IMG/VR virus record: IMGVR_UViG_3300022931_000781
Span: 1-50,203 of that record
Direction: 5' to 3' (one strand)
Source of the DNA: a virus
Length of the DNA: 50,203 nt
The first letter of the stretch is position 1. The number at the start of each line of letters is the position of its first letter. Both the position numbers and the translations under genes were made by a program. The notes beneath the pieces are model-generated. The model was not told the DNA's origin and ran no database searches. It saw only the letters and a list, made by a program, of their open reading frames with translations. Shown here one piece after another: positions 1 through 50,203 of the stretch.

Positions 1-126
1 AACGCGGTCAAACCGAGCACCAACTCTCTCAACATCCGATGCGACCTTTGGCTGTTGAGTATCATTTTCTAATTCTTCAGCCGCTTCTTTTATAAGTTTC
101 CGTAATTCTGTCTTGGTGATTTTCAT
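1..126 (-). CDS. Partial CDS, hypothetical phage protein (N-terminal 42 residues only)
   Basis: The frame opens with ATG at 126 and runs through the left window edge, so only the first 42 residues are visible. It starts MKITKTELRKLIKEA and continues with an acidic, polar stretch. A GGAG/AAGG purine-rich ribosome binding site lies just upstream, and the ATG overlaps the stop of the small gene before it (ATGA), which supports the start. Short amphipathic N-termini of this K-T-x-L-x-x-x-I-K-E type recur on many proteins of large aquatic phages. That recollection is from general knowledge, and I cannot assign a function. The rest of the protein lies outside the window. Confidence 0.75.
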   Translation of the reverse strand, partial: MKITKTELRKLIKEAAEELENDTQQPKVASDVERVGARFDRV

Positions 127-230
127 CCTTGTTCTCCGTTATAGCCTGCTACTGATCTTTTATCAAATTCTCTAGCAATATATTTACTAAGTAGTTTTGT
201 AACGTTGATATCCTCTTGGCAGCTAAACAT
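123..230 (-). CDS. Small gene, 35-aa hypothetical protein
   Basis: An ATG at 230 opens a 35-codon frame that fills what would otherwise be a 97-base gap. It overlaps the end of the 257-aa gene by 8 bases, and its TGA overlaps the ATG of the next gene in an ATGA junction. That is the tight coupling seen throughout this operon. The peptide starts MFSCQEDIN and contains a charged KYIAREFDKR segment, with no membrane helix. I do not recognise it. The main support is the exact fit of both ends. The ribosome binding site is weak (GGA about 8 bases upstream), so expression probably depends on translational coupling. A chance open frame of this length is possible. Confidence 0.5.
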   Translation of the reverse strand: MFSCQEDINVTKLLSKYIAREFDKRSVAGYNGEQG

Positions 231-996
231 TCATATCCAGCGCATCAGTTTCAAAGTACTTTTCTACAAATGGTCTAGTAATACTCCCCAAAGCATCTGC
301 TACAAACTTTACTCCACCTACTATGGGACCGAGAATACCTAGATAAGATTTTATATCAGTTAGCGAGCCTAGAATTTTTCTAGAAACAGATTCTAGATCA
401 AGTTTTTCAATTATATATTGATATAAAAGTTTAGCATTCTCTTCAACATTTGTTTGGTCTTTTATAAAGTCCTTGAACTTGTCCTGGATATATGAGAAAA
501 CTACGATTATCCCAGATAATGCCAACACACCCTTCCATCCTGTTACTCCCTCTACGATGCTAAACGCCTTTTGAACTGCACTTTGTATTTTTGTCATCAC
601 TTCCTGTAGGCTCGGCACCTTGTCTATCACCTTTTGTACGAAGTTCATAAAATTTTGTCTTATATTACTTGAATACATCTTTAGTTGTCTCATAAACTTA
701 TTAAAGAGGCGACCACTGGTAACAACTTCTTTCAATGTTTTAAAAAGGTCTGTGATGCTTTGTCCATATTCTTTGGCTTTGTCTTTAATTGTATCCCAGA
801 AACCCTCAAACAATATTTGTTCTCGGATTATCTCTTCAACCAACAACTGAGAATATTCTGTATGAGACTCATTGAGGGGCAACTCAATGCCCAAAACCTC
901 TGTTATAAACTCTTTGTCCGGGGAAGACTTATAGAAACTGAGCTTCTGTTCCTCTAATATGAGAAACTGTTTCCATTTTTTCATTGGGAAACTCAT
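223..996 (-). CDS. Hypothetical protein with hydrophobic helices, 257 aa
   Basis: This is an unrecognised phage protein. The N-terminus holds two possible starts: ATG at 996, and ATG at 984 giving MKKWKQFLILEEQ. I keep 996 because it forms an ATGA junction with a small upstream frame. The sequence is mostly predicted alpha-helix by eye. A hydrophobic stretch near residues 157-170 (GVLALSGIIVVFSYI) and another near 218-232 (YLGILGPIVGGVKFVADAL) are long enough to enter or cross a membrane. No signal peptide is visible and no catalytic motif stands out. Location downstream of the primase and nucleotidase does not define a role. A membrane-active or internal virion protein is possible but is inference. 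Confidence 0.75.
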   Translation of the reverse strand: MSFPMKKWKQFLILEEQKLSFYKSSPDKEFITEVLGIELPLNESHTEYSQLLVEEIIREQILFEGFWDTIKDKAKEYGQSITDLFKTLKEVVTSGRLFNKFMRQLKMYSSNIRQNFMNFVQKVIDKVPSLQEVMTKIQSAVQKAFSIVEGVTGWKGVLALSGIIVVFSYIQDKFKDFIKDQTNVEENAKLLYQYIIEKLDLESVSRKILGSLTDIKSYLGILGPIVGGVKFVADALGSITRPFVEKYFETDALDMNV

Positions 997-1064
997 CTTG
1001 TTTTTACACTAGGCTCTTGAATACACTGAAGGATGTTCTCAACGAGCTTCATAATATTCTTCAT
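993..1064 (-). CDS. Possible small gene, 23-aa peptide coupled to the 257-aa gene
   Basis: Between the primase stop and the 257-aa gene a frame of 23 codons begins with ATG at 1064, or ATG at 1052 for a 19-residue form. It ends with a TGA that overlaps the ATG at 996 (ATGA). The peptide reads MKNIMKLVENILQ followed by a polar end. A GGGGA sequence lies about 12 bases upstream of the first ATG, and GAAGA sits well placed for the second. It could be a real micro-protein or simply a translated leader that couples ribosomes to the next gene. I have no homology evidence. The 89-base gap holds nothing else I can support. Confidence 0.35.
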   Translation of the reverse strand: MKNIMKLVENILQCIQEPSVKTR

Positions 1065-1085
1065 TTATTTGTTTGTTCCCCACAA

Positions 1086-2033
1086 CTATGCCATTAAAGC
1101 AATCCTCATTAAATAGGCATCTGAATCGATAAAAGGAGCTTTCTCTTTACGTTGGCGGAATATGTCTCTTGGCATCTCGCCGATATCCTTATACCCAGAG
1201 GTGTCCATCAATCTCACTTCAACGTCGTATACCAGCAAAGCCTTTACCAGCTTCATCGCTTTTTTGTGAGCATCAGCATCTAAACCGAGTAAAACAGGAG
1301 TATCGTTTGCTACTATTTTTCTAAACAGCTTGCTGTCTTCTCGGAGAGTTGATCCAAGAAGCGGGATGCTATTTTCGCCGGCGATGATCCCGTCAAAAAC
1401 GCCCTCAACAAGAGTTACTTCTCGCTCCCAGTCTACCAGGAGTTCATTAAATATAATATCTTTATCGCCCGGTCCGTTCATATAAGGCGGCCAGACTCGG
1501 GGATCAAATGTTCGGGACGTAAAATAATTGCAATAACCTTCGTTGTCAAATGACGGTAGGATTATTCTATCTTTGTATTCCCCAGAAATAGCATAGCCGA
1601 TTTTCCAATAGAGAATGTCTTCCTGTTTAACGTCACGTTTTCGTAGATAGTTTAGGGCAGGTCGTGCAGACGGTGGGTGGTTGTTCCCGGTAAGCGTTCG
1701 GAACTCATTTGGAAGGTCTATTTGTTGGCTAGATTCTGTTTCTTTTCCAAACAGGTTGTCTAGGTCGCCTAGCTCAATGTCGGCGTCAAAATCTTTCCAT
1801 CTATGGATGTGTTGGATCTGTCCCCATCTGCGGACAAGTCGTCGGAGCGTTTTGCCGGCATACCCACATGCCCAGCACTTAAAGAAGCCTTTGCCTAGGC
1901 TTACTGAGAGTTTAGGTTTGTGGTGGTGACAGCACACAGATTCATAAAGAAGCTCTTTTCCGACTCGTCTTGGTCGTCCCAGAATCTCATCAAGTATCTG
2001 TTTCTTCTTTTTTGCCGTTGAATCAGCTACCAA
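1086..2033 (-). CDS. DNA primase, zinc finger plus TOPRIM type
   Basis: This enzyme should make RNA primers for lagging-strand phage DNA synthesis. The N-terminus carries a CHC2-type zinc finger: Cys34/Cys35, His37/His38, and Cys53 and Cys56 in FKCWACG. A TOPRIM fold follows, with the glutamate motif LVEGVFDG near residue 206, the metal-binding LGLDADA near 245 and a KDIGEMP loop near 287. At 315 aa it matches single-subunit phage primases such as T4 gp61 in size, and it lacks a helicase domain. The start is TTG at 2033, directly after the TAA of the nucleotidase gene and in the same frame. No ATG or GTG lies between that stop and the zinc finger, and the ribosome binding site is weak. Confidence 0.85.
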   Translation of the reverse strand: MVADSTAKKKKQILDEILGRPRRVGKELLYESVCCHHHKPKLSVSLGKGFFKCWACGYAGKTLRRLVRRWGQIQHIHRWKDFDADIELGDLDNLFGKETESSQQIDLPNEFRTLTGNNHPPSARPALNYLRKRDVKQEDILYWKIGYAISGEYKDRIILPSFDNEGYCNYFTSRTFDPRVWPPYMNGPGDKDIIFNELLVDWEREVTLVEGVFDGIIAGENSIPLLGSTLREDSKLFRKIVANDTPVLLGLDADAHKKAMKLVKALLVYDVEVRLMDTSGYKDIGEMPRDIFRQRKEKAPFIDSDAYLMRIALMA

Positions 2034-2630
2034 TTAAAAGCCAAGTTCTTTAAGCTGGCGGATGGTGGCGTCTATATTATCAGGGTTATGTTTTATGGCA
2101 ATACCGCCGCCTTCCCGAAACTCGTCAACATACTTGTCTCGGTCGTCGATCAGCACTGCTGGTTCACCCTTGTGGGTTCCAAAGCTCTTCTTGCTGTCAG
2201 ATAGGTTGACCCGCTTGCTCGGCATATTAAGTTCTCGTTTACACCAGATATATTTCCCGACTTTGGATCCTTGCTCCATCGGTGCTGACAAGATTTCTAA
2301 TCCGGGGATCTCGCTGATATAATCCCACAGTTCTTTTCCCTGGCGCTCCCAGGAAAGTCCTGCCCATAAATCCTTGTCATCTCCGACAAGACTCTTCATA
2401 TATTCACGAACCTTTTTGTTGTGCGGCAGAGATGATTCATCTGGTGCACGGTCAATATCTGCAAGAGTAATTTCGCGATGGCCTCCCATCTCGGCAAGGG
2501 CGGCGTGAACTACCTCATTCAAGGGATTTGATTTATCCATAGCGATTGGCATAAGCATTTTGTTCATGTGTTTTAAAACACCGTCCTCAAAATTTACCAG
2601 GCATCCATCCATATCACAGTATAACTTCAT
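2034..2630 (-). CDS. HAD-superfamily phosphatase, 5'(3')-deoxyribonucleotidase-like
   Basis: A 198-aa HAD hydrolase likely to dephosphorylate nucleotides. Motif I is DMDGCLVNF, with the nucleophile and general acid at Asp6 and Asp8. A serine in LSAP fits motif II, lysines in the KYIWCKREL region fit motif III, and VLIDDRDKYVDEF near residue 165 is the acidic motif IV. This layout is typical of phage and bacterial 5'(3')-deoxyribonucleotidases; substrate is inferred. I choose ATG at 2630 over the GTG at 2642 because the strong Shine-Dalgarno AGAAGGAG ends inside that GTG and lies 11 bases before the ATG. A sigma-70-like promoter sits just upstream. The stop is followed at once, in frame, by the primase. 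Confidence 0.8.
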   Translation of the reverse strand: MKLYCDMDGCLVNFEDGVLKHMNKMLMPIAMDKSNPLNEVVHAALAEMGGHREITLADIDRAPDESSLPHNKKVREYMKSLVGDDKDLWAGLSWERQGKELWDYISEIPGLEILSAPMEQGSKVGKYIWCKRELNMPSKRVNLSDSKKSFGTHKGEPAVLIDDRDKYVDEFREGGGIAIKHNPDNIDATIRQLKELGF

Positions 2631-2657
2631 AACTAACAGCACTCCTTCTACATATAC

Positions 2658-2685
2658 ATTATGCCATGGTTTTGCTGTAAGTCAA
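2658..2685 (-). promoter_or_regulatory. Sigma-70-like promoter for the nucleotidase-primase unit
   Basis: Read on the minus strand, TTGACT (2685-2680) is followed after 16 bases by CATAAT (2663-2658), each one base off the consensus -35 and -10 hexamers. The predicted start would fall near 2651, giving a very short leader that contains the AGAAGGAG ribosome binding site. It occupies the 60-base gap between the RuvC-like gene and the nucleotidase. It is the clearest host-type promoter in the window and implies that genes 2630 to 1 can be transcribed apart from the structural operon. No terminator is visible before it. Confidence 0.65.
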
Positions 2686-2702
2686 GAACTTTTTTGATAT
2701 CT

Positions 2703-3275
2703 CTAATCAGTCAGAACTATCTTCTCGGTCAAGAAGCCTTCGTTGTCTTTGTTCTTTAAAAGAAATTCTCCGGCTCTCGCTATGACTATGGCGTCAGCAC
2801 GATCATCTGTGCCCCTCTTGAAGTTCTTCCCGCCGCGAGCCATCTCATATCTAAAGGCTGTCTTTTCCTTTTCAATGACTGCTTCTATCACCATTTTCTT
2901 TCTACTTGGACCCTTTGTTCCGCGAGGGAACGATAGTCCATATATAGAACGAGCCGTGTTAACATTGATATATACGGGGGGGATGTCAAAGGATTCGTAA
3001 CAGAGCCAAGAAACAACTCCGTTAAACTTCGCAAGTTTGATGATTGTGTCTGCCCTTGATCGCCCTGGGACAAACTTCTTGAGCGCAGTTTCTATGTAGA
3101 CTTGTTCTATATCGTGCTCTGCCCTAAGCGCATGCAGATTCGCTCCAACAAGTTCAATCTTTTCATAGGGGTCTTCAATTTTTGACAGGTCCCAATTTTC
3201 GGACAACGTCAGGAGTTTATTATTGATGCCGGCAACGCCGACCATGGTAGTAGAAATGTCTAAGCCAAGTATCAT
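2703..3275 (-). CDS. RuvC-like RNase H-fold nuclease (Holliday junction resolvase type)
   Basis: A 190-aa nuclease of the RuvC / RNase H fold. Four acidic positions of the active site can be seen: Asp6 in GLDISTTMVGVAG, Glu62 in VYIETAL, and Asp157/Asp158 with Asp161 in DDRADAIVIA. The length is close to RuvC (about 170-190 aa). Such enzymes cut four-way or branched DNA before packaging or in recombination; the exact DNA substrate is not shown by the sequence. The ATG at 3275 follows the stop of the 406-aa structural gene by 12 bases and has no good Shine-Dalgarno. It may be read through from the late operon, while the promoter at 2658-2685 starts downstream of it. Confidence 0.85.
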   Translation of the reverse strand: MILGLDISTTMVGVAGINNKLLTLSENWDLSKIEDPYEKIELVGANLHALRAEHDIEQVYIETALKKFVPGRSRADTIIKLAKFNGVVSWLCYESFDIPPVYINVNTARSIYGLSFPRGTKGPSRKKMVIEAVIEKEKTAFRYEMARGGKNFKRGTDDRADAIVIARAGEFLLKNKDNEGFLTEKIVLTD

Positions 3276-3287
3276 ACTGTAATAATA

Positions 3288-4508
3288 CTACAGATCAAGC
3301 TTTAGTTTAAATGTATAAGAGTCTTCTTCGCGTTTTATAACTGGGTTTGCGACTTTGGCAATCGCTATCAGGTTCTTATTCGTATCAAATATCCCAATTT
3401 TACTTATGAACACTTGTTTTTGGAAATCTTTTTCGTGCCGGCAAAATTCACTTTGTATTGTGTTTTTAATGGCGAGGTCGCGAGGTTCAATATATGAACT
3501 GCTGTTTGATACAATTCCTTCACGCCAGCCTTTGTGAGATGCGCTAACCCACGTGGGGTTCTGAGAGTTGTTTAGGTCGCCAGCGTTTGCTACTGCAAAC
3601 ATGGTTATTGTTGGGATGTTACTAGTTCCCCTGAACCCAACCGAATAAACACTACTGGTTGCGTAGTTTTGTGAGTTTGTTCCGGAATATGCTGCAAAGT
3701 TCATCCAAGTTGCGGCTGATTGTACACCATCGTTGGTATAGTCATCATAGTTTGGAGTTATTGTCTGAGATGAGGTTAGCATAATAAACCCCTCATTGTA
3801 CAGGACTAGCCCGACAACAGACCCGCTAGTATCCCCCATCGTTGAGACTAGTTCTCCGTTTTGGTTCTCATCAATTGCCTGATCCATAAGTGTACCAGTG
3901 TAGTGGAATTTCAGATCCACAGTTCCTGGTCGTATACCGGAATCATAAAAGATTGAAGGGACACTTATGAGATTAACTGACCCAGTAAGTAAAGGCTTAT
4001 CAACTGCCGGATTACTTGATGAATATTCAAACCGGGGACTCATTATTTTATAGGAGTTGATGGTACTCCCAAGCGCCATCATTCTCTTTCTTGCCGAAAA
4101 GAAGGTATCTGTTGAGCCCTCTTCGGCGCTGGGCAAAGTAGCTGCAGCTATCACCTCTCGTTGAATGCTGGCAGTCAAAGGATAACTGCTCGTCATGAGC
4201 GTTCCATAATCCATAGCGTTATATTCCGCCTTAGATATACTTGACCATGAATCTAGCGATCCATCCTTTACCGCAAATGGATAGATTTGGTTGGACTCGT
4301 TGTCTCCGACCACTACGATGCTACTTGTTAGTTCTCTTCCCACATTCATTTCGTATAAATTTATACTTCCACTGGGAATAGTGGCATCGTCGTGTCTTGA
4401 GTTATTTATATATGAACTTCCACTATAGAAGGTTACTTCGTATATGGGTTTAGTGACGAGTCTATTTATATAAATATCGTCTGCGTTGAATTTATGGAGG
4501 TATGGCAT
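3288..4508 (-). CDS. Virion structural protein, 406 aa, paralogue of the next upstream gene
   Basis: A Ser/Thr/Gly/Asn-rich protein with beta-strand character throughout, as in phage baseplate or fibre proteins. Its last 45 residues contain IGIFDTNKNLIAIAKVANP and end in a basic alternating strand (FKLKLDL). The neighbouring 384-aa protein ends with the same design, and both carry an LTSS strand and an N-P-T-(W/Y) segment at similar distances, so the two appear to be diverged tandem copies. The ATG at 4508 has a GAGGATAA ribosome binding site. The 54-base gap before it contains a short hairpin (AAGTC/GACTT) without a T-run. It is the last structural gene of the operon; its exact place in the tail is unknown. 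Confidence 0.75.
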   Translation of the reverse strand: MPYLHKFNADDIYINRLVTKPIYEVTFYSGSSYINNSRHDDATIPSGSINLYEMNVGRELTSSIVVVGDNESNQIYPFAVKDGSLDSWSSISKAEYNAMDYGTLMTSSYPLTASIQREVIAAATLPSAEEGSTDTFFSARKRMMALGSTINSYKIMSPRFEYSSSNPAVDKPLLTGSVNLISVPSIFYDSGIRPGTVDLKFHYTGTLMDQAIDENQNGELVSTMGDTSGSVVGLVLYNEGFIMLTSSQTITPNYDDYTNDGVQSAATWMNFAAYSGTNSQNYATSSVYSVGFRGTSNIPTITMFAVANAGDLNNSQNPTWVSASHKGWREGIVSNSSSYIEPRDLAIKNTIQSEFCRHEKDFQKQVFISKIGIFDTNKNLIAIAKVANPVIKREEDSYTFKLKLDL

Positions 4509-4563
4509 ATTGTTTATCCTCTACAATATACTAACTAGCCATGAGCGAAGTCTTATTATGACT

Positions 4564-5718
4564 TTAGTAGTCTAGCCGAACCCGGAGCGTAAACTCTTGG
4601 GCAGGTGTCTTCTTCAGCGGCTCGCTAAGTTTGGCAGTAGCTAGTAATTCATTGTTTGTTCCATACAGCCCGACTGTGGTGATATAGGATACAGGATCGT
4701 CAGTGCGAGACTCTTTGACCCTAAGCTTACTACCCGTTATATAAGTTGGGTTACTGCTGTAGTTGAACTCACTAGCGTTAGCCCGACAGAAATAAATTGT
4801 TGAGTTAAGCTCAGTAGTATTTGCAAAGTAAATATTCTGAACTCGTTCGCGAAGACCATCAACTGCGCCGGACATTGAGGCAGAGATAAAGCTACCGCTT
4901 ACTCCATATCCGGTGCCGGCAGTAGCGTTGGTTTCCATGATGATTTTTCCGGCTGTGGCAGCACCGGTTAGCATAGTATCAGATAGAAGTCCGCCACTAG
5001 CAGCCACCTTGAACAGAGATGAAGTAAGAACTGCTATCCCTGCCTGATAATATAAGAGCCCGCAGGGGACAAACTGGTTAGTCAAAGTATCACCAGTTGA
5101 GGCGGTTGCATACAATATATTATATTCGCCAGCGGGCGAGTTTACTTTATAGCTTGTAGACCCAGAGGTATCCTTGACCCGGACCACATGGTCGGTGCGA
5201 GCGCCGGGAGCAGTTGTAGCGTTGCCGAGTGGATCTACAGAGAGATCCATGTAAAAGGTGCCTTTTTGTATTTCGTCTTTTGTAAGAAGTCTAGCAAAGT
5301 TTACAAAATAACACTCCTTGATTTTATTTCCAGAACCAAGATCGCCGTCTTCGTCAAATAATCTGATGCTTCCTGTGGTATCGTGGCCGGCAAGGACCTG
5401 CGCCATCTGATTATATATCTGCATTTTCTGTGTGTTTTGTGTACTGGCAGAGGATGAATAAGCTGATCCTGTCGAATAGCCCATTGTAATATCTAAAATG
5501 TGGTTAGCAGAGGAGCTTAAGTAGGGATAATCGTACACACTCTGGAACATGCCGTGGGAGTAATTTTTGATGTTCTCCTCGCTTGTTGAGTTCGGCGGGA
5601 GTTGTGGCTGAGTGTACGTGCCTGAGACAATTGTTCCCGTGATTGGGATAGCCTCGTGTAGCTTTGTTCTAGCGGACTGTATGTCCGTGGTCAAAAGAGT
5701 TTTGAAAGAAGTTGCCAT
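4564..5718 (-). CDS. Virion structural protein, 384 aa, paralogue of the downstream gene
   Basis: A beta-rich, Thr/Ser/Gly/Ala-rich protein of the baseplate/tail operon. The C-terminal motif VGLYGTNNELLATAKLSEP followed by FTLRVRLDY matches the C-terminus of the 406-aa protein. This type of ending is common in marine phage structural proteins and may be a shared attachment or trimerisation domain (inference). A long loop rich in SGS and TGS occupies the middle. ATG at 5718 has AGGATAA as ribosome binding site, 14 bases after the stop of the 350-aa gene. No enzymatic motif is visible. A fibre or baseplate-decoration role is the best guess. Confidence 0.75.
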   Translation of the reverse strand: MATSFKTLLTTDIQSARTKLHEAIPITGTIVSGTYTQPQLPPNSTSEENIKNYSHGMFQSVYDYPYLSSSANHILDITMGYSTGSAYSSSASTQNTQKMQIYNQMAQVLAGHDTTGSIRLFDEDGDLGSGNKIKECYFVNFARLLTKDEIQKGTFYMDLSVDPLGNATTAPGARTDHVVRVKDTSGSTSYKVNSPAGEYNILYATASTGDTLTNQFVPCGLLYYQAGIAVLTSSLFKVAASGGLLSDTMLTGAATAGKIIMETNATAGTGYGVSGSFISASMSGAVDGLRERVQNIYFANTTELNSTIYFCRANASEFNYSSNPTYITGSKLRVKESRTDDPVSYITTVGLYGTNNELLATAKLSEPLKKTPAQEFTLRVRLDY

Positions 5719-5732
5719 TTCGTTATCCTATA

Positions 5733-6785
5733 TTATACTTTTTTTATAAAGCGTACAGGAATATCTACACGATACCCTGTTGTGAAACCAGTTATTCTTA
5801 TCATTGATTCAATGTATTTGAATGAGACACCAGCACCGGCACCCAAATAATCGGTTGCGGTAGTACCACCAAGCTTCTCAAATAGTGTGTTGCCGGTAGC
5901 TATCTCTTGTGAGGAGAGAAGGCGGAATGCTAATCTTGTTCCGTAGCGGCCTCCTGTGCTTGTCCCAATAACAGTCTGAGAGTTGGCAGGACTGTTAATA
6001 TCATCTGAGGTAGTAAAAGTATTGACACCACTAGCGCCGCCGTCGGGTGTAGCAAAGTACTCAGGGTTAGAGTTGAGAGATAGATAATAGCTAGCTACGT
6101 TATCGTCATCTACAAATGCTGGGCGGGCTGTGGAAGCGCCGTCTACTGGCAGTATCTTACTAAGACGATTATCCATTTCAATGAGAAACTGCGTTTCGCG
6201 AAGTGGGTCGCCGCCGGCGAGAAGGGAGATAGACAGTTCATCTGTATCTAAACCTTGATCCACAACAATTGCGCCGGCAGTGCCGGCATCGCTGACGCTA
6301 CCGCCGCGAAGAATGCCTTCACCCGTGCCACCTATGTATAATGGAGAAGTTCGTACTGCGTCCCAGGTTGTTTGCTTGGATGTGTTATTATCAGCGCAGA
6401 CAATATATCCACCGGTAGGAACGTTTGTTTTGTAAGTGCCTTCGTCAATAGTACGATAGATAATGTTATTAAGTTTGATTACTGGCAGATAAAGCATATC
6501 TCCACGTGTGTAGGAAACAAGCTTGGATTTCATCATTGAGGTATTGTTGGTAAACGCTTCAAGAACTGGTGTTTGCAAAATATTTAAATCGTAGTAAGCT
6601 GATCCAGATGGGTGACGACCTTCTATGCTATTTGCGTTACGATATAAAGAGTAGTCAATTTCATCATCACCAAGGGCGAATTTGACTATCCTAAAACTCC
6701 CGTCTCCTGCTGCTAAGCGCTTCCTGCCGGTATCGGTCAAGACGGCATCTAATATAATATCACCGCTGTTATCTAAGAATCCCAT
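5733..6785 (-). CDS. Virion structural protein with conserved LTDTGR N-terminal module, 350 aa
   Basis: The N-terminus MGFLDNSGDIILDA is followed by VLTDTGRKRLAAGDGSF and ALGDDEIDY, a block I recognise as recurrent in structural proteins of large aquatic phages, though not with an agreed function. The remainder is beta-rich with many Gly, Thr and Ser and ends with a VDIPVRFIKKV strand. A strong ribosome binding site (AAGGAG) precedes ATG at 6785. The 298-aa protein encoded at 13613-14509 carries a related N-terminal block, so both may attach to the same kind of partner. The 79-base gap upstream holds a plus-strand terminator-like hairpin. Likely a baseplate or fibre-network component. Confidence 0.78.
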   Translation of the reverse strand: MGFLDNSGDIILDAVLTDTGRKRLAAGDGSFRIVKFALGDDEIDYSLYRNANSIEGRHPSGSAYYDLNILQTPVLEAFTNNTSMMKSKLVSYTRGDMLYLPVIKLNNIIYRTIDEGTYKTNVPTGGYIVCADNNTSKQTTWDAVRTSPLYIGGTGEGILRGGSVSDAGTAGAIVVDQGLDTDELSISLLAGGDPLRETQFLIEMDNRLSKILPVDGASTARPAFVDDDNVASYYLSLNSNPEYFATPDGGASGVNTFTTSDDINSPANSQTVIGTSTGGRYGTRLAFRLLSSQEIATGNTLFEKLGGTTATDYLGAGAGVSFKYIESMIRITGFTTGYRVDIPVRFIKKV

Positions 6786-6822
6786 TTAACGCTCCTTGAT
6801 GTTAACCTATTCACAGTTGGTC

Positions 6823-6858
6823 AATGCTGTTATTAAATAGTAGCATTTTTGTGTTTTT
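6823..6858 (+). terminator. Terminator-like hairpin, plus orientation
   Basis: On the plus strand the sequence AATGCT pairs with AGCATT across a short AT-rich loop region. G-U wobble pairs complete the stem only in the plus-strand RNA. It is followed directly by TTTTTGTGTTTTT. On the minus strand the same stem has two mismatches and no T-run. It would therefore stop transcripts running against the operon, although no plus-strand gene is present. It lies in the 79-base gap before the 350-aa gene; no minus-strand promoter of good quality is visible there. Confidence 0.4.
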
Positions 6859-6864
6859 AGCCTT

Positions 6865-9800
6865 TTATGTATCCTCAACAACTTCCCTGGTGTTGAAGTT
6901 TAAGCGCAGGTCTATTTTTCTTCCTGTTGCCTTTGAGGTTAGCCTGACTATAAAGTGGTTATTTTGAACCTTATCCTCTTCCTCAGAGACCAGCCCCTTC
7001 GTCTGATTTTGATAAAATTGATCTTGGGAGTTGTCGTATGTTTCATAAAATGGTAACGACTGTAAATCCGCTGCGCTGATCTCTAGGAACCTAGTCACTT
7101 CCCTTGATGGGACTTTGGATGAAATCGGCTTAGGATCGTAGATTCGTATGTGAGGTAAAAACAAACCCTTATCGTATTCTAAAAGCACTTCATAAATTTC
7201 AGTTGGGTTTGACATGAGACCATGAATGTCTATAGAACGGAAAGTATAGTAATATGTCTTATTTGGTTCTAGGTTATCAACAAAGTCAAATGCGGTAGCG
7301 ACATCATCACTAATCTCCGGATCTGCCGTCAAGTCTAGAACCCGGTGGAGATTACTATCAAAGTTTGTATAAATTAACGCAGGAGTTATAGTGCCGGGAA
7401 GAAGCGTGTCTGTCCTATAAATTTCCATTCTCTTGACTTCCTCCGCACCTTCGCTTCGGAACTCTAGGTTCCCGTACGGGAGATCAAAATTTTCATTTAT
7501 CTTTTGGTGAATAGAAAGATTCCTGAAGAATGTTTGTTCTTCCCCGGAGATTGTTTTGTAGGGAATTGTATTCTTCCCCATATACGCGCCGACTGCCACG
7601 TTTAGGTTTATAAGTATTTGCTTATGATTCGTCTTATATGGAAAAATATCTACAAGCGGTGGCAATGGCGGGCGGTCCATAATTTTCGTTTCTGGATAGT
7701 TGAGTCCGCCGGCGGTTGGTGGCGGTTCCCACCATCGGGTGTGGCCTATGCGGAGTCCATGTGACCAGGATTTTGTGAACACGGGGTATTCTACTATTTT
7801 AATACTTGGCAAGGTTTCTACATTGAAGGAGTGATAGATAGGGTGTCCGACAGCGGCGACGGTGCGACCACTTTGGTTCCTTGTTCTAAATCTATATTTT
7901 GCTCCATAGACGACAGCATATGCATATAGTTCATAATGGTATATCTGATTAAACTTTACCTGTGTGTCAACAAAATTTATGATTTCTGTATAACTTGTGT
8001 TTGGGAAGAAGTAGTTTTGTATATCTTCAAACGATCCGTCAACCTTTTTTCGCTTTACGAGCTTATAGACAATTGTTTCTGCCTTACAGAGACTCTCTCT
8101 AAAGTTGCCCAATAATCTTAGATTATACGGAATTACGTTTTCTGCGCCAGCAGCACGGATTGATTCTCTCATCCCGGTGAGGGCTAATTCCGTCATATAG
8201 TCTAGACATGCTTCGGGGTCAACTCCTACGGGATAGTCATCGCCTCGGGCAGTAAGAACAGACATCACTGCGTCGGATGCGACGTTGTCAAAAAAGTCAT
8301 CAAAATCATAAGACTTGGTTACTTGCCTTGACCTGATATAATTCCTCAGTACCGGTCGGTTAAAGAAGCTCCCCCAAGAGAAAGGGTTGGGATCGGGGTT
8401 TGGGAGTGCAAACCCGGTGGAAGTGCACTGAAGCTCAGTGTTGGCTACCGGGGTGGCAGCGATTAAACTATTCATGAACGCCGAGCTTGTCTTTGTCCTT
8501 TCCATCATTTTCCCGATGGGTCCGATCTTATTGGTGGGTATCCCAACTTCTATGTACATCGGGAAGGCTGCTTTGGCGGTATTAAACTTTGGATAGATAT
8601 CCATATCGCCAGAAGGAGTAATTGTATCTGCATTTTCTCTGTCTAAGTTCTTATACATATCTACGGAGACATTGCCATTAGCAACCGCGGCACTATAGCT
8701 TTCAATATAGCTTACGAAATCTTCGTCGGTTGTTCTTGGTAATATAGAGTTATCAAATTCATCTAGCGTTATTTTTCTATCATAGTTGCCCTGGAGTTCT
8801 GCTGCCCGGCGATCAGTACTGCCCGTTTGCCAAGAAGGCGCATCGCCGAGACCGAGTCCGGGTTCATCAGTAATGAGTGAATAAACATACATATTTGGCA
8901 ATACAGTTTCTGGAATATTTGGTGCAGATATTGCTTGCTCATATGATTCGTTATAATAATTATATTCAGGGTTGATAAATGCCGGAGACAAAGCTGCGGT
9001 GTCGGTACGGTCACCGGCAATATTAGCATTATGAGAAAGCCAATCTAAAATATACGGAGCGGTGACAGAGAAATCATAATATTCGTAGTCTACATATGAG
9101 GCAGAACTTTGAACATAATATGCACTATCCCCATATGCCGCTAAGGCTGCCTTTTTTGCAGTGTGGGGAGAATGCTCTTCATCTATTATTAACTGAACAG
9201 CGTGGGCAGAGGCTGGTGGTACTGGGCGGTCGCGACCGGGAGGTGTTCGCCAGTTGCTATTGTTATCTTCAAATAATGCTGGGGTTGTGCCTATCGCCGC
9301 CAACTGTCTTATGATTTGTGGACTGTTTCTGGTGAATGGAATATTCCTCATATAGGCAACTTCTTGTTCTGCTGGCATTCTCTCAATTGAGGCAGAAGTT
9401 CCCAGCGCTGCGATTGAGGTTGCTACATTATAATCGGATAACTGACCAAAAGGTCCCGGCATAGATTGACTAAAGTTTAGGTCGCCGCGGCGGGGATGAG
9501 ATGTTATGGGAACAGTATCACCGTTTATCGCCGAGTTATATTCGGTGGCGTTCTGGGTGGTCGCGGGAGAATAACTAAGAATGCCGGTGTCCACATTCCT
9601 GTTGTAACCGGGCCAAGACCAATTTATAGTAAATGAGTTTGGGGGCTCAATAGTCGGTCGCCGAGATTCGGCGTCTCCGATATGTCCAGAATTTTCTGCC
9701 GAAACCGGGACAACAACAAAGTTCTCGGGGAAGAACGGAGGGAGGTTGAACCCGAAAGGTTCTCCAGATACAGGATCTGTTAACACCCTGTAAGATTGCG

Positions 9801-9906
9801 GTGGTTGGCGAGTAGTATCAAAGTAGCGCCGGAAAGGATCTGTATTAGAAGTATCCCGGCGGACTGTAATTTTTCTTGTGTGAGGAGAGGGAGTATCTTC
9901 TGGCAT
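6865..9906 (-). CDS. Large virion structural protein with fibronectin III-like domain, 1013 aa
   Basis: Proline- and Asn-rich N-terminal 250 residues with little hydrophobic content look extended or disordered. A long mixed region follows. Residues about 818-910 read like a fibronectin type III-like beta-sandwich: an EEVKRMEIYR strand, then FDFVDNLEPNKTYYYTFRSI, the usual L-x-P-x-x-x-Y-Y pattern, then the final strand EIYEVLLEY. The C-terminus has further beta strands. Such domains are common on tail and baseplate surfaces. ATG at 9906 has AGGTAGGTAA as ribosome binding site and follows the 1227-aa gene by 13 bases. I do not recognise a homologue by name; baseplate periphery is inferred from the operon. 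Confidence 0.75.
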   Translation of the reverse strand: MPEDTPSPHTRKITVRRDTSNTDPFRRYFDTTRQPPQSYRVLTDPVSGEPFGFNLPPFFPENFVVVPVSAENSGHIGDAESRRPTIEPPNSFTINWSWPGYNRNVDTGILSYSPATTQNATEYNSAINGDTVPITSHPRRGDLNFSQSMPGPFGQLSDYNVATSIAALGTSASIERMPAEQEVAYMRNIPFTRNSPQIIRQLAAIGTTPALFEDNNSNWRTPPGRDRPVPPASAHAVQLIIDEEHSPHTAKKAALAAYGDSAYYVQSSASYVDYEYYDFSVTAPYILDWLSHNANIAGDRTDTAALSPAFINPEYNYYNESYEQAISAPNIPETVLPNMYVYSLITDEPGLGLGDAPSWQTGSTDRRAAELQGNYDRKITLDEFDNSILPRTTDEDFVSYIESYSAAVANGNVSVDMYKNLDRENADTITPSGDMDIYPKFNTAKAAFPMYIEVGIPTNKIGPIGKMMERTKTSSAFMNSLIAATPVANTELQCTSTGFALPNPDPNPFSWGSFFNRPVLRNYIRSRQVTKSYDFDDFFDNVASDAVMSVLTARGDDYPVGVDPEACLDYMTELALTGMRESIRAAGAENVIPYNLRLLGNFRESLCKAETIVYKLVKRKKVDGSFEDIQNYFFPNTSYTEIINFVDTQVKFNQIYHYELYAYAVVYGAKYRFRTRNQSGRTVAAVGHPIYHSFNVETLPSIKIVEYPVFTKSWSHGLRIGHTRWWEPPPTAGGLNYPETKIMDRPPLPPLVDIFPYKTNHKQILINLNVAVGAYMGKNTIPYKTISGEEQTFFRNLSIHQKINENFDLPYGNLEFRSEGAEEVKRMEIYRTDTLLPGTITPALIYTNFDSNLHRVLDLTADPEISDDVATAFDFVDNLEPNKTYYYTFRSIDIHGLMSNPTEIYEVLLEYDKGLFLPHIRIYDPKPISSKVPSREVTRFLEISAADLQSLPFYETYDNSQDQFYQNQTKGLVSEEEDKVQNNHFIVRLTSKATGRKIDLRLNFNTREVVEDT

Positions 9907-9919
9907 ATTTTTTACCTAC

Positions 9920-12900
9920 CTAGTCAACTACGAAGAAGCCTTCCATTTGGTCGTCTCCTCCTTGCAGCCCGTTATTATTGTTTTCATTGCCACCTATGCC
10001 GCCGAGGGCGACTAGTTCTGGTTCTTCGTCTTGTGCAAGCTTGGAGAGGGGTTCAGCGTCCTCTCTCTCTTTTGGCTCTTCGCGCTCTCTTCGTTCTTGG
10101 GGTACATCATCCGGTGTATCTTCTGGAAGATCAATCCGTGAGGAACGCAGGATAGTTTGGGCGCTTTCTGCATCTAAAATAAAATATTGGTTATAAACCG
10201 GTAGTTGAAAAATATCTGGTATGGTTATGTCACTTACAATAGCCACAGTCGGAAGGTCATCGTAGGATAAACTACGCACACGACATAAAAGTGTTTTATT
10301 ATAGTTGCCGCTGTATGTACTTTCTGTAAGCTTCTGCCACATGGGCATTCCGAGACTTTTAGCGCCGGTGCGTAGACCACGAGAAGTTTTATCAAAATCG
10401 GATAAGTATTCCACAACTCCAATCTGCCTATAGTTCATCCACATTGCTAGAAATTTAGTATATATTTTTGTTGGGTCTATAGCAGAAATAGGAGTGGAGG
10501 GATCGTCACCAAGTGGTGAGATTAGCTTAATAGTAGAACTGCCAGCACCACTCTCAGGCTGAAGAACTGACGGCGGAACTACTTCAAACCCTGCATCATA
10601 ATCCCCCAGTTGACCCGATACCGATAAAATGATTTGGGCTTTCATTTGGTTCGGAAGATAGGAAAGAGTGGTTCCTAGCACACCCGACAAATTATCAGGA
10701 GTTAGAGACAATCTTTGAGACAAGGAAGTTATAGAGTTGATCGTAGATTGAAGGTATTTCTCGTTCCTCTTGATTGGGTTATTGACTTTAAGTTCGCCCA
10801 TAAAAGCAAACATTAATTTTACAGGGGCAGCTTCGTCGGCAGGCTCGTCCTCGTCGTCATCGCTTACGCCGACGGCAGGAGTGTCTCCGGCTTGGGGCCA
10901 CCAAGATATCCCTGGGGTGCCCTCTGAGGCTATACTTTGTGCGTCATCTGTTGTGGGAGCCGCCGTCGGAAATATTCTTTCCTCGTAATGTGGAGTTGAG
11001 ATTCCGATTGACGGAGTAACTTTACACCCTATATCTGTTAGGGAATCAGATAAACTATGTTCAAGAGTTCTTTCGTCTTGCGGACTTCCACCAATGATTT
11101 TGTGAGGTCTGTCGTGTAGGTTCACAATGTCTACAAATAATTCTGCATATCGGTCAATATCAAATTCATTTGTATTTGATATTGAGTTTTTATAATTCGT
11201 TTGTTCTATGTCTTCTTTGCCACGAGATCTTATTGTCTTCGGAGTAAAATATGAAAATGCGGAATCAGAGTAGGACGTTCCAAAGGGTGCGATTGGAGCA
11301 CCATCATTGGATAATACATCAAAATATTTATTAAACTCTTCTATAACTCTACCGTTCATTTCATCTCTGGAAATGTGCATGATCCCTTCGGTGGCCGGGG
11401 CGTCAGATGAGAAAATATAATCATACCCCATCTCCTTGCCGATGCCCACATCATGCACTTCATTGAAATATAAAGTGTTTGTCAGAAGCCTGTGGCTGCC
11501 TAGTTTAGAAAACACTCGCTGCGGTGATATCGCGCCAGTGCTCATACCATCTTCTGGGAGTATCTTCTTTATTGTGTCTTCCAAAGAGATAGATAGACTC
11601 TCTAAAATGAGAGCAATCTCAAGTAAAGACTCAGGGTTTTTTGATCGCTTTAAGCTTGTCATCTGTCCTAAAATTTCAGGACGCGATAATCGGGAGGTGC
11701 CGGCAAGGAATATACCATACAGGGTCGCGTATTGCCGGATCGCAAGATCAATTGTGGCATCTGCTGTTGTATTGGAATAAGTTATCTCTGCTAAAAGTTT
11801 TGTGCGAGTATTAGTAACAGGATTATAAAGCCCTGAGTCCTCAAATGAGTTACTTGGACTTGTTATAATCCTGTCATAAATATTTCTAATGTCTGCTATG
11901 TTTTTAAGCAAACTCTTGATTGCTCCTCTCAGAAAATCTAAAGAGGGGTCGCGAACCACAAACTCAACGCCATATTGAACCTTTGCTGTATCTCCGGCGT
12001 CTGGCCTGTTTGAGAAGAAATCGGAACCTTCATAAAAGAATACTCCGGGCTGATCAAACTGTCCGGATATATTCTCCATATAAGAAACTCCGGAGTCTGC
12101 CACTATCTCAAGTGTGTCGTCAGATTTGTCTGGTATCATTTTCCCATAGGTTAGCCCGCCAGGAATGCCAACTACTCCCTCAGATTTTATTGTTCTGCGG
12201 TGGATTTTCAAGCCAACAACATCGGCGATGGACTGTCCGTCTAAATATCTGCTAGCTGAAAATAGGGTGTTCGCAGATCTAAGGTTTTTGAACAGAGCCG
12301 GGAACATGCTATTGTCTGCCAAATATTCGCGGAGATCAAATGCGAATACATAATGTGTAGAGTCGTCAGGTCCCTTTGTCAACCATAAAGGAGAAAAATA
12401 ATTCCCCTCCTTGATTTCCTTTGCAGTTATGTTTTCAGCACTAGCTGCGAGAATCTCTTGCTTCGTAGTTTTATACAACTGGTGGTTTACCGGAGGAGAA
12501 GTAAGTTTGGAAATTCGCCGCACGTCCTGCACGATCGATGCATCTTTCGCTGCCAGTTCAACCGAAGCGTTTGGTCCCAGGGGAGGAGCACCAGGGGTCT
12601 GTAATTTATATTTTGTTTGGATACCCGATAATATACCAGGATTTATAAATCCCATCCCTGAAGATAAGGAGGTAGTATCCGTGATATTCTCTCGCGGAGG
12701 GATCTCTAAATTCTCAGCGAACAGGTTATAATCAAAATATATAAAGGCATATAGGCTAAGCTGACTGCCGATTTGATATGTTAGCTCGTACTCGTCATCA
12801 TTCCTTGATAAAATATCTGTACTTGCGCCTAGGCGAATCCGGATTGGTGCGAGAAAGCTCTTTTCCATCGTATATACTTTTTCTTCTTCGCCAGCAATAT

Positions 12901-13603
12901 TAGAAAAAGAGTAGTTAGAGATTTGACGATTTGTCAATCCCGGTTCGCCGTTATCCATCGGTGGTCCGGCGACTAGAAGGCTTGAAATAGACCGATCATA
13001 TACTAGCATATTTTGAACAGCGAATTGGTCTTGGGCTAGCTGCGTCGGTGGGTAAAACATTAGGCTTTTGTTGGCTGACTTAAAATCTGATGTGAGTGTC
13101 CCAACATCAAAAGGTCCGCCAATGCCAACTAGGTTTTCTATAGCGCCGCCGATTCGCGGAGTGAGCGGAGATGATAAAGGATTCTGCCTTCCAAAGCTTG
13201 AGCGGCGTAAGTTCTCTATAAACTCTGCAGCGCCAGGCTGTCCAGATACATCCATTAGCCCTGCACTATATTCGTTGACTCTCTGCACCAGATAGTCAAG
13301 TGAGGTTGATTGTTCTCTAGAAAAACACCCAATAGCACGAAAACGTAAGTATTGTGTATAGTCGGAGTTATCATACCACCGTAGTGCCTCTTCTCCACGA
13401 ACGCCCTCAATTAGACTAAAATTGGCAACAATGTCTTCTGTCGCTGCCAAGAGTTCATCACCACGATCTGCCGTCTCTATAGTCACCGACTCAACAGATA
13501 CTGTTGGCATGATATTACTTATAAGCCCTGCACCCTGGGCGATGGCGACGTTTTCGTCACCTTCTGCTGGGTTTACTCTACATGGGTTATCGTCCTGTGG
13601 CAT
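9920..13603 (-). CDS. Large virion structural protein with acidic disordered C-tail, 1227 aa
   Basis: An unrecognised protein of the baseplate operon. Most of it is a mix of helices and strands with no catalytic motif. The last 85 residues are low-complexity: a Glu/Arg/Pro/Asp-rich stretch around EREEPKERED, then ELVALGGIGG, an Asn run, and a final EGFFVVD. The ELVALGGIGG-N-NNGL part resembles a segment in the C-terminal tail of the 3388-aa protein (EEIVSLAIGGSPNLNNGL). An acidic patch also lies near residue 930 (DDDEDEPADEA). ATG at 13603 has AGGAATAA as ribosome binding site. A structural role is inferred only from its neighbours and size. Confidence 0.7.
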   Translation of the reverse strand: MPQDDNPCRVNPAEGDENVAIAQGAGLISNIMPTVSVESVTIETADRGDELLAATEDIVANFSLIEGVRGEEALRWYDNSDYTQYLRFRAIGCFSREQSTSLDYLVQRVNEYSAGLMDVSGQPGAAEFIENLRRSSFGRQNPLSSPLTPRIGGAIENLVGIGGPFDVGTLTSDFKSANKSLMFYPPTQLAQDQFAVQNMLVYDRSISSLLVAGPPMDNGEPGLTNRQISNYSFSNIAGEEEKVYTMEKSFLAPIRIRLGASTDILSRNDDEYELTYQIGSQLSLYAFIYFDYNLFAENLEIPPRENITDTTSLSSGMGFINPGILSGIQTKYKLQTPGAPPLGPNASVELAAKDASIVQDVRRISKLTSPPVNHQLYKTTKQEILAASAENITAKEIKEGNYFSPLWLTKGPDDSTHYVFAFDLREYLADNSMFPALFKNLRSANTLFSASRYLDGQSIADVVGLKIHRRTIKSEGVVGIPGGLTYGKMIPDKSDDTLEIVADSGVSYMENISGQFDQPGVFFYEGSDFFSNRPDAGDTAKVQYGVEFVVRDPSLDFLRGAIKSLLKNIADIRNIYDRIITSPSNSFEDSGLYNPVTNTRTKLLAEITYSNTTADATIDLAIRQYATLYGIFLAGTSRLSRPEILGQMTSLKRSKNPESLLEIALILESLSISLEDTIKKILPEDGMSTGAISPQRVFSKLGSHRLLTNTLYFNEVHDVGIGKEMGYDYIFSSDAPATEGIMHISRDEMNGRVIEEFNKYFDVLSNDGAPIAPFGTSYSDSAFSYFTPKTIRSRGKEDIEQTNYKNSISNTNEFDIDRYAELFVDIVNLHDRPHKIIGGSPQDERTLEHSLSDSLTDIGCKVTPSIGISTPHYEERIFPTAAPTTDDAQSIASEGTPGISWWPQAGDTPAVGVSDDDEDEPADEAAPVKLMFAFMGELKVNNPIKRNEKYLQSTINSITSLSQRLSLTPDNLSGVLGTTLSYLPNQMKAQIILSVSGQLGDYDAGFEVVPPSVLQPESGAGSSTIKLISPLGDDPSTPISAIDPTKIYTKFLAMWMNYRQIGVVEYLSDFDKTSRGLRTGAKSLGMPMWQKLTESTYSGNYNKTLLCRVRSLSYDDLPTVAIVSDITIPDIFQLPVYNQYFILDAESAQTILRSSRIDLPEDTPDDVPQERREREEPKEREDAEPLSKLAQDEEPELVALGGIGGNENNNNGLQGGDDQMEGFFVVD

Positions 13604-13612
13604 AACTTATTC

Positions 13613-14509
13613 CTATGATTCCCTTGGGCTACACACATCTTCTGGGATGCTTATTTTGCCGGCCTTATATAAGTTCTCGCCGGGACGAGGCTTGACATCT
13701 TCTATCTCTTTATCTACTCTCACCGAGAGGTAATATTCTGCAAAGGTATTATTTAGTTTTGGGTACCGTCCCTCAATACCGTCTTCATCAGAAGAAAGGG
13801 TTTTATAAACATCTATGTCTTCTTGTGCATTTAAAATATCAGCGTCTGATGCTTCCTGATTCACAAAGCCTAGTTTTTTAAGATTTCCGTTGCCCGAATC
13901 TTCTACCTTAAACACCTCAATATCAAAGTTTCCTTGTGATTTTAGGATCGTGTTTAGTTCCAAAACATCGATGAGTATTCTATCATTTTTTGTTAGATCA
14001 TAATGCACAAATTCTATTTGTTCACCTTCTTCTTCTTTTGTGACAGTGCTCCGAGAATAGTCAACCCTAAGGCTTGCCGAAACTGTCGGAATAGCTAAAT
14101 TTGTAGCATATGTGGCAGACCCCGAAAAAAGAACGCTATCGGCCATTGTGGAAAGATGCCAACTTGGCATGTAGGCAGAGAATGGACTACTACTCCCCAG
14201 TGGCTGCATAAAAGATAAATTTGCTACCGAGAGTTGATAGAACTCTGCGTGCCCAATATTAGTAATAGAAGTATTATTGACACTGGAAGTAAACCTTGTC
14301 TGTGTTGACAATCTTTCTGTCTCTTTTATCCGTGATACTATATTATTTTGTATTTCTGTAAGACCGGCATATTCGCCGTCGTACAGAATGTCATCATCAT
14401 AAAAACAATAATACTCCGGAGCAAACTCACCTTTTGAGAGTATGTGTTTGCCGTAGGGTGTTAGCTCAAAGCTAATCACTTGTTCTTTTTTATTCAAGTA
14501 GCTTGTCAT
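13613..14509 (-). CDS. Virion structural protein with ELTPYG N-terminal module, 298 aa
   Basis: The N-terminus has ELTPYGKHILSKGEF followed by FYDDDILYD, a block I have met in structural proteins of large aquatic phages. It corresponds position by position with the N-terminus of the 350-aa protein: L-T, G-K/R, L-x-x-G, F, then D-D and I. The middle includes a Gln-Thr-Arg-Phe segment and Ser-rich loops, and the C-terminus is short and Pro-rich. ATG at 14509 follows the end of the 3388-aa gene by 37 bases. Likely a small baseplate or tail-tip adaptor; the role is not established. Confidence 0.75.
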   Translation of the reverse strand: MTSYLNKKEQVISFELTPYGKHILSKGEFAPEYYCFYDDDILYDGEYAGLTEIQNNIVSRIKETERLSTQTRFTSSVNNTSITNIGHAEFYQLSVANLSFMQPLGSSSPFSAYMPSWHLSTMADSVLFSGSATYATNLAIPTVSASLRVDYSRSTVTKEEEGEQIEFVHYDLTKNDRILIDVLELNTILKSQGNFDIEVFKVEDSGNGNLKKLGFVNQEASDADILNAQEDIDVYKTLSSDEDGIEGRYPKLNNTFAEYYLSVRVDKEIEDVKPRPGENLYKAGKISIPEDVCSPRES

Positions 14510-14546
14510 ATACTAAATATCGTCTGGTATGTTTTATTTCGTGTTA

Positions 14547-17500
14547 TCAGAATTTGAATTTTCCACGAAGGTTGACTGAATACTTTGCTGATGGGGATTT
14601 GCGTATAACGCCTTTTCCTACTCTTCCTTTTGGAGAGTCTTGTCCTGTCAGTTTATAGATCCTTTTCGGGGAGGATTTAGAAGGAGATAAACTCTTAGAT
14701 TTTGAGACTTTTCCCTTTTCGGCAGGGATACCCTTAGGTTTAGATTTGCCGACCTTGGGATTGGCTTTGGGCTTTTTAGGACGGACAGATTTTTGTGGGC
14801 GGCGGGCTTCAGCCTTTTTGAGGGGGTCGGATCTGACCGGGACGTCTGCTGTCCGTAGTCCATTGTTTAGGTTGGGGGATCCTCCAATGGCGAGACTAAC
14901 TATTTCCTCCTGCGGCCGAGGTTGGCGCTGCTTTCCATCTTGTCGTGATCTTGCTTGACCTTGCCGGTTATCTTGCCCCTTGAGGATAGACGCCAGCACT
15001 TCTTCCATTGTTAGTCCAGAACTTTTTTCGTCTCTAGTATCCAGTACTTCAGGTCCTGGTGCTTCTTCCGGCATATCTTCAATATCTAATTCTGGACGGA
15101 AAGTCACCTTTGTAGATATTTTCGCAGATTCTATTATAGAACAATAATCATAGGGCCAGTTATATGTATTCCGTCCTTTGCCTAACTTATCAGATTGGTA
15201 TAGGTTCTGCGTATATACATTTTTCCTCGCGGCGAGGGATGCTTTTGCACCTGGCGGCAAGTCCTGGGATATATATCCGAATATGGAGTTGAAGTTTTCG
15301 GCAGATACGCCGCCGTTAATCTCTTGTATAATCATGGAGGTATAGCTGGTTGGACCTCTTTGTTTTGCCCGGAACACCATCCATTTAATCTCTGGGATGA
15401 ATCCATTTTTATCCATGAGTGGCGTGGTATCTAAAAGATCAATACGTGGCTTGCCGGTTCTTGGTATGCCAATATCTAGTTGTTTTTCTAATATTTCTGG
15501 GAATACGGCAGTACCCTGCTCAGAAGCTACTCCGGGCATATAGTGATCAATTGAGGTCACGCTTACTTTCATCGCAGTTGAAATATCCGGCATAACTCCT
15601 TGCCAAATATCTGACAGGTCTTGGCGACTGAGAGCTACTGTATGTTCCATTAGATAAACCACCGGAACACTTGTTATATCTCCTGGGGATAATATCTCGT
15701 CATAGTCATCGCCGCCGAAAGGGTTGATGAAATCAGGTATTGAAGGATAATCCGGTGGGAGGAGCGGTGCTAATTCCTTTTGAAGAGACGGCGGCAATGA
15801 ATATTTTGTAAAGGCACGACGGAATTCTTTGATCTTCGGACCGAGGGCAGTAGAAGAAGCACGCAGGGTCATTGCCCTTGTCTGCCCTGTCCTTGGATCT
15901 TTGTAAAAAGGAACAGCTATAATCGCCTCTGATATTGTTTTCTCAGCATTTCTAGCGAGTTGTCCAATTGGTTTTGCTCTCTCTGGCATCCATTGGTTCG
16001 GAGGCATAATTTCTTCTTGGTTGAATCCTACTAAGGATGCCAGTGATCCGATGGTCCTGCCAGATTGCACGACGTATAAAGGAACTTTTTTCACGGCGGT
16101 GACTTTTGATACATTAGCGCTGGTAGCATCCACATACGCTCCGGCAAGCCGGAATTCCGATGACCTGTTGTTTATATCAGAAATATACATAAACAAGCCC
16201 TCTCCGTCAGAAGGCATTGTTCCATATTGATGCCACATCCCCTTCGTCCAATTTGGTTCTCCGACATTGTTGAAGTATCCGTCTTCTGAAAGAGATGCCG
16301 AGAAGTTGTATGGGGTGGATTCTACGGCAAGTATCTTTGTTCCTGCTGTTAGAGTTCCAAGTGTGATAGACCCATCGGTAGACGACCCTGAGAATGTTGT
16401 GTCGCCCTTGACCATCGGTACCACAGTAATCGGGTTCTTGGTTATATCTACTTCTAATATTGGAAGACCATTTTCTTTTCTTGCCGCGTTTAAGCTTATG
16501 CCGATGGCGCGGGCAATATTTGATGCGTTGGGCTTGAGAGGAAAGATGAGGGGATCAGCTATTCCGATAACGGTAGGAGTAGAATCTTCTGGATATGTGG
16601 TCGACAAATTCTCAAAAACAGCATTATAAGATACCCCGCCTAGGACCATGTCTAGGGTTGCTCCGGACATGGCTGCTGCAATTCCTCCGCCTTCCAAAAT
16701 GCCAACGTTTGCAAAAAGCTGTGTACCATCTCTGGGGAAATCAAGAACTGGGCATTCCCACTTTGGCATGATGACCCATTTATTTTCATCAAACGGTTTT
16801 ATTTTTCCGCCGACTTCGGTAGGGAATAAGTTGTCAATGACAATGGATGCATCTATATCCATTCTGTTCTGCCAGGCACGATTCCACATATAATTTGGGG
16901 TAGCTGCACCATGGATCGCCGCCGAAGAAGTAAGGGAGGAATAGGATCCTGATGCGAAGTCATAATATCTTCCGTCAGAGTTTAGGAACTCAATATAAAT
17001 ATCATCACTGTTTAGTATATTGGTTAGTGTAACCTCGCTGTCCTGCTGTGGCATATAGGTTATGCGGGCAAGGCTCGGACCATAATAATAAGGTGGTGTA
17101 AACGGGGCAAACTCTCCGCGGTGCAGCGGCCAATCTTTTCCTTCTGGTACGGTACCCACAGAAGAGGTAGTCGCTGGTATTGTGGTCGTGCCGTTGGGGT
17201 ACCAGTCGGCGGATCCGGTAGCAGTAGGAGGACCAAAGGCATATGGGTTGCTATACATATTAAACTGGTCGGTTTTTCTCATACCGATTTCCATCATGTA
17301 TGCCACTCCAGAATTAACTGATACGGTTCTTGGTTCCGTTGAACTCGCCGGCTGGTTACCTTCGGGGTTTGTATTAGGGCTCTTTCTTGGTAGCTCTGCT
17401 ACAATTTTAGTCATATGCCCGCCCTCTGGCTTCTCAGATAAGAAGAACGACGGGGTTGCTGCTAAAAAGTTTGATATAGCCGAGCGGTATAAAACATCCT

Positions 17501-20500
17501 TTATTGATCCGCTACTTAACACCGATGCCGACACAAACATCGCCATGTTGGAGTTGATATCGTTTGGCATCAGAGGTGACTTTAGATCGCTTATATCGTC
17601 TAGCGGCTTAAGCAAAGATTCAAAGGGTATCCGGTCGGACCAAAAGAATCCGGCTCTTGCTTCAGCACTGAAATCAAAATCTGTCTCAGCACCAGTTTCG
17701 CGACGGCGACGAGAGCCGGGTATCTGGCCGGGCTCAATGCCTCCTCCTCCGACCATGCCGACTGTCCAAGAGCCTGTCAGTGCACCCTGTAACGGGTCAT
17801 AGTCTGAGCCTGTGACATTCCAGGGTAAAGTCTGTCCGGCACGGCGGACAGGATGGTCAACTGCTATGCCTGATTTAATAGAGTTGTAGAGTATACCCGG
17901 AGAATAATATGGATCCAGAATTGTTCTAAATCTCTCTGGTCGCGAGGCATGTCCAGTTTCTCCATCTCCGTCCGGACCACTGTAACTTACATAAGAAGAA
18001 TATGATTGAGAAAATAAAGCTGCTATCTCTATAGTTCTGGTCTGGGGGTAGAATCCGTCATAAGGCAAAAGTTTAACTGCCGCTTCTGATGTCATCGTAA
18101 ATTGTTTAGGTGCCTTGTTGAATTGGAGATCTTTTGTTTTGTACCCCATAAACGTGTCTAAATATTCTACAAAATCAGTGGTACTGTACCTGGTCATAAA
18201 TTCTGGCTGTCCGGAGCTTGTCAGGTGATCAGACGCACCGGTCAAGGAGATTGTACCAGAGAAAGAAGCCAACATGTTAGAGCGATTGATATAACTTGTC
18301 ATGTGCTCAGAAATTCTAAATTCTGGTATAATCGTATTTTCTTTAGAGATTAACCTTATATCCTCCACAAAACTCTCATAATTCTTATAGAAGGGAAATC
18401 TATTTTGTGTATAAATCGGTTCGCCCAAGGCAGGCTCAACGAGTTTTCTTTCTAATCCCGCTGTCCAATCTGGTCTAGTTGCGATACCGCCGGGGCGATA
18501 CGGATCAATTTGTGTTGTGCCATCCGTAAGTCTTTTATGATTAGGAACTGAATATATGTATTGTGCCGCAACAATACTTGAGGTATTATAGTATGTTGAC
18601 CCACTGTTAGCAATGGCCGCGGGAATTCCGCGTCCGTCTATAACATTACCGTAGTTACAACTCATCAGTTCGCCAGAAGCCATTTGTCCGGCGGCGGCTG
18701 GGTATAGATGAATATTTTCGCCCGCAGTAGTCCCGCCGCTGGCGAAGGCTGTGACAGTTAGCATTTCGTCTACTCTGTCGGCGTACATAAAGGTATCCAT
18801 TGGCCAAATTGATCCGGTACCAGCGCCCGAAATGCCGGACAAATTGATGGTATCTTCAAATCTGTACCATGGTGTTTGCTCCTCACTTCTTAGAGCATAT
18901 CCTTGAGAAGTGGTAAACTCTGTTTTTAGACGGGATTGTGTCTTTACATTAGTTTTTATAGTTGAGCCATCATATAAACTAGCAACGTTGCTAAGACTTG
19001 ATACGGTGGTTGTGGGACGGAGGTAATCGGGCTCCCAAGCAGTGAATTTGAATACCTGTCTGGTTCTAGTACCCGATAAAAATGTATGTATTTCTTTAGG
19101 ATATATCTGCTCGGAATATACAAATCCCTTTATTTTATCTACACCGGTGATTGAGCGAGGCACCTCGGATAAGTAATGTCCCTTAATGACTTCATAAGGG
19201 GTCTTAATTTTCCCTGAGATATGCTTTTTACTACCCCCAAAAACTATGTTAAGACCCTTGTTGGCAAACGCTTGCATATCATTACCGTAAGAATATATTA
19301 CGTCAACATCCATTTTCTGGTTATATTCCGTTATCTCCGGAGTACCGCGATATGTTCTAATTGTATGAATAAGCGGAGAGTATTTTGCAGTAACAGGAGG
19401 TTCTGTATATTCTTCAGAATATCTCTGCGTAATTATATTTCCAGCACGATCAGAATATGTCTTTTCCTTATTATTAACCGAGATTCTCTTTGTATCGGTA
19501 GATAGATTACTATTAGTTGGCAATATGTGGATTCTGCCATGTTTTCTATCATGTACAGCGCGAGGTGCCGAACCTGCTCGTAGCTGGCTCACAGGTCCGA
19601 ATCCGGTGGGTAACGACCAGATATATTTTAAATCAGTGCCGGAGCCCGTTATAACTGACGAACCAAAAGAGATGGCACTAGATGGCAGGGAATTCGGCGA
19701 TACAAGAACTCTCTCCGGGTACCTTGATCCAGACTGGATATATTGATCCATATTCAGAGATCCAGTAGTATCAGACCCTGATAACGATAAGAACCAGGAG
19801 AAGTTATCTGCCGATGGGACAGGTCTTGTTACGAACGCATTATCCTTCTGGGAACCTGTGATGAAGGATTCCCCAGACAATTTAATTCTTTTTGTCTGGT
19901 TCCTTTGAGTTTTGTGGAAGGGGCTAGCGAGGCCGTTGGCAGGAACCGACAGAATGTTTGGACCTTGGGCGTTGCTTGTAGCGGCAGCAAACGAAGCCGG
20001 AACGTTGCCGGCATTGAATACCGTATTCAAAGATTCCGGTCCAAGATCCGGTAAATAAACAGAAGAGTTGATATCTGTAATGAACCCTCCCCACTCAGCC
20101 GGGGCGGCTAAGAAAGATGTTATACCGGCACCTGCCATAAATCCAAAGTTCCCGGCACGCCGGATATTTATATTTCGGTACGGAAGTGCATTATTTGGAG
20201 ATAGTTGATCTGATGCTGGATCTCGGAATAACTGTGAAGAGTCTTGATAGCTGCCGGGAGAGGAGAACCGTTGAGCTATAACAGATTTGTTTGTTCTTGC
20301 AGAGCCGGTTTGGCGTGAAGAAAGATAATCCGTGGACCCAGTCATACCTAGGGCACGGCTGGACGGGCTCGTTACAAAAGAGGACACTATCCCGCCACTA
20401 TAGTAGTTTGAGTTATTGTGGACAAAATCTGTGTTGATTGTACGGCGGTCACTTGTCTGGACAATCTCATAGGTATTCTTATAGTTGCCGATTACACTAA

Positions 20501-23500
20501 CGCCGGCGGTCGGAGATATAGATCCAGTAGTTGTTCTTATATTTCTAATGTTTGCCGGCGAAGTGACCGTCATCCCACGAGTAAGGTGACCCGCTGAAAT
20601 GTTTCCTGGTCCAACAGAAACTATAGAGCCTGTTCCCGAAGAGATGCTTAGATTGAATATTTCGCTTCTGTCTACTTGAGCTAGCGGCGGATTGTGCCGG
20701 GCGTGAACTCCACCAACGTGCTGAAAGCCAAAGGGTCCCTGCAGGGAGATTTGTCGCGGATGATAGTTTGTAAAGTCCACGCCTACAACGCCAGCATTTT
20801 CCAGGGTTGCTCGGTAACCTGTGTTTACGCTGGAGCTATATGCCCGGAAAGGTGCTAATATGTTTGAGGTGTAGTTGACGCCGTCCTTGATTACCCTAAA
20901 CCTAATGGGTCGGCGGATGTTCGGGTTTAGCGTTTCCAATGATTGTGGAAGGGGTTCAAACCGATCAAAAACAATATCTCTTTCGGCAGGAGCCTGGCTT
21001 CGTCTTTGCTCAAATCTTTCCTCTTGTGGATCTTGTCCGATGAGGAACTCAGCAGTAACATAAACTCTTTGACTGCTCGTAAACTCAGACTGTAGCGCTG
21101 CGAGTATACCAGTTCGGTCAGAGTTTATACCTGTCCCCGACTGTGATAGCTGTGATATAGTTCTCTCGGCTCTCGTTTTCCACCAAAACCCATTTTCGGC
21201 TTCGTCAAGGGGGATTGGAGCGTGGGCATATTGCCAGCCTCTTGTGTTCCTGTTGTTTGATTGCCCTAAAGATTGTACAATCCCGTCACCCATAGGCAAA
21301 GGATAGTTGATCATTTTTTTGTTACCCAAAAAGTGATACTGGTATTTTGGTCTCTCTAGGATATGACTTTCAATGACAGTTCTTATATCTTCGGTATGCC
21401 GGGCTGATGCCGGGAAAAGCTGTTGAACCATTTGACCTATGGACGAATCAATCCACTTATAATATTTTACGTATTTTTCTAGATCTGGTGTATTTTCTAC
21501 TTTCCGAAAAAAGATTTCTCTAAGCTTTTCCATGGATTTATAGGTAAGTCTATATTTGTTGACTGGCTCACCAATCAGATTATTCATATCATCTATAGAA
21601 GCGAACAGTTGAAGTATTCTATTTGAGACGCTCCGATACATGCTTTTTTCAAGAGCAAAGAAATAGTTTGCTGGGCGGCGGTTAGGGGCGAATATTTCTA
21701 CATCATGATCCAAAACCTGTATCATATCGCTGCTAGCAACATACTCGGGTGCCTGGGTCTTATTAGTTTCTACATATTCCTTTTGTACGGGCTGTGAGTT
21801 TGCCTTAAAGAAGTTACCCATGCCTGTATGTTGGCGCAGGTTTATAGAGCTTAAGGCGCTGCCCTGGTACATACTGGCATATCCGTTGGCAGCAGAGCCC
21901 GAAGAATAATCTTCTACCGAGAATTTACCCAGGGTGTCACTTCCGGTTACTGTTACAAAGTCCCAGTTGAGGGCTAGCGTTTCTATTTCTGGAATATAAT
22001 TTACATTTGATCCCGTCTGAAAGCCAAAAGTATTCCTGAATGGGTTTTTACGTCCGAAGTTATCAACATCTTTAGAGTGATTGTCTACGGTCCCCGTTGG
22101 AATATAATCTGTCCAATATAGTAAACTTGAAGCTCGTACATCGCTGTAGTTCGTGACGGTACCAGTTACATTATTTCTGTGTGCTCCCAAGAACATCCGT
22201 TTGCTACTGGCGACTATAGCAGAACCGCTAGTAGCGCCAATAGATGAAGTAACACAGAAACTATTTCTTTTGATCCCCGTATCGTAACTTACACCATATA
22301 GTTCTAAAATATATTTGTCGGTCGGTGAGTCAATTTCTGTGCCGAAGACACCATCAGCAAAATTGTATTTCTCTGGACGCACAGAAAGAGCGAAATTCCA
22401 TTTCCTATTTTCGTAGACATTCTGGAAGATAGAGCTACTAACCACGAGGGTTCCGGCACGGTCATAAACTGCGAAATAGGCGTCTTTGACAGCATGTCCG
22501 GGGCTTGTAATCTCCGCATATTCAGATGGCGACTTAACCGCAGCTACTCTCAGTCCATGGTCACTTCCATAATTAGCCCAAGCAGTCTCGGTAGATGTCT
22601 GGTCGGTGATGGCAGGAGTATTGAATCCGAATAAACTAACGTCAGTAACCGCTATAGGCTCATATGAAAGCCGAGCAATACCTGAGCGATCCGGGAATAT
22701 AACTTCGGCTTCAGCAGTAAACGCATGTGGCGCTAGTGTATTGCTTCCTTTTATAAGTCCGGCAGAGTTAGGATTATCGGAATTATAATGTTGGTAGATT
22801 GATCCAAACGAATCCTGTCTATTTCTAAGTCCTGAGAAGTCTGCATACTTTTTGTGCGAGACTGCCATTTTATATTCAGTATCTAAGTTATAATCTTGAT
22901 TGTCCGCATATATGTTTAGCGATACCACCTCATCGTCAATCCCGAAACATCTTATTGTGTTTCTTATTGATTTTTCATTACCTTTGGATTTCAGAATATA
23001 CGTGAGATTATTATATATGTTCTTGTAGATTGAGTTTTTAATGTCCGGTAGTGACTGATCAAAATCTATCTTATCTGATTTTTGTAGATACTTCTCAATG
23101 AGAGTAGCGTTCTCAAATAATTCTGGTGCGTCAAAACCAACAGCTTCCAATATCCTATCGTTGTGTGGGAAATGGCTTATGCTGCCGGTAGCGCTACCGC
23201 TGATATACTCATTGTTTCTTACCTTTGTAAGAGCCCCGATTTGAGCGTGCAAAGTATCAAAGTAGCTAGCAATAACTTGAGTAACATTTTGCAACTCGTT
23301 CTCAGAATCTTTATCTTCCTCTATTATCCAGGTTGGGATCATATCGGTTATCTTAGAGGAGTTAAACCGATCATACTCTATACCAAGATTGACAAGGTTG
23401 CTTCTGTCATTTATTAGTATGGCGCTTTCATTCCGAATAATCGGGTCGCCGGCTTCTCGGAATGTCAATACAGAGGAAGATACGCTTATTTCGTTTATTG

Positions 23501-24713
23501 CCGATCCTGTATTCCTAGATTCTGGCACATAGTTTACAATTTGACCATTAGATATTCTTCCAGAATAATCAAGTACTATATTATCAACGGCGTTATTCTC
23601 GGTGATCCCCTCGTTAAAGCGGTAATATATTCCGAGATCAACATTCGCTATATATTTATCTGAGCCACCGTATACTCTTCCGTACCAGTTTTTTCCAACA
23701 TCTTCTGATGAGCGGGTAGATTTCCAATAACGGAACTCATCAATAGAGCCAGAAAGTTTTCCCCAACCAAGCATGCTCGCATCTGAAGAATCTGCTGTCC
23801 CAGAAGTAGCTGTGCGTAAAGCACCAATATTGCTTGTAAGTGATCCCTCAACAATGTTTATATCGCTATTTTGAGTTATCTGTGGACCCACGCAAGTTCC
23901 AGATTGATATAGATCAATCTTTGTAGTAGTACCGTTGGTGTCAACCGATAAAGAGAACTGGTTCCACTGTGAAGACCCTAAGTCTAATCCGCCAGTTGTC
24001 GGAACTGGGATTTCATAAAACCCGGTGGAGCCCGACTGGACCGTTAGAAAGAATCTATCCTGTTCTTCAGAACTTAGTGCAAGAGTAAATCTGCCGTAGT
24101 CATGTGAAGAAGACAAATTCCCGTTCCACACATCAAATATAACTTCTCGGGATGAAGTGACCTGTGAAACTGCCCAATCCTTTTTGACAAAGAACTCAAC
24201 AGTTGAACCAGAGACGCCACCAAACGATAAGTTATTTGTTCTATTATCAGAAGTAGAATAAATTGTTCCGATTTGTGGGCCACCCTTGGTTTGGATATAT
24301 TCTACAGAAGAGGAGTAATATCCTGAAGAGTGGCTTATTGGTGTTCCGTATGAAGTCCCGAGTGTGACATACCCTGTTGACTTAGGATATTTTTCATCTA
24401 AGATGTACTTTTCTAACGGGTTCAGATCATTGTAGAACTTAGTTTGTTCTAATGAAGATCCATCATATGGATAGCTTCCGGATATATGATCAAATGATAA
24501 AGAGTAATATTTCTCTGCTGACCCATACTTTACGAACTCAGCGGGGTCTGCATAATTTAGCGGGGGTATAAATGCCCGGTCTCTTTTAATGCTCTCACTA
24601 AGATGAGCGGCGGATTCTATTCCTTCGCCAGTAGCATCAGCAGCCGTCTTTTTGAGATATTTGTTGACGGTGGTTGCTTGTCTGCTCTTTTCAAATAATC
24701 CTTTTATACTCAT
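14547..24713 (-). CDS. Giant baseplate protein, 3388 aa, two LamG-like domains, gpI-like motif and basic tail
   Basis: The longest gene in the window. Residues about 158-375 read as a LamG/concanavalin-A-like beta-sandwich, including a W-N-x-F-S-L-S-V strand and LSGSIDEFRYWKSTRS. Residues about 660-885 look like a second, diverged copy (RKWNFALSVRPEKY). Between them, near residues 555-595, lies LKSKGNEKSIRNTIRCFGI, which resembles the lysine-glycine motif of the P2 gpI tail family that joins baseplate wedges. The remainder is Ser/Thr/Gly-rich and beta-like. The last 135 residues are very basic with SPSK, SPKR and SPKG motifs and look disordered. It overlaps the 493-aa gene by 4 bases. I infer a wedge protein that combines gpI/gp7-type roles with lectin-like surface domains. 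Confidence 0.8.
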   Translation of the reverse strand: MSIKGLFEKSRQATTVNKYLKKTAADATGEGIESAAHLSESIKRDRAFIPPLNYADPAEFVKYGSAEKYYSLSFDHISGSYPYDGSSLEQTKFYNDLNPLEKYILDEKYPKSTGYVTLGTSYGTPISHSSGYYSSSVEYIQTKGGPQIGTIYSTSDNRTNNLSFGGVSGSTVEFFVKKDWAVSQVTSSREVIFDVWNGNLSSSHDYGRFTLALSSEEQDRFFLTVQSGSTGFYEIPVPTTGGLDLGSSQWNQFSLSVDTNGTTTKIDLYQSGTCVGPQITQNSDINIVEGSLTSNIGALRTATSGTADSSDASMLGWGKLSGSIDEFRYWKSTRSSEDVGKNWYGRVYGGSDKYIANVDLGIYYRFNEGITENNAVDNIVLDYSGRISNGQIVNYVPESRNTGSAINEISVSSSVLTFREAGDPIIRNESAILINDRSNLVNLGIEYDRFNSSKITDMIPTWIIEEDKDSENELQNVTQVIASYFDTLHAQIGALTKVRNNEYISGSATGSISHFPHNDRILEAVGFDAPELFENATLIEKYLQKSDKIDFDQSLPDIKNSIYKNIYNNLTYILKSKGNEKSIRNTIRCFGIDDEVVSLNIYADNQDYNLDTEYKMAVSHKKYADFSGLRNRQDSFGSIYQHYNSDNPNSAGLIKGSNTLAPHAFTAEAEVIFPDRSGIARLSYEPIAVTDVSLFGFNTPAITDQTSTETAWANYGSDHGLRVAAVKSPSEYAEITSPGHAVKDAYFAVYDRAGTLVVSSSIFQNVYENRKWNFALSVRPEKYNFADGVFGTEIDSPTDKYILELYGVSYDTGIKRNSFCVTSSIGATSGSAIVASSKRMFLGAHRNNVTGTVTNYSDVRASSLLYWTDYIPTGTVDNHSKDVDNFGRKNPFRNTFGFQTGSNVNYIPEIETLALNWDFVTVTGSDTLGKFSVEDYSSGSAANGYASMYQGSALSSINLRQHTGMGNFFKANSQPVQKEYVETNKTQAPEYVASSDMIQVLDHDVEIFAPNRRPANYFFALEKSMYRSVSNRILQLFASIDDMNNLIGEPVNKYRLTYKSMEKLREIFFRKVENTPDLEKYVKYYKWIDSSIGQMVQQLFPASARHTEDIRTVIESHILERPKYQYHFLGNKKMINYPLPMGDGIVQSLGQSNNRNTRGWQYAHAPIPLDEAENGFWWKTRAERTISQLSQSGTGINSDRTGILAALQSEFTSSQRVYVTAEFLIGQDPQEERFEQRRSQAPAERDIVFDRFEPLPQSLETLNPNIRRPIRFRVIKDGVNYTSNILAPFRAYSSSVNTGYRATLENAGVVGVDFTNYHPRQISLQGPFGFQHVGGVHARHNPPLAQVDRSEIFNLSISSGTGSIVSVGPGNISAGHLTRGMTVTSPANIRNIRTTTGSISPTAGVSVIGNYKNTYEIVQTSDRRTINTDFVHNNSNYYSGGIVSSFVTSPSSRALGMTGSTDYLSSRQTGSARTNKSVIAQRFSSPGSYQDSSQLFRDPASDQLSPNNALPYRNINIRRAGNFGFMAGAGITSFLAAPAEWGGFITDINSSVYLPDLGPESLNTVFNAGNVPASFAAATSNAQGPNILSVPANGLASPFHKTQRNQTKRIKLSGESFITGSQKDNAFVTRPVPSADNFSWFLSLSGSDTTGSLNMDQYIQSGSRYPERVLVSPNSLPSSAISFGSSVITGSGTDLKYIWSLPTGFGPVSQLRAGSAPRAVHDRKHGRIHILPTNSNLSTDTKRISVNNKEKTYSDRAGNIITQRYSEEYTEPPVTAKYSPLIHTIRTYRGTPEITEYNQKMDVDVIYSYGNDMQAFANKGLNIVFGGSKKHISGKIKTPYEVIKGHYLSEVPRSITGVDKIKGFVYSEQIYPKEIHTFLSGTRTRQVFKFTAWEPDYLRPTTTVSSLSNVASLYDGSTIKTNVKTQSRLKTEFTTSQGYALRSEEQTPWYRFEDTINLSGISGAGTGSIWPMDTFMYADRVDEMLTVTAFASGGTTAGENIHLYPAAAGQMASGELMSCNYGNVIDGRGIPAAIANSGSTYYNTSSIVAAQYIYSVPNHKRLTDGTTQIDPYRPGGIATRPDWTAGLERKLVEPALGEPIYTQNRFPFYKNYESFVEDIRLISKENTIIPEFRISEHMTSYINRSNMLASFSGTISLTGASDHLTSSGQPEFMTRYSTTDFVEYLDTFMGYKTKDLQFNKAPKQFTMTSEAAVKLLPYDGFYPQTRTIEIAALFSQSYSSYVSYSGPDGDGETGHASRPERFRTILDPYYSPGILYNSIKSGIAVDHPVRRAGQTLPWNVTGSDYDPLQGALTGSWTVGMVGGGGIEPGQIPGSRRRRETGAETDFDFSAEARAGFFWSDRIPFESLLKPLDDISDLKSPLMPNDINSNMAMFVSASVLSSGSIKDVLYRSAISNFLAATPSFFLSEKPEGGHMTKIVAELPRKSPNTNPEGNQPASSTEPRTVSVNSGVAYMMEIGMRKTDQFNMYSNPYAFGPPTATGSADWYPNGTTTIPATTSSVGTVPEGKDWPLHRGEFAPFTPPYYYGPSLARITYMPQQDSEVTLTNILNSDDIYIEFLNSDGRYYDFASGSYSSLTSSAAIHGAATPNYMWNRAWQNRMDIDASIVIDNLFPTEVGGKIKPFDENKWVIMPKWECPVLDFPRDGTQLFANVGILEGGGIAAAMSGATLDMVLGGVSYNAVFENLSTTYPEDSTPTVIGIADPLIFPLKPNASNIARAIGISLNAARKENGLPILEVDITKNPITVVPMVKGDTTFSGSSTDGSITLGTLTAGTKILAVESTPYNFSASLSEDGYFNNVGEPNWTKGMWHQYGTMPSDGEGLFMYISDINNRSSEFRLAGAYVDATSANVSKVTAVKKVPLYVVQSGRTIGSLASLVGFNQEEIMPPNQWMPERAKPIGQLARNAEKTISEAIIAVPFYKDPRTGQTRAMTLRASSTALGPKIKEFRRAFTKYSLPPSLQKELAPLLPPDYPSIPDFINPFGGDDYDEILSPGDITSVPVVYLMEHTVALSRQDLSDIWQGVMPDISTAMKVSVTSIDHYMPGVASEQGTAVFPEILEKQLDIGIPRTGKPRIDLLDTTPLMDKNGFIPEIKWMVFRAKQRGPTSYTSMIIQEINGGVSAENFNSIFGYISQDLPPGAKASLAARKNVYTQNLYQSDKLGKGRNTYNWPYDYCSIIESAKISTKVTFRPELDIEDMPEEAPGPEVLDTRDEKSSGLTMEEVLASILKGQDNRQGQARSRQDGKQRQPRPQEEIVSLAIGGSPNLNNGLRTADVPVRSDPLKKAEARRPQKSVRPKKPKANPKVGKSKPKGIPAEKGKVSKSKSLSPSKSSPKRIYKLTGQDSPKGRVGKGVIRKSPSAKYSVNLRGKFKF

Positions 24714-26191
24714 GCCTTGTCTTCTTCTACCCTAAATTTGAATACTTCAGGTTGTTGGCGGTAGGACCCCTGCAAATAATAGCAAAATTGGAGATTATAA
24801 GAATAGCCCGACTCAAAGTTGGAGGTGTCAAGTTCAAAATAGTTACCGCTAACATCATATGAAAGCTGTGTGTAATTGTAGCTGCCTGTACCAAACGGTA
24901 ATATTTCCATATCATCTACCGTTCTAGAAACTCTATAATAAGCGGATTCAATTACCTCTGGTTTTATTTCAGAAGTTGCAACGGTATGAATGCTTGGCTG
25001 CCAATTCTTTTTGCGGGCGAATACACGAAGTCTTGGGGTTTGACCCTGCAAATAAGAACTATTCAAATTTGTAACATCGGTGATATATTCGTCTTCATAC
25101 AAGAGAGATTTAGCGTTGATAGATTTTGGCAGGATTGACCCCGTATAATATTGTACCGATCCCGAATGCCACACGTCATATATCTCTGTAAGTGTGCTTG
25201 TTGACGCGAAGGAAGCACTGTATATGCCGGTTATGTTACTGCCGTTTTCTATAAGAAGTCCGCCGGTAATATTTGTGACGGTTTCTCCAGAAGAATTTAT
25301 TATTTCAAGCGAGGCCCCATCAGGAGCGCCGGAGCTTCCGCTGTATAAGCTTATCAACACGTTCTGTGCGGTGCCGGCTAATCCAGGAATATCCTTAAGT
25401 TGACCGCGAATATTATTATATAGATAAACAGTGTTTATGTTGTCCGTCGCTGGTGCTAAACTACTAGACTGTACAAAGGTTGCACGGTTATCTTTTCTTG
25501 CAGAATCCCAACGAGCCTCTATTATGGGTCGCTTAAAGAAGTACTCGCTGGTTCTGCCAAAAAATCTCTTTGTGTAATATGATCCTTCGGCTCCAGAAAC
25601 AACTTCATCGTCCATTCTAAACAGAAAACCATAGTTACTAAGCTCGCCGGAGCGCCAGCGGTCCATGGCAAAACTTCCAATATCTAATTCCATATCTTCA
25701 ATGCCGCCAGAAAAGTGAAAGCTAGAAGAATATCCGGCCGCTGTCTGGTAATCGCTTCCCGTATTTGACCAAGCAGTAGTGGCTGTCGCATATTCCCAGT
25801 TTGATGAACCTGCATCAGAATAGTTTTCCATATCCAAACCAGAACCCTCTGACCAGTCTTTTGACGGCAGGAATACTCCGAGGCTAAAGCTCAAAGGAGT
25901 TGTATTCCCATGGGGAGCGTTATACATTTTTAGTTTATATTCTACACTAGATGACGGAATGATTCCGTTGGAGATATCATCCAAAATATTTTGGACATTG
26001 AACTGTAGCAAAACTCTAGACTGCTCCGCATTTTGAGCGCTAACGGATGCTGATGTTTGACCATGGATCACAAAGGTTTCTAATATATCTGAAGCGCCCA
26101 TGTTTGAGCCGGTGCCTCGTGTAGACAAATCACTTTTAAATGCGTTTGTGATTGTGTTGTCTTTTTCTGCAAAATATCTCTTTATTGCCAT
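24710..26191 (-). CDS. Baseplate-region structural protein, 493 aa
   Basis: The start MAIKRYFAEKDNTITNAFK and the following segments resemble beta-sandwich proteins of the DNRLRE type seen near baseplate genes of aquatic phages. Features are LLQFNV, a YKLKMYNA strand, an aromatic-rich W-S-N-T-G region and FFKRPIIEARWDS near residue 222. The C-terminus has a short FN3-like ending with YNLQFCYYL and FKFRVEED. The gene starts directly after the gp6 stop (TAAATG) and its end overlaps the giant gene (ATGA), so all three should be translated together. The role is probably structural, as a wedge or wedge-decoration protein; no enzyme motif is present. Confidence 0.75.
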   Translation of the reverse strand: MAIKRYFAEKDNTITNAFKSDLSTRGTGSNMGASDILETFVIHGQTSASVSAQNAEQSRVLLQFNVQNILDDISNGIIPSSSVEYKLKMYNAPHGNTTPLSFSLGVFLPSKDWSEGSGLDMENYSDAGSSNWEYATATTAWSNTGSDYQTAAGYSSSFHFSGGIEDMELDIGSFAMDRWRSGELSNYGFLFRMDDEVVSGAEGSYYTKRFFGRTSEYFFKRPIIEARWDSARKDNRATFVQSSSLAPATDNINTVYLYNNIRGQLKDIPGLAGTAQNVLISLYSGSSGAPDGASLEIINSSGETVTNITGGLLIENGSNITGIYSASFASTSTLTEIYDVWHSGSVQYYTGSILPKSINAKSLLYEDEYITDVTNLNSSYLQGQTPRLRVFARKKNWQPSIHTVATSEIKPEVIESAYYRVSRTVDDMEILPFGTGSYNYTQLSYDVSGNYFELDTSNFESGYSYNLQFCYYLQGSYRQQPEVFKFRVEEDKA

Positions 26192-27982
26192 TTACCTAAT
26201 AACTCCTTGAATATTTTCATCTGGAAACAGCAATTCTGCAACTGCATTTGCTGGGATTTTTATATATCTTCCATCATCAGATAAATTTGAGTCCATGTTG
26301 TGGTAAGAGGAGGAATAGACACCTCCGGACTTACTTTCTATTTCAACGGTTGTGGTATCCACAACACCAGGGATAGAATTTAGTGCTTTGTAAAAGTCCG
26401 TTATATAAATTGGATCGCCAAAGTTTTTCTTTATATTGATTACAGAATCTTTTATTTTATCTACACAATCGCTTAGTACTTCATACTTGTTTGCTGTGGC
26501 ATCAACTATCACCTCAAAGTTAACCCCGTAATTAATTATTTTTCCATCCATAATGTCTAGTGTATCATTCATCATCCGGTAAGAGTTCAACCAGTTTTTA
26601 AGGTTTGTCTTGAGTGTAGTATTGGCAATAGACAAATCACCCTCACTATCTTCGGACAAGACATACAAATTTAGATTTCTTTTGTTGGAGTCGCTGTCTC
26701 TTATTATATTGACTCGGCGAATTCTTCCGAATTTTGAGGGTAATCTATAGCATAACGAGATATAATCTGTTTTTGTTACTGCTCTATTTTGAGAGGCGTA
26801 TGCCGAATAGGCACGTTCTCGTATTTCTTCGGGCAGCAAGACGCTTGTATCACCGGTTATCGGCGAATCGTTGGAAGTTTCCAAAGACTGTATTATCTCA
26901 GTCATTGTATTCCGGTTCAAACTTGAGCGCTCTTTGAACACTAAATCTGGGTTGACCACCGAGTTGACTGCTCCGCTCTTCGCATTAGCATTTTCCTGGG
27001 TATTTGAACGATACTTTATTATCAAGGTTGTGTTCTCGGGAACAACTCCGAACTTATCACTGGTAATCAAATTCGTTGGATCAAAGGTTACATCTGTGGT
27101 GTGTGTCCTGCCAACGACATCAAGTACAACATCTGCCGGGTCGGAAATCAAATCGCTTGTTAGATTTTCCGAGGATCCATATCCAAATTGTATTGATACA
27201 TTTCCAATAGCATCATATTCCGTTGTAAATCTTCGTGGCACTGATTTAGATTTTAGAACATATGGAACTGTCTCTTTTTCATCTCCATAATTTGGAACTT
27301 GGGAGATGACCGTGTCTTGGGATAAAAAATCAACTTCGTAATATTCATTTCCCTGAGAGTCTGTTACTGATAATATTTCGGAAACGTTCTCGGCATCTAT
27401 TTCTGCTTTGAAAAATCTCTGGTAGTCTTCAACAATTAGAGATGTTTCTAACTCTTGCCCCGAAAGTATTTGTCCAAATGCCTTCACAGCATACCAAGTT
27501 GGGGAGCCGGTGGAAGAATCAACTCTTGCTACAGTTATTTCATTACTGGTATTGGAGAAATTTACATTCTCGTTCAAAGTGTATACATTGCCGCCGTCAG
27601 AAGATAGAAGAGCGCCTCTCTTCAATATCGGAAAATAATCTAAATCTGGTCCGCCGGTTGTAGACGCTGGCACTAAAATATAAAAAGTAGCGGTACCGGT
27701 GGAAGAAGCAGCGCCGGGCATCTTGAAGCCCATTTGTTTAGAGAGGCGAATAATATTTTGATATTCTAGAGCGCTGTCCAGGTAACTCTCGTTTGCCTGA
27801 TAATCTGCATAAAACGAAAGTTGGTCTCCGATATATGCTACCATATCTAGCATAAGAGCACCGAAGGAGGCTTCGTTAAAATCCTTATAAGTTGACGGAT
27901 AATATCTCTTGGCATAATTGACAAGATCATTTTTTATGTTTTTAAAATCTCTGTTTGTATAAGATATGGGTCTTTTCGGCAT
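26192..27982 (-). CDS. Baseplate wedge protein, T4 gp6 / P2 gpJ (baseplate J-like) family
   Basis: The gp6/gpJ family builds the inner ring of contractile-tail baseplates. The N-terminal 100 residues fit it: YTNRDFKNIKNDL, then FGALMLDMVAYIGDQLSFY and YLDSALEYQNIIRLSKQMGF. A beta-rich middle follows, and the C-terminal half has the helical and strand parts with VDTTTVEIESKSGG near the end. At 596 aa it is close to T4 gp6 (660 aa). It lies just after the gp25 gene in transcription order, as gpJ follows gpW in P2. ATG at 27982 has a GGGGAAG ribosome binding site within a 48-base gap. Confidence 0.92.
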   Translation of the reverse strand: MPKRPISYTNRDFKNIKNDLVNYAKRYYPSTYKDFNEASFGALMLDMVAYIGDQLSFYADYQANESYLDSALEYQNIIRLSKQMGFKMPGAASSTGTATFYILVPASTTGGPDLDYFPILKRGALLSSDGGNVYTLNENVNFSNTSNEITVARVDSSTGSPTWYAVKAFGQILSGQELETSLIVEDYQRFFKAEIDAENVSEILSVTDSQGNEYYEVDFLSQDTVISQVPNYGDEKETVPYVLKSKSVPRRFTTEYDAIGNVSIQFGYGSSENLTSDLISDPADVVLDVVGRTHTTDVTFDPTNLITSDKFGVVPENTTLIIKYRSNTQENANAKSGAVNSVVNPDLVFKERSSLNRNTMTEIIQSLETSNDSPITGDTSVLLPEEIRERAYSAYASQNRAVTKTDYISLCYRLPSKFGRIRRVNIIRDSDSNKRNLNLYVLSEDSEGDLSIANTTLKTNLKNWLNSYRMMNDTLDIMDGKIINYGVNFEVIVDATANKYEVLSDCVDKIKDSVINIKKNFGDPIYITDFYKALNSIPGVVDTTTVEIESKSGGVYSSSYHNMDSNLSDDGRYIKIPANAVAELLFPDENIQGVIR

Positions 27983-28030
27983 ATAACTTCCCCAGTTTGC
28001 TTCAATAATTAGTGTTCTTATTGGGTTTAT

Positions 28031-28420
28031 TTAGGCTATCGTGAGAGTATCTTTACTGTCCACTGAGCCAAGGTTGTAATTTATGGAAATAGCCACTCTA
28101 TTTGTATCCTCTCCTAGTGCGTCAGTTACCGGTGCAAATCTGACATCTTCTATAACAACAAATGGCATAAACCTTCTGGTTTGTTCATTTATTGATACAA
28201 TAACTTTTTCACGCAGTCTCGGATCTATATTTTCAAACAACAATCTTTTTAGCCCTACCCCAAAATCTGGTATCATGATTCTTTCACCTGGACTTGTAAG
28301 GAGCAGGTTCTTAAAATTTTGTTTTACTGTTTGACCAATATTCTTATTCAACCTAAATGGACCATCTATTGGATCGTAGGTTAAAGGTAGCCTTACAGAA
28401 ATTCCTTCTAACTTTGACAT
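28031..28420 (-). CDS. Baseplate wedge protein, T4 gp25 / P2 gpW family
   Basis: A 129-aa protein of the gp25/gpW family, one of the most conserved contractile-injection components, which initiates sheath attachment at the baseplate. Family marks are the start SVRLPLTYDPIDG, the helix before LLLTSPGERIMIPDFGVGLKRLLFE (the central E-R-x-M-x-P-x-F-G-x-G-L block near residues 42-62), and a C-terminal strand pattern ending NRVAISINYNL. The length is typical (T4 gp25 is 132 aa). It is followed by the gp6 homologue and preceded by the 2148-aa protein. The upstream ribosome binding site is GGTAAAG. Confidence 0.95.
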   Translation of the reverse strand: MSKLEGISVRLPLTYDPIDGPFRLNKNIGQTVKQNFKNLLLTSPGERIMIPDFGVGLKRLLFENIDPRLREKVIVSINEQTRRFMPFVVIEDVRFAPVTDALGEDTNRVAISINYNLGSVDSKDTLTIA

Positions 28421-28453
28421 GTTTCTTTACCGCCTTATACCTAAATATCTCTA

Positions 28454-31400
28454 TTATTCAATTTGGTGACGGGATAACTCATTTTCTAGAGTATCTAAAT
28501 CCGACAAAATTCTTTCTTTTCTAAACTCGTAGGTGAATTGTCCATTTATTGGTATGCCCGAGTTTCTTATACTATCATATAGGTCCTGGATATCATCAAC
28601 GCTATCCATTACGCCCGGCTGGCCGTAGTCGCCGCCGGCGATATCCTGGAGACCACTAAGCCCTACTGCCATCGTTCTTTGGTCTACACGCGTTCCGATG
28701 AGGCGATTTTTCCAGTTGAAAATAAGGTTTCGGGTCGGCGCGTCCTCATCCCTGCCGGCGTCGGCAATGCCATAAGCACTAAATGACGCTAAAATTTCTA
28801 CTAAATCCGCGAGGAAATCCTCAATACCATCTTCCAAATCAATTCCCTCTTGAAGGTCTAAACCCCCGAGTCTGAGGAAGTTCTTGAATTCTCTGCTTAT
28901 ATTGTCTACAATATTCTGAAAAGACTGCGAAGCCGATGACCCGCTAATCATAGCTGTGGAGTAGGTCCTCACCATCCAACTGGCAATGCTCATCCCGTCT
29001 AGATCTTGTTCGGCGGCAGCCTCGGCGGATCTTTCTAAACTATCTGCCTCTCTCCATAGGCGATCATAGGTAGACCTGTGTTCATTTAAAACAGCAATAC
29101 TTGTAAACAGTAACGATGCGCGGATTTCCCTTATCTTCTCTTCTAGCTCGTCAGTACTGAAGAATACTGCCGGTTCGCCGTCAATATTCAAGTATGCTGG
29201 AAATTTAGATTGGGGAGTTGGGTCTGCTGCAATATATTCTTTTAGCTCTTCTATTTCATTGAACTGTGACTGTGGGTCTACAAGTGGCTTAATATCCCTT
29301 GATTTAGTAGCAAGTTCATAATATAAATGATTAATCGCCACTTTCTCCAAAGTATTTTCGTGTGCCGGTAAAGCTTTAGCACAGTCATACATATCTTCCG
29401 GAGTTGATAAGTTTACTGTTCCATAACGGGTCGCGGCCGGGGTGTCGCGAAGAGACCTTAAAGAATCAGATTCATCGGGGTCGCGAAAGACATCACCGCC
29501 ATCAAAAAAGTTTGCGATGCCGTCGTATACGGAGCCCATCCATGCGCCTATTAGCCAAGGTCCGATCGCCGTCAAAGTGAGTAGAGCGCTGCCCGCGCCG
29601 GACCAACTAAATATATCGTTTCTTGCATCTTCTGATATTGATCCTAGTCCAGAATTTAAAATTGTAGTGATGTGGTTATTATCATATACTCCGGGAGACC
29701 ACATATTTTGCTTAAGCTGGTGGGTTCTCAGAAATACAGTGATCGCCCTAGCTTGTTCGGATGCGTTGGGGTGGTCGTTAGCGTCTTTGTAGGCTGCGAT
29801 GAGAGTTGCGTCTGCATCGTCAGACGGTGCCCAGCCTATTAGTCTGGCACGTTCATACCAAGCCCATGGATTAAACTGCATTGATCCGCTCTGAGAATCG
29901 GGTGCGCCCATCGCGATCGCTAGGTTTTCATGACGAGACATGAAATCGTATTTCAAGGCTGCGATAATAAGTTTCTTTTGCCCGGCAACCGTAGGATATA
30001 GAACTCTAAACTCTCTAAATGTTCTCGGGTTTGAATATATGTGGTTAAACGATACTTTGAATTGGGTCACGTTTTGTTCAAGCTTTATCGGGTTGCCGTC
30101 GTCATCTGTTATCGGGTCGCCAAACTCGTTTGCCGCCCGCTGGAGATAAGAATTAGGGGCATATGAAGTTTGAAGCGTTGCTAGTGGTCCGAACATTCTC
30201 TCAAGACTAAATATTCGCTGTCTTTGTTCTTCAAGAAATTCAATTCTTTTCTCCACTTCTTCCTTTGAATAATATGTATTGCCGCCAATGACAACAGGAT
30301 ACCCATCATATGGGTGACTGAAAATTGTAATGTTTTGATCATTGATTGCGCTCAGTAGAGCGTCATCCGCCAAAGCAACCCGCTGTCCAGCATAAAAATT
30401 CAGCGATGGGAACTTTTTAACAAAGTTGACACCCTTGTCATAATGAATAATATTCAGAGCGATTGTTAGAGGTACGGGAACATAATTTTGAAAGACTGCT
30501 GAACCCCAAATGGCTGGGGATATTGGTCCGAGGGAGGACTGTCCGTCTATCAAAGTAGCATTAGATAAAGAAGCTTCTGATAAGTCATATTGGTTATATA
30601 TATCATCGCCTAGGCTTCTTAGTCTTTCCGATGTTCCACTTTGGACATATTCTGCTAGTGCGGTGAACCAATCCCCGGTCATATTATCTTCAAAAATGTT
30701 TTTGTTTACCGTAGTGGATGCTCTGTTAAATTCAAGGCGTTTAAGCATTTGTAGAAAACACTGTTCAACTATATATTCTAATTTTGCCCTCACTGTTTCT
30801 TTAGATCTGATATCAAATGTAATTTCTGGGGCTGGACCATCCGGATCTTCTTGTCGTACTATTTTATCTTGCCGGTCGTTCGGCATAAAATCTTCAATAT
30901 ATTGGATAGAATTATAATATAAATCTAATATGTTTTTTTCTCTCATATCTTTTTCTATTTCTGCTGCCAAATATGAAGAGACCATTTTAACCGTGTCCGG
31001 AGTTTTCCAAGACATATAGACTCGTGACAGGGGTCCGGCATTCATTAGGAAGTTTACTATCCGGACCTGTATTCCCCCTAATGCAGCAACTGCTATAACC
31101 TCTTCATTGGGGTTTAAACAGAGCGGGTCGTCCACCGTAGTAAAATTTGGTTCTGCCATAGTGGCGGTGATTTTTCGTAGTTTACGCTGTCCACGATCAG
31201 TCAAATAAAAGTTTTTTAGTTGATCTTTGATTGTCTCGTATGTATTTTCTGCCAGTAAACCAAATTTATATGGGTTCGGGTCTGACGGGTCTAAATGTGC
31301 GCTAGCTATAGAAGTTGCGCCCTTGAGCATACGTCCAATTCTTTCTATACTGTCACCCTGTCCCACAGGGGGATATCCCATTCTCTTCAGCCAAAGGTTT

Positions 31401-34400
31401 GGGCGTCCATAGGTATTATGCATATCATGTGGGCTTATATTATCACCAGGTTTATTTGTCTCAGATAACTCGAACGACGAGATGAGTTTCATATTTTCAC
31501 CCGGTGGTTTGTAATATATTCCTACTCTATTCTCTCCCAGAAAAGTAAAGGATGTCTCGCCGGTGTTACCGCCGCTTACAGACCATTTTATATGTCCAGC
31601 AGAGGCTTCTGTGGACCGTAGGTGAGAGGCGATACTAAGTTCTAGGGCAAGCTTTGAATCACCATAAAACTGGTTAGCAGCCTGATACATTTGAGTTTCT
31701 TCTATTGGTGTGCCGGCTAGCGCCTGCGATGGTGCTTTAGCTTGTTGTAAAAGTGCTTCCTTGATTGCGTTAGCTGCTGCATTACTGTAAGAGGAAATCT
31801 TCGCCAGAAGGTCTGTATAGAATTGCGGTGGTCCGAGAGTGGCTGTAAATTCTTCAATCTCTGCCTGAAACGAGAAATTCGCCTTCATTAGGTCGCATAA
31901 TCCCTGCACCTTTTTTATTTTGGAATCAATTTGTTTATCAATTTGTGCTTCTAGTTGTACCTGAGTTAGCCCCATTGCTACCGGTGTCGGGACTAGCGGG
32001 TCGCGAATATCACAATAAGCCCGGTTTGGATCTAACCCAGGTAAAGAACCAACGATGTCGCCAAGGTGTTCCCCAAGTATTCTATAATATTGTTCTATTT
32101 TTTGGGGGGTGAGTCCAAATGTTGCGTAGATAATATCTCCATATTGGAGAGAGTGTTGGCGCTCGGCGAGTACTAGAGGGTTGCTTAGTTCCTCTCTGGT
32201 TAAACCGTCCAAGTTTGCCTGTCCACGATTGACCATTTCGTCTACAACCCCAACTGTAGATTCGGAAGCATTTGATGCCAATATCCCAAGAACTTCTCCC
32301 TTGAGTAAAACATCTGAAGTATCCTGGTTGAACTGTCTTAGTTGTTCTAGGAGCGGTGGTGAGATTTGCTTATTCTTTGGGTCATCCTCTGTTGGTCTAA
32401 AGTAGATGTTTTTTATATCTGCCAACTCGGCGATTGCCAATAGATCTATACCACCCTTTTTATCAATCAAATCATTTATTTGAAGCTCACCATAACTTGC
32501 TATTTCAGACTCTCTCTTAAAATCTGGGGTAGGCTTATCCGCCGATTCTTCTGGTCCACAGCCAAGAGCCGCAGAAACTAAATCTTTAAATATCCCCAGA
32601 ATCAACTGCTCAATATAATTTAAAAGAAGCTGCTTAAACTTCTTTCTCCAGGCTTTAAAAAAATCTCTTGTTGGAGATTTAGAGAATTTGATGCCCCTAG
32701 GAGGCTTGACAGCGGCTGTCAGCATTTTACTAGCGCCGGGGGGAACACCAGCGGGATCTAGTATTTGTTCTTTTATGACATCTCCGATAATGTCAAATAT
32801 ACAAAACAGTTCTTGATTTATTTCTCTCTCAATCAGCCGGGCAACCTCGTCTGGGTGTTCCGCATAGAATTGTGCCTGTCCGATGACATATTTTGCAGTC
32901 TTATCTGAAATTATTTGGTCACGGAGAATTGTAATAGCAAGCGCAACTAAATCCTTAGTCTTCGCCTTGCGGCTCATCATAGTATATAATCTCATACCAT
33001 TACGCAGTATGGCTGCTTGATCCGTGCTACATGATCCTGCGGAAGACGCCAGGACAGAACGGACAGAAGAATACATATCCTTATCCCCGAAAAGGCGGGA
33101 TCTTACTTTTTCCCTGGATCTTGCTGCGGTGATGTGTACCTCGTTGGATGGACGAGTATTTCTCTTTTTAGCTGCTTCTTTTCTTTTATTTTGGACATCT
33201 TTAGGGTAAATTACCGGGGAGGGCCAGGTATAAGTTTGTATGAACTCCATCCACCCAAGTGACTCTTCGTGGTTATCTTTAGTTAGAACCGTGGAAATAT
33301 CTGGTGAGAAAAATATGTATCCAAATGTTGTTGGGGAAATATCATAGAAGACTCCCTTAGAGGGTGTTCCCTCTTCGGCTATCTTTGTTATACCGTTTAA
33401 GTATATTTTTCCTTCAACAACAATGTACTGAAGCTCAAAGCTAGCGCTGAACTTGAACTCTATTTTATCGCTGGCTGCGGGCTGCAGCTTATTCAGCTTA
33501 AAAAACTTCTCTAATACGGAGTAGAATGTTGATAAACTATCAAGTTCTTTTTTTAGGTCAAGTCCGCTCATTGTAGATGGGTCTGCGCCATTTGCTGTTG
33601 CTTGTTCGTGGTATTTTCCAAGAACACGAACAGTCGCTGCTATATTACTCTTTAGTCCCGAGATAGTGAAGGCAACCTGTCGGTCGGCGCTCATATTTTC
33701 AAGAATATATAGAGAGGTGGCTAAGTTTGAAAGAGTAGAGTCAGCATCTGCCTCTGTCCCGTCAGAAGGTAGCCCATCTATTAGAGCTTTTGATATCTTC
33801 CCACTAACTATCCACCTGCGGGGGGGCGGGGGAATAACTCTTTTGACATTAGAATCAGAAGGAGAATCTTCAGATTCTTTTAGTATTGGACGATCAGGAT
33901 CTCCATAAAATGTTTCTACCGTTGTTCTTCCTAGAATATCCTCATTCTGCCGATTTTCTGGTGTAAACTTCCCCGCAGATCTTAAAATAGCGCCCAGTGC
34001 GATACCTTTAAACGTTGCTATTTTGTCTATCAAGGGGGCGTTGTTTCCAATTGTGCCAAGATCCCATTCGCTGCTATCTAGACTATCCGTTCGTTGGACA
34101 AAATAATACATATTATCGTCGCGACAATAATATGGTTCCGGATTTGGGTTATTGGCAGGAGCGTTGACAAACGGGTTCGTGCCAGTTTTAATATTTTTTG
34201 GTGTTGAGCCCTCAGCTTCTATATCTTCCTCTGCCGCTGAAGCGGGTGCCGGGGTTTCACCAAATGATTTTAATATATCTTTTTTTCTCTGCGATGATAT
34301 TACATCCGGAGGTGATGTTAGCTGTGCCCAGTCACTTGAGTCTGGGGTAGACGAAGCGTTGGTTTGGTTATCGGGGTCCTGGAACTCCTCGGTTGTTACT

Positions 34401-34900
34401 GTTAACAAATTTCTGCCACCAAATGATCCGCCACGAGCAATCATGGCCGTGATTATTCCACCAAGCTGAGTTCTTGATGCCTCGGCAGTAATGGGAGATA
34501 AAATCAAGGGTCCACCCAAAGCGGTGTCAGAAGGGTTAACCGGACTATCTTCTGGGACATCCGTGGCAGGGGCGGTCAGCGATCTAAGAACTTCAGCGTT
34601 TTGTGGGTATAGCGCCGCATAAGCCAAGGCATCAGGGCGAGTTATCATGTTGTTCGGGATACCGTTAGTAGCACCCGCTAGCGGTCCTGTTGCCTCAAGA
34701 ACTAAACCAATCTTTGGAAAACTACCATATTTCAGGAAATATAAATGGATGCCGGTTATTATCCATTGGCTTCGGGGAGTTTCGTAATCATAGCTTCCGT
34801 TTCTTCCGCCGATTTCAGAAGTGATCGCCACTTCCGTAGAAGTGAAACTACCAGGAAGTGGGTTGATGATATTTTTTTGGTGGTCGCTGATTCTTGTCAT
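28454..34900 (-). CDS. Giant structural protein, 2148 aa, baseplate region
   Basis: I do not recognise this protein by family. It sits between the spike-like gene and gp25, where a hub or inner-baseplate protein would be expected. The N-terminal 500 residues are polar and loop-rich. The middle is strongly helical, including an amphipathic basic stretch near residues 745-780 (KKFKQLLLNYIEQLILGIF). A strongly hydrophobic patch near 1775-1795 (LLTLTAIGPWLIGAWMG) could contact or enter a membrane, or be buried in a trimer. The C-terminal 150 residues are again polar and helical. ATG at 34900 has AAAGAG as ribosome binding site. Tape-measure identity seems unlikely because of its mixed content; this is a judgement, not a test. 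Confidence 0.75.
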   Translation of the reverse strand: MTRISDHQKNIINPLPGSFTSTEVAITSEIGGRNGSYDYETPRSQWIITGIHLYFLKYGSFPKIGLVLEATGPLAGATNGIPNNMITRPDALAYAALYPQNAEVLRSLTAPATDVPEDSPVNPSDTALGGPLILSPITAEASRTQLGGIITAMIARGGSFGGRNLLTVTTEEFQDPDNQTNASSTPDSSDWAQLTSPPDVISSQRKKDILKSFGETPAPASAAEEDIEAEGSTPKNIKTGTNPFVNAPANNPNPEPYYCRDDNMYYFVQRTDSLDSSEWDLGTIGNNAPLIDKIATFKGIALGAILRSAGKFTPENRQNEDILGRTTVETFYGDPDRPILKESEDSPSDSNVKRVIPPPPRRWIVSGKISKALIDGLPSDGTEADADSTLSNLATSLYILENMSADRQVAFTISGLKSNIAATVRVLGKYHEQATANGADPSTMSGLDLKKELDSLSTFYSVLEKFFKLNKLQPAASDKIEFKFSASFELQYIVVEGKIYLNGITKIAEEGTPSKGVFYDISPTTFGYIFFSPDISTVLTKDNHEESLGWMEFIQTYTWPSPVIYPKDVQNKRKEAAKKRNTRPSNEVHITAARSREKVRSRLFGDKDMYSSVRSVLASSAGSCSTDQAAILRNGMRLYTMMSRKAKTKDLVALAITILRDQIISDKTAKYVIGQAQFYAEHPDEVARLIEREINQELFCIFDIIGDVIKEQILDPAGVPPGASKMLTAAVKPPRGIKFSKSPTRDFFKAWRKKFKQLLLNYIEQLILGIFKDLVSAALGCGPEESADKPTPDFKRESEIASYGELQINDLIDKKGGIDLLAIAELADIKNIYFRPTEDDPKNKQISPPLLEQLRQFNQDTSDVLLKGEVLGILASNASESTVGVVDEMVNRGQANLDGLTREELSNPLVLAERQHSLQYGDIIYATFGLTPQKIEQYYRILGEHLGDIVGSLPGLDPNRAYCDIRDPLVPTPVAMGLTQVQLEAQIDKQIDSKIKKVQGLCDLMKANFSFQAEIEEFTATLGPPQFYTDLLAKISSYSNAAANAIKEALLQQAKAPSQALAGTPIEETQMYQAANQFYGDSKLALELSIASHLRSTEASAGHIKWSVSGGNTGETSFTFLGENRVGIYYKPPGENMKLISSFELSETNKPGDNISPHDMHNTYGRPNLWLKRMGYPPVGQGDSIERIGRMLKGATSIASAHLDPSDPNPYKFGLLAENTYETIKDQLKNFYLTDRGQRKLRKITATMAEPNFTTVDDPLCLNPNEEVIAVAALGGIQVRIVNFLMNAGPLSRVYMSWKTPDTVKMVSSYLAAEIEKDMREKNILDLYYNSIQYIEDFMPNDRQDKIVRQEDPDGPAPEITFDIRSKETVRAKLEYIVEQCFLQMLKRLEFNRASTTVNKNIFEDNMTGDWFTALAEYVQSGTSERLRSLGDDIYNQYDLSEASLSNATLIDGQSSLGPISPAIWGSAVFQNYVPVPLTIALNIIHYDKGVNFVKKFPSLNFYAGQRVALADDALLSAINDQNITIFSHPYDGYPVVIGGNTYYSKEEVEKRIEFLEEQRQRIFSLERMFGPLATLQTSYAPNSYLQRAANEFGDPITDDDGNPIKLEQNVTQFKVSFNHIYSNPRTFREFRVLYPTVAGQKKLIIAALKYDFMSRHENLAIAMGAPDSQSGSMQFNPWAWYERARLIGWAPSDDADATLIAAYKDANDHPNASEQARAITVFLRTHQLKQNMWSPGVYDNNHITTILNSGLGSISEDARNDIFSWSGAGSALLTLTAIGPWLIGAWMGSVYDGIANFFDGGDVFRDPDESDSLRSLRDTPAATRYGTVNLSTPEDMYDCAKALPAHENTLEKVAINHLYYELATKSRDIKPLVDPQSQFNEIEELKEYIAADPTPQSKFPAYLNIDGEPAVFFSTDELEEKIREIRASLLFTSIAVLNEHRSTYDRLWREADSLERSAEAAAEQDLDGMSIASWMVRTYSTAMISGSSASQSFQNIVDNISREFKNFLRLGGLDLQEGIDLEDGIEDFLADLVEILASFSAYGIADAGRDEDAPTRNLIFNWKNRLIGTRVDQRTMAVGLSGLQDIAGGDYGQPGVMDSVDDIQDLYDSIRNSGIPINGQFTYEFRKERILSDLDTLENELSRHQIE

Positions 34901-34923
34901 TATTGACTCTTTTTTAGTTTGTT

Positions 34924-35856
34924 TTAGTTTGTATTGTTATAAGCACTACAAATATAGCCCTCACCCCAAGGCCATAAATAGTTTTGTTCTACCATTATAC
35001 AGTTTTGCTGATGGGCTAAGATGTCCGTCATAAACGGGGTAACCTTCACAGTAAACTCGTTGAATGCAAAAGCAGCCGCGTCAGGCGATGGAGAGGTTGG
35101 GTTTCCGGGAGCAGTAGTAATATGAGTATGAACTGCGAATGACGCCAACATCCGAGTATAGGTTACAAAGTGAGTTAATAAAAGACCATTTAGGTCGGCG
35201 ACTAACTCTATAACTTCGCTAAGTGCCTCAACTGTTTTATCACCTTTTATCAGGGGTTCTAGTTCATAATCGTTATTTCCGGCAATAAGATCAATCCCTT
35301 GAATCGCATCTATTTTTATTCCCTGTGAGTTATAGTTATCAACTCCGGTTATTAGCTTAATCCCTTCCCTGCCTATTATTCTAACGCCGTCAGCTTTTAT
35401 TGCAATACCAGAACGAGAGCCGGGATTTCCCACAAAACCAGCAGCTAAGTTAAAATTCTCATCTATATCGGTTTTCTGACTAACATAAATTCTTGCTGCG
35501 TCTAATGAGGTGGACTTATTGGTGTATATCTTTTCACCTTTTTCGTTTGTCTCCTTCGCAAAACGGCCAGATAATCCTGCTATGATATCTATACAAGAAC
35601 TATGAGAATGTCCCTTGCCACCATAACCACTGCTTTCATCGGACGGGCGGTCGCGACCAATTATAATATATTGCCCGTTTTTTCCTCCTGCAATGTCTGT
35701 TTCGTTGTTATGGGGGTTGTGATAATTTGGATGAGGCTCTACGAGGTTATCATTGTCAAAACCACTATTGTTTTTATAATAATCTTGTACCTTCCCTTTT
35801 TCCTCAAGGGTGACGGGACTCAGATTTGACATCAAATGAGTATGGATTTTTGCCAT
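34924..35856 (-). CDS. Baseplate spike-like protein, 310 aa
   Basis: The N-terminal half is rich in Gly, Asn and His, with GKGHSHSSC near residue 81. It is followed by repeated short strands such as RSGIAIKADGVRIIGREGIK and QGIKIDAIQGIDLIAG, which read like rungs of a triple-stranded beta-helix. A helix and a VHTHITTAPGNPTSPSP segment follow near residue 245, then a short tail. The HxH motifs and the H-T-H-x-(n)-P-x-x-P-x-S-P pattern recall tips of gpV/gp5-type spikes, where His pairs bind a metal ion. That comparison is from family knowledge and was not tested. It overlaps the hub gene by one base (TAATG). Likely the spike attached to the M15 hub. Confidence 0.7.
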   Translation of the reverse strand: MAKIHTHLMSNLSPVTLEEKGKVQDYYKNNSGFDNDNLVEPHPNYHNPHNNETDIAGGKNGQYIIIGRDRPSDESSGYGGKGHSHSSCIDIIAGLSGRFAKETNEKGEKIYTNKSTSLDAARIYVSQKTDIDENFNLAAGFVGNPGSRSGIAIKADGVRIIGREGIKLITGVDNYNSQGIKIDAIQGIDLIAGNNDYELEPLIKGDKTVEALSEVIELVADLNGLLLTHFVTYTRMLASFAVHTHITTAPGNPTSPSPDAAAFAFNEFTVKVTPFMTDILAHQQNCIMVEQNYLWPWGEGYICSAYNNTN

Positions 35857-37238
35857 TATGGTCCTTCAAACGGGCGATCGGTGGTATGGGCGAATCTCTC
35901 ATTCCCTATATATCCTTTACCTTTATGAGTATTCCACTTCGCTTCTCTCTGTTGAAAGCCGTGGCTGTTGCTGGTCACAAACGCTGGCCAAGTGCCGCTG
36001 CGGAAGGCGGTGTCCTTTTTGACCCTGGCAAATGGTCCGGATGCTCTTATCATTGCCGGTCTATACTCCCAATGCCAGCGCTCTTTTGGTACGGTTCTGA
36101 TAAACCCATATTCTACTGCATGTTTCGTGAGCCACGCATAAGATGTTCCGCCGACGCCGCCGGTGCTAAAATCAACCGCGATGCCAGACTGGTGGCTTGA
36201 GGTGCCTGGTTTTGCTGCGAAGCCAGGACGATGCAGGTTTTTATTATAAAGCTCTGTCTGTTTTTCCATCGTCCTAAAACCCGAGTTGACTAATAATTCC
36301 ACGCCGTCTTTTTTCGCATCTGCTATCATTTTTTTTAGGTATTTACTAAAAGGTGTTCCGCCGGGGGTTTTTTTCGCTATAACATATATATCTCTGTTTG
36401 GTCCGAAGCCTTTACCTGGGTTCCCCTTGATATAGTCCAATTCTATGGGTCCGAGTGACTTTCCTCCTGCCCATGCAATATTATTTTTTGCTTTCACCAG
36501 TTCTTCTAAGAGAGCAGAAGGACCACAAGGAGGTGGACTGACTGATCCGCTGACTATAGCGGAGTTACCGCTCGTGCCAGCAGTTGCAGGTTTGCCAACA
36601 GAGCCAGGAACGTTAGTGTCAGTTCCTTTTCCTACACCACGCTTGGAGTTGGGGGAACCCTTCTTTTTGTTTGCACCTGCCACACCACCTGTGGATCCTG
36701 GTTTGACCTTAGTCTTTGAGTGATTTTCAGGGCATTCCCATATAATTGAACTAAATCCGGCGGTAAATGGCACAGATTGTTCAAGCAGTTCTAGTATCCT
36801 ACCATTTTGGTACCTTAGTGCAGTATGATGTTTATCTATGTGTTTGACCCGAACAAGACGTCCAGGATTGTGACCGGTGCCGACGCCGGGGTCATTGCTT
36901 ATATATTCGGGGTACATATCTATAACTTGTGCGTCGTTTTGACTTCTTGGTAGTGGTAGATGTGCATGAATTTCTGGGATTCTTGCTCTCACTATTATAG
37001 GACTAGGCATGGCAGTCATAGTGTTTGCATGAATTTCTGAGGTCCTCAATATAATTGCGGTATGCTCAGTTAGCTGATCTTCTTTGTCTGGTTGATATTT
37101 CCGAATTGCTTCAGCATGAACAACGCCGAGGAAATTGTCATTTAGATTAAGAGGGCGCTTGATACGAGGCTTGACACGGTTCGGTATCTTTGATATCTTT
37201 TTGTCAACGTTGATATTTTGTTTTGGTGTACTAGCCAT
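35856..37238 (-). CDS. Baseplate hub protein with OB-fold and M15 (VanY-type) peptidase domain
   Basis: Two parts are visible. Residues about 40-170 are beta-rich with strands such as FLGVVHAEAI and GRLVRVKHIDKHH, as in the OB-fold of gp5/gpV hubs. A Gly/Lys/Thr/Pro-rich linker (about 180-240) leads to a peptidase domain of the M15/VanY family: SGFRTMEKQTELY near 319, SSHQSGIAVDF near 346 with the zinc-binding His and Asp, and WHWEY near 388 with the second His. It would cleave peptide cross-links in cell-wall peptidoglycan during injection, where T4 gp5 uses a lysozyme. I choose ATG at 37238, which overlaps the upstream gene by 8 bases, over an upstream TTG at 37259. Confidence 0.82.
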   Translation of the reverse strand: MASTPKQNINVDKKISKIPNRVKPRIKRPLNLNDNFLGVVHAEAIRKYQPDKEDQLTEHTAIILRTSEIHANTMTAMPSPIIVRARIPEIHAHLPLPRSQNDAQVIDMYPEYISNDPGVGTGHNPGRLVRVKHIDKHHTALRYQNGRILELLEQSVPFTAGFSSIIWECPENHSKTKVKPGSTGGVAGANKKKGSPNSKRGVGKGTDTNVPGSVGKPATAGTSGNSAIVSGSVSPPPCGPSALLEELVKAKNNIAWAGGKSLGPIELDYIKGNPGKGFGPNRDIYVIAKKTPGGTPFSKYLKKMIADAKKDGVELLVNSGFRTMEKQTELYNKNLHRPGFAAKPGTSSHQSGIAVDFSTGGVGGTSYAWLTKHAVEYGFIRTVPKERWHWEYRPAMIRASGPFARVKKDTAFRSGTWPAFVTSNSHGFQQREAKWNTHKGKGYIGNERFAHTTDRPFEGP

Positions 37239-37527
37239 TATTCTGGTTGAGGATATCAAATAATTGTTGTTTGTCCATATCGTTCAACTCATTATTTGTC
37301 TGTCCTTGCTCCTTTTTATGTACTAGCGTTGCTAGCTTTACCAATTGTTCATTACTCCTTTGAAGAGTTTCTACAAATTTGGCAGCGGTAGCTCCGGAGT
37401 CTGCATATCTTTCTTTTGAAACACTCATGAACTCTTTAAGCTCAGACAGAAGACCTTCTGTCTCCTGCCTGTCATTCTTTATATTTTCTAAGGCTTGTTC
37501 TATAAGTCCTTCAAGTTTTTTTACCAC
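37231..37527 (-). CDS. Short coiled-coil protein, 98 aa
   Basis: A highly charged helical protein with heptad-like spacing of Leu, Ile and Val across most of its length (KLEGLIEQALENI onward), rich in Glu, Lys, Gln and Asn. No motif identifies it. The start GTG at 37527 is preferred because a perfect GGAGG lies 8 bases upstream. An earlier in-frame GTG at 37542 overlaps that GGAGG region, so it is less likely. Its stop overlaps the start of the M15 hub gene. It could be a chaperone or small tail-associated protein by position, which is inference only. Confidence 0.65.
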   Translation of the reverse strand: MVKKLEGLIEQALENIKNDRQETEGLLSELKEFMSVSKERYADSGATAAKFVETLQRSNEQLVKLATLVHKKEQGQTNNELNDMDKQQLFDILNQNNG

Positions 37528-37569
37528 GTTGTCTACCTCCACATTTCTGCTATATTAAGTAGGTCGCGA

Positions 37570-38322
37570 CTAAAAAACTCCATTATCCCATTTGTGCTTA
37601 AACGCCCTGTAGCGTTGACGCAGTTTATTTAGGCAACCGACTATTTGTTTGGTGTTGAGTCCCGTGATTTCTCTCATATACAAATAAACTGCCTTCTTGT
37701 TGAAAATTTCTATTTGTTCTATATTACCCATGAGGGTCAGTATGGCATCCAGAACCTTCTTCTCGTTTTCTTTAAGTTGCAGTTTTTGCCATGATGATAT
37801 TTCATTGGTCAACGACATCCAAAACTCATAATCAACTTGATCATCTAATATGCCTTTACTGGAACTAATTTCAGCAATTTCAACTTCGCGAAGAATACTG
37901 TCATAATTTGTTTCTCTCTTATTCTTTAGATTTTGTTTCTTTGCCTTGTGCGTAAACCAATTTTTTGTAACCACTGAGAAATAGGAAAATGCTTTTGTTC
38001 CTTTTGACGGATCAAACTTCCCAAGAATAGTGGTGAGCCATATTTTACAATCTTCTTTGTGATAATCTATGTTTTCTAAAGAGGTGAACTTATAAGTATA
38101 CACAATCTTATCAACTAGATTATCAAAGGCTGGCTGTATCTGATCTATATAAAGTTTCGTTCTTACTCTGATATCTTCGGTGGCGCAATAATCTACAATC
38201 GCTTGTTCTGTATCTGATGTAAAATAATATTTTACGGTCTTTTTATTTTTAGCCTTGGCTTTAGTCTTAGCTTTAGTCTTAGCTTTGGCTTTAGTTTTAA
38301 CTTTGGCTTTAGTTTTAATCAT
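37570..38322 (-). CDS. Late-transcription sigma factor, T4 gp55-like
   Basis: This would bind host RNA polymerase core and direct it to phage late promoters, as T4 gp55 does with the sliding clamp and gp33. The family block is KFDPSKGTKAFSYFSVVTKNW near residues 102-122 (region 2-like), then a KKQNLKNKRE stretch. The C-terminal half has FNKKAVYLYMREITGLN and LNKLRQRYRAFK. It has 250 residues against about 185 for T4 gp55. The extra length is partly an N-terminal Lys-Ala/Thr tail of about 25 residues. ATG at 38322 overlaps the 108-aa gene by 8 bases. It is coupled to small genes that follow the glycan operon. Confidence 0.85.
   Translation of the reverse strand: MIKTKAKVKTKAKAKTKAKTKAKAKNKKTVKYYFTSDTEQAIVDYCATEDIRVRTKLYIDQIQPAFDNLVDKIVYTYKFTSLENIDYHKEDCKIWLTTILGKFDPSKGTKAFSYFSVVTKNWFTHKAKKQNLKNKRETNYDSILREVEIAEISSSKGILDDQVDYEFWMSLTNEISSWQKLQLKENEKKVLDAILTLMGNIEQIEIFNKKAVYLYMREITGLNTKQIVGCLNKLRQRYRAFKHKWDNGVF
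38248..38316 (-). repeat. Tandem codon repeat encoding a Lys-Ala/Thr tail
   Basis: Codons 3-25 of the gp55-like gene alternate lysine (AAA/AAG) with alanine, threonine or valine (GCC, GCT, ACT, GTT), giving an imperfect 6-base unit with higher 12- and 18-base periodicity. Such arrays can grow or shrink by replication slippage. The encoded tail is strongly positive, so it may bind nucleic acid or RNA polymerase; this is inference. Confidence 0.75.
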
Positions 38323-38641
38323 GCGAGACTTCTATCTGTTCATCCACGGGGGTACCTTCTTCCTCTTCTTCTGCTTTTTCTATCCTAAATATTTCACGAT
38401 ATTCTTGCATATATTCTTTTGTCTCTTTGGCGTGTACCAATAGCCCAGCCAAAGTTTCATCGCCATAAAAGGTCTCTAACTCATAAACTGCGCCGAGGTG
38501 TTGCTCAAATTCCTCTAGCCTCTGATGTATATCTTCAGTTGAGTCTCCGATATAATGAAACTTATTAAGCATTTCCCGGATATACCAAAATAATAGGGCA
38601 TCTAGTGCTAGGTTTAGCCCAAATAGTATCCAACCGAACAT
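38315..38641 (-). CDS. Small membrane-anchored protein, 108 aa
   Basis: An N-terminal hydrophobic helix (WILFGLNLALDALLFWYI, residues about 4-21) would anchor the protein. The rest is soluble and acidic: GDSTEDIHQRLEEFEQHL, YELETFYGDETLAGLLVH, then a Glu-rich tail EKAEEEEEG. I have seen similar short proteins near late genes of aquatic T4-like phages but know no assigned function. It starts one base into the stop of the zinc-ribbon gene (TAATG) and overlaps the sigma gene at its end. By position it could tether late-gene regulators to the membrane, but nothing in the sequence shows this. Confidence 0.7.
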   Translation of the reverse strand: MFGWILFGLNLALDALLFWYIREMLNKFHYIGDSTEDIHQRLEEFEQHLGAVYELETFYGDETLAGLLVHAKETKEYMQEYREIFRIEKAEEEEEGTPVDEQIEVSHD

Positions 38642-38901
38642 TATTTTTCCCTCTTTATAAAATCTTTTTTTGAGTCAGCGAGTTCTTTATTGGCATTTTC
38701 TATTGCGTCTACCACAACCGCTCCAACTTTTTGTATATACTTTCTCTTGCTAATATCATTTCTATTTATTGGAGCCGATAGATTTTTCTTTAGAGTATCA
38801 GTTTTTCCGCAGGTGATACAATCAGTCTTTAGTTCTTTATATGGGTGGATTATTTCAAAGACACCAGAACAGGATATACAGTCATAGATATATCTTGGCA
38901 T
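38641..38901 (-). CDS. FmdB-type zinc-ribbon protein, 86 aa
   Basis: The N-terminus MPRYIYDCISCSGVFEIIH, followed by CITCGK about 20 residues on, gives two Cys-x-x-Cys pairs (Cys8/Cys11 and Cys28/Cys31). This is the treble-clef/zinc-ribbon pattern of the FmdB regulatory family, whose members start with similar M-P-x-Y-x-Y-x-C sequences. The remaining 50 residues are basic and helical. A regulatory or transcription-associated role is plausible because it lies in the coupled cluster with the gp55-like sigma factor. Function in phages is unknown to me. ATG at 38901 overlaps the stop of the 70-aa gene by one base. Confidence 0.78.
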   Translation of the reverse strand: MPRYIYDCISCSGVFEIIHPYKELKTDCITCGKTDTLKKNLSAPINRNDISKRKYIQKVGAVVVDAIENANKELADSKKDFIKREK

Positions 38902-39113
38902 TATCTTACGTCAAACACCGGCTTTTGAGGTTCGGCGGTTGGAGTTATGCCAGTTTCAATGATTGGTGGGTTTACGACGAAGATTTCTGTGTCTTTCACT
39001 TCCAAGACCCAGTCTTTTAGCATGTCTGTGATATCAAGCTGCTCAGATAAACACTTTTGTAATGTCATCAATAATGAGCCAACTGCTTGGTTTGATAATT
39101 TTAAGTTTGTCAT
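38901..39113 (-). CDS. Conserved small phage protein, 70 aa
   Basis: The protein starts with the helical segment LKLSNQAVGSLLMTLQKCL, followed by an acidic helix (EQLDITDMLKDWVLEV), a short strand FVVNPP and a Pro-rich tail. I recall similar proteins, with L-K-L-S-N near the start and N-P-P near the end, from T4-like marine phages without an assigned role. ATG at 39113 has an AAAGGAAATAGAG ribosome binding site and heads the coupled run zinc-ribbon, membrane protein, sigma factor. A weak promoter candidate lies directly upstream. Confidence 0.7.
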   Translation of the reverse strand: MTNLKLSNQAVGSLLMTLQKCLSEQLDITDMLKDWVLEVKDTEIFVVNPPIIETGITPTAEPQKPVFDVR

Positions 39114-39125
39114 ACTCTATTTCCT

Positions 39126-39155
39126 TTTATACTTTTGCAAGTGATTTTGCCACAA
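39126..39155 (-). promoter_or_regulatory. Candidate promoter before the small-gene/sigma cluster
   Basis: On the minus strand TTGTGG (39155-39150) is followed after 18 bases by TATAAA (39131-39126). The -10 is near consensus, but the -35 matches only in its first three bases. TATAAAAG also resembles the TATAAATA element of T4-type late promoters. It lies in the 84-base gap between the epimerase gene and the 70-aa gene, the largest break on this side of the operon. Either reading is tentative. Confidence 0.35.
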
Positions 39156-39179
39156 CTCTATGATATAGAATTTGTTGGG

Positions 39180-39194
39180 TATTGTTAAACAATA
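39180..39194. repeat. AT-rich palindrome after the WecB-type gene
   Basis: TATTGTTAAACAATA is almost a perfect palindrome (7 bases each side of a single A) immediately after the end of the UDP-GlcNAc 2-epimerase gene. In RNA it could form a small weak hairpin. No T-run follows it on the minus strand, so I do not call it an intrinsic terminator. It could be a protein-binding site at the border of the glycan and sigma modules. Confidence 0.35.
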
Positions 39195-39197
39195 TTA

Positions 39198-40190
39198 TTA
39201 ACTTTCTATTTTCTCATATAAATCGCAGATGTATTTTGCAGAAAACCCATCGCCGTAGGGGCACACACTATTTTTGGAGATTGGGGCATGCGCCCAAATA
39301 GTTTGTCTCGTCAAATCTTCCGGTGTTTTACATAAAACGGAAAAAGTTCCTAAACCTTCTTTTCTCTCTGTATGGTCGCGACAAACAACACACGGTTTTC
39401 CTAGAAATGCCGCTTCCTCTTGTACGCCTCCGCTATCAGTTATTACAAATTTACACGATGCAAGAGAAGTTATAAATTCCTGGTGAGAAAGAGGAGGAAC
39501 AACTTCTACATTTGTGAGGATATCTTTGTATTTAGTAATGGCTGGGTTTGGATGAAGCGGAAGTATAAATTTTAGATGAGGGTAGCGTATGGCTTCTTTG
39601 TTTATTGCGTCAAACCATGCTGGTATCTCCTCTAACTTTTCTCTACGATGGATGGTTACTAACACAACGTTTGTTTCTGAAGTCTGAATATTAACAAGAT
39701 TGTCTAGCACCGTATTCCCAACCTTGTAGAGATTTGTGAAGCCCTCACCCTCTAATACTTCCTTTGCACTCTCAGTAGGACATAGGTGATATTCTGTCAA
39801 GGCAGAGATAGCACGGCGGTTGAACTCCTCAGGGTATGGACTATACTTGTTATAGGTCCTCAACCCTGCCTCTAAGTGGAACACGGGAATCTTTCGGTGG
39901 AAGGCTGCCAAAGCTGTAGCAAAAGCAGAAGAGGTGTCACCTTGAACTAATACTGAGTTTACATTTCTGAATATATCTTCTTTATTCAGAATAGACTGTA
40001 TAATTGTATCCAATCTATTGCTGCCTGTGCCAACTTCTAGTGTATGAGTTGGCGGTTTGATATGTTTTAGAAGATCAACGTGCTGTCCTGTAAAAAATGT
40101 TTTAAATCCTATACCACGGGATTCCATTTCTTCCATTACAGGCAATACTTTGATATATTCTGGTCTCGTTCCAAACGTTATCAATATCAT
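39198..40190 (-). CDS. wecB: UDP-N-acetylglucosamine 2-epimerase (WecB/MnaA family)
   Basis: The enzyme interconverts UDP-GlcNAc and UDP-ManNAc, a precursor for surface glycans. Family signatures appear in order: TFGTRPEYIKVLPV at the start, TGQHVDLL near residue 35, VQGDTSSAFATALAAF near 83, HLEAGLRT near 105, PEEFNRR near 120 and DSGGVQEEAAFLGKP near 265. These contain the Asp, Glu and Arg residues used in catalysis and UDP binding. The length (330 aa) is slightly below E. coli WecB (376 aa). It is the last gene of the glycan operon, starting 6 bases after the RmlB-type gene. No ManNAc dehydrogenase (WecC) is in the window, so the product may be used directly or oxidised elsewhere. Confidence 0.88.
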   Translation of the reverse strand: MILITFGTRPEYIKVLPVMEEMESRGIGFKTFFTGQHVDLLKHIKPPTHTLEVGTGSNRLDTIIQSILNKEDIFRNVNSVLVQGDTSSAFATALAAFHRKIPVFHLEAGLRTYNKYSPYPEEFNRRAISALTEYHLCPTESAKEVLEGEGFTNLYKVGNTVLDNLVNIQTSETNVVLVTIHRREKLEEIPAWFDAINKEAIRYPHLKFILPLHPNPAITKYKDILTNVEVVPPLSHQEFITSLASCKFVITDSGGVQEEAAFLGKPCVVCRDHTERKEGLGTFSVLCKTPEDLTRQTIWAHAPISKNSVCPYGDGFSAKYICDLYEKIES

Positions 40191-40196
40191 CTTATA

Positions 40197-41144
40197 TTAC
40201 CATCTAAAGTTTGTCTTATAGAACGTTGTTATACTTTTAACTTCTTCCTTGAAATTCTTCTGGGGTTGCCACCCAAGAGATCGTAGCTTATCATCGTTTA
40301 CAGAATATCTAACATCTTGTCCTTCACGGATATGTCCAAGGTCAACATAATCGTTCCAATCCACAGCATTATCAAAATAAGATTCTATAATAAGTTTTAC
40401 TACTTCTCTATTTTCTAGCTCTTCGCCCGAAATGTTATATATCTTGTCTCTTTGTCCCTGGGATATGACAGCCAATACAGCGGTGGCCGTATCCTCTGCA
40501 TGGAGCCAGCATCTTATCGGTAGACCCTTGTCGTGGAGCCTAATCTTTACACCACGCTGTAAACATTTTACGCTGATAGGTAAAAGCTTTTCTGGGTATT
40601 GGTGAGTCCCATAATTGTTTGTTGGCCGGAGGATATTGTATTTGATACCAAATGTTCGAGCCCAGGCAAAGATCAACATATCTGCTGAAGCTTTGGCTGC
40701 CGAATATGGATTGCTTGGTTTCAGGATATCCTTTTCACTATGAGATCCTGAAACAAGGTCTCCGTACACTTCGTCTGTGCTAAAGTGTATCAAAACTGGA
40801 CGAGCGCCTGTATTCTTGGGTTTTTTCCTGATGAGTTCTAATATATTTTTTGTGCCAAGAATATTACTAGACATAAATTCGTCGCTATTGATTATGCTAT
40901 TCCCGACATGAGATTCTGCTGCAAGATTTATTACGAAATCACAGTCAGGCAAATGAGTTAGTTTGGAGATATCTTGGTCAATAAAGTCAAAGTTCTCGTT
41001 AGTCGTGAACTCTTCTAGCGCATCCATGTTTGCTGCGTAGGTACATTTGTCTACCCCAAATATCTTCCAGTTCTCCTCAAGAAGCTTTCTTGTTACGTGG
41101 GATCCAATGAACCCCAAACATCCAGTGACTACCGCTAACTTCAT
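40197..41144 (-). CDS. NDP-sugar 4,6-dehydratase, RmlB-like SDR
   Basis: An extended SDR enzyme. The Rossmann motif is GCLGFIGSHV at residues 8-17. The signature FSTDEVYGDL near 128 has the Thr-Asp-Glu triad typical of dTDP-glucose 4,6-dehydratases, and YSAAK near 152 is the catalytic Tyr-x-x-x-Lys. RPTNNYGTHQYPEKL near 178 is also characteristic of RmlB. Likely product is a 4-keto-6-deoxy-sugar nucleotide, which would feed the DegT-type aminotransferase at the head of the operon (inference). The 315-aa length is slightly shorter than RmlB (about 350). A good AAGGAG ribosome binding site overlaps the end of the cupin gene. Confidence 0.82.
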   Translation of the reverse strand: MKLAVVTGCLGFIGSHVTRKLLEENWKIFGVDKCTYAANMDALEEFTTNENFDFIDQDISKLTHLPDCDFVINLAAESHVGNSIINSDEFMSSNILGTKNILELIRKKPKNTGARPVLIHFSTDEVYGDLVSGSHSEKDILKPSNPYSAAKASADMLIFAWARTFGIKYNILRPTNNYGTHQYPEKLLPISVKCLQRGVKIRLHDKGLPIRCWLHAEDTATAVLAVISQGQRDKIYNISGEELENREVVKLIIESYFDNAVDWNDYVDLGHIREGQDVRYSVNDDKLRSLGWQPQKNFKEEVKSITTFYKTNFRW

Positions 41145-41145
41145 T

Positions 41146-41505
41146 TTAGTCTCCTTTCGTTATCCGGTATGAATCTTTATCAAAATGTTCTGTAGAAAAT
41201 TCAAATAACTCAGAATCCTCTAAGGCTATCATCTGGTGTCTTAGCCCAATATTGATATGGAAGTTCATACCTGGAACAAGTTCTAACTCTTCGCACTTGG
41301 TAATATCATCATCTTCCCCATATCTTACCGTCATTCTTCCAGATTGTAAATAAAATACTTCGTCCTTAACTTTGTGATAATGCCAAGAACATCGTTTACC
41401 TTTTTCAAAATATAGAAGCTTACCACAATATTCTTCTTTGTTGACGATCCATTTTTCATAACCCCAGCCTTTGTCCACATGTTTTATTTCAAATGGTCCG
41501 CTCAT
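41146..41505 (-). CDS. Cupin-domain protein, sugar isomerase-like, 119 aa
   Basis: A single-domain cupin. Motif 1 is visible around residues 38-54 (SWHYHKVKDEVFYLQSG) with the metal-binding His-x-His and Glu, and motif 2 in PGMNFHINIGLRHQM near 79-93. The N-terminus GWGYEKWIV resembles type II phosphomannose isomerase and the cupin tails of mannose-1-phosphate guanylyltransferases. A role in sugar-phosphate isomerisation or in sugar nucleotide formation is likely from the context; the substrate is unknown. The start overlaps the HAD gene stop by 4 bases (ATGA). Confidence 0.75.
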   Translation of the reverse strand: MSGPFEIKHVDKGWGYEKWIVNKEEYCGKLLYFEKGKRCSWHYHKVKDEVFYLQSGRMTVRYGEDDDITKCEELELVPGMNFHINIGLRHQMIALEDSELFEFSTEHFDKDSYRITKGD

Positions 41506-41795
41506 ATCTCTTCTATCCTTTTTGTTTTGTCACATATTAGTAGGTCGTAGGAGGGCTTTTCATTCATGATAAGCTCATGGTGTTTTGCCCCCCACTCCTC
41601 TAATTGTTTTGCGGTTAAATCTGACCAGTCCAAACCCGTGTTTCCGCCGCGAGCGGTCCAGTAAATTATTGTATGCCCCTCTTCATATAGCTTATTTATC
41701 TTATCTATATTTTCCGTTATTGGCAGCGCATCCGGATAACTCCTAACTGCGCCGTGAGAACAGATAGTATCATCTATGTCAACATATATTTTCAT
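41502..41795 (-). CDS. Small HAD-family phosphatase of sugar-biosynthesis clusters, 97 aa
   Basis: The motif DIDDTICSHG at residues 6-15 is HAD motif I, TARGG near 48 is motif II (Thr), and a lysine in NEKPSYDLLICDKT supplies motif III and part of IV. At 97 residues it is a minimal HAD without a cap domain, as found in capsule or sugar-nucleotide gene clusters of bacteria and aquatic phages. It probably removes phosphate from a sugar-phosphate intermediate. It is too short to be a classical GmhB heptose bisphosphatase (about 190 aa), although the neighbouring HldE-like pair makes that pathway worth considering. Both ends overlap neighbours by 4 bases. Confidence 0.75.
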   Translation of the reverse strand: MKIYVDIDDTICSHGAVRSYPDALPITENIDKINKLYEEGHTIIYWTARGGNTGLDWSDLTAKQLEEWGAKHHELIMNEKPSYDLLICDKTKRIEEI

Positions 41796-42184
41796 TTATT
41801 TATCTCAAGGAGGTTTGTTGTTGAATAATCCCCAACCCTCTCATAAAAAGAAACTCGGGTCGCATACTTTGCCCCAACCACTTCTTTACCTTCCCAGTCG
41901 CTGCCGATGACCATAACGGAAGGTTTCATATTTTTTATTCTATCTTCAAGTTCTTGTTTTGTATCAAAAATCACTACCTCGTCTACACAATGTAAGGCTT
42001 GTAATAAGAATTTACGATCATCCTCATTGTTATATGGGCGAGTTGGACCTTTGTTTTCTTTTACTTTTCTGTCAGAGTCTATTCCAACACACAAGTGAGA
42101 ACCGAGTGACTTGGCATACTCTAACATCTGAATATGTCCTCGGTGAAGTATGTCAAAACAGCCATTTACCCATATCTTTTCCAT
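41792..42184 (-). CDS. Nucleotidyltransferase, HldE C-terminal domain / RfaE-like
   Basis: A 130-aa member of the cytidylyltransferase superfamily. WVNGCFDILHRGHI at residues 4-17 contains the nucleotide-binding H-x-G-H motif, GIDSDRKVKENKGPTRP near 35 is the next conserved loop, and the C-terminal part has IGSDWEGKE and TTNLLEI with the S-T-T-x-x-L type signature. It would attach AMP or CMP to a sugar 1-phosphate. Sequence style fits the adenylyltransferase domain of HldE, which makes ADP-heptose, better than glycerol-3-phosphate cytidylyltransferase, but this cannot be settled by eye. The matching kinase-type domain is encoded two genes upstream. Confidence 0.78.
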   Translation of the reverse strand: MEKIWVNGCFDILHRGHIQMLEYAKSLGSHLCVGIDSDRKVKENKGPTRPYNNEDDRKFLLQALHCVDEVVIFDTKQELEDRIKNMKPSVMVIGSDWEGKEVVGAKYATRVSFYERVGDYSTTNLLEINK

Positions 42185-43111
42185 TTAGTAATTTCCGTAC
42201 CACGGACTATCAATAATGGAATACACATTTAGTAGCTGTCGGATACCATCGTCTAAATCATATTTACACTCAAAACCTAAATCATATATTTTTTGACTGC
42301 TTACAATATAATCACGCACATCGGGGTCTGATGTGAATTCTGCTGTCATTATTTCTAGCTGTGTGTGTTCTGCTACCTTTTGAGCCAACTGAAGCTTATT
42401 CATATTTATGGAATCGTTGCCAACATTATATGTTTCATTTTTGCACTTGTCCCAATTTTCTAGAACAAACATAAATGCCCGGCAAACATCTTGAATGTGT
42501 ACATAATTCCTCATGAACTTGCACTCGTATAATACTAAGATACGTTCCTTAAGGGCTTTATACACAAAGTTATTCACCAGCAGATCTGCCCGCATCCTTG
42601 AAGAGGGTCCGAATACGGTTGCTAAACGGAAAGTTACATGATTGTCAACTTCCTTATAAGCTTTCTCTGCCTGAACCTTTGTAACGCCGTACAATGAGAT
42701 AGGGTTTAGCGGCGATTCTTCTGTACAAACCCCGCCGGCAGATGTTCCATAACCCGAGTTTGTACATGGGTAAATTACCTTTTGTTCGGGTCTCTTATTC
42801 TTTGCTATCCATTCATTAATCTCAAAGTTGATTTCTTTAGCATCACGAGGGCTCTGATCACACAAGGGGAAACCAACAAGAGCCGCTAAAGGAATAATAA
42901 CGTCGGCGGCGGCCATATGCTCTGATAAAATATCTTTATTTCTGATATCACCCTTGACAAACTTAAACTTATCAGTTGTGGCGTATCTCAGAAGTGAGGT
43001 GTGCTCATACATCAAATTATCAATCGCTACGACTGAGTGGTCGGCGTCTAAGAAATGTTGTATCATTTCTGATCCCAGATATCCTGCTGCGCCCGTTATT
43101 AGAATTTTCAT
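42185..43111 (-). CDS. NAD-dependent sugar epimerase/dehydratase (SDR), 308 aa
   Basis: An extended SDR with the Rossmann motif GAAGYLGSEM at residues 7-16, a CTNSGYGTSAGG active-site segment near 117, and the catalytic YGVTK near 141. The C-terminal substrate-binding part includes FMRNYVHIQDVCRAF and YNVGNDSINM. It lies exactly between the kinase-like and nucleotidyltransferase-like halves of an HldE system, so it could act on the same nucleotide sugar, as HldD does on ADP-heptose. This is inference from position. The substrate could equally be a UDP- or dTDP-sugar. ATG at 43111 overlaps the kinase stop. Confidence 0.78.
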   Translation of the reverse strand: MKILITGAAGYLGSEMIQHFLDADHSVVAIDNLMYEHTSLLRYATTDKFKFVKGDIRNKDILSEHMAAADVIIPLAALVGFPLCDQSPRDAKEINFEINEWIAKNKRPEQKVIYPCTNSGYGTSAGGVCTEESPLNPISLYGVTKVQAEKAYKEVDNHVTFRLATVFGPSSRMRADLLVNNFVYKALKERILVLYECKFMRNYVHIQDVCRAFMFVLENWDKCKNETYNVGNDSINMNKLQLAQKVAEHTQLEIMTAEFTSDPDVRDYIVSSQKIYDLGFECKYDLDDGIRQLLNVYSIIDSPWYGNY

Positions 43112-43863
43112 TTCTTATATTTTCCCTTAAAATTGTTTGGCAAAGAAACTCCCAAGGATTGTACAACCTCTGTAGAACATTCATTGGCGAATTTGATAGC
43201 GCTATCTATATTTGTTGACATCTCATATTCCGCTACGAGTCCTGACAAAAAAGTATCACCTGCACCACAGATGTTTTTAACTTCAACTTGTGGAACTGAA
43301 TATTTCTTCTTATTATGAGTGCATCCTCCAGGTCCATGCGTGACTATCAACTTTTTTGCTGCCCATTTTTTAACTAAATGTTTCGTAGTTTTATATTCAT
43401 ACTCATTTATTTTGATAAAGAGGCTATCCTTACACCATTCCCCAAGAAGCTTCTTTGTGTCAATAAACACGGCGGGGTGGTTCTTACAAATAAACTCAAT
43501 ATCATCTTCTAATAAAAAACCTTTGTTATAATCAGATACTACAACACTTTGGTATTTACTAAAATCAATTGTTTCCAAGTTTTCTATCCTGCTTATTTTT
43601 TTGACTTCTTCATCTACTCGGACAATCATCTGATTAGTTTTTTTATCTACATATCTTATTTTCTTTATGTCCTCGGAATTTGTAATAAAATCTACATCTA
43701 GACCAAGAGTCAAAAGGTTTTCGTATACATTCCCAGCCATGCCGGCGTTTGTGGTAGTTTCCATTGGAACGAAGATAGGGACTGGAGCCGCCGGACAAAG
43801 GCGGTCACACTTACCATAAATGTAAATATCTTTACAGCTATCTCCGAGCAATAAGGTTTTCAA
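43108..43863 (-). CDS. PfkB-type sugar kinase, HldE N-terminal domain-like, 251 aa
   Basis: A ribokinase-fold kinase. The N-terminus LLLGDSCKDIYIYGKC, followed by LCPAAPVPIF, matches the start of heptose 7-phosphate kinases (HldA, or the first domain of HldE), where G-D-x-x-x-D-x-Y-x-x-G and P-E-A-P-V-P occur. A Gly-x-Ala-x-Asn segment (AGMAGNVYENL) follows. The C-terminal catalytic motif ICGAGDTFLSGL near residue 213 has the G-A-G-D anion hole with the catalytic Asp. It is shorter than HldA (about 315 aa), with less between the two halves. The start is TTG at 43863, since no ATG or GTG exists near and the family N-terminus begins there. Confidence 0.8.
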   Translation of the reverse strand: MKTLLLGDSCKDIYIYGKCDRLCPAAPVPIFVPMETTTNAGMAGNVYENLLTLGLDVDFITNSEDIKKIRYVDKKTNQMIVRVDEEVKKISRIENLETIDFSKYQSVVVSDYNKGFLLEDDIEFICKNHPAVFIDTKKLLGEWCKDSLFIKINEYEYKTTKHLVKKWAAKKLIVTHGPGGCTHNKKKYSVPQVEVKNICGAGDTFLSGLVAEYEMSTNIDSAIKFANECSTEVVQSLGVSLPNNFKGKYKK

Positions 43864-43864
43864 A

Positions 43865-44272
43865 CTAATCCCAACTTATATCCCAGTCCTTAAACTCGGC
43901 AGCCAGACAATCAATCTTGTAGTCTTTTCTCCCACCGGCAATTTCTTGTATTTTATTCTTTGCTGTATTTCTAATTCCGTTGAGGCCATGAGTAAGCTCT
44001 AAGTCATTTCCCTCGCTTAGCCCCTTGCGGTAGTTTGACTCGTTGTGCCAAATGTGCAAGTTCATTTGTGATAAAACCACTATAGCGCGGATTATTTCTG
44101 AAGTGACTGGCTGGTTTGATTCGTTAAGGTGCATTTGAATGTCGTGCACGATGTCTGATATCTCACTTGCATATTCCTCTTTATGTTCTGATATAAATAC
44201 CTCTTTTAGCTGGATTATTGATAGGCGATCTACCAGTTCCGATAATGTTGGCAGATATTTTCTATTTGTCAT
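43865..44272 (-). CDS. Conserved hypothetical protein of glycan clusters, 135 aa
   Basis: An all-helical protein with LPTLSELVDRLSIIQLKEVF at the start, QMNLHIWHNESNYRK near residue 71, and GLNGIRNTAKNKIQE near 98. The N-L-x-x-W-H-x-E segment recalls DUF4254-type proteins found in envelope-glycan clusters, but I make this comparison from memory and it may be wrong. No catalytic motif is clear. It overlaps the GDP-fucose synthase gene by 11 bases and is followed 1 base later by the kinase-like gene, so it is an integral member of the glycan operon. A helper role in sugar synthesis or transfer is the most that can be said. Confidence 0.7.
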   Translation of the reverse strand: MTNRKYLPTLSELVDRLSIIQLKEVFISEHKEEYASEISDIVHDIQMHLNESNQPVTSEIIRAIVVLSQMNLHIWHNESNYRKGLSEGNDLELTHGLNGIRNTAKNKIQEIAGGRKDYKIDCLAAEFKDWDISWD

Positions 44273-45197
44273 TATTTCTATACCACTCTATGGTTTTTTT
44301 CAAACCATCTTTTAGACTTGTTGAGGGAACGTAACCAAACGCCTCTTGAAACTTACTCATATTATAGAAACGTCGGGGTTGTCCGTTGGGTCTTGAAGTA
44401 TCCCATATAACATCTCCGTCAAACCCGGTTTCTTCTGAAATCGTTGTAATCAACTCTTTGATAGTTGTTTCTGTTCCTGTACCAAGATTGAACGGTCCAG
44501 AACCAACGTCTTTCTCTGAGGCATCTACGATCGCACGTGCGGTGTCGTCAACATATAAGAACTCGCGAGAGGCGGATCCATCACCCCAAACTTCTACCTC
44601 GGTTGCGCCAGAATCTTTTGCTTCTATAAACTTTCTAAGAAGCGCCGGCACCACATGAGAAGACTCAAGATCAAAGTTGTCGTGTGGTCCATAAAGATTT
44701 GCCGGTAATAAAACAGTTGAATCAAACCCATACTCCTCACGATAAGTCCATGATTGGATTACTAACATTTTCTTTGCCATAGAATACCCAATGGAGTTTT
44801 CATCTGGCATGCCCATCCAAAAATCTTCCTCAGTATATGGAACTTCCAAAAACTTTGGGTATCCACACCCCGCAGCGAGCACAACTGTTTTTTCACAATT
44901 GTGCCTCTTGGCATATTCCATTATAAGAGTTCCCATCATTAGGTTTTTATAAAAGAACTCGCCAGGGTTCGCCTTATTTGCTGCGATGCCGCCGACTTTG
45001 CCAGCGATATGAAGAACGATCTGCGGTGAATTCTTATCAAAGTATGCAGAGACCTGGTCTTCCTTCGTTATATCACACTCTTTGCTCGTCGGGGTGAGTA
45101 TCTTTGTATATCCCCTTTTTTTCAGGAGCGCTACTACGGCATGTCCCACAAAGCCATGGGCTCCGGTGACAAGAACTTTCTTATTATGATTATCCAT
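44262..45197 (-). CDS. fcl: GDP-L-fucose synthase (Fcl/WcaG family)
   Basis: Converts GDP-4-keto-6-deoxymannose to GDP-L-fucose by epimerisation and NADPH-dependent reduction. Family marks are GAHGFVGHAVV (Rossmann, residue 12 onward), IAGKVGGIAANKANP near 65, AAGCGYPK near 108 with the catalytic Cys, YSMAKK near 138, and PANLYGPHDNFDLESSHVVP near 165 with the catalytic His. Its 311-aa length matches the family (about 320). The upstream dehydratase Gmd is not in the window and must come from outside it or from the host. The GT11-type fucosyltransferase in the same operon is a plausible consumer of the product. Confidence 0.9.
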   Translation of the reverse strand: MDNHNKKVLVTGAHGFVGHAVVALLKKRGYTKILTPTSKECDITKEDQVSAYFDKNSPQIVLHIAGKVGGIAANKANPGEFFYKNLMMGTLIMEYAKRHNCEKTVVLAAGCGYPKFLEVPYTEEDFWMGMPDENSIGYSMAKKMLVIQSWTYREEYGFDSTVLLPANLYGPHDNFDLESSHVVPALLRKFIEAKDSGATEVEVWGDGSASREFLYVDDTARAIVDASEKDVGSGPFNLGTGTETTIKELITTISEETGFDGDVIWDTSRPNGQPRRFYNMSKFQEAFGYVPSTSLKDGLKKTIEWYRNNDK

Positions 45198-46197
45198 CTT
45201 GATTATTTAACCTTTCCCTTATATCTTTATACACTACTTTTAGTCCTTCTTTAAACGAAGTAGCTGCTTTCCAACCATCTAAGGTTTTTTCTGCCAAAGA
45301 ACAATCGCACCACTGTCCCCAAATTAGAGTGTCCTTTGTCCTATCAAATTCTATCTCTATTTTTTTCCCAGAAATTTCTATTACTGCTGCGGCGATGTCG
45401 GCTATTGAAATAATTTCTTGTTTGCCAACGTTTAGAGGTCCAACTAAGGGCGTAGATTCCATTTTCTCTATCATTCTAATGGTACACTCCACGGCATCGT
45501 CTATGAAGCAATAAGATCTTGTCTCTTCACCTGTGCCCCACACACTAAATGGAGTTTTGGGGTGCTTGATTGCTCTGTGAGAAAATACGGGGATAACACT
45601 GCCTGTATCCAGTCCATAATCTTGTCCTGGTCCATAAATCCCGATATACCTTGCAACTGCACTCCTGAGATTTTGATGCTCTCCCATTGCATATACAATA
45701 TTCTTTTCTCCAACTAACTTTGCCATTCCATATGATAACTCGGGATTAGCTGGAAATGCCTGCTCCTCTTTTATTGCTAGCGGGTTTGGTGTTGCCTGTA
45801 ACTCAAGCGGATAGACATGAGCGCTGCTAGCATAAAAATATCTTTCTACACCAGAGGATATTACCTCGTCTAAAACATTGGCATCTATTTTTAGCATATC
45901 CCTGAACACCTCATATGGTCTTGAGGTATAGACACCAATACCGCCGACTTTTGATGCCAGGTGTACAACTATATCCATGTCGTAAAACATCCCTTTACAT
46001 TCGTCGGTATTTCTGAGGTCTATATTCCTCATACTTATATTGTTGCCATCAATCTCTAAGCCACTGGTGTCACCTCTTTCTAAGTTGTCTATTATCACTA
46101 CTTTTGCACCGAGTGCAGACAATGATTTGACAAGAGATTTTCCAATGAATCCACATCCCCCAGTTATACAAACTTTTTTATCTAAAAAGTAGCTCAT
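45190..46197 (-). CDS. SDR nucleotide-sugar epimerase, GDP-mannose 3,5-epimerase-like
   Basis: An extended SDR: GGCGFIGKSLV at the Rossmann loop, HLASKVGGIGVYTSRPYEVF near residue 82, YASSAHVYPLE near 120, SYGMAKL near 152 for the Tyr-x-x-x-Lys pair, and VWGTGEETRSYCFIDDAVEC near 213. The overall pattern fits GDP-mannose 3,5-epimerase. In that family the second residue after SSA is the catalytic cysteine (SSACIYP); here it is His (SSAHVYP). The activity may therefore be a different epimerisation or dehydration of a GDP- or other NDP-sugar. It overlaps the fcl gene by 8 bases and the FkbM gene by 4. Confidence 0.8.
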   Translation of the reverse strand: MSYFLDKKVCITGGCGFIGKSLVKSLSALGAKVVIIDNLERGDTSGLEIDGNNISMRNIDLRNTDECKGMFYDMDIVVHLASKVGGIGVYTSRPYEVFRDMLKIDANVLDEVISSGVERYFYASSAHVYPLELQATPNPLAIKEEQAFPANPELSYGMAKLVGEKNIVYAMGEHQNLRSAVARYIGIYGPGQDYGLDTGSVIPVFSHRAIKHPKTPFSVWGTGEETRSYCFIDDAVECTIRMIEKMESTPLVGPLNVGKQEIISIADIAAAVIEISGKKIEIEFDRTKDTLIWGQWCDCSLAEKTLDGWKAATSFKEGLKVVYKDIRERLNNQDG

Positions 46198-46886
46198 TTT
46201 GCAAAGATCATCCCATAATTTACACGTCGGTCAGGATTACACACCTCTTCCAACTCTTCTTTTAGATCGGAGAATGATATATATTTTTCTGGTTCTACTA
46301 AATAAGGGTCGCCAGTAGCGTTATATGTCATATTCTTTATATCTTCTTTATTATCAAAATATCCTATGATTCCAGCTTCAGTATATCCAATGGTTTCTAA
46401 ATGATCCATACACTTATAAAGAACCTCTATCATTTCTTCGTGCCACTCAAAACAGATTGTTCCAACCTTTTTAGTCAGCCCTGACAATACTTCATATTCA
46501 TAACCCTCTACATCAACCTTTACAAAATCAGGTGTGCCGAAGGTATTTGTCAGCTTATCCAGGGTTATAGATGGTATTTCTAGTTTTTTTGTCCAGCCAA
46601 CGGAACCTGGCGATAGGTTTTTGCTACCTTTGGCGAAACGAGAGTTGCTCATAAAATCTTCTGAGGCCGTAGACACCCCCGACTGAGTAGGGTCAATATA
46701 AAATGGAACAAAATCGTCGTCTTTATTTGAAACCAACCGGTTTATAAAAACAAAATCACCTTCAAGTTGAACATTATTAAACTCTGGGTTGGCGTCTACC
46801 CCGATTACCTTACAATTCGGAAACTTCTTATATACCTCTTTGGTAAAGTCTCCTAAGTTGAAGCCAATATCAAATACTAAATCCAT
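46194..46886 (-). CDS. FkbM-family methyltransferase, 230 aa
   Basis: A class I SAM-dependent methyltransferase. FDIGFNLGDFTKEV at residue 5 onward is the SAM-binding loop, GVDANPEF follows as the acidic strand end, and FVKVDVEGYEYEVLSGL near 118 is the FkbM signature D-V-E-G-x-E. FkbM enzymes methylate hydroxyl groups of sugars or natural products. Here the substrate is probably a sugar of the phage-made glycan. ATG at 46886 follows a glycosyltransferase-like gene by 2 bases, with GGGAGAA as ribosome binding site. It is one of two FkbM genes in the operon; the other has an extra N-terminal region. Confidence 0.85.
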   Translation of the reverse strand: MDLVFDIGFNLGDFTKEVYKKFPNCKVIGVDANPEFNNVQLEGDFVFINRLVSNKDDDFVPFYIDPTQSGVSTASEDFMSNSRFAKGSKNLSPGSVGWTKKLEIPSITLDKLTNTFGTPDFVKVDVEGYEYEVLSGLTKKVGTICFEWHEEMIEVLYKCMDHLETIGYTEAGIIGYFDNKEDIKNMTYNATGDPYLVEPEKYISFSDLKEELEEVCNPDRRVNYGMIFAK

Positions 46887-46888
46887 TT

Positions 46889-47881
46889 CTATTCTCCCAT
46901 GCTTTGTTTGATTGGTGTTTTGTTCATTATCTTCTTAAGAATACTTCTAGTTGTATATTCTTTCACAGCCAAATGATATGCTGAGTCTACCATGCTTTGA
47001 TATTTTTCTGGGTTCTTTAGGGCATCATCACAAATTTCAATAAGATCACTTTCTGTTTTGTAATATATAAAATGCTTTCCTGGCACAAACCATTCTTCTA
47101 TAACATTCCATGGATCTTCTTGAACTACCATTAACATCCTAAAAAACGCTGCCTCTGATATTCTTGGCTTGAGTTGAGGTGCCCTATACATCTCTAAGTG
47201 AGAAAAGGCTTCGTTTTCTTCCCATCTATCATACTTTTTTATATTTTGGATATGTGTGTCATTTATGGGCAACCAATTATAAACAGGAACGATTCTAGTT
47301 TCTCTAAGTATTTGCCACTTCTCGCTGTTTATTACATTTTTATCTGTTATCATACTTATGAGTTTGTCACGATCTTTTAGTGGAAAGTTTGGTGACCAAT
47401 ATTCTGGACCCATCGTTACAAACTTATAATTGTACTTGGATATAGTATTTATTAGCTCCTCATGCTCGGGGCAATGTACTCCTCCATAAAATATGGCATC
47501 GTTCTTTTTTTTAAAAGACGACCCAATATTATCCTCGTTGATGGGAAATAATACTGGCTTGAACTTGTTATCGCCCGCGATATGGTTTAACCACTTGGCA
47601 GAGTAGGGACAAATTGTATATATATCATTAAAATAGTCCTCCTTATCTGCACTATAGTTTCCTTCTATTTCCGGCAATAAAAAAGCGCAAGGTTGCTCAC
47701 CATTAAAAAATACCTTCCTATTGAAATTCTTATTTTCAAATCTGGCAAACTCATTCTTTGCAGATCCATATCCTAAAAACAATACGGTATCATCTGGATA
47801 TTCTTGAGAATACTTTTCAAATCCCATGTGGTTAATAATACAATCCTTATAATTGTCTGCCCAATCAATTACTGTTTTCAT
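46889..47881 (-). CDS. Glycosyltransferase-like protein, 330 aa
   Basis: The C-terminal half resembles the ending of family GT-B glycosyltransferases of group 1 type: QLKPRISEAAFFRMLMVV supplies the conserved Glu before a helix, and later HFIYYKTESDLIEICDDAL and LKNPEKYQSM match the terminal helices. The N-terminal half carries IFYGGVHCPEHEELINTI near residue 139, typical of the linker and second Rossmann start. Donor and acceptor are unknown. I choose ATG at 47881 over the upstream in-frame start at 47908, because the latter lies inside the preceding FkbM gene. It has many aromatic and lysine residues, in keeping with the AT-rich composition. Confidence 0.7.
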   Translation of the reverse strand: MKTVIDWADNYKDCIINHMGFEKYSQEYPDDTVLFLGYGSAKNEFARFENKNFNRKVFFNGEQPCAFLLPEIEGNYSADKEDYFNDIYTICPYSAKWLNHIAGDNKFKPVLFPINEDNIGSSFKKKNDAIFYGGVHCPEHEELINTISKYNYKFVTMGPEYWSPNFPLKDRDKLISMITDKNVINSEKWQILRETRIVPVYNWLPINDTHIQNIKKYDRWEENEAFSHLEMYRAPQLKPRISEAAFFRMLMVVQEDPWNVIEEWFVPGKHFIYYKTESDLIEICDDALKNPEKYQSMVDSAYHLAVKEYTTRSILKKIMNKTPIKQSMGE

Positions 47882-47885
47882 TTTA

Positions 47886-48881
47886 TTATCTCGTCGGCAT
47901 CGTGACAAACTCTAGCGGAAGTCCGCCAAGCAGCTTCTTATTATTTTTAGCTTGTGCTCTAAGTGTTTTGGATAGGCTGCCGGTTTGATCTCTGTGTGAA
48001 ATTACCAAATTTTCGCCTATGAGCAAACCATTTTCTCGGTGATATCCGATGTTTTGTAAAAATTCAAGGATGTCATTTGTGGAATATCCAAATTGCTCTG
48101 TATTCTCTTGACAAAATTCTATGATTAGATTGGGCATGTGTCGGATCAGAGTTTTTGCTGCGCCCTTGAGTATATTTAGCTCAGCGCCTTCGGTGTCTAT
48201 TTTTATAGCATTGACCCAGGGGATTTGATTAGTTTCCATAAAATCATCTATTGTAATACACTCTACTTCTATTTGAAGGATATCTGAACGATCAGCTATC
48301 CTTCTCAGATCACTTCCAAAGGTTGAGAGACCCGACCATTCTGATTTGCTAGCAACATTGAGGGTCATGTTTTTCTTTTCATCCCAAAAAGCATTTTTAC
48401 TAAGCTTAATATTTTCTGCCAGCCAGGGATATTCTTGTGAATTCAAAAATACATTTTCGTAGAAGGTTGCAAAAAGCTCTGTATTTGGCTCAAAACTATA
48501 ACATTTCATATCCTTCTCAAATGTAGTGACAAGAGAAAAAGCGCCAGTTGAGGCACCTATATCAAAGATAATAGGATGTGGGTTTGATTTTGCTAGTTGA
48601 TCTTCTTTCGCCACCTGGTGGTACATCGCTATTAATGTTGGCTCTGCTGGTATACCGGACGAAGTAGCATATTCATTGATATCAATGCCATGGTGATTTT
48701 TACAATATTCTCTATAATTTTTCCAAACAACGTTTTTTATAGTATTGGGATCTGTTCCCTGTAAGGCTGGTGCGTGAAATGATCCACCCCATAAAAAAGA
48801 TAATGGTGACACATTTATCCTATGATCGGGATGAAACATACTTGTCAAAGGAATTCTATGGGCTATCACTGTATCCTTCAT
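47886..48881 (-). CDS. FkbM-family methyltransferase, 331 aa, with N-terminal extension
   Basis: The SAM loop FDIGASTGAFSLVTTF begins near residue 98, the acidic strand end is SFEPNTELFATFYENV, and IKIDTEGAELNILKGA near 214 is the FkbM signature. The first 95 residues are additional and contain SFLWGGSFHAPALQG and a KNHHGIDINEY segment with no clear family. The C-terminal 45 residues are basic. It probably methylates a sugar hydroxyl in the glycan. ATG at 48881 overlaps the fucosyltransferase stop (ATGA) and is preferred over TTG at 48893. Having two divergent FkbM genes suggests two methylation sites. Confidence 0.82.
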   Translation of the reverse strand: MKDTVIAHRIPLTSMFHPDHRINVSPLSFLWGGSFHAPALQGTDPNTIKNVVWKNYREYCKNHHGIDINEYATSSGIPAEPTLIAMYHQVAKEDQLAKSNPHPIIFDIGASTGAFSLVTTFEKDMKCYSFEPNTELFATFYENVFLNSQEYPWLAENIKLSKNAFWDEKKNMTLNVASKSEWSGLSTFGSDLRRIADRSDILQIEVECITIDDFMETNQIPWVNAIKIDTEGAELNILKGAAKTLIRHMPNLIIEFCQENTEQFGYSTNDILEFLQNIGYHRENGLLIGENLVISHRDQTGSLSKTLRAQAKNNKKLLGGLPLEFVTMPTR

Positions 48882-49768
48882 TTCAATATCCAACTTTCAG
48901 GGTAAAAGCCCTCGCGATAAGTATAATTTTCTAAATCTGGGTGATAATGTAAGGGAGCGATAACTTCCTTATTGTTGTTTTTGTTTAGATAAGCAGCCCA
49001 CCACCCAAAGCTACTAATATGTGATATTATGTTGTGGTCACAATTCATAATGGTAGAAAAATCAAGCATGGCTGTGTTCTTATCAGCTACAATATATTCT
49101 TCTCCTTCTAAATTCTTTTGGCACCATTCTATATCATTACTATTCTCATTATTTTGACTACGAGCACCGCCGGTAAAAACTAAGAATTTCACTTTCCTAT
49201 TCTTAAAATTATCTTTAGCTGCTGTCAAATATCTTCCATAGAAACTGTTGTTCTGAAGTTCCCCATTAGTTCCATACATTGTTGAAAGTTTAGGGTTTGG
49301 ATTAGACCAGTCGGTGTTATCACCTCGGCGTAGGTGAAGTGAGACTATCTCATATCCACTATAATCACTTTTGATCTGGCTCAGTCGTTCAGACGCCTGT
49401 TCTGTAATATACTCTTTCGGGGTAAGTTCTTTTTTTATTTGGTTCGCGAAGTTTCCAAAATAGAAAGTGCTTTGAAAAAAACCATTTATTGAAGAGTTAT
49501 CTGGTATTTTAAAGAAATTCTCATCATATTTCATGTGGTCTGGTTCATTATATAGAAATTGGAGGTTTTCAAGATCGCTTGCTGTCAAGAAATCACAACC
49601 AATATTAAAATTTTCCAGCAGACACGATTGTCCGTGCCAATCCCTTTGAGTAGGGTTGGGAATTTTTATCTCATAATTATTTTCTAAAGAAAGGGCTCTA
49701 AGAGCAGCATATTGGAATAGCTGATTTCCGAGGCGTCCATTCTCCCCAAGTTTGTGAAATGTTATCAT
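48878..49768 (-). CDS. Alpha-1,2-fucosyltransferase-like glycosyltransferase (GT11)
   Basis: GT11 signatures are clear: GRLGNQLFQYAALRAL at residue 11 onward, SLHLRRGDNTDW near 142 with the H-x-R-R-G-D motif used for GDP-fucose binding, and ISHISSFGWWAAYLN near 247. The length (296 aa) is typical. The enzyme would transfer fucose, or a related GDP-sugar residue, onto a growing glycan. GDP-L-fucose synthase is encoded five genes further on in the same operon. Both ends overlap neighbours by 4 bases. No membrane helix is visible, as expected for cytoplasmic bacterial and phage members. Confidence 0.88.
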   Translation of the reverse strand: MITFHKLGENGRLGNQLFQYAALRALSLENNYEIKIPNPTQRDWHGQSCLLENFNIGCDFLTASDLENLQFLYNEPDHMKYDENFFKIPDNSSINGFFQSTFYFGNFANQIKKELTPKEYITEQASERLSQIKSDYSGYEIVSLHLRRGDNTDWSNPNPKLSTMYGTNGELQNNSFYGRYLTAAKDNFKNRKVKFLVFTGGARSQNNENSNDIEWCQKNLEGEEYIVADKNTAMLDFSTIMNCDHNIISHISSFGWWAAYLNKNNNKEVIAPLHYHPDLENYTYREGFYPESWILK

Positions 49769-50203
49769 TTTTTTCTAAAAAGTTCAAACTCTGTTAGATC
49801 GCGATATGGAGGATCTTCTGGCATATCAGGCATATGTTCTGGATAGTTTTGCATAAGAGTCAACCCTCTTGCGGCTTGTTCGGGCGTCATATACATATTC
49901 CAACCTTCTTCATCTATCATATCTTCATGGTATTGCATACCGTCAGTCCTACCTTCATAGCGTCGTGCTTTGAGCCACTTTACGGCATCGGGGTCGGAAC
50001 ATAATATCATTCCGCCTTTTCCTATTTTTAGATGCTTTTTGATATGGAAAGATAAGCACATAAATGTGTCAGGCATATACATTCCTGATGTCAGTCTTTT
50101 TGCTGCGTCATATATTGGGAAGGGCTTGAGTTGATAAATGCCTTGCCATGAAACGTCTTCAAATATTACTTTTCCTCCTGCCTGAGTTATGGACTGCGGG
50201 GGA
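49765..50203 (-). CDS. Partial CDS, DegT/DnrJ/EryC1/StrS-type PLP aminotransferase (C-terminal part)
   Basis: The frame is open to the right window edge, so the methionine at 50082 is internal and the start lies outside. The visible part contains IFEDVSWQG, corresponding to the E-D-x-x-x segment of the PLP pocket, then LSFHIKKHLKIGKGGMI, the family block in which a lysine forms the Schiff base with PLP, and GWNMYMTPEQAARGL, matching the G-x-N-x-R-M-x-E-x-Q-A-A block. Such enzymes aminate keto-sugar nucleotides and could use the product of the RmlB-like dehydratase. Only about 88 residues follow the lysine, against about 180 in typical members, so the C-terminal domain is shortened or missing. 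Confidence 0.78.
   Translation of the reverse strand, partial: PPQSITQAGGKVIFEDVSWQGIYQLKPFPIYDAAKRLTSGMYMPDTFMCLSFHIKKHLKIGKGGMILCSDPDAVKWLKARRYEGRTDGMQYHEDMIDEEGWNMYMTPEQAARGLTLMQNYPEHMPDMPEDPPYRDLTEFELFRKK

What the first reader, a model, noticed from the sequence alone, without database searches (positions are those of the whole stretch)
24710..37238. P2-like V-W-J-I gene order hidden in a greatly enlarged baseplate operon
Hub/peptidase, spike-like, (2148-aa insertion), gp25/gpW, gp6/gpJ, (493 aa), gpI-like giant: the core order of a simple contractile baseplate is kept while inserted or fused proteins enlarge it. The baseplate and tail-tip genes from 3.3 to 37.5 kb take up about two thirds of the window, suggesting an unusually massive baseplate.
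Basis: partly seen in the sequence, partly recalled or inferred. Interest (0 to 1): 0.55.

Follow-up and report, generated by a model that had tools for sequence, protein, structure and literature searches.

The report
Oversized phage baseplate gene module
This piece of a marine bacterial virus carries the genes for the cell-gripping end plate of its tail, in the usual order but with two giant proteins, one of a kind already known from ocean viruses of cyanobacteria and one that matches no described family.

Summary
On the minus strand, in order: 467-aa VanY hub/spike, 310-aa spike-side protein, 2148-aa giant (GA), gp25, gp6, 493-aa protein, 3388-aa giant (GB). The order is a clade trait: gp25-gp6 adjacent in 41 of 41 contigs, GA-gp25 in 29 of 29. 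"P2-like" is wrong in kind: gp6 is T4-type and a 190-kb relative has T4-type portal and terminase families. GB's size is not new: seven of eight cyanophages examined have 3,045-8,573 aa in the gp7 slot, and a 1,937-aa one was found in S-CREM2 virions (PMC10665884). GB's growth is resolved here: two lectin-like jellyrolls (Z 18.6, 15.8) interrupt a small core shared with ordinary-sized relatives, followed by a long tail. GA is the new part: no accepted relative in Pfam, PHROGs, PDB or 50,697 phage records; six cysteines invariant in 20 of 20 relatives; it diverges nearly as fast as the spike hydrolase, far faster than the wedge; sister lineages lack it. "Two thirds of the window" reflects fragment size: the module is 18% of a 190-kb relative.

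The parts
37570..38322 (-). 250-aa sigma-like protein (weak late-sigma match), first gene of the conserved module
   Evidence: phrog_234 E 0.0029; next to the 103-aa gene in 33 of 33 contigs
37231..37542 (-). 103-aa conserved small protein
35856..37259 (-). 467-aa hub/spike protein with VanY peptidase domain (window 36057-36344); ATG start likely at 37238
   Evidence: VanY PF02557 3.4e-17; slot holds other wall hydrolases in relatives
34924..35856 (-). 310-aa spike-side protein; fused to the spike-slot protein in lineages without GA
   Evidence: HMM matches at residues 203-427 of L026, 185-360 of L020, 218-492 of L024 spike-slot proteins
28454..34900 (-). GA, 2148-aa giant: largely helical over the modelled part, six invariant cysteines at 624, 700, 781, 963, 1002, 1261; no known family
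28031..28420 (-). gp25 / gpW-type sheath initiator
   Evidence: PF04965 1.3e-13, phrog_261 2.2e-16
26192..27982 (-). gp6-type baseplate wedge protein, 596 aa
   Evidence: phrog_219 6.8e-19; PDB 9f4a gp6 1.7e-8, 9gtp J-like 2e-7
24710..26191 (-). 493-aa protein between gp6 and GB, possibly CBM96-like at the N-terminus
   Evidence: adjacent to gp6 in 34 of 35 contigs; CBM96 E 0.1 in 1 of 8 members (weak)
14547..24713 (-). GB, 3388-aa giant in the gp7/gpI slot
23466..24380 (-). GB first lectin-like jellyroll (residues 112-416, pentraxin/LamG fold)
   Evidence: AlphaFold2; VIA-align Z 18.6, rmsd 3.1-3.2 A, 207-218 aligned; Laminin_G_3 passes its cutoff in L007, L016 and L049
22839..23441 (-). GB conserved core 1 with the SKG(T/N) motif (residues 425-625)
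   Evidence: shared with 1265-1400-aa homologues; hhalign to the cyanophage gp7-slot profile, score 36.5 against a maximum of 19.2 in 20 shuffles
21759..22820 (-). GB second jellyroll inserted inside the core (residues 632-985)
   Evidence: Z 15.8, rmsd 3.3 A, 209 aligned; absent in L003, where the two core pieces are about 64 residues apart
21321..21677 (-). GB conserved core 2 (residues 1013-1131)
3288..14509 (-). six downstream module genes (298, 1227, 1013, 350, 384, 406 aa), function unknown, order conserved
   Evidence: G003, G004 and G009 keep all six in order; G005 has one extra 303-aa ORF among them; G006 has an unmatched 1105-aa ORF in the 1227-aa slot

Best explanation
This is the baseplate (hub plus wedge) module of a deep-branching, marine T4-like myovirus. 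Shown here: gp25 and a T4-type gp6 lie next to a giant, GB, that occupies the gp7 slot, and two lectin-like jellyrolls are inserted around and inside GB's small conserved core. Inferred: (gp6)2-gp7-type wedges form as in T4 and XM1, and GB's lectin domains and long C-terminal tail project from the wedge to bind host surface glycans and anchor fibres. GA sits between the spike genes and gp25 and diverges like the spike. The most likely reading is that GA is a large helical, spike-side hub/periphery protein that works with the central piercing device (467-aa wall hydrolase plus 310-aa protein) during envelope penetration, its six cysteines holding a metal site or cross-links. The wedge identity is well supported. 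The GB-gp7 homology is moderately supported. The role of GA is inference, about 0.35.
For: gp25 and gp6 by Pfam, PHROG and PDB profiles. Synteny over 42 contigs. Portal, terminase and sheath families in the 190-kb relative. GB core shared with ordinary-sized homologues, with insertions located. Jellyrolls by AlphaFold2 plus VIA-align and Laminin_G_3 above cutoff in relatives. Core 1 against the cyanophage gp7-slot profile, score 36.5 (20 shuffles at most 19.2), and against P2 gpI, 27.1 (at most 15.1), all on the same SKG motif; the cyanophage profile against T4 gp7 94.5%. A 1,937-aa gp7-slot protein detected in S-CREM2 virions, 91 unique peptides (passage of Table 3). GA: 29 of 29 adjacent to gp25; mean pairwise identity 0.29 against spike 0.23 and wedge proteins 0.54-0.64; partial correlation given gp6 of 0.72 with spike, 0.77 with p310, 0.27 with GB, 0.01 with the sigma-like gene.
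Against: Core 1 against T4 gp7 directly does not beat the shuffles (19.6 against 23.5), and the gp7 core is modelled with low confidence, so no fold test of it exists. GA has no fold match and a mediocre model (pLDDT 61). GA's residual correlation is also high with gp25 (0.60) and p493 (0.65), so linkage and clade-wide rate explain part of it. No virion data exist for this virus. In G006 and L015 the GA slot holds big proteins with hardly any detectable similarity.
Confidence: 0.62

Rival explanations
1. GA is a wedge-periphery or arm protein (tail pin, fibre anchor) that only happens to be encoded on the spike side; its fast change reflects contact with host receptors.
For: It diverges fast while six cysteines stay fixed. 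In L071 against L075 GA and spike differ strongly (66% and 52% identity) while GB and p493 are 98-100%, as for exchangeable host-contact parts.
Against: The modelled part is largely helical, unlike the beta-rich pins and fibres of T4 (recalled); its rate tracks spike and p310 more than GB.
Confidence: 0.3
2. GB is not a gp7 homologue but a lectin-bearing receptor-binding protein that replaced gp7 in the slot.
For: No significant direct match to T4 gp7; two lectin-like domains. PMC7029224 reports T4 gp7 as absent and seemingly replaced by VrlC in pelagimyophages and cyanomyophages (passage).
Against: Core 1 matches the cyanophage gp7-slot giants and P2 gpI above the shuffles on the same motif, and those giants match T4 gp7 (94.5%). 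The core is kept in relatives that lack the insertions.
Confidence: 0.2
3. GA is a virion-carried protein injected into the host (ejection protein) rather than a baseplate part.
For: Large, helical, fast-evolving, no known fold.
Against: It lies strictly between spike genes and gp25 in 29 of 29 contigs, far from the head genes in G003.
Confidence: 0.12

Closest known systems
Cyanophage gp7-slot giants (P-RSM6 8573 aa; phrog_701, phrog_2885; 'baseplate wedge initiator' of SynMITS9220M01 and ACG-2014f)
   Same: gp25-gp6-giant order in P-RSM6; weak but above-shuffle core similarity at the SKG motif; a LamG-like stretch is hinted in P-RSM6 (not significant).
   Different: Most of the sequence is unrelated to GB. 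GB has p493 between gp6 and itself. No GA was seen beside them: in P-RSM6 99-, 137- and 1240-aa proteins precede gp25; the nature of the 1240-aa protein was not tested.
Synechococcus phage S-CREM2 baseplate (gp25, gp6, 1937-aa wedge protein)
   Same: Same three-gene order; all three found in virions by mass spectrometry. Its gp6 matches the window family's HMM at E 8.8e-22.
   Different: No p493 and no GA beside them; the direct core match to its gp7 is weak.
Flavobacterium Immutovirus and Microcystis phage Mel-JY01
   Same: Closest named phages by gp6 (30.6% and 32.0%); the sigma-like, gp25, gp6, p493-type and GB-core genes are in the same order.
   Different: GB homologue only 1265 or 1336 aa; the GA slot holds two small proteins.
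T4 wedge genes 25, 6, 7 and P2 genes W, J, I
   Same: gp25 and gp6 homologues, order 25-6-7-type.
   Different: T4 gp7 is 1032 aa, P2 gpI 176 aa; GB is 3388 aa with lectin insertions; no gene of GA's size lies in the T4 or P2 stretches looked at.

Membership tests
T4-type contractile baseplate wedge (gp25, gp6, gp7) | gp25/GPW domain protein | tested here: met
   PF04965 1.3e-13, above cutoff
T4-type contractile baseplate wedge (gp25, gp6, gp7) | T4-sized gp6 homologue next to gp25 | tested here: met
   phrog_219 6.8e-19; PDB 9f4a gp6 1.7e-8; hhalign to T4 gp6 66.5% over residues 7-424
T4-type contractile baseplate wedge (gp25, gp6, gp7) | gp7-type core-bundle protein in the third slot | tested here: inconclusive
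   Core 1 against cyanophage gp7-slot giants 44.5%, score above 20 shuffles; against T4 gp7 not above shuffles; core not confidently modelled
P2-type simple baseplate (V, W, J, I) | short gpJ (about 300 aa) and short gpI (about 180 aa) | tested here: not met
   596 aa and 3388 aa against 302 and 176 aa in P2
LamG/pentraxin (concanavalin A-like) jellyroll in GB | Laminin_G_3 profile or fold match | tested here: met
   Fold Z 18.6 and 15.8; Laminin_G_3 in 4 of 8 members at E up to 0.1, best 5.6e-27, not in the window's own sequence; above cutoff in L007, L016, L049 of six scanned
Tail-lysin hub/spike (gp5/gpV slot) | peptidoglycan-cleaving domain | tested here: met
   VanY 3.4e-17; nine of ten spike-slot proteins scanned (window included) carry a wall hydrolase of some kind
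Tail-lysin hub/spike (gp5/gpV slot) | OB-fold plus beta-helical spike | tested here: inconclusive
   OB-like N-terminus seen by eye only; p310 against T4 gp5 0.5%
Any known family, for GA | curated profile match above cutoff | tested here: not met
   Pfam best E 0.02, below cutoff; PHROGs best E 0.25; no PDB sequence match
Virion protein | present in purified particles | not testable with these tools
   no virion data for this virus

The most novel reading that the evidence does not exclude
GA founds a new class of giant tail-tip protein: a spike-side hub extension, locked by six invariant cysteines (metal or Fe-S site, or cross-links), that varies and is exchanged together with the wall-hydrolase spike as one host-envelope cassette, while the lectin-laden wedge stays nearly fixed.
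Probability: 0.2. Interest if true: 0.62.

Novelty: new variant of a known kind. Interest (0 to 1): 0.42.

Why it matters
It shows concretely how a contractile baseplate grows: a small gp7-type core stays recognisable while lectin domains are spliced around and into it and a long tail is added. GA gives a sharply defined, testable unknown, a giant protein fixed in one operon slot with six immovable cysteines and nearly the divergence rate of the cell-piercing device. If confirmed in virions it would add an unmodelled component to the T4-like baseplate plan.

Tried and rejected
P2-type baseplate: rejected on protein sizes and T4-type relatives. Tape measure in the module: not seen; in G003 an 821-aa protein after the tube gene carries a weak tape-measure match (E 0.0028) and stronger lysin matches. 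GA in PHROGs, Pfam, PDB sequences, phage records: nothing accepted. GA by fold: Foldseek none at E at most 0.001, VIA-align all Z under 5. GA in cellular genomes: 26 pattern hits, none confirmed (pattern-based, limited sensitivity). GA family membership of the same-slot giants G006 (4029 aa) and L015 (2088 aa): only short weak matches, pattern of six cysteines not evident. Direct GB-T4 gp7 and GB-P2 gpI single-sequence comparison: nothing significant. T4 late promoter TATAAATA: 6 found, 4.2 expected, no signal. p493 as CBM96: E 0.1 in 1 of 8, left open. VrlC sequence was not fetched or compared. Rates: the first screen found only one near-identical GA pair, so seven chosen pairs were compared instead; GA had the lowest identity of the genes compared in 7 of 7 (one pair lacks GB and p493).
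Full report
Observation. The window is a whole 50,203-base virus record, so probably a fragment. Its structural genes are all on the minus strand. Reading from 38.3 kb down: sigma-like 250 aa, 103 aa, 467 aa with a VanY peptidase domain, 310 aa, 2148 aa (GA), gp25, gp6, 493 aa, 3388 aa (GB), then 298, 1227, 1013, 350, 384 and 406 aa, RuvC-like resolvase and primase. The share of two thirds (67.7%) is real for this fragment, but the homologous stretch is 18% of a 190.5-kb relative.

Relatives and synteny. A scan with gp6 gave 24 viral loci and a scan with the GA alignment 27, 42 contigs in all with the window; several are near-identical and contig IMGVR_UViG_3300022902_001182 is practically the same virus (GA 99.9% identical). 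Adjacent where both genes are present: gp25-gp6 41 of 41, GA-gp25 29 of 29, p310-GA 27 of 27, p493-GB 32 of 32, gp6-p493 34 of 35. Of 41 contigs with a gene directly before gp25, 29 have GA; 4 have another long ORF not recognised as GA (2088 aa, and three cut by contig or locus ends, one of them 4029 aa when seen in full in G006); 5 have a 466-658-aa spike-slot protein; 3 have a spike-slot protein with a p310 part. Among named phages the nearest gp6 proteins are in Microcystis phage Mel-JY01 (32.0%) and Flavobacterium immuto phages (30.6%); there the GA slot holds two small proteins and the GB homologue has 1336 or 1265 aa.

T4 type, not P2. gp6 matches phrog_219 and the solved gp6 chain 9f4a (E 1.7e-8) and a J-like chain 9gtp (2e-7). 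Profile comparison gives 66.5% to T4 gp6 over residues 7-424 and 62.9% to P2 gpJ over the C-terminal part only. In G003 the portal is phrog_213, the terminase phrog_2, and the sheath a 1046-aa protein of phrog_23; that these are the T4 gp20, gp17 and gp18 families is recalled. The equivalence of the XM1 (gp16)2-gp17 complex with T4 (gp6)2-gp7, and of gp15 with gp25, is stated in PMC10457771 (passages seen), with gp17 at 242 aa against 1032 in T4.

GB. An HMM of the family aligns to the short homologues of Mel-JY01 and LR756508 only in three blocks, about 42-79, 425-625 and 1013-1131, and to that of immuto in the last two. In immuto these two blocks are about 64 residues apart instead of about 400. 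In Mel-JY01 and LR756508 the first and second are about 80-90 apart instead of about 350. The two intervals are the two confident parts of the AlphaFold2 model (mean pLDDT 54 overall): residues 112-416 match pentraxin/PAPP-A LamG folds at Z 18.6 (rmsd 3.1-3.2 A, 207-218 aligned) and residues 632-985 another jellyroll at Z 15.8. Laminin_G_3 passes its cutoff in L016, L007 and L049 (of six scanned) but not in the window's own sequence. So lectin-like domains are inserted before and inside a small core. In the shorter G012 and G018 proteins the first jellyroll interval is present (one alignment over about 46-623). The core's second block carries an SKG(T/N) motif. Against a profile of eight cyanophage gp7-slot proteins it scores 36.5 (44.5%, 20 shuffles at most 19.2); against six P2 gpI relatives 27.1 (13.0%, shuffles at most 15.1); against five T4 gp7 relatives 19.6 (1.1%, shuffles up to 23.5), all three on the same motif; the cyanophage profile itself matches T4 gp7 at 94.5%. 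GB is therefore probably a gp7/gpI-type protein, not proven. GB is under purifying selection (dN/dS about 0.06 in the pairs of 78-79% identity where dS could be estimated).

Giant gp7-slot proteins are already known, in databases at least. P-RSM6 has gp25, gp6, then 8573 aa. Its first 901 residues match phrog_701 (6136 positions) and phrog_2885, 'baseplate wedge subunit', 4179 positions. A 400-residue piece has relatives in 494 of 50,697 phage records. Lengths computed from the annotated coordinates of those fetched: S-RIM12 6376, MED4-213 4458, S-CAM3 3045, Sf-CH5 4878, SynMITS9220M01 4067, ACG-2014f 4225, Melnitz-2 896 aa. In S-CREM2 the order gp25, gp6, 1937-aa wedge protein is found, and all three were detected in virions (11, 113 and 91 unique peptides; Table 3 passage of PMC10665884; record). 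Pelagimyophage authors report no T4 gp7 in pelagimyophages and cyanomyophages, VrlC in its place, and concanavalin A domains in the structural operon (PMC7029224, passages). I did not find a paper describing GA or this clade's baseplate (searches; listings seen; passages read).

GA. No curated family, no solved sequence, no phage record at E up to 0.01, no confirmed place in the cellular genomes scanned. The model of residues 390-1565 is largely helical, mean pLDDT 61, without fold match. In 20 non-redundant members (of 34 ORFs of at least 1700 aa) six cysteines are present in 20 of 20 (624, 700, 781, 963, 1002, 1261 of the window), and the 1817-aa L062 protein has no others. Among 18 contigs (153 pairs) mean identity is 0.29 for GA, 0.23 spike, 0.43 p310, 0.54-0.64 for gp25, gp6, p493 and GB (first 1200 residues), 0.75 for the sigma-like protein; GA is less conserved than every one of these except the spike in 153 of 153 pairs, and less than the spike in 6 of 153. 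Given gp6, GA's distances correlate with p310 (0.77) and spike (0.72), p493 (0.65), gp25 (0.60), GB (0.27), sigma (0.01); neighbour linkage explains part of this. In L071 against L075, GB is 98% and p493 100% identical with low synonymous difference (0.22, 0.13), but GA is 66% (pS 0.76) and the spike 52%, which points to exchange of the spike-GA side by recombination.

Spike side. The spike-slot protein carries different wall hydrolases in relatives: VanY (window, L015), M23 (L018, L068, L071, L072), muramidase (L062), SLT (L070), M15 (G006), none found in L007: nine of ten with one. In L020, L024 and L026, which lack GA, the p310 part is fused to the spike-slot protein.

Conclusion. A baseplate module of a known type with one giant of a known kind, resolved here into core and lectin insertions, and one giant of unknown kind whose position and rate tie it to the cell-piercing device. 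Everything about where the proteins sit in the particle is inference.

Noticed in passing
window 35856-37259 and spike-slot proteins of L015, L018, L062, L068, L070, L071, L072, L042: The wall-cleaving domain in the spike slot is exchangeable: VanY, M23, muramidase PF11860, SLT or M15 in the same position; nine of ten scanned.
   Followed up: partly
L071 and L075: GB and p493 nearly identical but spike and GA strongly divergent with high synonymous difference, as if the spike-GA side had been swapped by recombination.
   Followed up: partly
window 39198-50082: A run of sugar-metabolism genes (UDP-GlcNAc 2-epimerase Pfam 7.5e-67; by eye epimerases/dehydratases, a cytidylyltransferase-like protein, FkbM-like methyltransferases, an alpha-1,2-fucosyltransferase-like protein) directly upstream of the tail module.
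   Followed up: no
window 13613-14509 and 5733-6785: The 298- and 350-aa proteins share an N-terminal 'LTxxGxxxLAxGxF'-type motif by eye and both recur in distant relatives.
   Followed up: no
L002 (Mel-JY01) 28999-37945: The 384-aa protein family is present as five ORFs in a row in Microcystis phage Mel-JY01.
   Followed up: no
G005 (L047/L048) and L065: GB is split into 1613 + 1957 aa in G005 and GA into 359 + 1632 aa in L065; real gene splits or assembly errors.
   Followed up: no
L086 13908-39629 (P-RSM6): An 8573-aa gp7-slot protein taking 13% of a cultured cyanophage genome, annotated only as hypothetical.
   Followed up: partly
L030 3618-6758 (G003): The tail sheath protein of the 190-kb relative is 1046 aa, long for a sheath protein.
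   Followed up: no
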